From assembly GCA_029891345.1 (NCBI GenBank), contig CM056993.1, positions 224,635,924 through 224,699,923 on the forward strand: 64,000 bases of DNA, read 5' to 3'. Below are positions 1-64,000 of this stretch, in pieces. A program made the translations under genes and the position numbers. Position 1 is the first letter of the stretch. The number at the start of each line of letters is the position of its first letter. Under the pieces are notes generated by a model. The model saw only the letters and a list, made by a program, of their open reading frames with translations. It did no database searches and had not been told where the DNA came from. Source of the stretch: Dryococelus australis (Eukaryota; Arthropoda; Insecta; Phasmatodea; Phasmatidae).

Positions 1-290
1 CTATGGAGCCTCCCCTACCTCTCCACCGGTTGGCACGTCTAGGTGCTGACGAACTGCATTGACACCACATAGCCTCACGAGCATCTAAAGGAACTTCCTC
101 CAAGTGCTCCAGTAACACGTCCTGCAGGAACTGAAGATACGTAGCAGCTCCGAGACTGCGCCCGTGCGGTACTGAGCAGTGTTATCAGGCACGCAGACCT
201 GCTCACAGACTGGGTACAATGCCAAATACACAAGGTTGCATACCCGCCCCTGTACAGTGTCACTGCCATTAGCAGGTTAGCTACGGCGTT
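1..290 (-). pseudogene. mariner-like transposase remnant, cut by window edge
   Basis: Read on the minus strand, this stretch gives a mariner-family transposase C-terminal half. The segments LGAATYLQFLQDVLLEHLEE, VPLDAREAMW and NRWRGRGGSI match the region around the second catalytic Asp and the following RWIGRGG box of insect mariner-like transposases. The residues normally between the tryptophan-glutamine motif and the RGRGG box (the DGAPPH-type segment with the catalytic Asp) are mostly missing, so there is an internal deletion, and the upstream half is frameshifted. The element continues beyond base 1, so its 3' end and one terminal repeat are not visible. It is GC-richer than its flanks. 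The family call rests on motif order only. Confidence 0.6.
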
Positions 291-1371
291 AGACTAAGGG
301 TTCCTTGATGAAATATGATCCATTTATACTACCTACCCAATTCATTTTTCGTGAACATCCGATATAAAGCTTTTATACACAATCGTATATAGCTTTCATA
401 CACAATCGAACATGTAAAAATATAAAACTTACGAGGTTTTGGAATTAAGCTACCAACACAGGCTTTACTAAACGCAACATTAAAGTCACACTATTCCCTG
501 ACATTTTTTGAACTTTTCACAGAACCTTCTTATGTCCTGGAGGTTATACGCCTTTCATAAAAAGAAAGTTTGCCCAAAAATACTTTTAAAATCTATCATT
601 TTCAAATAAATATACATAAATTACTAACATCAAGCGAAACATGAATTATGGCTGTATGTTTCAAGGATGTATTCATATTTACTGCATCATAAGCGAATTA
701 AAATTTTTGATTAATTAATTAATTTAAAATGCATAGAAAATTAAAACTTACGAGACGTAATATTGAAAATCATTTACAGGTATCACATAACATATTGGCT
801 AAGAGCCAATTGTCTTACAAAAAGAAGTAAATTATTAATTTTATTATTTTTAACGGTGAAGTGATGGCCAAGTGTATGTGGATTTTTCTAATAGCGTGAA
901 CGCGAAGACAGCGACAACTAACGCTGTAATTTAGTCACGATTTCAACAGTCAATAACATATCACTAAAATCCTTCTTTCAGACGTTCACGGTGATATTTT
1001 CTCAAAGGTGATGACATGTCAGCCCACTTTATGTAAATAAAAGCTGATTAAAGGAAATATGTTCGAAAAAAAAATTTATAATTCATGTTGAAACGTTTAT
1101 AATTTTATGTCCGTAGAGGAGATTCAATACACCTTATTTCTTTGTGTCCTTACAACGTTTAAATGATACAGCTGTAAATTAAAAATGAATTAGTTATTAT
1201 TTCCTTTAAAAGATAGTGGTTTTGAAACTTATACTTAATCACTACGCCAGTTAATATACATAAAGGGGACTATGCAATCGAATAAATATTCAAAAACTGA
1301 AATGGAAATTGAAATAGAAACACTAGTGTGTTCTCTCAGCCAGCAAAATTTGTGGCAAACTAAACAGGTCT

Positions 1372-1375
<4 letters not shown>
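291..1375. other. AT-rich intergenic stretch, no feature seen
   Basis: Very AT-rich with many stops in all frames. I see no conserved coding segment, terminal repeat or long tandem array. Confidence 0.6.

Positions 1376-1441
<66 letters not shown>
1376..1441. repeat. (AT)n microsatellite
   Basis: Uninterrupted AT dinucleotide run of about 33 units. Confidence 0.97.
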
Positions 1442-1444
<3 letters not shown>

Positions 1445-1829
1445 GATATTGATATAGCAATCACGAAACAAATCGTAGGGTAAGTGTTTTTTATTTTATC
1501 ATTTAATTTGGTCTCGCGAATTTTAAAATATGCGAACTAGAAGATTTTAGTTCCCTCTCAAGTATTAAAAAAAATTACTAGTTTCGAAGTCAAAAAGTCA
1601 AGTGTCGACAAAACACTCACGCCGTTTAGCTTGATAGTGGATAAACTAGAAGTGTTTTGGAAAAATAACTTATCAAGAATAGAAATGTTCATTTCACTTG
1701 TTATTTTGATATACTTCAAGGCCCTCTTAAAATTTATGTTATTGTTGGTTGTGCCTAGTTTCATCTTGATGTTTTTCCTCTAAAAGAGAAATTGTATGAA
1801 CTAACATAGAAAATGCAATACATAGGTAT
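1442..1829. other. AT-rich stretch left of the Gypsy element, no feature seen
   Basis: A 68-codon open frame on the minus strand (1558-1764) has no recognisable motif and is treated as chance. Confidence 0.5.
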
Positions 1830-2266
1830 CGTTACAAGACGCCAGAGGGGCGTATCTGAGTTCGTGATGGATGGAAGTCTTAATAAAAATAATGCACCTA
1901 AATTTGATTTCAGTTTTTCACATAACTATTATTTACAGCCTTAATATATCTATATCCACTATAACTATTTTTATTTCTCAATAAACGCAGTTTGTAATGT
2001 CTATTTTTACTCTAATTGACGTCCTTCTTAACGCCTGTGTTTATCTATACTCAATTAACTCATACTTATCATTAACACGCATTCAATCTGTCTGGTACCA
2101 TCATTTGTAATGTTTACCACTCACGCATCTAGTGCAATAAGTCACCCTGCCAGCCGCACCCTTCACTGCGAGGATACTCGCAGTCACAGATTTTCCTTCA
2201 CTTGTCACTTCTCTTGCCACTAGTCGTCTATCGCTGAAACTCAGCTCCTCATCCATTCAATAACTG
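1830..2266 (-). repeat. left (3') LTR of the first Gypsy element
   Basis: Begins GTTACAAGACGCCAGAGGGG on the plus strand and shares long blocks with 5216-5607: ATCAATTAACTCATACT-like text, the CATCATTTGTAATGTTT block, ACTCACGCATC, and CGCAGTC(A/G)CAGATTTT. Divergence from the other LTR is substantial, which indicates an old insertion. The right boundary is approximate. Confidence 0.75.
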
Positions 2267-2604
2267 CCGGGCCGGAGGCCCATATCACTATTGCTGTACT
2301 GTGCTGGCCTTGACCTAGAAAGTCCAACGCACCCCGAGAAATGCTGACAAAAACTGTGAACCACACGAAAATTCTCCAGACAAACGCAAAAGATCAAATC
2401 AACCAAGGTCAGCAGCGTGTGCCGCCAAAATGATTGTCATGTCGGTTCGCCTTTTTCTAGATGATACGTGGTACTTTGTGTAATGCTCGCCTGTCTTTCA
2501 AAACATCCCTTGTGAATTGCCACCACTGTCATATAACGGCTCTGTCTTTCACTTCCATTCACTAATGTGGGAAAAAGCAGCGAGCGTGTAACACTGCCTC
2601 TTCC
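2267..2604. other. Gypsy interior between 3' LTR and integrase tail
   Basis: About 340 bp without a readable frame. It should contain the polypurine tract next to the LTR, but I cannot pick a convincing one. Confidence 0.4.
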
Positions 2605-3045
2605 TCAAGTCTGTTCGTCATGAACAGACATTGCAACATCCGGACCTTCATAGAGTACCAGTCGGTCGATGTGGACAACCTTCGGCTTAGCCCGAGAGCC
2701 TTGACGATAAATCCGAAAGCCCATACCATTGATCTTCTTCAGAATCTTGCGCCTTTCCAAAATTTGTGTAGCTTTGGCAAGTACTCTTTTCGCCTCTGGG
2801 GGTTGTACAGTCAAACCATTTGTCCTTCTTGAAATACCTCGTCCAACATTCTCCTCATACTGGGTAGTCATTCTGTCACTATATGGTCGTTTATGCCTTA
2901 CAAAAAGACTAATTACTTCATTAATGGTTTGAATATATGAAGCAACTACAGAATTTCCCCATGTGTCTTCCTTAAGACCATGTCTAACAGTCTGAAAAGT
3001 GCTGGCACTTGTGGTGGATACTACAGGTTGTGGGCGGATCCCCAT
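2605..3045 (-). pseudogene. Gypsy gag-tail/integrase C-terminal fusion fragment
   Basis: A 146-codon open frame. Its C-terminal third has the layout of the Gypsy integrase tail: KKINGMGFRIYRQ followed by AKPKVVHIDRLVLYEG, matching the conserved K-V-V-H-(V/I)-D-R-L box near the end of many pol polyproteins. The N-terminal part (SYIQTINEVISLFVRHKRPY) does not look like integrase. I infer that a deletion joined a gag or spacer region directly to the end of pol, removing all the enzymes. The frame stayed open, which suggests the deletion is fairly recent or that the frame survives by chance. Confidence 0.65.
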
Positions 3046-3488
3046 CCGACGTATCCGAAGCGCTGGTAGCTCTTGTCAACTGCCTCACTCCCTTTCTTGA
3101 TCTCATGTAACTGGTTCATTGCCCCCTCCCTCCTTCCCAAGGCACTTTCTCCATGAGACAACCATCCTCAGAGCTACTACTAAGAGGAGCCATCACATCA
3201 TTCACTCCATGCCATGGGCTCCTTTCACTGTTATGTGACGCAGTGTGCGAAGGGCGTCTGGACAGCACTCGCAGGTCGTCATGTGAATTTTCCAACTGCC
3301 TTGTGAGGTGTGCAGCTTACAACATCAGCTCGTCCATGTGGTTTCTCAGTTGTTGGACATATGCACGAAATGAGTAAATTTCTTCACGCAAGTGCTTGCA
3401 TGCCCTCATTGAAGCCATTTGTTCATCTTGCTGTTTCTCTTCCGCTGCTGCTTCTGTTTATGCTCCTGCTGTTGTGAGTAATAGGCCC

Positions 3489-4822
3489 TCAGGTCCACAT
3501 GTCCACTGTCCACATGACCAACATATCCTCCGTTTGTGGTGGGTGGGGGAGGGTGGCGAAGTTCTCAACCTGAATCCTGAAAGCGATGTCCCTCAAAGCC
3601 AACTGAAACTCTATCTGTGCCTTCGTTATTCTGTATTCGTCGTCTTCGTTCAGTGTCACTGCCCATACTGGACGTCGGAATGTGGGTTCCGGTATTTCTG
3701 ACTCCACCTCCAGTGCTTAGGCCAGGGCGTCCTGCATTTTGTGGGGTACAGCCAGACATAACGCTTGTCGTTCCTGGGTGTTGGCTATGGCATCAATGAA
3801 GAAGCCAATTGCAATAATGTCGCGCGCCTTCTCAGGACACCCTTACAGAGATAGTTGAAACAGCAGTACGATATATTGCCACAGCTACTGCATTAGTTCT
3901 CCTGGTCACTGGGCGCGGCTTCGCAGCTGGGCATATTGTGTATGTCGCCGGTATCTGTCGCCGAAACGTAGCTCCAAGGCAGGCACGAGTGTGGGGTTCT
4001 CCAGTCGATGTCGCTCTTGCAGAACGTGTAATATCCTGAGTGCACGGCCTCTCAGTACAGCAGCGATGTAGTAAGCCCGCTGTTCAGCTATCCAGCCTTT
4101 CAAGGTGGCAACTATTTCAAACCGGTGTTGATACTCCAACTAAGAAGTTTGGCCATCACAAGGGGCGGGTTTTTATTGCGACCACCTTTCCTGCTCTTAG
4201 TTGCGCGACACCAATGCTGCAAAGTTGCTTGCTATCCTCCGGGGTCGCTGTGTTAGTGACTACTTGTATCGCTTCCTCACTTTCCTCGCCTGCAGGTGGG
4301 ATTATAGTGGAACTGCATTGCTGAAAAAATTCTTCCATCTGCTTCTCCACTGCACTGGTCTTCTGTTTCATTTCATTCTCGACACTGTCCATCCCTTCAT
4401 ATATACTGTGAATCTTCTTGTCCACATTGTAAACTCTTTCATTCACTAACTAGGAAATGCCTTCTATTTTCCTGTCCATATTTTCCTTTACTCTGTCTAT
4501 TTTCCTATCTACCTTGACTAAATTTAATTTACAGAGTCTATTTTCCTGACCACATTTTCACTTACAGTGTCTATTTTCCTGCCTACCCTTTCATTTAGAG
4601 TGTCTATTTTCCTATCTATGTTATCTATTTTTCTATCTACCAAAGCACTTACATTAGTTATCTGGCTATTTATATTCGTTTTCACACTATTTGCATTATG
4701 GTTCACACTACTAATTTGGCTTTTTACATCATCTTTAAACTATTTATACTTGCACTCACGCTAAACATCTGACTACCTAGTACCTCAAGTAATGCTCGCA
4801 GTGCTTCCAGATCTGCAGACAT
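3489..4822 (-). pseudogene. gag: Gypsy gag polyprotein (degenerate)
   Basis: The minus strand starts with an ATG at 4820-4822 after the leader and is followed by a frame rich in repeated heptad-like units (VDRKIDNIDRKIDTLNERV, then VYNVDKKIHSIYEGMDSVEN). This predicts an N-terminal coiled coil, as in many arthropod Gypsy Gag proteins. Downstream, 3906-4139 encodes the capsid-like core: a YQHRFEIVATLKGW segment, AAVLRGRALRILHVL, and LVPALELRFGDRYRRH, the classic Gag order of helix, ALRG-type and LE.RFGD motifs. Frames change several times and stops interrupt, so it is dead. No CCHC zinc knuckle was recognised in what remains. Confidence 0.75.
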
Positions 4823-4968
4823 TTTTCTAGTTAGAATTCACTGCAATAGTTGTATAAAATGGTCTCAAATAATTAATTTGTAATCGCTAATTATTAATTT
4901 TATATCTAACTAAATTTGCAAATGACTATTTAATATTGCCACCATCCTCTTCTGGCATCAATGTTACA

Positions 4969-5607
4969 AGATGCCAGAGGGGCTTAGTGAGTATTATTTT
5001 ATGCAACCATTGCAGTGAACGCTAACTAGAAAAATGTCTGTAGATCTGCAAGCACTGCGAGAATTACTAGAGGGGCTAGGTAGCCAGATGGTTAGTGTGA
5101 GCGCAAGTGTAAATAATTTAAATATCATGTAAATAGCAAATTTAGTAGTGTGAACGATAATGTAAATATTGTGAATGCGAATGAAGATAGTTCAATAACT
5201 AATGTAAGTTATTTATTATATTCGATTTTAGTTTATTCACACTGCTATTATTTTCACTATTAATATATCTATTTCCATTATTACTTTTTTTATGTCTCAA
5301 TGAGCGTAATATTTTATGTATATTTTTACTTTAGCAAAAGAGTTTCTTAATGTCTTTGTTTAGTAATAATCAATTAACTCATACTCATCATAAACACAGT
5401 TTCAGTTTGTCTGATGCCATCATTTGTAATGTTTTCCACTCACGCATCCAGTACAATATTCCAGCCCGTAGTCGTACTCTTTACTGCGGCGATGCTCGCA
5501 GTCGCAGATTTTACTCCCACTTATTGCTTCTCTCGCCACTCGTTTCGCTCGTCGATTGTCTATCGCCAAAACCCCATCCACTCAGCCACTCATCAACTCA
5601 TCAACGA
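4969..5607 (-). repeat. right (5') LTR of the first Gypsy element, split by an inverted segment
   Basis: Starts TGTTACAAGATGCCAGAGGG on the plus strand, like the left LTR. After about 30 bases it is interrupted at 5000-5215 by an inverted copy of the element's own gag start, and LTR sequence resumes from about 5216 to 5607. The interruption accounts for its extra length (about 640 bp against 437 bp). Confidence 0.7.
5000..5215 (+). repeat. inverted duplicate of the gag leader and first codons
   Basis: The plus strand here repeats, with roughly 80% identity by eye, the reverse complement of 4650-4870. Shared blocks include CTAACTAGAAAAATGTCTG, AGATCTG(C/G)AAGCACTGCGAG and AATTTAGTAGTGTGAAC-like text. 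The gag start codon recurs at 5034-5036, but on the opposite strand to the element's gag. Confidence 0.85.
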
Positions 5608-6088
5608 TGTAGACATATAATCACCAAAAGCTTCCTTATTCATATTAGTACAGCTTACAGTATCACTAGATGATTCTACACATAACTATCTACCTTTCAT
5701 CACAACAGCCGAAGAAGTGAAATCATTCTTACAGGATGCATACTTATTATATACTGTTTTCACTACAGAGCAATTAGTATATGTTATCCATCTCGACTGT
5801 CTCAATACCTGTGTGAAAATTGTTTACCAAATGTAGGATTCAAACCCATATTCACCTTACAGGAAAACCGAGCTTAAATCCACAACCTTAGACTGCTCAG
5901 TAGACATGACAACTTGTATTAATGTGGACATTGCAGAAAAAGTTTTTTTTTTTCATGATTATAAGCGTTAACCTTATCGTTGGATGACATCATAGGATCT
6001 TAACCTTTCCTACCATCGATTCAAAATTTATTGTTTAAATTGAAAAAAAAAAAAACTTTATTTTTAGAAAATTTTAATGTTAAATCTC

Positions 6089-6155
<67 letters not shown>

Positions 6156-6350
6156 AATGTGAAACTTCGCGGTATAGAAGCACTCTGAGAAAACCCAAAT
6201 ACATGTTCACCATAGAAGAAAGCATGCTAAATGTATAGTCCTACATTATATATAATTATATATAGTCCTATCTTATATATACAAATACAAGTAATAATGT
6301 ATATTCCTATCTTACATATACAAATATATATTCCCATCTTTTATAAGGCT
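5608..6350. other. AT-rich stretch with a long poly-A tract
   Basis: Holds a run of about 63 A (6090-6152), preceded by shorter A and T runs. No coding similarity seen. The tract may mark the tail of a retroposed copy, but no body can be recognised to its left. Confidence 0.6.
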
Positions 6351-7265
6351 GATTGATCGGGACAAAAGTTTCCTAAGACACCCGCGTAATCTGCCAATGG
6401 GAAAACAACGGTAGGAGAGCAACAGAGGCATTTGATTGGTCGACCGAAGGTTTCCGAAGACACCCGAGAAATTGGCCAATGGGAAAATAGGGGTAGAGAA
6501 GGAACAGAGGCAATTTCTTTGTGGTGCTGAGGGGACCCCAGAAATGTAATATTTTAAACTAAATTTTTTAAACAATTTTTAATACATTTTTTAATAAAGT
6601 GAGAGCATACCAATATGGGGGTGGAGCGATGGAGACTTATTGGCCAAACACACGCGAGAAACAGCCTACCAAATTGGCGGCCTTCGAAACAAATGACGAC
6701 TGAAAAATCAAGATGTTGTAATGAGTAGGCATATATGTGAGGGTAGTGGGGGTGAGGGAGTCAGTCGTTTGCTGGGGATGGAACTAACGCATGTAATTGG
6801 TGTAAAAATCGTGAAGGGAAGGGGGTGGAGCAGACATGACTAATTATCCCAGATAATGTAAGTTTTTAACAATTAATATTTAATGATACATTTTTATAAA
6901 TAAATGTTTAATGATAAAATTTCTATTCATTTAGTAAAAAAAATTGTAACGTTTTTATGATAGATGTCTTAACTCTTTTTAAATATATTTTTTGAAATAA
7001 AATGTTATAATTCTTTAAAATGGATCTTAAAATAAATTTTTAATAATACAATTTTTATGAATTTTTAAAATGACCTATAATCAATATTTTTATAGTTTAT
7101 TTTTATTTTTAAAGGAAATATTGAAATTTTTGGGTTTTTGGGGTCAGAGGTCGCCAGGGTGAAGGTCAAGGTCAAGGGTTGAAATTCAGGGTCAAGGTTA
7201 TTGACTTATGAGATGGCGGATGGGTAACGTCAAAACATGGTGGCCGGCCGTATCAGAATCTGACG
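6340..7265. repeat. dispersed repeat with AGGTCA arrays, copy 1
   Basis: The right end shares a block with 55090-55150: AACATGG(T/C)GGC, then TC(A/C)GAATC(T/C)GA. It also carries the same AGGTCA-rich text (AAGGTCAAGGTCAAGGGTTG near 7163) seen at 54300-54720. The middle is A/T-rich with TTTTTAATAAATTT-type runs, also seen in the other copy. No coding potential. Boundaries are approximate and the family is unnamed here. Confidence 0.6.
6351..6516. repeat. 83-bp tandem duplication
   Basis: Two adjacent units start GATTGATCGG (6351) and GATTGGTCGA (6434). Both carry AAGACACCCG, GCCAATGGGAAAA and AACAGAGGCA in the same order. Overall identity is about 75-80% by eye. Confidence 0.85.
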
Positions 7266-7600
7266 CCCCAAGCCCTTTGAGTTAACATAGCAAATCCTAG
7301 GACTACCTGAGAAGTTATATTTGCAATGTTCGTGGTGCGACAAAAGGGCGGACTGACTTCGTCATCGCACGAGCAGTGGCTGTGATGTGAGGAGCTGCTG
7401 TAGTGGAAGTAGCCCCAGCCACGACGCGACTGTGAAGGCGCCGGGCTTTGCATGAGCCAGGGAAGCCCCTGCAGAGCCGTGACAGGCAAACTGCTTAAGG
7501 AGCTGCAAGAATCAGCCGAGCAGTTGGCGGGCTGCAACGAGGAGCGAGCACTTGTCACAACACCACGCCATACACACACACATACACGCCCTTCTACAAC
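7266..7600. other. GC-rich patch with overlapping open frames
   Basis: Clearly GC-richer than its surroundings and open on both strands (7452-7778 plus, 7253-7579 minus). The plus frame contains GKLLKELQESAEQLAGCNEE, which looks protein-like, but no family is recognised and no splice signals decide it. It could be a host exon, a promoter-associated GC patch, or part of an unknown repeat. Confidence 0.3.
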
Positions 7601-7773
7601 TTTTACTCCCAGCTTTAGTCTATTCGCAGATCATTCTAATTTTTTTGATATAATGTTTGAAAAATCACCCTATGTATTACATTTTTGGCTTTTTCTTAAT
7701 CATGCCAGTTATTACAAATGTTTTATAAGAATGTGTTACTGTAAAAATACCAAAACATTTACTTCATTTTATC

Positions 7774-7779
7774 CTTAAA
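7774..7779. repeat. candidate left target-site duplication of the Polinton
   Basis: CTTAAA directly abuts the start of the left terminal repeat. CATAAA abuts the right one at 36127-36132. Five of six bases agree, and 6 bp is the known Polinton duplication length. Confidence 0.6.
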
Positions 7780-8008
7780 AGTAGTAGGATCGCACATGTT
7801 CTACTTCACTTTTGATTTTGGATTAACAATTTGATATAAAACTGATCGACCCTATTAATACATAATTAATCCGTTCAAAAATGGGATAATCATTAATCCA
7901 CCTTATCTTCATCCAATGACATCAGTTGGATAAAATGAGATTCATGGATTTATTTTAAAAATTAATTTTTTTTATTTTTGTAAAACAATTATTACGAATG
8001 TGTTTGTG

Positions 8009-8085
<77 letters not shown>

Positions 8086-9510
8086 TATATATATATACCC
8101 TTGGGCATCTGACATTGTATTGTATTGAGGAGTCATATGTTGGGTAAGGGGTATATATGTACTGTGTAATATTGAATAATAATATTTAGTAGAGGGCATA
8201 GAAGTTCCTCCCCTTTTGCAGTCTGGCAGATGACTGAGGGAGAGGAAGAGAGAGCAGTACCAAGATACATGCAGTGCAGCTGGTGTCTGAATGTCGTCTG
8301 ATGTTATGTGAAATGGTGGAGTTCCGAAGTGTGTATTTTATTGAAAATGAATTAGTCACAATGAATACGATTTATACTGAAATAACTTCAACAGCAGTTT
8401 CCTAACCCATCCTGTATGCTAGGAATATAATTTATAACAAACAACAGAGACTCATATGCATTGAATCAACTATGTGACATATTCACTCCTCGACAAACAG
8501 AAGATATTTATTTAATTAAATGCAAGAGAACGTAAAGGGAATATACCAAGTCCAAACAAATTACAGCCAACAGTGCCTATTTCCATGTGAAAATGAAAAC
8601 TCAAATACCGCTCTAGCAATTGTAGTGTTACAAAGAAAACAAACAAGGAGAGCCTAAATATAATTATATCTACAATGAAGCCAATAAGATAACTTACTTT
8701 CCTAGCAATCTAGGTGTTATAAATTAATGAGTTATTAAAAATGCACACATTCAAAATAGGTAAACTTACTAACAAATTGATTGAATACATTAAGTCCTAC
8801 AACACAAGATCTACGAATTGTACAACGAAGTAATTAACAAAGGTGAGTTATGAAAAATGTACAAGTCCAAATTTAATGTCACAATGCAATGAATATTATT
8901 GATCCCTGCTTACGAATGGAGCACAAATTCAGAACACAGATTTATATTTCCAATGTACGCTAATCACAATATCATTCTAGAAATGTGTCTTACAATGTAA
9001 TGTTTTAACTATTGCATATAATTTAATACAGAACGATCTACCACTAAAACATAATTACATGGAACGTTTGAAATGTTAACCTCGCACAAAGAAATATCAG
9101 CTAGTATGAGAAGATATATTAAAAATTAATAACCCAACTTTCCTCGAACTCTCGCTAGGCCAGCATCGGAATTCACACTTACAAATACTAACCAAATGGC
9201 TCAAATAAAAAATCGCACATAATATTTGAAAAAATAATAGGTTCACATATTTCTTAAATGTCTTTATGGAATTGCACTTCTTACCATATTCCAAGAACTA
9301 AGTTTTTAACTCACCCAACTGCATTCACTGGATATATTAATTAACAATGTATAAATAATATATATCGGCCTGAATTAGTTTCCCTAGTGCGAGAAGCCAA
9401 ATTAAAAATAATTTTTACACTTTATCCATTCGTAGATGAATTTCAGAAATGGAATCCAATATCAGACATTTTATAAATGTTATTAAACTATCACATTTAA
9501 TGTTATGAAG
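7780..9510 (+). repeat. left terminal inverted repeat of the Polinton
   Basis: Reverse-complement match to 34305-36126 along its length, about 75-80% identical by eye. Anchors include TTCTACTTCACTTTT, GGGTAAGGGGTATATATGTA, AGAGGGCATAGAAGTTCCTC, TTTTGCAGTCTGGCAG and CACTCCTCGACAAACAGAAG. It carries an (AT)n microsatellite (8012-8097) absent from the other copy. Similarity stops near 9510. Confidence 0.9.
8012..8097. repeat. (AT)n microsatellite inside the left TIR
   Basis: About 40 AT units. The right TIR has only a short ATATATATA run at the equivalent place, so it expanded after the repeats diverged. Confidence 0.95.
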
Positions 9511-10189
9511 AGCAGTTAATGAAAGGATAAGTATGATATATCTCTGGAGCCCTGACCTCCATCCATGTAGCACATCCAACCCCATGGAAGGTTTAGAACA
9601 ACTGGCCGAAAGGGCCGTTAGGGAAGATGCACCAACCACTCAGCTAGGCTTTGTCCTATCTCACTTGCTCTCAACCCCTCTCTCTTCATCCCCTATAGAG
9701 AGGGTCAATATTCTCCACACCTTTGTCATGTAGACAATTGAAAAATTTCACAGCATCACCTGCTAATGATTCTTCCTAGCAAATAAACTTTAAGAGATAA
9801 ATCACCCTAAAATGTATAAAATTTTCTTGTAAGCATGAATAATCACATTCCAATTTTTTTTTTTAAACTGACACAACTCTAGAAACATTATCCCATTTCT
9901 AAAAAATATAACATTAAAAGGAAACAATGCAATGGATTACTACTAAAATGGTAATCCAATGAAATGGTAATCTAATCAAATGCTAATCCAATGAAATTGT
10001 AAGCCAATCAAACACTAATGTGATGTAATGGTAAGTCAATCAAACAAGCGGAATGATTGCACAATAAGTGTAATAAATTAATACACAATAACTGTACATC
10101 CAAACCCCATCAATATTGGTAGGAATTTTCCTAAAATAACACATCAATTTGGTTTTAATGATTTATTGATTTTCATAACTGTACAAACC
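9511..10189. other. Polinton sub-terminal region with a short imperfect tandem array
   Basis: 9511-9730 is unlike the corresponding part of the right end and may be an insertion. 9945-10045 holds about six imperfect 16-18-bp units based on AAATGGTAATCCAATG. No gene seen. Confidence 0.55.
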
Positions 10190-11070
10190 TTGTCTTACAA
10201 TATTTTAAGATCTTGATTCTTCACCCATGAATCGTGTGCTTTTGAGAAACCTTTCCAGTAGACAAAGTAGGCATGTTTCCCTTTTTTAATAATTTTATCA
10301 ACTAAATATTCATTTGGAGAAGCAACTTTCTGTAATTCATGTTCACAAAACTGCCTTTAAAACATTGTCCAATATAGGTTTCGAGGTAAAATATACTAGG
10401 AAACGTCTTTATGAACGAAATAATTTCAAATATTTCGCAAATCCAACTAGTAGTGTATTTTTTCACAAAAACCGCTTTGATCTTAGAGATATGTGTGTAC
10501 TGTCCAACTTTAAACTTTTCCTTTTTATTGTCGCATACTTTAACACTATTATATGTGATTTTCATCAATATATTATCCGTAATGTTTTCGGGCCCCATCT
10601 TGATAGTTCGATGATATCTCGACTTATAAAATTGAAGTATTTCAGGTCAAACATCTACCCAATTATAAGTCCCCTTCGACGTGAAATGTTTATAAATTAG
10701 CTATTTAATGGATTTGTTGAATCTTTCGACTACTGAAGCTTTAAGTTTACAATGCATTATGTAATGATTTATCTCATATTCAGTCATTAGTTTCTGGAAA
10801 GAAATGTCAATGAACTTGGTCCCTTTATTAGTTTGAAGTGATTTAGGTGTTCTTTCTGCTATAACAGTTTTCATAGCAACTGTAACTTGTTTCCCAGTCT
10901 TGTTCTTCACAGGTTTGGCCCAAGCATATTTTGAATAAACGTATATTATGGTTAAAATTTACTCGTATCCCTTATTTTATTTCGAAAGTAATAACTCTTC
11001 TTCCGGGAAACCTTGTCCTTACAGAGGTATGAAGTTCTTGAGCAATCTTACTGGATTTCATTAGCAATAT
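10190..11070 (-). pseudogene. Polinton integrase with chromodomain (inactivated)
   Basis: Would insert the element's DNA. On the minus strand the order is as in Polinton integrases: an N-terminal segment (KIAQELHTSVRTRFPGRRVI, about 11000-11050), then part of the rve core (YSKYAWAKPVKNKTGKQV and KGTKFIDISFQKLM), KASVVERFN with the catalytic Glu, a C-terminal FKVGQYTHISK...YTTSW segment, and finally a chromodomain-like tail (AYFVYWKGFSKAHDSWV, about 10200-10310). Between the N-terminal segment and the core roughly 30 codons, including the first catalytic Asp, are missing. The second catalytic position reads NKGTKF rather than D-x-G. A one-base frameshift near 10345 separates the chromodomain from the rest. 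Confidence 0.88.
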
Positions 11071-20825: not shown

Positions 20826-23447
20826 TCGGTCATTTGAGAAACAACATAAGTCCAAAAGTACTACTTTTCAGGAATTAAAAAACACACTTTAATGCTGAAA
20901 GTTATCTATACAAAATTTTATAAATGATTACTCAACAGATATCTCAACATCCCTTTTATAATGCATACAATGAAAAGTGTTTTTGTGTTTAAATGTAAGA
21001 GGGATGTGCACTTAAAATTTTTGTCTTATGGTGTTTTAAAAGTAACAGCAGTATTTGCACCATAAAATGATACTCAGAAACAATTTGCAACATGTATATT
21101 GCTACAAAATATGCCAATAACACCTCTATGTAAAATATACCATATCATGTCCATACTAATACCTTTCCACGCCCAAATCCCATTGTAAAAGGCCGGCAAG
21201 TAATGTTCTTCTGGTTAACATGTGGATACAGTCTTACAAGAACTTCTGGTTTTTCAATCCAACATCTCATGCTCCATAGAAGAGTCTGTACGAATAGTTG
21301 GCCAACAAATAGCTCGTTGTAAAATACCTGGACATCTTCTTCATCTGGTAAAAATGGTTGAAATTTTCATTGGTCAGACTTTTTTCTCATTGATGGGGAG
21401 AAAGCCATTGGAGCGGGTCTTGGTTAGTGGAAGTTCAACAGGTGTGTTGCGCTTGTACGAAATTTGGAACGTGTTCTATATGAGGCCATCAATTAAGTCT
21501 CTGGATTGAACTGTACCTTTGTAGTCACTGGAGTGGGCGAAATGCACTAACAAAGTAATTTCCAGGGACATTTTCTGTTCTCTCAGCACACCCTTGCCAT
21601 GAGATTCTTGTCCTCTTGACCACTGCAAAATCCCTGTCACATGGGAGGAAGGAATGCCCTCTCACTGGAACGTACCGATATATCGTTTTAAACATTCTTG
21701 TTGAGACAAGGGCATTTGACAACCATAGGAGTGTGTGATTTTGATTTTGATCTCCACACCCATCCGAAAAATATGCAAGTGTTCAATGTCTCTAGTACTG
21801 TCGATCTCCTGCAAATATTGTAGCAGAAAAGTGCAAACCTCATTTGGACTCTTGGTTGCTACACCCTCATCGTACATATAAAATACAATGCTATCGTCTT
21901 CGAGATTGTGAATGTAAAATACACTCACAGTCAGCTGGTGGAGATAGAAAGTGTCTTGAATGGGTATGGTGGGCAGTTGTAAATACATCATGTACTCAAT
22001 AACTATTCCTCCTACACTCTCGTTTGATTTTGCCAATGCCCTTACTGCATCAATTTTATTAAAGAATTTTTTAGAACAGTGAAGATGGATAATTTTTTCT
22101 CCAGCATGCACTAGTTCTGCTGTGTCAGTCAGGAGCCTACTTTGTATCTTTACCATAAGTTATTCACATGTATAGCAGGTGTCGATCTGGGGACGACCAA
22201 AGGAGAGAGAGAAGTCCTCAATGAAGACTTTCAAGTAAAACTTGTAGCTAACATTGGCGTCTGTATGTGATACCTTAAATAATCTGCACATTAGTAACAC
22301 TTTAAATCACTCACTTAGGTAGTGGTATTCACATGTACTATAGCGTGCAATCTTGACTGGAAAGGAGGAAATATGCTCCTTGACTTCATTAACTACACAG
22401 TCAGGTTTTTGTTACCTGGGGTACATTTTCCTCGCCTATCCATTAGTACTTTTTCATCTATCGGTAATGCTGTTAGTCTTCGAATATGCTCACTTGTGAT
22501 TGCACGAATATAATAAATAGAAGTTTACATATCTGCATCTTGCCAGAGGGTGTTGATATGTCATACACAAATGATGCCTTTCATGACAGCTTCAATGATT
22601 CTTCTGCAGATTTCCATCTCCTTTGTTTCACTTCAGATGCATTGATTAGTGCTTGTAAATAAATGTCTTGTTCGTCTTTCGTTCGCATTTGTCGGAAGTT
22701 ACCAAACACCCATTGTCTCTGCTGAGTTGTAAATATGTCATAGCATTTCTGACGACACGTGAAACAGAAAACCATCCACCATATGTATTGTTAGGTTATG
22801 GAGGTTGTGCACTGTTACACTTTATTATAATGTTCATGTCAGTGAACTTTATTGACAACAATCATACAAAAAACACTATTTGCTTGCAGACGACCCCATG
22901 TTTCAATTCAGCACATTCCTTTCCTATATAGTTTGTATATGAGGATCCATTGATTCGAGATTTTTAATAACCTTCGATTTAAACTGTGCAATGTTGGTCA
23001 CACCTTTCCGCCGTTACTTGCTTATGACCTGTATTGTTTCAGCAACATCACACATATAGATTTTACAGACAAATAATTCTAAACCACTTCATAAACTACA
23101 CCACACATATAAATTCACAGAATAAACAAACCAGCCGTTGTTGTGATCCCATAGAGCAACGAATGTTGTAATACAAGCCATGGAGGAATATGTGCAGAAG
23201 CGACTACCTGTTTCTGATAGAAACAACACAAGTCAGTGACATGTGTATACTAGAGATACAACACAAGTGAATGAGTTATGGTGTTTCTCAAGTAAACTCA
23301 AAGCTTGGTACCTTGCTACATATCACACATAGCATCCGACTTATGTTATTTCTATATAACAACATGAATTTATCTTTGTAGAAAATGAAAACTCCCAAAC
23401 CTCATTTTTTGTGGTAAATTGACTTATGCTGTTTCTCAAATGACCGA
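20826..23447. mobile_element. 2.6-kb DNA transposon with 27-bp TIRs and TTAA-type target
   Basis: The left end is TCGGTCATTTGAGAAACAAC (20826 on), and the right end is its reverse complement; 26 of 27 terminal bases agree. The flanks are TTAA (20822-20825) and TTCA (23448-23451), a TTAA duplication with one change. It interrupts the Gypsy integrase reading exactly between the ATHK end of the core and the QKVLAKF continuation. It encodes one minus-strand protein (21230-22780). TTAA targets occur in piggyBac- and Kolobok-type elements; I cannot assign a superfamily from the protein. Confidence 0.85.
21230..22780 (-). pseudogene. DUF7869-like transposon-encoded protein
   Basis: Blocks on the minus strand in order: a Cys-rich N-terminal segment (FCFTCRQKCYDIFTTQQRQW, then LQALINASEVKQRRWK), LMDRRGKCTPGNKN, then the main domain with PTIPIQDTFYLHQLTVSVFY, FYMYDEGVATKSPNEVC, FLLQYLQEIDSTRDIEHLHI, followed after a frame change by YRYVPVRGHSFLPCDRDF and a decayed tail. 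The same layout occurs in a widespread insect protein family annotated with DUF7869, found in repeats. The usual SD-x-CGGQN box after the EHLHIF strand is replaced (RMGVEIKIK). No catalytic triad is proven for the family; a transposase role is inferred from its being the sole gene of a TIR element. Confidence 0.65.
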
Positions 23448-24250
23448 TTCACTTATGAGTCGCCTCCAACAACAAGTGATCACGCTCGGCTTCGCTCAAG
23501 GTGGCAGGAAGGGGAGAAATGTTCCAAACATTGAGAAGAGGATAGGCAAGGGCATTGCCTAAAAAGGGTAGGGAGGGAGGACACCCGGTGGACTCATGGG
23601 AAGCACTATTAAACACTACACTGATGAACTCTAAATCACGATCCCAGAGTACATGATCTTGGTTGTAAAGTATTATCAAACAGGCATTAATATTTTTATT
23701 AAACTGTTTGACCTGGTTGCGTTTGGAATAGTAGGGGCTAGAAGTAAAATATTTAATGGCCCAATGGAAACACATATCCTTAAAGATCTTGGATGTAAAG
23801 TACCTCGCATTGTCAGTTAAAATTTCAGCAGGATCACTGAATATCTTCCAAATCTGTTCAGAAAGAGCCTTAACTATAGATGATGCTTTCATGTTGCGCA
23901 AGGGAATGAGAAAAACAAACTTAAAGAAATTGTCGACTAAAATCAAAATACAAATGTTTCCTTTTTTTTACCTTATTAACGGACCAAAAATATCTAAGTG
24001 GAAGATCGACCAGGGAGCAGTGGGAATTTGAAAGGTGGAGTGTCTTACATTCATATCCTGCCCCTGTATATACCTTTGACAGGCATCACATGTATGAATA
24101 TAGTCTGCCACATCTCTTCAAGGTGGGCTGGAGAAATTTATTGAAATTGGTTCAAATATTTTATTTATCCCCAAATGACTTCCAAATACCGAGTCGTGAA
24201 AATAGGCTATAACCATAGGTCTCAATGCTATTGACACGAAAACTTTTCTA
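23448..24250 (-). pseudogene. pol: Gypsy integrase, zinc-binding and catalytic core
   Basis: The minus strand has a zinc-binding segment (DVADYIHTCDACQRYIQG), then the first catalytic Asp in FHLDIFGPL, an open 165-codon core frame with VDNFFKFVFLIPLRNMKASS, LTDNARYFTSKIFKDMC (second Asp) and SPYYSKRNQVKQFNKNINA. At the last site, where the catalytic Glu of the N-Q-V-E-R-F motif is expected, the residue is Lys. The frame ends at the transposon boundary in LLLEATHK. Confidence 0.85.
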
Positions 24251-24503
24251 CTCTCCCATTCCTACCTGTAAAGTACAGAACGTCCTTATCCAAGATACAA
24301 GGGACAACAGAACCTTTATCCACCTTGTCCGACATCTGAACGCAAAACTGATCCTGCTGCTGTGCCTGCTGCAGTTTAAAAAATAATCAGGAAAACCTTT
24401 CAAAATTGTAAGAGAGGTGGGGTACGACTCTGGTTATACTACTTCAAAATCCTCTGTGTCGTACATACGGGATAATGCATCTGCGACCTTATTTTAGGTC
24501 CCT

Positions 24504-24950
24504 TTAATGTGGTGGACTTAAAACTTCTAATGTGATAAATGCAACACCTAATGACCTAGCTTGCCCAACTTTTGGGGATGATTCAGAACCCAGCTGAGCG
24601 CCTGATTCTCGGTTATACAGGTCGCATTCTGTATGTTCCATGTACGATGCGAATTCTTCTAACCCAAAGATGAATGCAAGAGTTTCTTTTTCGTAAATCC
24701 CGAGCTTTTGTTCATTCTGAAAAAGAAGCCGACTGACAAAGGCGAAAGGTGCCAAGCCGGCATCATTAAATAGGCTCAAGAAAGCTCCTAATGCTAGAGA
24801 GGATGCATCGGGCTGAGCTACAAAACGCTTACTGAAATCTGGCAGATGTAGAACAGCAAAGGCAATCAAACAATCATTTAACTTAGCGAAAGTCACTTAC
24901 TGCACAACTTCTCATTCAGAAACTACTCCCTTCCTTTTTAGGTGGTTTAG
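24504..24950 (-). pseudogene. pol: Gypsy RNase H domain
   Basis: A 130-codon frame reads SKRFVAQPDASSLALGAFLS (first acidic residue of RNase H in D-A-S), APFAFVSRLLFQNEQKLGIY, EKETLAFIFGLEEFASYM, matching the layout of Gypsy RNase H (D-A-S ... S..L ... Y...E.E.LA...). It lies between reverse transcriptase and integrase, as in the family. Confidence 0.8.
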
Positions 24951-25128
24951 AGGATCTTCTATTTCTGAAAAATGCTTGATGAAATGGGAGTAGTACCCAA
25001 GCACGCCCAAGAATTTCTGAACCCCCTTCAAGGTCTTCGTTCAGGGAAAATTCACAATTGGGGCAATCCTATCCAGGTCCATCATCAATCAGCCTTCACA
25101 TAACACATAACCTAGAAATTTAACTCTA

Positions 25129-26026
25129 TTAGATCCTAAAGTCACTTTGTCCGGTTTGACTGTTAAGCCAACGTCTCATTTTACCCAAAACCAAACACAA
25201 GTGTTCCAAATGGGAGGCTAGATTTTCACTGTACACTACAATGTCGTCGACATAATTGAAAACCAATTTATATTTAAATTTAGATAGGGCAAAATCTAGG
25301 ACATGGGAAAGTGCTGGCTGCAAAATTCGACCCCATTGGAATTATTGTAAATTCGAATTGACTGTAGGGTATCCTGAGGGTGGTTACTTTATGGCATGAG
25401 GGATCTAACAAACATTGATGAAAACTGTTATAAAGATCTAAAGTTTTAAAAAATAATTTTGCTTTACCTAAATGCTGCAGAGTGCAGTCTATTGTAGGAA
25501 GGGGAAACATATATTTGTGTAACTTTTTATTTACCAATGAGTGGTTCACGACCAGACAGTACTTATCACTATCTTCTTTACATACAAGGAAGTCCAAAGG
25601 ACAATAGTCGGAGGTGGAAGGAACGATCACGCCTGCAGCGAACAGTTTGCAAATGATATCCCTGAAAACTTTCAACTTCGGCAGCAGGCTTTTGAAGCCA
25701 TTGTCGCGAACCGGAACATCGTCGGTAAGGGAAAAACAATAGGGCAAGACATCGAATTTCCCAATATGAAAAGAAATTACATCACTAAATTCTTCCTTTA
25801 TTTTCTGCAGTTCATTTTGGAAATTCAACTGAACCTGATTTTCCTCACAGGAAATAACCATGTAAGGAGCTTCACTAGTCAGAAGGGCAATCCGAATACT
25901 AGTGGTAAACCCAAAGGATAAATAGCCTTTATCAAAATCTACACTGGCTCTCATGTGTCCTAAAAACTCTAAGCCGAATACGATGTTATGAGAGAGGCGG
26001 GGAATTATAAAAAAAATTGATCCCAT
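25129..26026 (-). pseudogene. pol: Gypsy reverse transcriptase
   Basis: A 248-codon frame (25280-26026) followed by a frame change into 25129-25323. Motifs in order: LKVFRDIICKLFAAGVIVPS, DFLVCKEDSDKYCLVVNHSL (where Gypsy enzymes have V.DYR.LN), FPLPTIDCTLQHLGKAKLFF, TLDLYNSFHQCLLDPSCHKV (motif A, usually DL..GYHQI), FTIIPMGSNFAASTF, then YKLVFNYVDDIVVYSEN with the catalytic YVDD box and HLEHLCLVLGKMRR. The domain is nearly complete but frameshifted. Confidence 0.88.
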
Positions 26027-26149
26027 GAAAATTTTCCAATTTTAAGATGTAACTTAACCACCAAGTTAGATTGGATTATGTCGCCAGTGGCGATACATAA
26101 CTGTTTGTCCCTATGAAGAACTACATGATTACTGTGAACAATATTCAAC

Positions 26150-26240
26150 TCCTAAAGTTTATGGAAATAATGATTGAGTTATGACACATAGACATGCCGG
26201 TGTCTACCAGAGCACAATAGTTATTACCACCAATCATAAC
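26150..26240 (-). pseudogene. pol: Gypsy aspartic protease active-site region
   Basis: Minus strand YCALVDTGMSMC contains the A-L-(V/I)-D-T-G active-site motif of retroelement proteases, between the gag zinc knuckles and reverse transcriptase. The rest of the domain is frameshifted towards 26026. Confidence 0.65.
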
Positions 26241-26299
26241 GCATACCATACACTTTTCCAGTTTATGCACAGATTCAGAAGGGAAATGACCTCAGGCCC

Positions 26300-27302
26300 C
26301 TTGCTTACCCACGGTCAGAACTTGTTTCCCCATTTCGAACACCCATTTCTAAGATGGCCGACTTCACCAGAGGGAAAACACTTACGTTCTCTAACCAAGC
26401 GATGGGGAACTTTACAGTTCTTGTAAGTATGTCCATGTTAAAAACAACTGACACAACGAAGCTGTGGCTTGGAAATTGTTGTGCCAGGCTGCGACTTTTA
26501 AGCACCAAGAGTTGTGTCTACCCCTAATAAATAACCGGGGCTGGAAAGAGAAGGGGACGGAAACATGTGTTTGGTAATCTGCAGCGGCAGCCAGCTTTCC
26601 CTGCAGATTATCTGCAAAACAACATAACTCCGACAAGATAGTCGGCCTGGATTCCAAAACAAATAAAATTTTCACATGAGGGGCCAAGTTCCCCAAAATT
26701 ATGTTCATTAATTCACCTACAAAGAGCCCAACACACTAGGCATCATTATAGGCACAGACCAAATCTACAAATTCGGGTACCAATTCATTTCGTTCTTGGT
26801 ATCTGAAAACATGCTTTTATTCGCACTGTCACTTTATGGCTAATGGGAACAACACCTAAATGAAATTGCTGAAAAAGGTCTCGAAATTGTCACCAGAAGA
26901 AGAAGCTAATTCCTCACGTAAAATTTCAAGAACCTGGCACTTATACATGATTGCTCATAAGATGGTCTGCTGGGGACACAATCCCAAACTGCATATTTTG
27001 GATACAGCTATAAAAAAGGACAGGCTGCAGGCAGGATCAAGATATGTTAACACCGGGAGACACTCCAAGGAAGAATTAAAAAGCTTATCCAAACGTACAG
27101 GATAATGAGCGCGACTCATCAGCGGGATGGCTGGTTGAGAAACAGGTGACTTGGGGGCTTCTTGCCAGCACAACTGATCCATGGCCATTCACCTGATCAC
27201 TGCAACCATTGCCATATCGTCCACTTCAAACTCAAGGTCACACAGAAATGTCACAAGGTCGTGACAGGGAAACTGGTAAATAAAGCTGACACTTGATGTC
27301 AT
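26300..27302 (-). pseudogene. gag: Gypsy gag with two zinc knuckles
   Basis: The minus-strand start ATG is at 27300-27302 (MTSSVSFIYQFPCHDLVTFL). The capsid C-terminal part is readable as FRYQERNELVPEFVDLVCAY, GELMNIILGNLAPHVKIL and TILSELCCFADNLQGKLA, the usual Gag layout. Near 26320-26460 two CCHC-type knuckles lie in tandem: C-x2-C-x4-H-x4-C with an in-frame stop inside, then a second one whose second Cys is Ser. Several stops make it inactive. Confidence 0.75.
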
Positions 27303-27433
27303 GGTGAATGCATACATGAAAATAAATAAACAAGCATGAGTAGAGTGGCACAGTTTAAAAGTTCCCTTCTTCCATATAAGGGAATAATGAAACTTATATT
27401 TACAAAATACTCATATAGGTTGAGAATAAGGGA

Positions 27434-29503
27434 CGATTTTAATTACCCTTGATGTATAAGTTTACATGCACTGTTGGAACATCTAGTGATTGAAAGATAA
27501 TTTAGCAAAATTACAAATGTTGATAAACAACTTTTCACACATGTATGTATAAATTCCTGACGTAAGGTTAATATCCACAGCAAAATAAAATTGTTATTTT
27601 GCAATTTAAGTTAGATATAAATCAGCAGCTAGCCTTGACAAGTTTAAATAATGCCAATTAAATTAACACTAAAATACACAGCAACCAAACCACACATTTG
27701 CGTTCATAAAAGAGATCTACATAAAATGTCCAGCACACAAGGCTTATAATTATATTAATACAAAACGAACAATAATAAAAATATACAGCACACAAAGCTG
27801 AAAATTGTTAAGCATTAATGCCCATTAGATAAGCAGCACACAAGGCTGAAATTTATACTTGCAAAATATAAAATGCTCATTAGAGGTACAGCAAGTAAGC
27901 TGCTAATGAAATTACTTAAATACATGGTGCACAGGTCTGATATTGGTACTCGTAGGCATTCAAAATTCATGAGATATACAGCACACAAAAGCTGATAATT
28001 GAACTAACTATATCAGTGAAGACATTATTCAGGATTATCAAATTAATTCCACAAGACAATTCAAAATTATTTTAAATACTCTCCTCACTCAACCTTCACC
28101 TTGTACACAACACACTGTGTTAATTAATAGTCTGGTAAATATAATTTTATAAAGCAAGCACCACTTTTCTAATCACAATTCATTACCAAACTTCTTGTTC
28201 TCTCATGAACAGGTACAGGAACAGTAAAAGCTATGAAATGGTTTTCATCATTTAACTGCATAAAATCTAACCAATCAAAAAGTTAAGGTCAACAGCACCT
28301 GGACGAACCCTTTACAATTAAGAGATCTCCAATCACAAAGACTGCATTTGGTAAAGTGCTACACATTTAAAAGCATACCACTATAATCTCTGGGAATTAC
28401 CTAATACTCACATACTGTTGCTTATCTTCCAAAGTGCCTTAAAATGCCATGTTAGCAACACGAACTCACAGGAATGTGTAATGCTATGGATGCACATTAT
28501 TTAACCTAAATGAATTTATCACCCTTGCCTGGTGTACAACAACAATCAAGAAATATTCAAGTCGCTTAAAAATGTTTGCTATACAAACGGAACATAACAG
28601 TTTAAAGGGCGACCAAAACAGAGCAGTAAAAATTGTAACCCTAAGCAAGCAAAGTCGAATGCAACAACCTGTTACATAAGTTTAAGAAAATATCAAAAGG
28701 CAGAGCAAGAGAATCTGGCACAAGAAGCAAGATGTCAAACGGGAACTGATTTCGCAAGGCCATGTGGACAAAGCCACGATAACACTTACATGGAAAATAT
28801 GTCATTAATAAAAAGCAAGTAAGCAATACATATCTCCAGTGGTACACAGTCTTGGGTACACAGTCAAAACCCCAACTCAGCCACAGCTGCCGACAACGAG
28901 GGCCCAAGCCAAGCTGCTTATGAACTGAGCTGGAATTTTCCCAGTCCACTCCTACCATCGCTGGAAAAGTCAGCAACATTAGCAATAATCCAAATCCTTC
29001 ACTCGTGAAACAAAATTACTGAGCAAAACTAATCTGCACCAGATTCAGCATCTGTAAACATTGAACTGTCCTGAAAATATGATGTAATATACCAGCACAC
29101 TAATAGGAATAAACTATTTCAAATCCTTGCCAGACCTTACTTGTCTGAACAGGCGAGGGCATCATTATTCAAGAAGGCATTTATCCATTTAAACTCTGAG
29201 GGAAATCATTATAGAGACAAAATCTACTAAAGCCTGTAGTGAACATCTTCATACCAAGGTGAATAATGCCCAAATGATTCCAATCATAGCAACTATCAAT
29301 CACCTGAAATAAGGTAGAAGTATGCCCCCTTGACACATACCTGGCGAGGACCACATGATGCCAGAGCAGAAGAGATGAGGTGCACTTGTTGGAAGGCCGG
29401 GACAAGAGTGACAGGAGAGTTGGAGGCAGCCCAGCATGGCCAGGGGAAGGTGTGAAGGGGCAAGGGGAGAAGAAAGGAGGGGAGCGAGTTTCCCAAGGAA
29501 TGC
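27434..29503 (-). repeat. right (5') LTR, about 2.07 kb
   Basis: Partner of 17055-19941. The first roughly 56 bp of the LTR (present at 19886-19941) are absent at its right end, where similarity stops at 29503, and the 1.48-kb block at 17945-19425 is missing. It has about 430 bp (27510-27945) and about 260 bp (28843-29100) not found in the left copy. I could not identify a primer-binding site between it and gag (27303-27433). Confidence 0.75.
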
Positions 29504-31573
29504 ACAATTATTTTGTATCCCAAACAATTATTTGTTATCTATGTTTGTGAAATATCCTATACTTACTTGTGTTATGATTTTTGAAACAGCTTGTTATTTC
29601 TTCTGGAAAATGATGTATATATTTTGAAACATTCTTTATCATACATGCAACATTTGTCAATAAATATGTTTTCATTTTTATTTCTTTTGTTAGTTTATTG
29701 AGCAAATCCCTTCAAAACTGTGAAATGCATTTGTATTCCTAAGAAAGGAAAAATATTACCTTGGTAAATTTAATATCTCAACACTAATGGTGTTGCAAAC
29801 AAGTTAAAAAAAGTCTTTGGCTTCTATCAAAACAAAGAAATCTGGAGCAATTAATTTAATGATAGATGTGATCAAATTTTAAGATGTTTCAACATAAATG
29901 AATTGCGAGAAATATTTCCAAGGAAACATTGTTAGCTTAATAATTTATACTCGGTTCGAATTCGTAAACTTACGCCATTGGCAAATGTCTCAAGACATGT
30001 AAAAACCATTGCACTTAGAGTTCAACGACTCTGTCAGTGCTACCAATCCTTGTCCGGAATCACAAGATGTACAGTTTGACTTCAACAACTTTCCAGTGTT
30101 ATCAACCACAAAACTGAAGCCTCAAAGTGTGTTAGCTTGAGTCCAGTGACCCTATCCAGAAACAGTACAGCTTTATAATAAACTAGATACATCTCTCCAC
30201 ATAGCCTTTCATGAAGCAGGGCCCACAGACCACCCTGCTAATAGCAGGTCAATGACTTAACCTCTGTCCATACTAGATGGAAAACATCTTTCACTCTGTT
30301 CGCAAACTCTCTAGGACAGTCATTTGTAGGAATGTATTTTTTTAATAATTAATTAAATATAAACAATTTCCATTTTCAATTCAGTCTTAAAAGCCCTCAA
30401 CATAGTATAAAGGTTTTAATGTAATATATTAGAAGACACACACACACACAAATGGAAAAATAAGTGTATACAAACCACGAAATGTTGCAAATAAAGGCAA
30501 CTTAGCTGAAAATGTAGTAGTATTGTTTATTAAAGAGGGTTTATTCTACACATGACCTTTATGATATTTGTAAAATCTCCTAATTCAATTTTTTTGTATA
30601 TTTCACATCTTTTAGTAGTGACAACCTAGAAAGAGTTCAAACCTATGATAATTTTTCTACCAAAAATCAATAGATGAGCTTATTTTGTTTATTCAAAGAT
30701 GAATACAGTTTTAACTGTAGCAAAAACTTGGTCATATACATATACAAAATATATCTGTTCAGGTATTATGGTAATACATGTTAATATGATTAACAAAATA
30801 CATATTAGGTTAAAAATGGGAACATATTTACTTAAATTAGTTCATAAAGCATAACACATTTCTTGTATTCTATATAAGGTTTAGGGAAAGTAAAGCCCTT
30901 TTTATGTTATTTTTAAGTTTATTGTTTATTTACAGATATATTGTGGGTGATGTCTCAATGGTAGAAAACATAAAAAATTATATCTATAAATAGTAAGTAA
31001 GTGAAACCTTTCAAAAGGAACAAATAGCAAGGATTCCTTCAGGAATGTATTACCACTTCTTGAAATCCGTAGAGGTGTAGTATTGTAAAGCATGGAAGAT
31101 TTTTTATATTCATTATAATAACATGCCTTATACATCTTTTTTTCTGTAAATCCACACTATATAATATTATGTACTGTGCTAATGGTGTATGAGAACATTA
31201 TCGCATATTTTGGTGTCTAACACACTTGTTAAAACTTCTTACTTATTGACAATGAACCAACATTTTTTAGTTATTATGGAAATCAATTAGTTTCCAGTTC
31301 TTAGGGAGGAAAGGTAGTAGAGAAGTTTGTCCCAGAGGTTATGGTGAGGGGTGATTAGGGGTTGAAGTTGTTTGATAGTCGAGGATGCAGAGAGGAAAGG
31401 GGTGTCTGAAGCTCTGGATGTAGGAAGGGGGTGAGTCCCGCTTCCTGACCATATCTCAGAAAAATATAAGTTTGAAATTTCTTATAAATAGGGGTCTAGC
31501 CTCTATGCTCCTTCCACTGTTTCCAGTAGTTTTGAGTATCGATAACCTAGTGATGTTGGATTTTTGAGAATAT
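29504..31573. other. Polinton right interior, no readable gene
   Basis: AT-rich. The element's DNA polymerase would be expected about here, but I find none of its motifs (such as YGDTDS or an SLYP box) in any frame. A 69-codon minus frame at 30926-31135 is not recognised. A (CA)n run lies near 30437. Confidence 0.45.
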
Positions 31574-32339
31574 TTGGTTATAGGAATAATGAGTCAAGCT
31601 CTTGAACGGGAAATTCAAGATTTTAATTGGAATGTCTTTAACCATAACATGCCATCGTGGAATGTATTTATTGGAGATTTATTACATACTTTGGAGGAAG
31701 GCTTGCCACCTCCGATGTCTTCGACACCACCACCTATGCTGACTCCGATGCCTTCCATGCCTTCGATTACATCACCACCATCTTCAATGACTTCAACATT
31801 CCTCTGATGCCACCGCCACTGTCTCTGACGACGTTGCCACCGCCTACGATGCTGCCGCCACTGCATCTGATTAATCTCCATCACCTCCGATGCCGCCTTT
31901 TAAGCCTCCAATGACGTAAACGTCACCTGCGATGACGTCAACGCCGCCACCTCCGATGCCGCCTCCAATGCCTTCAATGACATCAATGCCACAGCCTCCA
32001 CCGCCTCCGACAACCTCGGTGCCATATCGAGCAGCCTCAACACCGCCTCCAGGAGCCTCGACGTCAGCCTTGCTGATGCCTCCAATGTTACAAGCTTTTG
32101 ACTTATCTCTGACAAAATCAGGTGCGCATTGCTTCGAAAGGCAGGAAAGGTGTTGTTATTGTAAGCCTTTAGATCTGAAAATTACGAATCTAAATAATGT
32201 AAGGGTAGAAGTGGTTGAAGATGCTTTACTGTTATTTCATGTGCTGGAGGAGTTTATCGATTTTAAATTTTTCCCTCACCACCTCCAAACATACCTTCCC
32301 CTGATCTCGTATCTCCTGAAACACCGCAACAATATCTAG
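31574..32339 (+). pseudogene. low-complexity ORF region, possible coiled-coil or fibre-like Polinton protein
   Basis: Starts with SQALEREIQDFNWNVFNHNM, then 31690-32100 becomes a GCC/GAT/TCC-rich stretch. One frame reads Pro/Met-rich (TSTPPPPMPPPMPSMTSMPQ). Another reads an Asp/Ala/Ser/Asn-rich heptad-like text (SDAASNAFNDINATASTASD, NLGAISSSLNTASRSLDVSL) with C at nearly every third position. The first frame then runs on as FERQERCCYCKPLDLKITNL to a stop at 32339. The second frame has two stops and one frame change. A trimeric fibre or stalk protein is possible; a minisatellite is the alternative. No known family recognised. Confidence 0.35.
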
Positions 32340-32519
32340 GTTTCCACCCTCTCCTTCATTCATACATGCGCCCCAGCAAATATGATACAGCTCAGTTCTA
32401 TCACCTATAACACCTGTATTACATATCGCTCCTCCAAAGTGGCGTAAATTAAGTTTAAGCCTTGCCTCTAGGCGAAAACTCTAGTGAATGTGTTAGTTTC
32501 TTCTATTACAAATTATAGG

Positions 32520-32803
32520 TTTTGGTAGATTTTAATGTTTTCTAATGTAACATGGTGTAACGTTTAATGTGTTCAGAAGAAAGTTCGTAAATTTTCTTTA
32601 TGCTTTCAGATGTAACGTGATGTAAAGTTTAAAAATTTTAATGTATTCAGAAGAAAGTTTTTAATGTTTTCAGATATAACATGATGTGCAGGTTTAAGGT
32701 TTTTAATATTTTCAGACATAACATGATGTAAAGATTAAAGTTATTAATGTTTTCAGATGTAACATGACATAAAGTTATAAATGTTTTCAGACCTAACATG
32801 AGT
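32520..32803. repeat. imperfect tandem array around a TTTTCAGATGTAACATGATG core
   Basis: Six related cores (near 32547, 32612, 32679, 32718, 32759 and 32795) with spacing that shrinks from about 65 to about 36 bp. Each has TAACATGA or a near variant followed by a GT(A/T)AAG-like text. Confidence 0.7.
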
Positions 32804-33054
32804 TATCTTTGTATGAATGCAAATGAGTAAGTGATAGTTTCAATATATATAACAATTCTACAAAGAAATTCTTTTATATAATTTTTAAGAGTTGATTGCT
32901 TATGACATAATTTTTTTTTAGAAATATAATTTAATTATCCTGAAAACTACTTCGAAAAGGTTGGGTTAGGAAAATCTAAAAGTTTTCTCAATGGCAGTGT
33001 TGGCGAGCAGCGAAACTTTTCGTCCTTCAAAGGCATTAGCCTCAAGTTAATTCA

Positions 33055-33127
33055 CAGCAGGGTAACCGCTGCCTCTATGTGAGAGATATGCAAATCTCTC
33101 ACTCGTAGGACAGCGGTCACCCCGCTG
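33055..33127. ncRNA. 73-nt long hairpin, pre-miRNA-like
   Basis: Outer arms CAGCAGGGTAACCGCTG and CAGCGGTCACCCCGCTG pair at 15 of 17 positions. Inner arms GTGAGAGAT and ATCTCTCAC pair perfectly around the loop ATGCAA, with a short weakly paired bulge between. Size and shape are like a microRNA precursor, but transcription and processing cannot be judged. It could equally be a MITE-like fold. Confidence 0.35.
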
Positions 33128-33137
33128 CCTTGTTCGA

Positions 33138-33180
33138 GAGTGTGTGTGAGAGAGAGAGAGAGTGAATGAGATAGAGAGAA
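33138..33180. repeat. (GT)n/(GA)n microsatellite
   Basis: A GTGTGTGTGAGAGAGAGAGA run directly after the hairpin. Confidence 0.85.
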
Positions 33181-33346
33181 ACATGTATATGAATTAAACT
33201 CTGACACCAATGACTTAAGATTTGTTTAAATCCATAACAGGAAAGTAATGACTTACCATTAATATTATTTGTTTACAATAAACTTGGAATACACATCATT
33301 ACCTAATATACAAGTATAAAGTTCACCAAGATTGTATTATGTTTTC

Positions 33347-33706
33347 TTATATGATGGTGTATCCAAAAATCTTGGGTGGAAGCTTTATAAAATCATACTT
33401 TATTCTCATGTACATAAAACTTTGTATTCTAAAATTTGGCCTTTTAGAAAAAATGACATGCATACAAAAATATGTTTTGTTTTCTCGGCTATAAACAAAT
33501 ATTAATATTTGAACAAAATTGTACACACGTTTGTTTAACGTGTCTCCCATTGTATCAATGCTGTTTGGCAAATATACATGACTTATATAACAAAATGCGA
33601 CTATAACTTTTTCTCCATTTGACGGTATGTAATGCAGAACTCTTTGCTGGTTGGTAAACAGTTTTTGAATATTACTTTTTAATGATATAGTAATTAAACA
33701 TTTCAA
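33347..33706 (-). CDS. unidentified 119-codon ORF in the Polinton right arm
   Basis: An uninterrupted frame starting MKCLITISLKSNIQKLF and ending in KLPPKIFGYTII, with a basic, aromatic-rich composition. No motif recognised. It lies between the hairpin and the right TIR. In a sequence this AT-rich such a length can occur by chance. Confidence 0.25.
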   Translation of the reverse strand: MKCLITISLKSNIQKLFTNQQRVLHYIPSNGEKVIVAFCYISHVYLPNSIDTMGDTLNKRVYNFVQILIFVYSRENKTYFCMHVIFSKRPNFRIQSFMYMRIKYDFIKLPPKIFGYTII

Positions 33707-34304
33707 ATAGCTGACATATACTTAAAACTTAATGTACACGTCTGGACAACAGGGTCTTGGGAGGCGATTAGTGTGAGCAGCGAATCTCTTAATATTATAT
33801 CAAAAGTAGCTGTTAAGTTTGTCGATGTATTTTCCAAAATTGTACCGCTTTAAGCAATTCGTGATGTGATTTATTATATTTCTTTGCTTGTTATGATACA
33901 TTTCCTGGAAACTGGATATAGTTTTGCAGATTAAAATTTATTTTGGACTTAATTTCTTGGAAATGGGATATAATTTCGTGGAACTTTGTGGATAAAAGGC
34001 GTTTGGGACTTCATTATTAGTCTTGAGGAAATACTATTTTTTGGTGGGAATTGTTAAAATATATTCATTGACAGCAAGCATTCAAATACAGGTGAGACTG
34101 TGGGCCGGCGAAGTTTTTGGAGTGGTTCCCGTTACAAAGGACATCTCTGCTAGCATCTTGGTTCGGACAAACAATGACGAGGGTAGAGGGAGGGAATGGC
34201 TGGTGGGATCTTCCAAGCCCGTCTGCTCGCCTGCACCCTAGCGAAGCCATGTTAGTTTCTCAAAAACCTCACTCTGTACACATGGATACCTGCTCCTACC
34301 GTTT
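33707..34304. other. sub-terminal Polinton region
   Basis: 34045-34305 is GC-richer and unlike the corresponding left-end segment (9511-9730). No gene recognised. Confidence 0.4.
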
Positions 34305-36126
34305 GTAACATTAAATGCGATAGTTTAATAACCTTTTATAAAACATCTGATACCGAAATATGTGTTTGTGAATTCCGTTTCTGAAATTCATCTACAATTG
34401 TATACAGTATTAAATTTATTTTTAATATGTGTTTTCATGCTAAAGAAACTTATTCAGACCAATTTACTACGTTTGTGAGTCGTTAATTTATATATCCAGG
34501 GAATGCGATTATGTGAGTTACTAATTCAATTCTTGGAATACAGTAAGAAGTGCGATTCCATAAAAATATTTAATGTGTATGTGCGTCTATTATATTTTTA
34601 ATAATGTGTGCGGTTTTTTATTCTAGCAGTTCAGCTAGTATTTGTACAAGTGAATTCCAGAGCTGGCCTCGTGAGTGTTCGATGGAAGTTGTGTTAAAAT
34701 TATTTCCTAATACATCTTCTCATGCTAGGGTAAAATATATGGAGTGGTAAACTACGTTTGGGGATATATTGTTTGTGATACGAGTGATTAATAATTTTCA
34801 AAAATTAATTTTTTCTAGGGAATGCCTAGAAATGGGGTATGGTGTTCGTTTCCTGTGCTTGTTTGCATGATCGATTTTATAGCTGATATTTCTGTGTTTC
34901 TGTGTTTGGTAGATCATTCCATGTTAAATTATATGTGATAGTTAAAATGTTACATTGTAAGGCATGTGTCTAGAATGTTATTGTAATTAACTTTCATTGG
35001 AAATATAAATCGGTGTTTTGAATTTTGTGCTCCATTAGTAAGCAAGGAGAAATAATTTTCATTGCATTGTGACCTTCAATTTGAACTTGTGCGTTTTTCA
35101 TAACACACATTTGTTTACTACTTTGTTGTAGAATACATCGTTCTTATGTTATAGAACTTTATGAATTCTATCAGTTTGTTAGTAAGTTTATCTATTTGAA
35201 TGTGTGCACTTTTAATAACTCTTTGATTTATAGCACCTAGTTTGGTATGGAAGTATGATACCTTTGTGGCTTTGTTGTAGATATATTTCTATTAAGTCGT
35301 TCCTTCTTTGTTTTCTTTATAACACCACGATTGCTAGGGCAGTAATTGAGTTTTCATTTTCACGTGGAAATAGGCTCTGTTAGTGGTAATTTGTCTGCAC
35401 TTGGCACAATTACTTTATTTTCTCTTGTGTTTGATTAATTAAATATCTTCTGTTTGTCGAGGAGTGACTATGTCATGTAGTTGTTTCGTTGCATTCGAGT
35501 CTCTGTTATTTGTCATAAATTTTATTCCTAGCAGACAGGAAAAGTTAGTAACCTCCTTTGTGGATTTTAGTATAAATCGTATTCACTTTGTCTAATTATT
35601 TTACAATAAAATACGCATTTCTGAACTCCGCCATTTCGCATATCCTCAGTCGACATTCAGACACTAGCTGCACTGCAGTATCTTGGTGCTGCTCTCTCTT
35701 CCTCTCCCTCAGTCACCTGCCAGACTGCAAAAGGAGAGGAACTTCTATGCCCTCTTCTCAAAACCATTAGTAAATATTACACCATACATATATACCCCTT
35801 ACCCAACATATCACACCTCAGAACGCCAAATGTACAAGGGTGAACATCGATGCTGCCACTCTCCAACAAAACAAATAAAGTACCCTTATAACACATACCA
35901 AATATATATACGATCACACAAAAAAATTTAATAATTAAAAAAAAATATTTAAAAATAATTTTTTAATTACTCAATTGGTAAATTTCATCCAATTAACTTC
36001 ATCGGATTAACGATTATCCTAATTTTGATTGCATTAATTACCGGATTAATTGGGTCAATCAATTTGATATTAAATCGATACTCCGATTGATAAAAAGTGA
36101 AGTAGAACCCGTTCGCCTCTACTACT
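34305..36126 (-). repeat. right terminal inverted repeat of the Polinton
   Basis: Reverse complement of 7780-9510 throughout. It ends GCCTCTACTACT at 36126, and CATAAA (36127-36132) follows as the candidate target duplication. It lacks the (AT)n expansion of the left copy. Confidence 0.9.
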
Positions 36127-36132
36127 CATAAA
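36127..36132. repeat. candidate right target-site duplication of the Polinton
   Basis: CATAAA, matching CTTAAA at 7774-7779 in five of six bases. Confidence 0.6.
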
Positions 36133-38420
36133 TTATAATAAATTATATTTATAGTTAATATAAATAAATATAGGGATAGGACATGTGTGTTAGTAATACC
36201 CACTAACACATAATAGTTCTCATGAAAAATATGATTATATTAAGTGTGCACGAATGTGGTGCGCTGTCCATCTGGTGTAATTTTCTAGACTCTGTTAACC
36301 GTAGTTTTCATGAGGTAGAGAAAAAAAACCGAAGTAAAACTTTAGCAAGACTTCAGGAAAGTTGAAAACAAATGTAAAACTATAACAACATATCTCATTT
36401 AATACGTTTTCTCTTTTAAATGGATCACGTGTTTTTGTAATTTGTCTTTTAATTTTCCTCAATTTCGAAGCTTAAAAACTACCGAATTCACTCTACGAAA
36501 TCTCCATCATGTTAGTTCTGCCGACTTTGAATGCAAAATAAGCATACAACATAAGTTGTTATAAACGAGTGCGTCTCACAATCGAAAATAAACATTTTAT
36601 AACGGAATATGTAGAAATAGTACTGAAACGTAAGTTTTTATACTATCTAATTATTCTTTCCTATCAGTTTGACATGTTATTTTTATAGAGTTAAAAGTTA
36701 AACAATGCTGAATCATGGTTTAATGAAGATACGTGCTAAATAGTCGACAGACTTGGTACCTATTCCATTTGAATCTTACAAAATTCAAAAAGGAGAATTA
36801 CAAAAATAATAAAATAAAAGCAAACAAATAGTATTTCGGCCTCGCCTTCGCCTGGTCTTGCTCTCCGGACATAAGTGAGGTGTTGCAGATATTTGTCGCC
36901 ACACAGAGAATCACAACATCACACATGTACCGCCTACAAGCCGAGGCTAACTGTCGTCGAAACAATTTCTTAATCATATTTGTGACTCAAAACTCTAATT
37001 TGTCTCCACCTCAATGTTCGCCTGCCTGTGATGTGTTTCTTAAGCCGTCTAGGGTTTTTGAATCTACACGTGTTGTTTTTGAGTCTACACGTGTTGTTTT
37101 TTTTCTCTTGCGTTTGTTTCTCGTCTGCATTTCTGCTGGCATGTTTAGTGTATGTTTTAATGTTGTCACCTTTATTTTCCTTGGTGACATGCTATCTCTG
37201 CAGTGGCGCATGTTCAAAGTAATTTTTCATCTAATAATTTACTCTTACTGCAAATATATTGAAAGAATGTAATCTTGTTCTCGCCCCCTTCCTTTTCTTC
37301 AATCTTTTCCTTCTAGTGTCTGAAACACCCTTTCAAAAAAATGATATTCTTTCCCATTACCTGTTCTAGTGGAAACCTATTTCCTACTTCAAAAACACAT
37401 TATATTTCCCTATTTTCTACTTCAAAAACACATTATATTTCCCTATTTTTTTCCCACGTAGAGTGGGTGTCACGGTGTCTGTGCAAGTTTCTTACTCAGT
37501 TATTAGTTAGCATCGGAGTCGATCATGGTCCCAATTACGGCCATATTTGTTCAATCCCAGTGAAGCTGCGCTGCACGTGTCCTGCGTGCCTAGGTGTATG
37601 GGGCTGTGCCCTAGGACGCATATGCTGTAGGTATCATCCCCACCTAGGACCTCGCCTCGCCTTCGACTCTACGCTTAATTTCAAGAAACAATCGTCACCA
37701 ACGTCTAAACACCAAGTGAAGGATTAGCAGATAGCCAAAGATTTACTGCTTGACGATGAGCCACATTTAAGATAAGTAATTTAACTAGTCTATTATTTCG
37801 GAAAAATAACAATGGGTCCCAGAAAAAGTAGACAGAAGAGATTGCACAGAAAAGTAATGCTATAGCTTGTTCACCGTTGAATTGAGCAGTAATTAAACTT
37901 ACCTAGGATGAAAGTAATCTACCCGGGATTCTATGTAGTTGTAGCATATCACTGGCTCGCTTATATGTATAGTAATGCTGGCAGTGAAATATTGAGTTTT
38001 CTTCTGTGTGTGATTGTCGTGTAAAAATTGCACTAATTAAATTACTGACAACTGCGATCTATTTTTTGAGTAGAAAGTAAATGGAAGGTTGGTTGAGAGG
38101 TTGCAGCTAAATACCACCCCGACAAAGATAAGTAAATATGATAGTTCGATCCTGTCGCAGTATAGCTCATTATGATACTTTTCATTAAAAAATTATAAAC
38201 ATTTTAAGCATTTTAATACTAAAACCGCTCATTTTATACCAAAAATATGCAAAAAGGATAAAATCTAAGGGATTGTTTTAATGTGCCACAAAAGCCTAAA
38301 CCCACGGACGTTACAAGTATTTACAAGAACAATTTTTTTTTTTTTTAATTTCAATACATTTAATTTTTACTGCCTAGAAAATTAAAGGAAATATCAAAAA
38401 CACATACTCCCAAAAAACAC
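36133..38420. other. AT-rich stretch with two short tandem duplications
   Basis: 37060-37105 repeats GAGTCTACACGTGTTGTTTT twice. 37382-37450 repeats a 34-bp unit (TACTTCAAAAACACATTATA...) twice. A 130-codon frame at 36880-37272 spans the first duplication and shows no family features. No other signal. Confidence 0.55.
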
Positions 38421-38582
38421 AGGAAGCATGGCAGCACACATGATAAACGCAAGCAGCAGGGCAGCCCACATGATAAACACATCAGCATGGCAGCACACAT
38501 GGTAAACACAGCAGCATGGCAGCACACATGGTAAACACAAGAAGCATGGCATCACACATGGTGAACACAAGCAGCATGGCAG
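38421..38582. repeat. 30-bp minisatellite, about 5 copies
   Basis: Unit AGCATGGCAGCACACATGGT plus AAACACA(A), repeated with one or two changes per copy and one 28-bp copy. Confidence 0.92.
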
Positions 38583-41500
38583 AAAAAAAGTATATTTATA
38601 TTAATATAGATACAACTGAACAGACTATATAACTGTTAATTAGGAATAGCACAATGCAGAGTTACACAAATATTTAATGATATATTCACAAACAAGGACA
38701 GTGCAATATTAAATAGCAGAAACTAAGTGTACATATTATATGGCATTACTCCATCTAATATAACTATGTATGCTAAACCTCAGCGTTTTTTATAAGTGGG
38801 AAGTGACTTAATCAAGAAACATGGTACAGTATTGCAACGTGACATAGTCAGGTAACACGATAACCCTTAATATGGTTTTTACTAGTTTTAAATATAATGC
38901 TTATTTTTACTAAGTTTTTAAATATTTATCTGCTATAAATAGAGTGTAAAATGCTACTACCAAACCCGAGTACAATGAAAAGGATGGCATTGGAAAAATG
39001 AGCAAGATCATAAACACTGAAAGGTGCAAATTTGTTAAGTAATGATAGCTTAATTAAGGTTATAACTAAATGTTAATATAATGACAACCAACTTAGTTTG
39101 TTTTACAACCTGCGTTATCGGATCAAACGATTACGTCAGTAAAATTTTCGCTGTCGTAGCACATATTCACAACCCACTGACAAAATTCTACACGTTTGTG
39201 TGAGTTGCCTTCATTCGTAACATGAAGTACATTGTAAATGTAGGGCCTACACTATACTAGCTTTAAAATGTGTTCGACACTTGATTTATTGACCCCTGAT
39301 AGCATGAACTTTGACTTCCAGAGGAATGTGTGAAAGTGTGTCAAAACAGCCACCACATTTGCTTTGTCCGTGGTCGTTCTCTATCTGCCGCACCATCCTC
39401 TCAAACTTGCAATGTGATTGTGTGATTGTTACACATGATGTTGGCGCAGTATCAAATTTTTTCCTCCAAGCTCTCTACACCTCAATCATATTCTCACATT
39501 TCCAATAACGTTTTCAAATCTACTTAAGTTGCTCGAAAGAAACCCTTACCACTTGCAGCATTACCTCTACCACTGTAGTACTTCCGCTGCCGCCCGTGAC
39601 AACAGCCGACTGACTGCATATCTCGCACACACCACTTGTTTTTACTGCACCAGGTACACGAAGTCCCAACATACTGTGTTCAATGGGTTTTCTCTCATTA
39701 ATTTACAAATAGTCTAAACATTAATTTGGGACACTCAGTGTTAAGTCAGCATTGTACACAACAGATAAATATCCACAAATAATAATAGTGTAAGAAGGTA
39801 GGTTTATCCATCGATAAGAAACTATATAATTACGAGTATTCGATAAAAATTTAATATATATATATATATAAATTTAGAGTCTAAGCTCGATTATGTAAAG
39901 GATGTTCATACTAAAGTGAGCACTTCTGAAGTCCTGCTAACTTTATACTTTCAGCCCGTTTGCTGTGTGTCTTTCCGCCTAACTATCAAAATAAACACTG
40001 ACCTGTGATTTTTAACTGGCGTTTACATCATCTGGTTCGTACACCCACTGTATACTCATTAAATAAAATACGAAAATGTATTAAATATTATAATCAGCAT
40101 TATAAACATGTGCACGTTGATTTCCGTAAATAATATTGGTTTTGAAAATATTGACTAATTTTCAAGATTACTTTTCCGTTTCGACATAAAATAATGCCTT
40201 TATCTGAGGTCAATACTTTCCAGGGCATAAGAAAATAAGCTTGGTTTCGGTTTTCATTAAAATAGCATAATAGCAGTAGTGTTTTTCCTGTCATTAAAAA
40301 CGTTAAGACGTTTCGAACATTCGCTTTTAAAGAATTTGAAAGGATGTAACACTCTCTCGTTACACATAGGCCAATGTATTATGCTCATAAGAAAGGCACG
40401 CCTTAGGATAATACTGTGAATTTACTCAATAGACAAGACAATGAGCCATTAAACAACCTCAAACGTTGTAACAATTGTATTTAACAACATTTAAATGTAG
40501 AATTACAAAGCATAATTCCCTCACAAATCGAAATTTTAATACAAAACTACCCACGAGCAAATGGCAGACATAGCTATTACATCACAAGTAATTAAATTAA
40601 CTGTCACGATGCTGTGAAACTAAATGACTGCACAGAATTGATCCAAATTTTTACAGCTTATTTCCACAGTAATATTTTTCATTCGATGAAAATTTCGTAA
40701 AAATTCATGCTACAGCACAGTTTTTAAAGCACATCATTTTAACATTTTTCCAAAATGTTAAATACTTACGAAAAAAAATCACTGGTCGCTTGTAAAATCT
40801 AAATACCGGCTCTGATATGAACATAATTTCACCATACTACTGAAAAGCGAAATACCTATCTGATGGCAATATATATCATCAGACTGCATCCACACAGTTA
40901 ATGCAGAACCTAGTTTTGCCCCAAATTACGTACTTTGAAGTTTAGTAATGGAAGTTAGTTCTTGCTATTTCATATATCAGTTCACACAACATAAATCGTT
41001 CGGACATACATTATAATACTGTAACACTCAAGAATGTTTCGCATGCAAAAAACATGGAGTAATTTTTTTCAAACCGAGTGGCAAATGTTTCAAGGTATTA
41101 AATCGTAAACTGAGGATCACGTAAAACCAAATAATGCACACGTATTAGTTAAGCCTTGAAAATTGCAATACACGTCGTAAATTTAACAACACACTTCCGA
41201 AGATTCAAGTTTATTGGAGGTTTAACATTTGTACCGACTTATTATGTGAACTTTCAAGAACTTCTGGGACAAGAAACTATGTGCAAACACAGCAGAAAGC
41301 AATTACAAGCAATGCCAATCCACTCAGAACATGTAAACAAATGTTTTATTTATTACGTTAAAGAATGCTTTACGTCAAGAGTTGCAAACTGGCACTTAAA
41401 ATAAAATCATATTTATGTGAAGTGAACCACTGTTTTGTTGAAACACGAACGGGCCCTGAGAAAGAAAAAAAACCATAAACCAAATAAAACAATGAACCAG

Positions 41501-42047
41501 CTTAGTTTAACGTCGCGTGAGCCAGGTGATGATGTGAAACAGCTAAATACATAAATGTGTTACAAACACGCCAAATATTTTTCCCATTTCAGGCTAGTAA
41601 GACCTTAAAACATGGAACTACTTATCGTAGTTCGTTGCCACATTTACTGTGAGTTGTGTGGTCATTTATTACGTTAAAATATATGTACTTACGGGCAGTG
41701 ATTTGTTTCATAAGTTGATTTCAAGAGTGCTCACTTTATCGTGAACCGCCTACAGTATATCAGTGCATACTCATATTATCAGAGATATCAGAGTATAGCA
41801 CCTAAAAGTTACCAAAAAAAAAAAAAAGAGAAATTTGCACATTAAATAGCCATACTTTAAACAAGGTGGAAACAGTAATTATACTTGGATTAATGACTTA
41901 TCTATATTAGTAACAGCGCATAAAAATAGACAACATAATATGTACCTATGCTATATGTCTCTTCAACACTTTACCATTAAAGTAAAATTAGATAAAAATA
42001 TATATATTATTTTGCAAGAAAAAAGGAGGTAGGAATGATCGAACTAT
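38583..42047. other. 3.5 kb AT-rich stretch, no feature seen
   Basis: Short frames only, all without motifs. A short (TA)n run lies at about 39853. Nothing suggests a gene or transposon end. Confidence 0.5.
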
Positions 42048-42504
42048 CTAAGAAAGGAGACCAATTAGTATTTATGAACTACCAACTTTAAATGAAGGTG
42101 TAATATATAATAACATTGATTTTGAATCAGTACTGAAGAAGACACGGACATGTAAACCTAATGTAAGGACGATGGAGAAAGACAAGACCAAATATCCAGT
42201 TTTAAAAGAAAATGATAATGATAATTGGTTATATGAGCAGTACTTAAATATATGTAAGCTTAGTGATCAACAAATAAACAGCATAAAATTAAGGTTAAAT
42301 TATGAGTCTTATACAATAAAGTACCAAGAACGAAGCTTCCGAATTTTCCTACTACATAGAGCACTAACAACTTGGAGATGTTCTTACTTGTGCAAAAGTA
42401 TGTATGAAATTTATTTAACTAATTTGGTTTATGTTCAATATGAGGGAAAATCGGAGCCATTGAAAACTGAGAGTTTAAATGCTTACATACAAAAACTTCG
42501 GTAA
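42048..42504 (+). CDS. unidentified 152-codon open frame (likely fragment)
   Basis: Open without a stop from ERRPISIYELPTLNEGVIY through LKKTRTCKPNVRTMEKDKT, NWLYEQYLNICKLSDQQINS, IKYQERSFRIFLLHRALTTW and YVQYEGKSEPLKTESLNAYI to a stop at 42504; the first ATG is at 42172. Composition is protein-like, with a charge and aromatic mix unlike the AT-rich noise around it. Past the stop the same frame continues with THEIK-like text and CVICSADRRHFKFLQAS, suggesting a longer decayed gene with a possible zinc motif. I do not recognise the family. It may be a transposon or virus-derived fragment. Confidence 0.4.
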
Positions 42505-44781
42505 CCACACGAGATCAAGTAACATACTTGTGTAATATGCTCTGCTGACAGAAGACACTTCAAATTTCTTCAAGCGTCATTGGTATAAGCATCCCCCAGA
42601 ACTAATAAAATAGGCGATGCTAGAGTAATAGCTTATAAAAATCGATATCCCTACATGTCTACGCTGTTTTGTTGATTTAGTGTTAGTTAGCATGACTCAA
42701 ATAACCAAAAAAAATAATGCCTTCTTAGTGAAACACTCCCAGTTGAACAGTCTTAGAGAAAACAGAGAACGAAGTATGAAAGGCTGCGGTGTAGCGCCTG
42801 TGGGAGTAGGCAACACTCGTGCCACCAGTTGCTGTGTCAAGTGCGGTCAATTTAACTACAACATGAAAGACGTAAAGAAGAATCACTGAACAGTGACAAT
42901 GTGCTTGTGTTAGATGATGGAGGAAGTCGTATTGTGAACTTTATGGAACGTTTCGTGTGGTCTGAGCTGGCCAACATACAGCTCATGTACAGTGCAGTCG
43001 GGGGCAATGGACTGTGTGTACACGGAGTGATACCCTAACAGAGGGCAAAACACACACGTGACTTTTGCATGCTGCCATGTTTATCATACATGCTGCTTGT
43101 GTTTTGGGCAAAACATGTGTTTGTTTCACTTTTTTGACTTTAGATAATAAAATATTATACTTATTGAATGTTAAGAGGCAAAAGTGGTTTTTCCGTATGT
43201 TACTGTAAATGATGGCAATGTTCACGCTGCAATGATTTTGGTCTATGATGGCGCTTATTAACTATTTCTGGGATATTCCCCTTTTACTCGTGTTTTATGG
43301 AAGTTTAACTGCATAAAATGTTTATGATTTAATGATAGGCGATGTAGTACAATTCGCTCACTTTGTAAAAAACATCAGCGGCCACACATAGCTGTGTAAT
43401 CTACACACGATATGTTCACTACATTGGATGCGCCATGAAGTATTCGACTTTCGGTTATATTTTCGAAATATCGTCCTCATGGACGGGCCTAAGCAGTTAA
43501 CCTGTGCACAGGAATCATCGCACACTGTCTCATATTGGCTAAGGTTTTTTGTTCAGTTTGGCCACCCTGGGCTGCAAACACACCAAAATAAGCTAATTAT
43601 TTGGCATAGCATAGCGAACGTAGCGTAGTTCTCACTGTAGTCGTTGCTTAAGTGAATTGAGAACTAGCTTAACAATATTACATGAGTGTTTATAAAACCA
43701 TGGCAGTGTCACTTGAACGAGACATCGATACTAGCAAAGCTTATTTTACATCAAGCGTGAAGATGGCCAGCAGCGAGGGAGTATAACATAATAAATGGAC
43801 CTAACAAGTAGTCTGTGTACTGCAAACCAACTTTAGAAAGGAGGAAGATGTTTGAAGATTCTTCCAACCTTCGCAGCTACGAAATTATTTATATACGTGT
43901 CATATATTGTTTCAGAAAATGTTTCAAGTTGTTATTTATTTTGACGTATGACAAGGGATAGAATAATTTCACGAATTCATATCAGGACAACATAGGCGTC
44001 AAACACGCGTACATGAAATCGTCTTTGCAACTGGATCACAGTTAATTAGGTAACAGACGTGCAATAAGGCAAGTGGTGAATCCCAGGTGTGGAGTAACAC
44101 TGGCTACTCTCTGAAGCAGTAGCCAATGAAAAAAGTCATCTGGGGATCGACTCTACACAGAACTGTGAAATCTAGCCAACAGGTCATAAAATAGAGAACT
44201 TTTCCTATCTCTACGTATAAAACATTTAGACTGAAAGTATTTGCTCATTTTTACGTGAACCTAATTCGGGTTTAAATTTTACGTTAGGTAACTTGTGTCA
44301 TAAGTAAACACGTTTAGTTAATGGTTTATTTTTGAACTGAATAACGTAATAACTTTAGTAGCTATTACAGAACTTAAGAAATAACCGTTTTAAAATAAAT
44401 CAAAGAAAAAATCAAAATTTTGAATATGTTTGGTTCATCATATGGTTATCATTAACTGTCAATCTTATCGAGTTATATATTTGAATGTAGCAGAAGTATT
44501 GCTAAATGTTATATTTCAATTTGAAATTGAATTATTTGATATGTTGTCACCCAGGCTTGCACACCAGCATATATAGTACGTTCTCAAATGCTATCTGAGC
44601 TCTATAGTACACACGTATATTAGCAAGGGTGGCGATAACCAGTACTTCGGAAGCGCTCAGTTGTCAACTGATCAGCCTTCGTGTAGAGCCTCTGTTAAGG
44701 TAGTCGCGTAATGCGCCGTTGTTTGTTAAGCACACTTGGATGTAGTTTCTTTAAACTACAGAATGTCTCTGAAGTACGCTA
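42505..44781. other. intergenic stretch, no firm feature
   Basis: A 69-codon frame at 42680-42889 ends in CCVKCGQFNYNMKDVKKNH and might be a fragment of the same unknown element as 42048-42504, but this is not supported. The remainder shows nothing. Confidence 0.4.
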
Positions 44782-45913
44782 AGGGTTTTGAAAAATCCTG
44801 ACGGGAAAACAAATTAAGTTAGGTACACGCGGGTTTCGGCATATCGGATCAAAACTCTGACCTAAGTAGACCTCGATGTAGGCTCTCTTGATAGCACGGA
44901 GAGGGTCCTAATTATGTACCAGCTCTTGCCATGTTCTGTGCACCATGTCTGCCTGCTGGAATAGGCAAGATTGCTTTCTTGATACGGGACTTGAGATCGT
45001 CAAGCCGTCTTACCGATCCATTTTACTGGAAATGAGCTGTCTAAATAAGCGCGTACCTGCAGACCCCAATTCGGTGAAGTTTTTGCAGAATGATGCTTGG
45101 CTGAATGTAGTATATTCGTGGTACCACGTGTACGCAGTATAGCTAAAAGACTACGTTCAGAATGTCCAGGTAGGTGTTCGTGTTGATCGTCTGCTCTTGA
45201 GCAACAAGAACCCAAGAACCGGGTCATGCATTACACCACACCACACATTAACATTAGGAATATCACGAACGAACTTCCTAATGAGATGTGGGTTTTCTGT
45301 GCTCGAAATTGGACTTGCCTCGATACATGAAGTGTTGCTGCGTCTGTGAAAATGATTTTGTCCAAAAAAAACTCGCAATTGAGGTCAATGCGGGCAAGCA
45401 TTCCTTCTGCGAATTGTTGTCGTAGGATGTGGTTGTAATTATTGCACTAACTGAACTTTCTTCGCACATAACCTCAACCTCTTATGCAGCATCCTGTGCA
45501 TGGAAGACGTGGAGCCACCAATTCTCGCGAAGCTCTTCGTGTAGATTTTGTAGGGTTTCGTGCAGGCGCTTCACCGATTCTTCCGACACATTCATCACTA
45601 GCACCCGGTCGGCCACTTCTTTTGCGATCTCTGACACTACCAGTTCCTAATAAACGCCGTTACCAATCTCTTAATGCATAGTCACCGGAGGTTTCTGGTT
45701 GAACTCAGTGCGGTAGTTTCGTTGTGTATGAGTGGCTGATTTTGTCTCAAATATGCAAGCCACACAACGCGCATGCTCCTCCACACTTGCCATTTTGTGA
45801 AAGAGCAAAATCAAGATGGCCACTTACACCATTTTTTGGTAGCAAAACAATCTTCCAGAGTTTTAATTTACTGTGCCGAAAAATGGTTTTCCGTCAGGAT
45901 TTTTCAAAACCCC
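44782..45913 (-). mobile_element. mariner-family transposon with TIRs
   Basis: The left end AGGGTTTTGAAAAATCCTGA (44782 on) and the right end (45883-45913) are inverted copies differing at one or two bases, each flanked by TA. Weaker inverted similarity extends about 50 bp further out on both sides, so the true ends may lie at about 44735 and 45965. The interior holds one minus-strand transposase. Length of about 1.1 kb is usual for the family. Confidence 0.85.
44870..45793 (-). pseudogene. mariner-family transposase (decayed)
   Basis: Starts MASVEEHARCVACIFETKSA (ATG at 45791-45793) with a helix-turn-helix segment HTQRNYRTEF. After frame changes come RDRKRSGRPGASDE, FFLDKIIFTDAATLHVSRQV (first catalytic Asp), a TENPHLIRKFVRDIPNVNVW block, LQVRAYLDSSFPVKWIGK, and a C-terminal DMVHRTWQELV and AIKRAYIEV. 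The residues after WIGK, up to the C-terminal domain (which include the WPARSPDLTPLDF box and the third acidic residue), are deleted, and the second Asp is not preserved. This is the ENPH-type mariner relative common in insects and other arthropods. Confidence 0.82.
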
Positions 45914-46911
45914 TAACGGACTTTAAAAACACTGTGTACTTGACTTTAAAGTCTCGTGTACACTTGGAACATGTTTCCAAAAATCCTGTTCCAAATCAGT
46001 TTATAAAATATTTCATGAGTTTCTTTTTCTATAATGCTTGAACGAAAACAGTTGTCATGGCAAAGAGAAACAATTAGGGAACAAATTCGATTTTATTTTG
46101 AGAAAGAAACAACGTTTTATGTTTTCCAACTGAAAAGAAAACATTCAAAAATGTTAATATGTCTGAATGTGTTCCTCGACTGCCAAAGATTCTAATATCA
46201 GTATTTGTGTGTAGTCTAGGCTACTGATTGTTGTTTGTAGGAAAGGGCAGATTATTCGCTTAGCATATTTTTCAAATCTGAGGCTTGAAGATTTTTCCTA
46301 GTTTCAAAAATTTTACTTGTATGAGTCCACGTGATTTTGAGATTCTGTTGCAAATGGATCACTCTATGAGTCTACCAACTCCTTCTCTTGGCAGGCGTGC
46401 CACATTGTTCACAATAATATATAGAGTACAAGTAAAAGTCACTTTTTCTTCGTATGACATCTCTAACAACACTGCAGTGGGTGTAAAGATTAATGTTAAC
46501 TAATGCTGCAGCATTGAATACTTTGCAGCGCTATAACGCTACGTTCTTGAAAATTCTAATTGTTGCATCTGCAGTATTGCTGATGGCGTGATCTCTTGTT
46601 GGTACAGTTTTACTCTAGTACACACACTATCCTTGTCAGATCAACAAGTCTGGAAACTATAAACAATATAAAAACTGTTAGTAAACAACGCGTAGCAGTT
46701 GTCAGACGCATGTTTCCAAGTGTAGACGAGGGTTAAGGGGATCGCCTGTCCAGACACTTAAACAGAGAGGACAATTTCAGTCGTATAGCTCTTACTTAAT
46801 ATAATTATCAATATATTTGACCGGTACCTACTTACAAATTGCAGTTCAGGAATTTTTCATGCCCTAAAGATAATTTCCGTTTTCTATTTATTTCTCTAAA
46901 GCAAAATAAAA
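45914..46911. other. intergenic, outer arm of the mariner element then nothing seen
   Basis: The first 50 bp may belong to the preceding transposon. Beyond that no gene or repeat is recognised. Confidence 0.4.
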
Positions 46912-47143
46912 AAGTGAGCTAGTGAAAAGATTTGGGTGGCTTTTAACAGAGAGGTCTTGTAAGCCGATGAGGGAGATTGAGGTGAGTATGGAGCAGCGCC
47001 GGAATGGAAGGCCGGGAGAAACTGGAAATCTCCGAGAAAACCCGCCGACTGAAGGCATCGTCCGGCATGTTTCCCATATGTGATTGCTCCCGGTTCGCCT
47101 TGGTGAGAGGTGTGCCAACTAACCGTTGAGCCACCGCAGCCCC
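46912..47143 (-). repeat. tRNA-derived SINE, copy 1
   Basis: Shares with 51145-51403 an ordered series of blocks: TTT(A/G)GGTGGCT, GAGGTCTTG, AGCCGAT, GGTGAGT(A/G)TGGAGCAGCG, GAGAAAA, GGCATC(A/G)TCC. It ends in the tRNA-like head (minus strand GGCTCAACGGTTA). The second promoter box is partly deleted. No open frame. Confidence 0.7.
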
Positions 47144-49241
47144 TTTGCTAAGACGAGTGTTTTACAATGATTTTGTGCCACTTGATATAATAAGAACATG
47201 CTTCCCACCTTTGTGTTTATTTCTAACCATAAAATGATAGCTAGGTTCACCACTTAGAGAATGCATGACAGCTCACAGTGCCTTGCGCATAAAGGCGGCC
47301 AGAAATTCAATGCGCGCACATACGTCGCCCTTAACTCTGCCATCGTTTAACGCCTCGGAGATGCAAAATGCCTCTAAGAATACGCGTTTCACCATACAGT
47401 CTGCGCGCGTCATGTGATGACAGCTTCAGAACCACGTAATGAAGTATATATTAAATAAATTATATTCGTTGAGAACAAGGGCATTTTGTTGTCTCCATAA
47501 ATCTGTGCATCGGAAATAAAGGGAACAATGTCTATGTTACAAAACTGGGATTTAAGCATTGTTTTAATTTTATCTGTTACCTTATTTAGGGTTGAAAAGT
47601 ACTATATACTATACAGAATTAATACGCGACTTTGCCAGTAGGAAAGGGCAGTATGTCTTATCATTGTATTGGGATAAACAGTACTCGATTTATGACATAG
47701 AGAGCCTTACCTCCGATGCATAGAAATTTTCGGCAAAAATATACGTTTAATGAGATACTGATATTTAATGGTGGGTCGTAGTGCACAGTCCCAACGAATT
47801 AGGTTCGCCGCTACCGCGGCTTGCACTCTACCGCGCGTTAACCGTGGCTTTGCAACACAGCGAGGAGTCGACACAAGATAATACTAAAGAAGAAAGGGTA
47901 GACGTTATGCACCCTACACAGTCAATTACAACCATCGCATTTGACAATATATTACTTGAAACTCCAAATATCAATTTTTATTTTAAATATTTGTTCCGTT
48001 CTGGTAACAAACACGCAGCTCAGAACATTACACACACACACACTTCTTTCGTCCCTGATTATCGTGGTTCCAAATTCTAATTCAGTTTTGTTGTATTTGT
48101 CGTTGTTTCTATCAAAAAGGGAATATGTCAATCACATTTATTTTTGTTCATTACTCTTCGTATTTATGAAATTATCTAAGTTTCTGGTATAAGTACAAAA
48201 TTCATTCTCAGTCACGCTTTCGTAATCAACGTTTTAATTTGCCTGGTATGAGAATAAATAGAAACTGTAAAAGTAACATTAGATTTAAATTGAATGAACC
48301 AAATTCTCAAAGAAAAATATCAGTATCTCACTACAAACCACAGTGCTTTGGAGAAATGAGATCTAATTTGTTTTTGATTTTTGTTAACAACATGCGAATA
48401 TATCGTTTGCCTACGTGTTAAAAATATGTGTTGGGCCTCTGTTTGCTTATTATGATAATGTAAACTTATTTAATAAAACAATTCCGCGTATGCCTGAACA
48501 CTATAAATTTACGACGACTTATTACAACACAAGAAGTATTGAAACATTGCGTAAACAGTAAGTTGTATAAAGGTTTAACGTAGCACAAACCTCACTGGAC
48601 ATTTTAAGATACAGAATTTTGTTTAAAAAAACTGCGCTCTGAACAATTGGTTTATAAATTTAATAAACATAACACATGTTACAAAATTGCAGTTTACATA
48701 GGGAGACCAGTCATTTTATTCTACAGTATTGAGCTATAGGGGGCGATTGTTCTTGTGGATCTGCATCCTGTTAGTGCAGTCAGGTGGCACAGACTCAGAC
48801 AAGCGGCCTTCTGAGTTCTAATGAAGTGACGCTGAAGTGTGCCTGCCCTCTGCATATAGGCTGTGCTCTAGGAGCTCATTCGCTTTAGCATTACTCGACG
48901 AAGATATCAGGATACTCTTATGATTTAATAACTTGTGGTTTTTTATGTTATTAAAGCGAGCAGGTTTGGGTTAGGCGTAGGTCAATGTAGAGACGGGGTT
49001 AATTAAAACGTCTTTATAAAACACCCAAATAAATATCAACCAACCCAACTCTCTACAATCGTTGAGTTAAAGCGGGGAGTCAATTATAATATCTGATAAC
49101 CAATTATGCAGAAGTGGCGTTATTCTTAATTAGCTAAATGTATCTAAAACCACTGGAACTTGTTCACTTTCATCTCGATGCCGAAGGCTGCTTTGCCTCA
49201 CGTCTCGGCAGTGTCGGTCCACAGTATGCCCTTCTGCGGTC
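47144..49241. other. intergenic stretch, no feature seen
   Basis: Short frames (for example 47781-48080) without recognisable motifs. A short (CA)n run near 48029. Confidence 0.45.
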
Positions 49242-49895
49242 CTCTTGACCCCGCGGCGGCTGGTGTCAGGCCTGGCTTCTCGACCCCGCAGCGGCTGGCA
49301 TCAGGTCTGGCTACTTGACCCCGTGGCGGCTGGCATTAAGCCTGGCTACTTGACCCCGCGGTGGCTGGCATCAGGCCTGGCTGCTTGACCCCGCGACGGC
49401 TGACATCAGGCTTGGCTACTTGACCCCTCGGCGGCTGGCATCAGGCCTGGCTACTTGACCCCGCGGCGGCTGGCATCAGGCCTGGCTTCTTGACCCCGTG
49501 GCGGCTGGCATTAAGCCTGGCTACTTGATCCTGCGGCCGCTGGCATCAGGCCTGGCTTCTCGACCCCGCGACGGCTGGCATCAGGCCTGGCGTCTCGACC
49601 CCGCGGCAGCTGGCATCAAGCCTGGCTACTTGACCCCGCGGTGGCTGGCATCAGGCCTAGCTTCTTGACCCCGAGGCGGCTGGCATCAGGCCTGGCTACT
49701 TGACCCCGCGGCGGATGGCATCAGGCCCGGCTACTTGACCCCGCGGTGGCCGCTGACATTAGGCCTGGCTATTTGACCCCGTGGCGGCTGGCATCAGGCC
49801 TGCCTACTTGACCCCACGGCAGCTAGCATCAAGCCTAGCTTCTTGACCCCGCGGCGGCGGATGGCGTCAGGCCTGACTTCTTGACCCCGCGGCGC
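49242..49895. repeat. GC-rich 35-bp minisatellite, about 18 copies
   Basis: Unit CTTGACCCCGCGGCGGCTGG plus CATCAGGCCTGGCTA, repeated head to tail with exact 35-bp spacing for most of its length and a few length variants near 49750 and 49860. Copies differ at scattered positions, mostly C/T or G/A at the CpG-rich core CCGCGGCGG. The stop TGA inside the unit and a length not divisible by three argue against coding. Confidence 0.97.
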
Positions 49896-51144
49896 TAAAT
49901 ACTCGCAGTGGTTTTATAAACTTAACTATTTCCAAAATGTCGCTCAGCTCGTGGCCTCGCCCTTATTGCCTCTCGTGCAAGGGGTGTCCATTATAGCCAG
50001 TTTTATGGATATGCCTTGTCCTCCATAACAATACATAATATTCTCCAAAAATTTCTTTAGTGTCATGAAGCTATCCTCTTATTGATCCATCTTCCATCGA
50101 CATACTTTCCTATTTCTTATACATGCTTATTTTTTCCAGGAATTTATGAATTCTTTACAATTTGACATTTCGCTAAAATTAAATTTTAATGCACGTGTAA
50201 TACCGTGGCAATAATATTGCAACTTTTTTTACTATGAACCGTTTTGACTATATGAGTTTTGGCGAGTAAATAATAAGCGATGAATTAAATCTCACTCCTC
50301 AATAAATCCGAGAACTTTACATGGAATGGAGTATTAGTTTCAGGAAGTGCTTAAATGTACTTGATTTATTCTTCGGCATATATATGCCCTTACTTTCTTC
50401 TGCAGCCAGTTTTATATGGCAACACACTCAGATGCCTGATACCTGGCCACACAGATATCGTCATTAGTGTGCCATATTCCCCCTGTTTCGCTAGTATTGC
50501 CGACGTACTTTTACATCACTGTAGTTTTATACACCAAGTCACAGAATTTCACTCTGTGGAAAACACTACGTTCGTAAGGACACGAATAACCTCGCTGATA
50601 GCTTTGGATACACTCACTTCCATGGCAGTTGTCATTTTGCATGTAAGTATAAAAGTCGTGAAGTGACACGCTACCTTGTTTGGGTGTATTCTATTCCACA
50701 TAATGAGCAACTCACACTGCCTCTGATATTATTCCATTCTTCTTTAAGTGAGTGGCATGGGAAACGTGTTAACGCCCATCATTTTAATGTAAATATTACC
50801 TGTGAGGTTGGCTTTTATAGTCTATAGTCTTTTATAGTTAAAATGACAACAGTGACAAAGTGTGATGGAGTTCCGTGTTGCAGTACCGGGGTGCGGAATG
50901 AGTGTACGAAGGTTAATTGAGAAGCAGTCGTGTTACTCCTTATGTGAGAACAGAGCTTGATGCAGTTTGAAAGTCACTCTGACGTAGATGAGCAACAACT
51001 TGTGCAGAGGACACGAGTCTTTCCATGCGAAAACGGGAAAGCGACATTTTAAAACAAAGTGTTAGAACTGGGTTGCGGAAGCTTTCGTATTCCGAACATG
51101 TCAACTCAGCTAGCACATTCGATAACTATCTGTAGTGCTTTTAA
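49896..51144. other. intergenic stretch, no feature seen
   Basis: One 103-codon frame (50355-50666) without recognisable motifs. Confidence 0.45.
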
Positions 51145-51403
51145 GGTTAAGAGAGTGAGTGAAGATGTTTAGGTGGCTCTTAAAATCGAGGTCTTGAGAG
51201 CCGATTGGGATGAAGCGAGGTGAGTGTGGAGCAGCGCTGGAAGGCAAGAGCGGGGAAATGGGAGATTCCCGAGAAAATCCACCAACCAGCGGCATCATCC
51301 AGCAGGATTCCTACATGTGAAAATCTGGGGGCGACCCCGCTGGGAATAGAGCCCAGGCCACTTTGGTGGGAGGAGTGTAGTATAACCGCTACACCACCAC
51401 GGT
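51145..51403 (-). repeat. tRNA-derived SINE, copy 2
   Basis: On the minus strand it starts with a tRNA-like head: GGTGGTGTAGCGGTTATAC (A-box type) and, about 40 bases later, GGGCTCTATTCCC (B-box type, close to GGTTCGANTCC). A body shared with 46912-47143 follows. The head resembles arthropod tRNA genes such as those for Glu or Gly in form, but the cloverleaf is not intact. Confidence 0.75.
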
Positions 51404-54249
51404 TTTCATTCAGTGTAGAAAAATCCTATACGAAAGGTTATTTAGCTAAGATATTCGCCCCAAATAGCTCAGAAACTGCTGCAGGTAACGGTATTTGGAT
51501 TTCGAATTCGTAAATGGCACTATACGGGGCTCATAGGACACGGTTTGTGTTTGTTCAGAGACGTAGTTAATTACTAAGAGAATTATATCAACTTTTTTAA
51601 CAGTAAGAATATATACATTTCTCCTAATATATTATTAAGCTGTGAGATTAGTGATATGATCACTTTGAAATCCCGACTGCATCGACTTCTGTCTCCATGA
51701 TGTGGGTTATCCAACGCCATGCTAAGTACATCCTGCAAGTATTGGTCCCCTGCAATACATGCTTGGTGTGCCTGTACAGTATACTGATGTTTTCTGTATA
51801 CATTCTGCCTTGTCCTGTGCCTGTATTTACATACATTCTCCTGCGAAGGCACCTCAAATGTGATCAATTTCTTTGCAGATGAGTGAATTTGAACTAGCTT
51901 GATGGTTACCGCCCTTTTATTTCATTTCGTACTTTGCAAAGGCTCGTCTCCGAAGGTAAGTCAGGAACACAGTACTGGAAACACCGCGTATGTGCCGAAC
52001 CAGTAATCGGCTCTGACATGTCAGCACCTCGGCTTGTCAGCATCCAGGGGCTCCCAGATCTATACGTCGGTTAGCCAATGTAAAGACTTGAGATCAATTA
52101 ATATGTCTTAATACCGACGTCAATTTAATGAAAATGTTGCTGTAAAATCGTTATAAAATTTACTAAACATTTAAATTTAGATCTCTTTTCGTATATTGGA
52201 TAGAACAATAAGAAATATTCAAAACGTGTGTCATCCGAAATGTATTCGGCCGTGCGCGAGTAAGACACGCGACATAGGATAGCCAGCTGCCTTGTCACTG
52301 TAGATCCATACTTGTGTCAGTAAGGACAGTTAGTTGTGGCAGTACAAAGCTTAAGCAAGATGGATTGAAAAAGCAAGGAAACAACACAAGAGAAAAATTT
52401 CCGTCAGTTTGAAGCAGGCAAATCTTATTAAAAAAGGTGATATCATCTGTAGGCCATTCAAGGAGTAGTAGGGAAATGGGGGTCTTTGGAAAGGGGATCG
52501 GATTCGGATTCACTGGCCGCCATGTTGTTAAGTCACCCTTCCGCAATCTTGCTCCATGTTTTATAATATTGTGCTTATATTTTCTGAGAGACAATAGAAT
52601 TTTTAATTCGGAAAAATTACTTTAATTATGTTTTCCTTGTGCGTAGGCTTTATAGGTATGACGAGTGTTTCTCATCGACATGTCCCCGCCAGTATTACCG
52701 GAGTTACTACCAAGTGTCGAACCTGGACCCTCCTTATGTTATGTCTCATATTGTAGGGTGACGTGTATAATGTTTTGCATCGGTATGATGTGTGTTATGC
52801 CTCTCCAGTACTGTACCGTGTAAAATTTTTCTTAAATGAGTTTTTTTGGTCGTTCTGTACTTCTTCTCATTTGTTTGTGATTTCTCCCCAGTACTGTACA
52901 ATATTTTCTCTCATTGTTATTGTTCCAGAGATTTTTATAAGTGTTGTACTGCGTATTTTCCGTTTGTCTAATCATGTTTTTTTTTTGCTACTGTACGTTG
53001 TGTCTGAGAGGTGCACAAGGGGTCGATTGTGGACCTTACTTATTCCCGACTGGGGACTAAGGTTCCTCGACGTATTATATGATACATGAATATGCAGTCG
53101 CTGTCTGTTGGATCTCTACATATGTATTTTGCAAGTTTTGTTTCACATGTGAAATACTCAAGCCTTGATAGCTGTCTATGGAACATAGTTCTCTCTTCGG
53201 CAGCCGGTACGTCGGGTGACTGGCCGCTGCAGGTTGCAAGTGTACTTCCGTTCCGGTGTTCTGCGAAAATTGCCGACGTTGAGAATACCCCCTGCCGTCC
53301 AAGTCTAGAGACGACAATTACAGCAGCCTGCTTTCAGATGCACGCGCTTCCTTATTTAAAAAAAAAAAATTAATTATGTTCCTACATGTAATATATGTTT
53401 GTGGTGGTTAGAGTGCATATATATATATGTATATATTACTTCAAAATGTAACCACACCAAGTATTTTGATCGTTACCAACAGTGTTTTATTGACACTGGC
53501 ATAAAATTTTTTTTAAAATTTGTTAAAGATGATACAAAAAAATTTTTGTTTCTTTTCCGACAGTAGGTTTTTAAACATCAATATAAAACATTTTAAAATG
53601 TCAACCGTGATATGTGTTGGCCATGAATTACGATAAATTTTTTTTAAACACATTGATATACTTTGTTCTGTTTATACAAAGCTTCTTTCCCGAGTCTCTG
53701 GGTTTATTGCATACCTGCAATGTTTTTTTCGTCATAAACTTTTTTTACACGTGCCATGGATTATCAAAGCTTTAGGCCTTGGGTATTGCACGACGCGCAG
53801 AAATATCTTCTATTCTGCACTCTGTAGTCTCGTGATGTACGTCTCGACCAGCTGCCTGAACAGCGTTTAGCCACGATACCTGTACAAGTCCATTATGTTT
53901 GTTGTGGCAGGGGACGTACAAAGTACGCTCTTGGCGAATAACGTCCAAAGGCTATCGGATAATTATAGCTTCCTCCAACACTTTGAGAATGTCGCCACAC
54001 GGGAATATTTCCATCGTTCCACCTAAGTCCGTGCATCTGTAGGAGGTATACCTGTTGCGTGATGTTGTCGAGATACTGCCATTGGCATGGTGGTAAAATG
54101 TAAACACTTCGGTTTGCTCGTAGCCGTCGCTTTACAAAATGACAATCTGCTTGATGGTGTGAGAGTCCAGCGCGCGAAACCCTTGGATGTTGCTAGACAT
54201 TTTTTCACAGACACTAAGCAATTTTACCCAGTGTAAAGGTAGTCTGCAT
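51404..54249. other. intergenic stretch, no feature seen
   Basis: Several 60-108-codon frames (for example 52295-52594 and 52763-53089) without motifs. CCAGTACTGTAC occurs twice, near 52806 and 52888. Confidence 0.4.
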
Positions 54250-55150
54250 CTAATATGGTAGTATGCTTGTTGAACTTTAGTTTTTTTTCTCGAGGTTTAG
54301 TTTTCAAGGTCATTCAATGTCACATGATCAAGGTCAATGTCATGGGTCAGAAGTTAAGGGTCAAAGGTCAAATTCCAATTGCTAATGGGCACTGGCTTCC
54401 AAGATGGTGGACATGTGATGTTTACCAAGATGACGGTCGCCTACTAAGATGGCTAACTGGGTGTGGGCGAGGGGATGGAGGCCAGCCGACTAATTTGCTA
54501 GGAGGGGAGAGATTGGGGAAACCTCGTGAAATTTAAGTATTAAATAATTTATTAATAATTTTTTAAACAATTTTAACAATAAATATTTTGTTAAAATAAT
54601 TTCAAAATTAAATTTCCATAAATTTATAATACATTTTGATATTAAATTTCTTGGGATTGTTTGGATTTTTATAACTTTTCGGATATATAAGGTCAAAGGT
54701 CGTGGGTCAAGGTCAAAATTCATCTTTGTACAATATGGATGCAAGATGGTTGATGGTTAGGTCTGACTCCGATCCTGGATCCCTTGTATGGATTTGGCAT
54801 ACCCTATTCCTATGAAACCAATATGGCCATCAATGCTCTGTTGGTCCTAAGGAAGCCCTCAAATTACTTAAATCAACCGAAAATTCGATTTCAAAGGCTC
54901 ATTAATGCACATGAGGGGCTTCTACTATTTTTTGGGGGCTTCTGACATTTTTTAGGGGAAACATGGGAAATTTTTAGGGATTTTTTTAGGGAAAAAGAGA
55001 AATTTTAGGGAAAAGGGTTAAAGTTCTAGGGTATTTCTTAACGATTTTGAGGGAAACAAAGGGAAAAAAATTTTGGGGAAGAAACGTAAAAGATGACCGA
55101 CGGGTGATGTAACAACATGGCGGCTGGGTAAATCCGAATCCGATCACCGA
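54250..55150. repeat. dispersed repeat with AGGTCA arrays, copy 2
   Basis: Contains TCAAGGTCATTC, GATCAAGGTCAATG and GGGTCAAAGGTC (54300-54370), CCAAGATGGTGGAC-type motifs, an A/T-rich core of TTTTTAA runs (54540-54660), AAGGTCAAAGGTCGTGGGTC and CAAGGTC (54690-54715), and an end AACATGGCGGCTGGG...TCCGAATCCGA. The end block matches 7210-7255. It may be two partial copies in tandem, since the AGGTCA and ATGG blocks recur. Confidence 0.6.
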
Positions 55151-55155
55151 TCCCC

Positions 55156-56120
55156 TTGTCACAGACTCGCCATTTTCCTACTACTCATTCGCAACAGTGG
55201 AAACACATTTTAGGTAGGTTTAATAAAACAAAAAATGTCCAAAATGCCCAAATAAATGATCGACCACACATATTGACTGAGAAAGAGAAGATGCTACCAG
55301 CGAGAATAGTTTTAAAATATCCTAAACAAAGTACAATGAAAAATGTAGTAGAGGTTGCGAATGAATTATGAAAGTCAGCTTGAGAGAAAACAGTTAGAAG
55401 AATATTTAATTTATTTGGTGCTTTTGAGTGCAGGTCTACTTTAACGGCGATAAGGCCATAGTAAGAGACACTATTTCTGCAGTTATTGGGAAGGGAACAG
55501 GCCAGTGCTTCAACGAAGCTGGTTTTCATTAAAACCATGCATGAGCAAAGTTGATAATCGGAAGAGACTTACGTATATACAAATCTACAGTAAAGTAATT
55601 GTAACCATTTTTATGTCTTGCTGGAGAGTGACAGTGTGGAGAACAAAAGACAGTGAGATGGGATAAAGGGATTTGACTGCTACTGTCAAACATGGATCTG
55701 GTTCGATCCATGTTTATGCTTGAGTGCGAGTGGTATGAGGTATTATTACAATTATCATGGTCGTGTTTGTATATCTTGACATTTGTAATACCATGTTGCC
55801 GAAAGTGTGCGAGATATGTAATGACTGGGGACTACATTATTTTACCCAGGTCAATGACTGGAAGCACACGTCTCATATCACGAGGATGTGGCTACTGTAT
55901 AACACTATCTTACAGTATATGCTGACCCCACCCAAGTCACAGAGTATCAGTCCAACCAAGCACTTGTGCGATGTTCTGAAATCAAACATAAAGAAAAACC
56001 CATATCCCTAAATAATGATTTAAACGCATATATATGTTTGAAGAGTATCACATTTCCAAGAAACGTGACTGATAATTTGAAGAAGTCGATTTCCATAAGA
56101 CTGGTAAATGAAAAGTAGTG
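55156..56120 (+). pseudogene. Tc1-like transposase (dead)
   Basis: Blocks in family order across three frames: FNKTKNVQNAQINDRPHILT and EKEKMLPARIVLKYPKQSTM (paired helix-turn-helix DNA-binding region), TVRRIFNLFGAFECRS, TVKHGSGSI, GLHYFTQVNDWKHTSHITRM (where a QQD-NDPKHT-type Asp box is expected), WLLYNTILQYMLTPPKSQSI, HLCDVLKSNIKKNPY, and a C-terminal NLKKSISIRLVNEK. Many stops. The last acidic residue is not seen at its usual SPDLNPIE site. No terminal repeats were identified. Confidence 0.75.
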
Positions 56121-59100
56121 AACTTCAAAAACAAAAACAGTGTTGAAATAGCAAGAGGAAAGCACAGACGAATACTTCTTTGAGACTACGTTATGTTAAT
56201 TTTTGTTTTATCAATGAACTCAGAAAAATGTGCAGTATTATATTCCGTTCGTAAATAAGTTATTATAATTAAAAATAATCATGGTTTAAAACATGTTGTA
56301 TTCAATAAATGATCTGACTTGGTGTAGTTATACAGCGATGAATATTTGTCGGAGCGACTGTAATTGCAAGGCTGTGGTGATGGCGACCTACAACAGCCGC
56401 TCAGACACTAAGCACGACTGTATCTATGTCACGCCACTTCGACAACGAGTGTCTGTCGGCTTCCAGGAGATGCATCTAATAAGATCAACAGTTAAGGATT
56501 CTGGTATTAGCTACTCTGTAAACAGTACGTATGCAAAATAACATGAGCATAACAAATCTAGGCAGCCAATCTTTCCTGAGGTTAACGTTGGCTAGGTGAA
56601 ATTACTTTTACTAAGTTGTTTCTACTTTAAATCAAATGGAACACTGGCATTCTTGATTTTAGTATTTTACTTCAATTATTTTTTACAGTTAGGTATTGAA
56701 GACTGTTCACACCATATTTTCTTGAACTTGTTCTCAGCGGAACAGGACAGAAACTGTACAACGATCACGTAAAGTCACATATTACAAGTGAAATTATTTT
56801 TTCTAGCCACCCAATAGTATTTTGGTTTTTCCTATGTTTCCAATTTTTAACCATGAATAAATGCCCATGTTACATGTTGTTGCTGCCAACGCGGCTGAGA
56901 CCTGAGATATAGTGACTGGACATGACGCGCAGTGTTGCAGTACGGCTTTATAAAGACTAGGTATAATCTTCCGCAATTTTGTGTCAAGCCTGCGCACACA
57001 TCAGTACGCATCTAGCATTGCATCTCATGGTTCTCTCCGACTTTTCCATTTCTGATTCATAAAAATAATTCAATGAAATAATGTTGATAAATTTAGACTA
57101 AACAAAGGCATTTGATTAGTTTGTAAAGTAACGCGAAGTTTTAATTCATACTCATATTCCTTAATAAGGAATTGAAGTGTGCTACAAATATTCGTCACTT
57201 TTGGAGACCTATTGAAAAGGAACTATTGGTTATATAGACACGCTGCCTTAACGCGGCAAGAATAATTTTATCGCTAAGATAGGCCTGCTGTTTATATAAA
57301 AATACTTAATCTGAAATACCCGTTACGGTCATGCTGCATATTGCATTACAGTAGGTGGCGACTACTCTAGTTATAAAACTTACTTTATCACTTGCCATTT
57401 ACAAACCGCTTACAATTAAACTGTTACGTTACAGTATCTTGGCTGCCAGCTTTAACCGAATTTTACATAAAACCATGTGTTGAAAAGGAACATAAGTTAC
57501 ATGTGATAATTAATCTGCCGTTTCGATTTTCGTAATTGCTGGGAATTTTTGTTAACATTTTAGTGATTTATGTTATTTATTTGCGCTTCCCGTTCTCTTT
57601 AAAGGGTGGTTTGTTAACTGTGTAAACTAGCATTAACATTAATTCCTTAGTGGGTATTGGAGCCCACAGTTTCTAGTATAATACACAAGAATGTAGATAG
57701 CGATGTTACTGACAGGTGGTTACGTGAAATAAGATGTATATCTTTAATCATGATAAAAACCTTTTTTGTATATCGAGTAGGTCTAGGTGTTAAAAAATTA
57801 TCCTTATCAGCAATCATGGCTTTAACACTTTTACCTCATTTTTAAAAACCTTCGAATTGTTAAGTTGAGGATTGAATTTATTTATGATATGGTATTTGGT
57901 TATTGCTCGGGGAAGTATGAAACAATGCATGCGATGAAATTACTGTTGTGTATTTTTTAAATGTCTAGTTTGCTCACCATATACTTCGACTTTCTTTCCC
58001 ATGACAATTTTGTGAGGGGATTTGGAACTTTGGAAATGTTAAGAATTGAATTTTTTTTTTCAATTTTTTCCAATCATCTGCTCTGATAAGTTCCCACTGG
58101 ATTTCTTCAAAGTGTACACAAAACTCAGTCTATATATTTATAATTTTTAATAAATTTCAGTTTCGTGATAGCTACGTTTTGACATTAATTTTCGTAGTAT
58201 AAACTTTTGAGTTACTCGTCTAAATTTCAGAAACACAGAGTTTCAAGAATATTTTTGTGAGTTGCGAGTATTATTTTTGCATATAAATTAAATTTGTGTA
58301 TTTTAGTCAGTATTTTTTGGTAAACAGTAAGTCACTTTTTAATACAAAGAAACCTCGTATTAATCATCGCTGCTATTATTGTCTTCTCATATTCTAAAAC
58401 TTACTTAAAAAAATAAGCCCCATTTACGTATTTCATATATTTGGAAATCTGTTTTTGACTTTAGGTTTCAATAATTACCGCCATACGAGACCCTTCTAAT
58501 AACCAAAAACCTTGGACACTGAATAAAGGTGTGTGGTACAGTACTATTATCCCTGTCATCCTGCTCAGCTCAATCCTAAGTTTATTTAAGAAGGACATTA
58601 ATCCTCTTTTGGTACAGGGACTAGTACTGCTAAAATTATGGCACACTTCTATTGCTAACCAGTAGGCCTACCTTTTCGGACAAAACTTAATCCTGACATT
58701 GTAATTACCGCAGTTGTAGATAACATCTATAGATATAAATAAAAATTAAATATATTCCGAGTGATTTAGGAAAAGGGTAACCACATTTACAGAGACACGA
58801 TAATCACAACGCTATTCGTACTAAGTTGTTCTATTACAAATAGTGCAGGAGCGTTTCACATTAAAAACCTACCGAATTGAATTAGAATACAGCATTTTTG
58901 TATGAAATAGTTTTTCTTATAAATGCTGTCATGAAACACTAATCAAAACTAATGTTAAAAAAACTCATAAATGCCACTTCTAAGAACCGAAATCTGAGAC
59001 CCTATATGTGTAATTTAAGCAACTACCCGCCTGTACCACGTCAACTTTAAGTTGTATCTGATGTTAAATAAGGTATCTTAAAATACTAATAATTTCGACT

Positions 59101-59533
59101 TTTAAATAAGGTTTTTAAAAAATTAACTTGAAATAAAAGATAGCAGCAATTTATGTCAGAGAGTATGTTATTAAACCCAAGCAACTTACATCACAAAGCC
59201 CGTATCCATTTGGCCCGTATGCAATTTTGCAGCCAAATCGCACTTCTTTATAACATCAACAGGAAATCTAAACAACCTGAAACTCGTAGTTGTACTGTTT
59301 GCACAATTTGGTTCAGAACAACTTACCATTTTCAACAGAAATAATAAAACGAACACTAGGAAGCTATTCCATATGTGCATTTGCTAGCGTTACTCGTAAT
59401 CACTCCTCAGACCGTGCTCGTAAAACAAGCCAAAGAAAGGAGAATATAGCATTTGAGCAGCTTTCTCCTAGCAGCCTACTTCCGCGGGCTTGACCCAAAA
59501 TGGCGGGTGATGATACTCAGTCTTTATAGTGCC
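56121..59533. other. 3.4 kb AT-rich stretch, no feature seen
   Basis: Short frames only (longest 82 codons at 56293-56541), with no motif or repeat structure recognised. Confidence 0.45.
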
Positions 59534-59699
59534 TGGTATGTACACAAAGGTAGCAGGTTTGTCGCTAGCAGGTGGTCGGCGTCGGCGTGCGCTGAAGAAG
59601 CACACAGAAGAGGCAGGTGAACCTGCCAGTTGCGCAGCTGATTTTCAGCAAGCGGTATGTCATCACATTGATCATTCGACGAACAGTTATTCCTCCTTG

Positions 59700-59881
59700 A
59701 AGACATGACTCCAAAATTGAAAAGGAGAAACATTGGTTTACATTAGATAAACAGAAACAGGAGAAGGCATGGGGAATGCCATCTTTATTTATTGAACTAA
59801 AACAAGACGAGGAAATATTCTTCCAATATACAAGAATGACATATGACACATTTGACTATATTTTCAAGTAAATTGAACCTC

Positions 59882-59929
<48 letters not shown>

Positions 59930-62638
59930 ATGATGGTACCCGCAGCCCATCTTACCAGAGGAAAGATTGATCAAAAAATTTCAGTAAGTTCTGTACATAT
60001 TTGTACTCCTTATACATTATGGTGATAATACAAACAAGCAGAAATGACTAACATAACTATTGTAGTATGTGTGCATTCACAATTTTTACGTCTGATATAC
60101 TGTATAGAATGTCATTGCATAATGCACTATAGGTTATTGTGTATACACAGAGCTGCCAGATTCATAAATGAGGTTCATTACAAGCTGCATGCAATTTAAA
60201 TATTTTCGGATCGATTTCCGGACACACAGTTATAACATATTTTGTAATGAAAGTAATGTAAGACATGACTATTTGTGACAATAATGTTAAAATTAAAAAA
60301 AGCTGATATAAACAGTGTTCAAAAATAATAACTTCGTACAGAATTAAAGGAAACAAAGATAATAGTTCAAATAGAATGTACTTTTAAAACAATCCAAGCG
60401 CTTTTGCACAGATATAGCTGAAGCCTTTTGATTATGTCAGATATTAATTGTATTATATCCTTCGTCTCGGGATAGGAAATTTACGCAGTGTAACGTACAT
60501 ATATGGGGCTCTATCCGTACACCGTATAAAGCAACTAATTTCCGTACACATCCAGAAATTTCCGTACATGTAGAAATACTGTGTATATGTCGCAAGGTAG
60601 CACATAACATTACTCTACACTGCCATTTTATGTTCCATTTTTGCACTTGACTAAGTATTTGTTTCGTTAAATAACTAAATAGGAAAATTTTGGATTTGAC
60701 ATCAAAGTGTGCAAAAATTGTGAAGTGTATTTCGTTTGCGAGGAAAATGTAACATACAATTTCTAATGGTTAACCAAGTTTGATACAATTAAAATTGTGT
60801 GCATTGTTACCCACAATGTATCCTTAATGATAATCCATCTATTGTTTTCTGAAAATATAGCCTGCACAACTGATATGCTTAGTCTAGCAGTCAAGTAACA
60901 TTACAATATGTATAGAAACTTCACTACAAAATATCAGTTGAATACATATCAAGATATGTAGTGTTTACTGTTTAAAAAGAGGCGTAAGACACATTGTGAG
61001 TTTATTCGGCAACCTATTCAGCACGTGAGGAATGCAGTAATTTAATAGTGGTTCGGGAACCATCAGGGGGGGATGGTGAATACTGCAACGAATGTTGAGA
61101 GGTTTCAGATGATGAAAGTTCCTGGTGATATGCAAACGTTCAACTAGTTCCTGGACCTTATTTCTGAACGTCAGTTTGCACGAGTCTGGATTCTTACGAA
61201 CATGAGGAATCGAACTTTTGAAAAATAACAGGTCTCATTATTATGCAACTTAGATGATTTGGACTGCAGATATTGTTATTTCTGTCCCGAGATTTAATAA
61301 CAATTCATTGTAATCTGTTGTCGATCTACGCTTCTTTGGTTTGTTAAAGTACATGATGGTCCAGGTGTCGGTGTGGGCTGTGAAGGATCCTCACTTACAT
61401 CTTAAACAATGTCTTCATTCATTCCTATATCCTGGTCACCATCAACCGCAGATACAATAACAGGAGGTTCATTTTCTTGTGTTCCTGGTGACGAAGATGT
61501 AGAACTAATACATTTGGTATCTGCCTGTGCCATCTTGCATACATTCCCTGAGGAAGATCTTGGTTTGAACATGTTTTCAAGAAAAACAGCAAATGAAAAT
61601 ATGACCACTTGCATGCATGTACATACTTTCCAATTTCCCCTGAGCGAGAAGGTGGTGGGTGTTCTTCCAAGTTCTACAGCGAATTGATCTCGCAACTACT
61701 TCGACTTCTTTCTTGATTCATTTTCTGAAAAATTAATGTGAAAATTGTTACATAATTTAATGAGAAACCAGCGTCGTGCTTTGCATAAATGCTAATGTTA
61801 AAACATTCTATTTTAGGTATCTATAAACCGGTTCTTTGTTCAAGGCTCTTTCTTTTTCTTTCCGAAATGGAGCATCTGCAATGGGCAAAATTATTGCTGA
61901 GACTGTTGTTGCACTTTGGAATGTTCTGTGACGAGAACATATGCCTATACCAACGAAGGACGGATTGGCTAGTGTTGCTGAGGACTTTAACAAAATTTGG
62001 AACTTCCCTAATGTTATTGGTGCCATTGATGGCAAACATGTTCGTGCAGTGTACCCAGCAAATTCAGACTCAAAATTTTTTAATTATAAAAAAATATTAT
62101 TCTATGATTATGCAAGGTGTAGTGGACCCAAATTAGAAATTTATAACAGTATATGTAAGTGGGTATGGCAAAGAGAGTAATGGAGGTACATTTCAAGCCT
62201 CGGATATATACAATCTATCTGATCAATGAACAATTGCAGATTCCGGAGCCTGCAAATGAACCTGTAACAAATGTTACGCCTCCATTTGTATTAATTGGGG
62301 ATGATACATACAATCTTAATCCTTTCCTTCTAAAACCATATGGGGGTACCAACTTAACATTTGAGGAGGAATGTTTTAATAAACTTTTAAGTAGAGCCAG
62401 GAAAACTGTCGAATTCACTTTTGGTATTCAATATTCCAAATGGCGATTTCAAAATACATTGAAACAGATGTTTCACTTGCAGATAATATTATTAAGTGTA
62501 CCTATGTGTATTTTGCATAATACAATTTTGGATAAAGAAGGGTGTGAAAGACATATTTCTGATGTGTGTGTTATTCCTGAAAGATATTATCAGAGACATG
62601 AGATGGGAAGGCCAACTGCTGTTGGTAAAATAATCTGA
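59700..62638 (+). pseudogene. HARBI1-like: HARBI1-type Harbinger transposase, two exons, decayed
   Basis: Exon 1 (about 59700-59983) has AWGMPSLFIELKQDEEIFFQ and YTRMTYDTFDYIFK, then a 44-bp poly-A run (59885-59928) that breaks the frame, then PILPEERLIKKF. The donor CA/GTAAGT (59984) and acceptor TTTTAG (61815-61816) join in phase. Exon 2 (61817-62638) gives TGSLFKALSFSFRNGASAMG, KIIAETVVALWNVL, NFPNVIGAIDGKHVR (first Asp), a frameshifted KESNGGTF segment, VLIGDDTYNLNPFLLKPYGG (second Asp) and LLSRARKTVEFTFGIQYSKW (catalytic Glu), then LHNTILDKEG. All three acidic residues survive, but there are stops and frameshifts. The intron holds exon 2 of the antisense MADF gene. Confidence 0.85.
59885..59928. 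repeat. poly-A run of 44 inside the transposase exon
   Basis: Uninterrupted A tract between the IEPR-type end of one conserved segment and the PEERL segment. This is not where a poly-A tail would be expected, so it is an expansion or a tiny retroposed tail. Confidence 0.95.
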
Positions 62639-63151
62639 GATACAATTACAGCATATTTTGCACAATAGCCTATGTAATACAATTAATACCTGGGTAAGAA
62701 CAGGTTACTAGATCACACTATTTCACTACAAAATCTGTACATACTGTTGGTACTTATATTGTTGGTAAAACACAGTTTGAAAACAATATATTTGGTAATT
62801 GTTCGTTAAAAAAATGTTTTTTAAAACAGTGTTTTCAAACAACATAGTTTGCAATTGTTGGTAAAACAGTGACTTTGAATATTCGATTTTATATATTTAA
62901 GTAAAATTATGCTTTCAAACAATATATTTTGCCTAATTGTGCTTACTGAATGTGAAAATAAATTTATTTTACTTACAATCCACATTCATTTCTAAACTGA
63001 TCTCTTTCCAGAACTTGTGAAGCACAGTTCTTTCTGCATGCAACTTATCCCACTTGTCCCATAAAGAACTTCTTTGGAAAACCTCACGAATTAATGCATC
63101 AATATCAATTCTGTATATCTGCACTAAAAAACCGGCCCTGGTAACCAGCAA
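61402..63151 (-). pseudogene. MADF-domain partner gene of the Harbinger element, two exons
   Basis: Exon 1 (62977-63151) encodes the N-terminal half of a MADF (Myb/SANT-like) DNA-binding domain: IDALIREVFQRSSLWDKWDK, KLHAERTVLHKFWKEISLEM. The donor is ATT/GTAAGT on the minus strand (intron from 62976). The acceptor TTTTTCAG places exon 2 at 61724-61402, in the matching phase, continuing ENESRKKSK, stop, LRDQFAVELGR, which completes the K.(W)..LRDQF part of the domain. It then has a Ser/Thr-rich tail ending in QDIGMNEDIV. A stop at the junction and another just before LRDQF show decay. Such proteins escort the Harbinger transposase to DNA. Confidence 0.72.
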
Positions 63152-63212
63152 CCAACAACTACCACTTCATTCCAGTAGGCAGGTCGGCGCGGATTGGTAC
63201 GAACCTTCTTAC

Positions 63213-63405
63213 ATTGTGTGCAACTGCACTTGATAACACACAGACTTGCAGAAGCTTGTCGGCGCCGACCAGCGACTGCAACCTGCTAGCGGGACACATC
63301 CTTACTTTGTGTGCAGCTGCACTTGATAACACACAGACTTGCAGAAGCTTGTCGGCGCCGACCAGCGCCGGCAACCTGCTAGCGGGATATCTGCTAACTT
63401 TGTGT
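63213..63405. repeat. 93-bp tandem duplication at the right end of the Harbinger element
   Basis: Two copies of TTGTGTGCA(A/G)CTGCACTTG, ACACACAGACTTGCAGAAGC, GTCGGCGCCGACCAGCG and CAACCTGCTAGCGGGA, offset by exactly 93 bp. The unit carries the palindrome GTCGGCGCCGAC and a copy of the sub-terminal CTGCTAGCGGG block. Confidence 0.93.
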
Positions 63406-63413
63406 GCGCACCC

Positions 63414-64000
63414 TTATGTTGCAGCTCTGCTTCTTTCATACTCTCATGCAGTATTGGGCGATCACACAACACTGTGAAGACCACATTACATTGTGCCACA
63501 TGTCTTCCAAGTCTGTGCAAGGTCTACCACAGCAGCTGTTGTACCAGCTACCACAGGGCTCATCACGATAGTTCTCTGTCGCCTGGCACTACTCCAGTTC
63601 ATACAAGCTTTAGTCATAGGTCGTATACTGTTTTCCTTAGCAGGTTCTATTGTCGTACCACATTACAGTTGCAGAGCACATCCAATTCAGCTACAGAAAT
63701 GATAACTTGGTGGCTGAAATAAATACATCATTAATACACATAGTCATAGTACGATAATATTGCTTGATAAAGGTGATAAGGGGGGGGGGGGATTGAAAAA
63801 TTTCTTAACTACATCAACGATATGGAAATACGCAGAAATTTTGATTATAAACAAACTTGTATTCATTAATATTTTTTAATTTTTAATATGTAACATTTTG
63901 TATAGCTAATATTTTGTAGTGTTGTTAACTATATGCTTCATTCTTTCGAAAACAACTTAAATCGTACTTTCCTGACAACATTCGTAGTGTGTACTTTGCT
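63414..64000. other. right edge of window, no gene seen
   Basis: A 127-codon frame (63339-63722) overlaps the transposon end and is not recognised. A G-run of 10-12 lies at about 63780-63791. Confidence 0.45.

Follow-up and report, generated by a model that had tools for sequence, protein, structure and literature searches.

The question raised by this locus is whether the 28,347 bp between the outer ends of two inverted repeats (positions 7780–36126) in a 64,000-nucleotide stretch of the Dryococelus australis genome, here called the window, make up one mobile element and, if so, of which kind. We read them as a decayed Polinton/Maverick-type element that was once integrated and was later split by an LTR retroelement, a reading to which we assign a probability of roughly 0.88; the identity as an endogenous, degraded element of this type is well supported. 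The left arm (7780–9505, forward strand, 1,726 bp), delimited by blastn and global alignment, begins AGTAGTAG, and the right arm (34306–36126, reverse strand, 1,821 bp), delimited by blastn and global alignment, ends CTACTACT. Alignment of the left arm with the reverse complement of the right, which the preliminary description had proposed as a check on its inverted ends of about 1.75 kb, bears those ends out. Two collinear blastn blocks are obtained, one pairing 7780–9043 with 36126–34907 at 77.5% identity over 1,268 columns (E 0.0), the other pairing 9101–9505 with 34728–34306 at 74.3% over 424 columns (1.8e-73). Between them, 57 bp on the left and 178 bp on the right give no blastn alignment. 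The real comparison reaches 977 bits, while the right arm reversed without complementing gives 28 bits at best. A (TA)n expansion detected by TRF at 8013–8097 is seen in the left arm only.

Terminal inverted repeats are one hallmark of Polintons and Mavericks, and a second is an end motif of the form (AGT)2//(ACT)2 or (AG)3//(CT)3. The present element carries the former, with AGTAGT from 7780 and ACTACT up to 36126, and this is the most frequent of the published Maverick end motifs (PMC8097293). The motif is not diagnostic by itself, since the same two termini also bound an unrelated inverted-repeat pair at 52464–55185. We considered that pair as a second Polinton and rejected it: the 6-mers on either side of it are identical at only one position in six, blastn against the first element gives nothing better than E 0.24, and eight pieces submitted to Pfam returned no match. 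An additional single copy of CTACTACT is found at position 3174 of the window. Immediately outside the arms lie the candidate 6-bp target-site duplications, CTTAAA (7774–7779) and CATAAA (36127–36132). When flank lengths from 4 to 10 were compared, 6 gave the best fit, and an imperfect one: the two are identical at five of six positions (p = 0.0073 against random 6-mer pairs from the flanks). Taken alone, this match is modest evidence.

The genes that can be recognised lie in the left block. Stop-to-stop pieces of at least 42 aa were scanned singly against Pfam, covering 58 of 76 pieces from 9.5–18.6 kb, 68 of 75 from 26.8–34.4 kb, and selected pieces of the middle (18.6–26.8 kb); the pieces passed over in the two outer regions (18 and 7, respectively) are mostly the opposite strand or another frame of covered stretches. 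All Pfam matches to the element's integrase core, chromodomain, phospholipase and capsid fall within 10.2–16.1 kb, and the genes lie on both strands, with the integrase on the reverse strand and the phospholipase and capsid on the forward strand. The integrase core (rve, 10704–10958) scores 27.1 bits (5e-6), below its cut-off of 32.6, and downstream of it a chromodomain (10198–10356, reverse strand) scores 28 bits (2e-6), above its cut-off of 25.1. This chromodomain, which lies in a different frame from the core, probably formed the C-terminal portion of the same integrase. The rve integrase expected of a Polinton or Maverick, and named in the preliminary description, is present as core plus chromodomain, the core alone remaining sub-threshold. 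A parvovirus-type phospholipase A2 domain (PLA2; 13327–13524) matches Phospholip_A2_4 at 37.6 bits (2.7e-9, cut-off 23.9). The double-jelly-roll major capsid gene (15041–16140) is represented by three pieces that match PF21738 above the cut-off: 15350–15508 (3.7e-8, model positions 66–99), 15564–15806 (4.2e-11, 127–203) and 15742–16140 (3.7e-8, 232–315). Since these are collinear along the model, we read them as a single broken gene, and since they are spread over three frames, that gene is dead. Its start at 15041 was set by eye, and 15041–15265 matches no Pfam family.

The remaining virion genes were assigned by eye. Pieces in different frames at 12613–13265 (reverse strand) we take to be a probable packaging ATPase from family resemblance, with a P-loop-like ..GKS in the piece at 13032–13265; in Pfam that piece matches only UL42 at 0.13, and 12613–12912 matches no family. 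On family features, we likewise presume a possible penton (minor capsid) remnant at about 14470–14787 and a possible maturation protease remnant at about 16127–16565, both on the forward strand. No penton-like family appears among the 50 left-block pieces of the weak-match scan, which include 16413–16565 and whose family table does not say which piece gave which match; no protease is supported by Pfam in the scanned pieces, and 16127–16441 matches no family at all. A stop-free piece of 120 aa (11051–11410, reverse strand) has no Pfam match and is, we assume, perhaps an accessory Polinton gene. The weak matches in the left block comprise 13 families, each in one of the 50 pieces, the best at E 0.0042 (FAM117) and others including Late_protein_L1 (0.077) and Peptidase_C107 (0.12); we regard them as chance. 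The nearly complete virion gene set claimed earlier reduces, at the level of Pfam, to the PLA2 and the major capsid protein, with ATPase, penton and protease as tentative readings by eye. No intact gene is now recognised in the element.

A large part of the interior is foreign to the element. Direct repeats at 16993–19885 and 27372–29502, 77–91% identical, enclose reverse-strand matches to RT_RNaseH_2 (24507–24896, 8e-17), to a second rve integrase (23452–23967, 7.3e-11) and, below the cut-off, to the reverse transcriptase family RVT_1 (25283–26041, 0.01), and this arrangement identifies a nested LTR retroelement of about 12.5 kb on the reverse strand (16993–29502, outer ends approximate). No clear target duplication is seen at its ends. 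Another piece inside it matches DUF7869 only weakly, at 9.3e-4, which is short of the cut-off. The locus had been described as a boundary-complete element; both inverted-repeat ends are confirmed, but 12.5 kb of the 28.3 kb belong to this insert, which had been missed. Subtraction of its 12,510 bp from the full span leaves a net element of 15,837 bp, or about 15.8 kb, which is the usual size of a Polinton. Intact vertebrate Mavericks span 12,723–24,620 bp with a mean of 16,862 (PMC8097293), and we count the position of the net length within that range in favour of Polinton/Maverick identity.

To the right of the retroelement, no gene is recognised in the 4.8 kb of interior at 29503–34305, so that the inverted repeat alone links the right side to the element. 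The 68 of 75 pieces given to Pfam from this region and its surroundings (about 26.6–34.5 kb) show nothing Polinton-like; eleven weak families, each in one of the 68 pieces with a best E of 0.015, were taken as chance. A family B polymerase is likewise missing from the Pfam results for both outer regions (58 of 76 and 68 of 75 pieces), and a polymerase motif scan of 9.0–34.5 kb returned a single string resembling motif C, which lies within the retroelement. These two results are what would be expected if the left block were merely a Polinton fragment lying, with unrelated repeats, between the arms of some other large inverted-repeat transposon. We consider such a composite improbable, as the integrase is the recognised gene nearest to the left arm, the termini bear the published Maverick motif, the 6-mers flanking them nearly match and the net size fits. 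For a single Polinton/Maverick-type element, the polymerase may have decayed after insertion or may have been absent from the start. That the locus represents a Polinton lineage with unusually long repeats of 1.7–1.8 kb, possibly without a polymerase and replicating by way of another element, seems to us quite improbable.

The missing polymerase also bears on the label "adintovirus-like" that the element had been given. Adintoviridae are defined by a PolB with an N-terminal OTU-like domain (PMC11071296), and neither Pfam nor the motif scan of the element found one. The chromodomain integrase and the jelly-roll capsid do agree with that family, for which both are listed as features (PMC11071296), the integrase being of the rve type with a C-terminal chromodomain; here integrase core and chromodomain are two pieces in different frames, and the locus is an integrated, decayed copy only. 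On these features one could suppose that a virus encoding an OTU-bearing PolB of its own infected the lineage and integrated, the element being then no resident transposon. With the defining PolB not found in the scanned pieces, and with infection and transposition not separated by the present evidence, we hold this to be very improbable. Of the earlier wording, Polinton is well supported, in the sense of a degraded endogenous element, and "adintovirus-like" fits the chromodomain integrase.

In its termini, near-matching flanks, chromodomain-bearing integrase, double-jelly-roll capsid, net size and two-stranded gene arrangement, then, the locus resembles Polintons and Mavericks, and it differs from them in that no polymerase was found. 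Its gene order differs as well. In vertebrate Mavericks, the integrase belongs to the module of the capsid genes and the ATPase to that of the polymerase (PMC8097293), whereas here the integrase lies on the strand opposite the capsid and adjoins the pieces that look ATPase-like by eye. A parvovirus-type PLA2 has a possible parallel in insect Polinton fragments: the key to a figure of genome maps, among them maps of fragments from Tribolium and pea aphid, lists PLA2 (PMC3671162), a likeness by legend, which leaves the PLA2-bearing map unspecified. Searches for closer relatives gave little. Five protein-piece scans of a viral-contig collection yielded no confirmed relative, and contig L001, matched by a degenerate DNA pattern from the ATPase-like piece, has frames that look phage-like by eye and was set aside as chance. 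Phages searched by tblastn with one capsid piece and with the piece bearing the integrase core gave no match, nor did the PDB when searched by sequence with the PLA2 piece and a capsid piece, nor a protein set queried with the 120-aa frame and one capsid piece. A reverse-transcriptase control was also without a match in that protein set, which possibly contains few transposon proteins from animals, so these last negatives weigh little. AlphaFold single-sequence models of a capsid piece and the 120-aa frame have a mean pLDDT of about 38, and neither Rfam (gathering scores) nor ARAGORN (bacterial code) reports a match anywhere in the window.

The divergence of the two repeat pairs provides a relative chronology. 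For the LTRs, all four blastn blocks give a K2P distance of 0.180 (block bootstrap 0.152–0.207). For the inverted arms, calculated from the pair of blastn blocks that score more than 200 bits, with the unalignable parts omitted, the distance is 0.233 (0.193–0.276) with the TA tract and 0.216 (0.184–0.248) when it is excluded; a global alignment of the arms gives 0.266. The LTRs are less diverged than the arms, an order that fits the later nesting, with overlapping intervals. If neutral sites change at 3e-9 per year, a rate that may not be that of the host, 0.216 would by way of illustration correspond to about 36 million years, on the assumption that the arms did not differ when the element inserted. 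The remnants suggest a history that began when an element of about 15.8 kb entered this site, probably through the action of its own chromodomain-bearing rve integrase and with a 6-bp target duplication. While alive, by analogy with its family, it would have replicated by protein priming from the inverted-repeat ends and been packaged by an ATPase into a double-jelly-roll capsid, the PLA2 perhaps aiding passage through membranes as in parvoviruses. In the decay that presumably followed, the LTR retroelement would have inserted and the remainder gained stops and frameshifts.

How unusual the element is can be judged from published counts. Intact boundaries in a Polinton dead for so long had been called rarely described in arthropods, a claim that now appears weak: in vertebrates, 1,345 Mavericks whose inverted repeats, perfect or imperfect, can be recognised stand beside 2,166 without (PMC8097293), Ixodes ticks hold 453 insertions with an adintovirus integrase (PMC10675110) and insects 12 intact Mavericks (PMC10328495). 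In the claim's favour, the tick paper remarks that a comparable arthropod-wide analysis had not previously been conducted (PMC10675110). Given the degraded and repeat-bearing elements already published, a decayed Polinton that retains its ends is generally no rarity. Only the long inverted repeats are mildly unusual. At 1.73–1.82 kb they exceed the 46–1,447 bp (mean 402) of intact vertebrate Mavericks (PMC8097293), which upholds the claim of unusual length in part, but complete polinton-like viruses and virophages are credited with "hundred-to-thousands base pair" repeats (PMC12220804). Judged by titles and abstract openings, the literature yielded no survey of repeat lengths in arthropod Polintons.

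The element therefore adds a further member to a well-known kind, with ends that are still readable, and general knowledge of Polintons is unchanged by it. Its use is as an aid to annotation of this genome and as an extra long-armed case for the record of Polinton repeat lengths. It also offers two clocks at one locus, the arms of the Polinton and the repeats of the retroelement nested within it, with divergences in the expected order.

The terminal inverted repeats of the Polinton, a decayed Polinton/Maverick-type element (7780–36126), differ in their similarity along their length (left arm 7780–9505, right arm 34306–36126). At 8140–8380 the arm-to-arm identity is 87–90%, and the remaining 120-bp steps fall between 60 and 87%, with the exception of the final 46 columns, which are at 91%. 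The raised identity at 8140–8380 may be due to chance. The left arm also carries a (TA)n tract (8013–8097), and none is seen in the right arm.

Inside the Polinton lies an LTR retroelement (16993–29502) with long repeats, whose spans of 2.1 and 2.9 kb include indels. Some pieces within it are located on the minus strand at 21148–22159; one of these (21528–21782) weakly matches DUF7869, at 9.3e-4 and below the Pfam family score threshold, and a 165-aa piece among them gave no match. The unassigned interior between this retroelement and the right arm (29503–34305) contains repetitive reading frames rich in proline and methionine (31568–32339) and a 41-bp tandem repeat (32654–32787).

Another inverted-repeat pair, of ∼100 columns at 76% identity and 2.7 kb apart, is found at 52464–55185. 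As in the Polinton, it starts with AGTAGTAG and ends with CTACTACT; past these first bases no clear similarity to the Polinton is observed, and the flanking 6-mers are mismatched. Self-comparison also reveals a tandem array with a period of ∼35 bp at 49244–49894.

Elsewhere in the window, a piece at 2608–3075 resembles the Integrase p58 C-terminal family (3.4e-5, below the threshold) and is probably the remnant of another retroelement. Finally, a transposase remnant at 62159–62635 matches DDE_Tnp_4 above the threshold (3.6e-8), and we take it to be of the Harbinger type.
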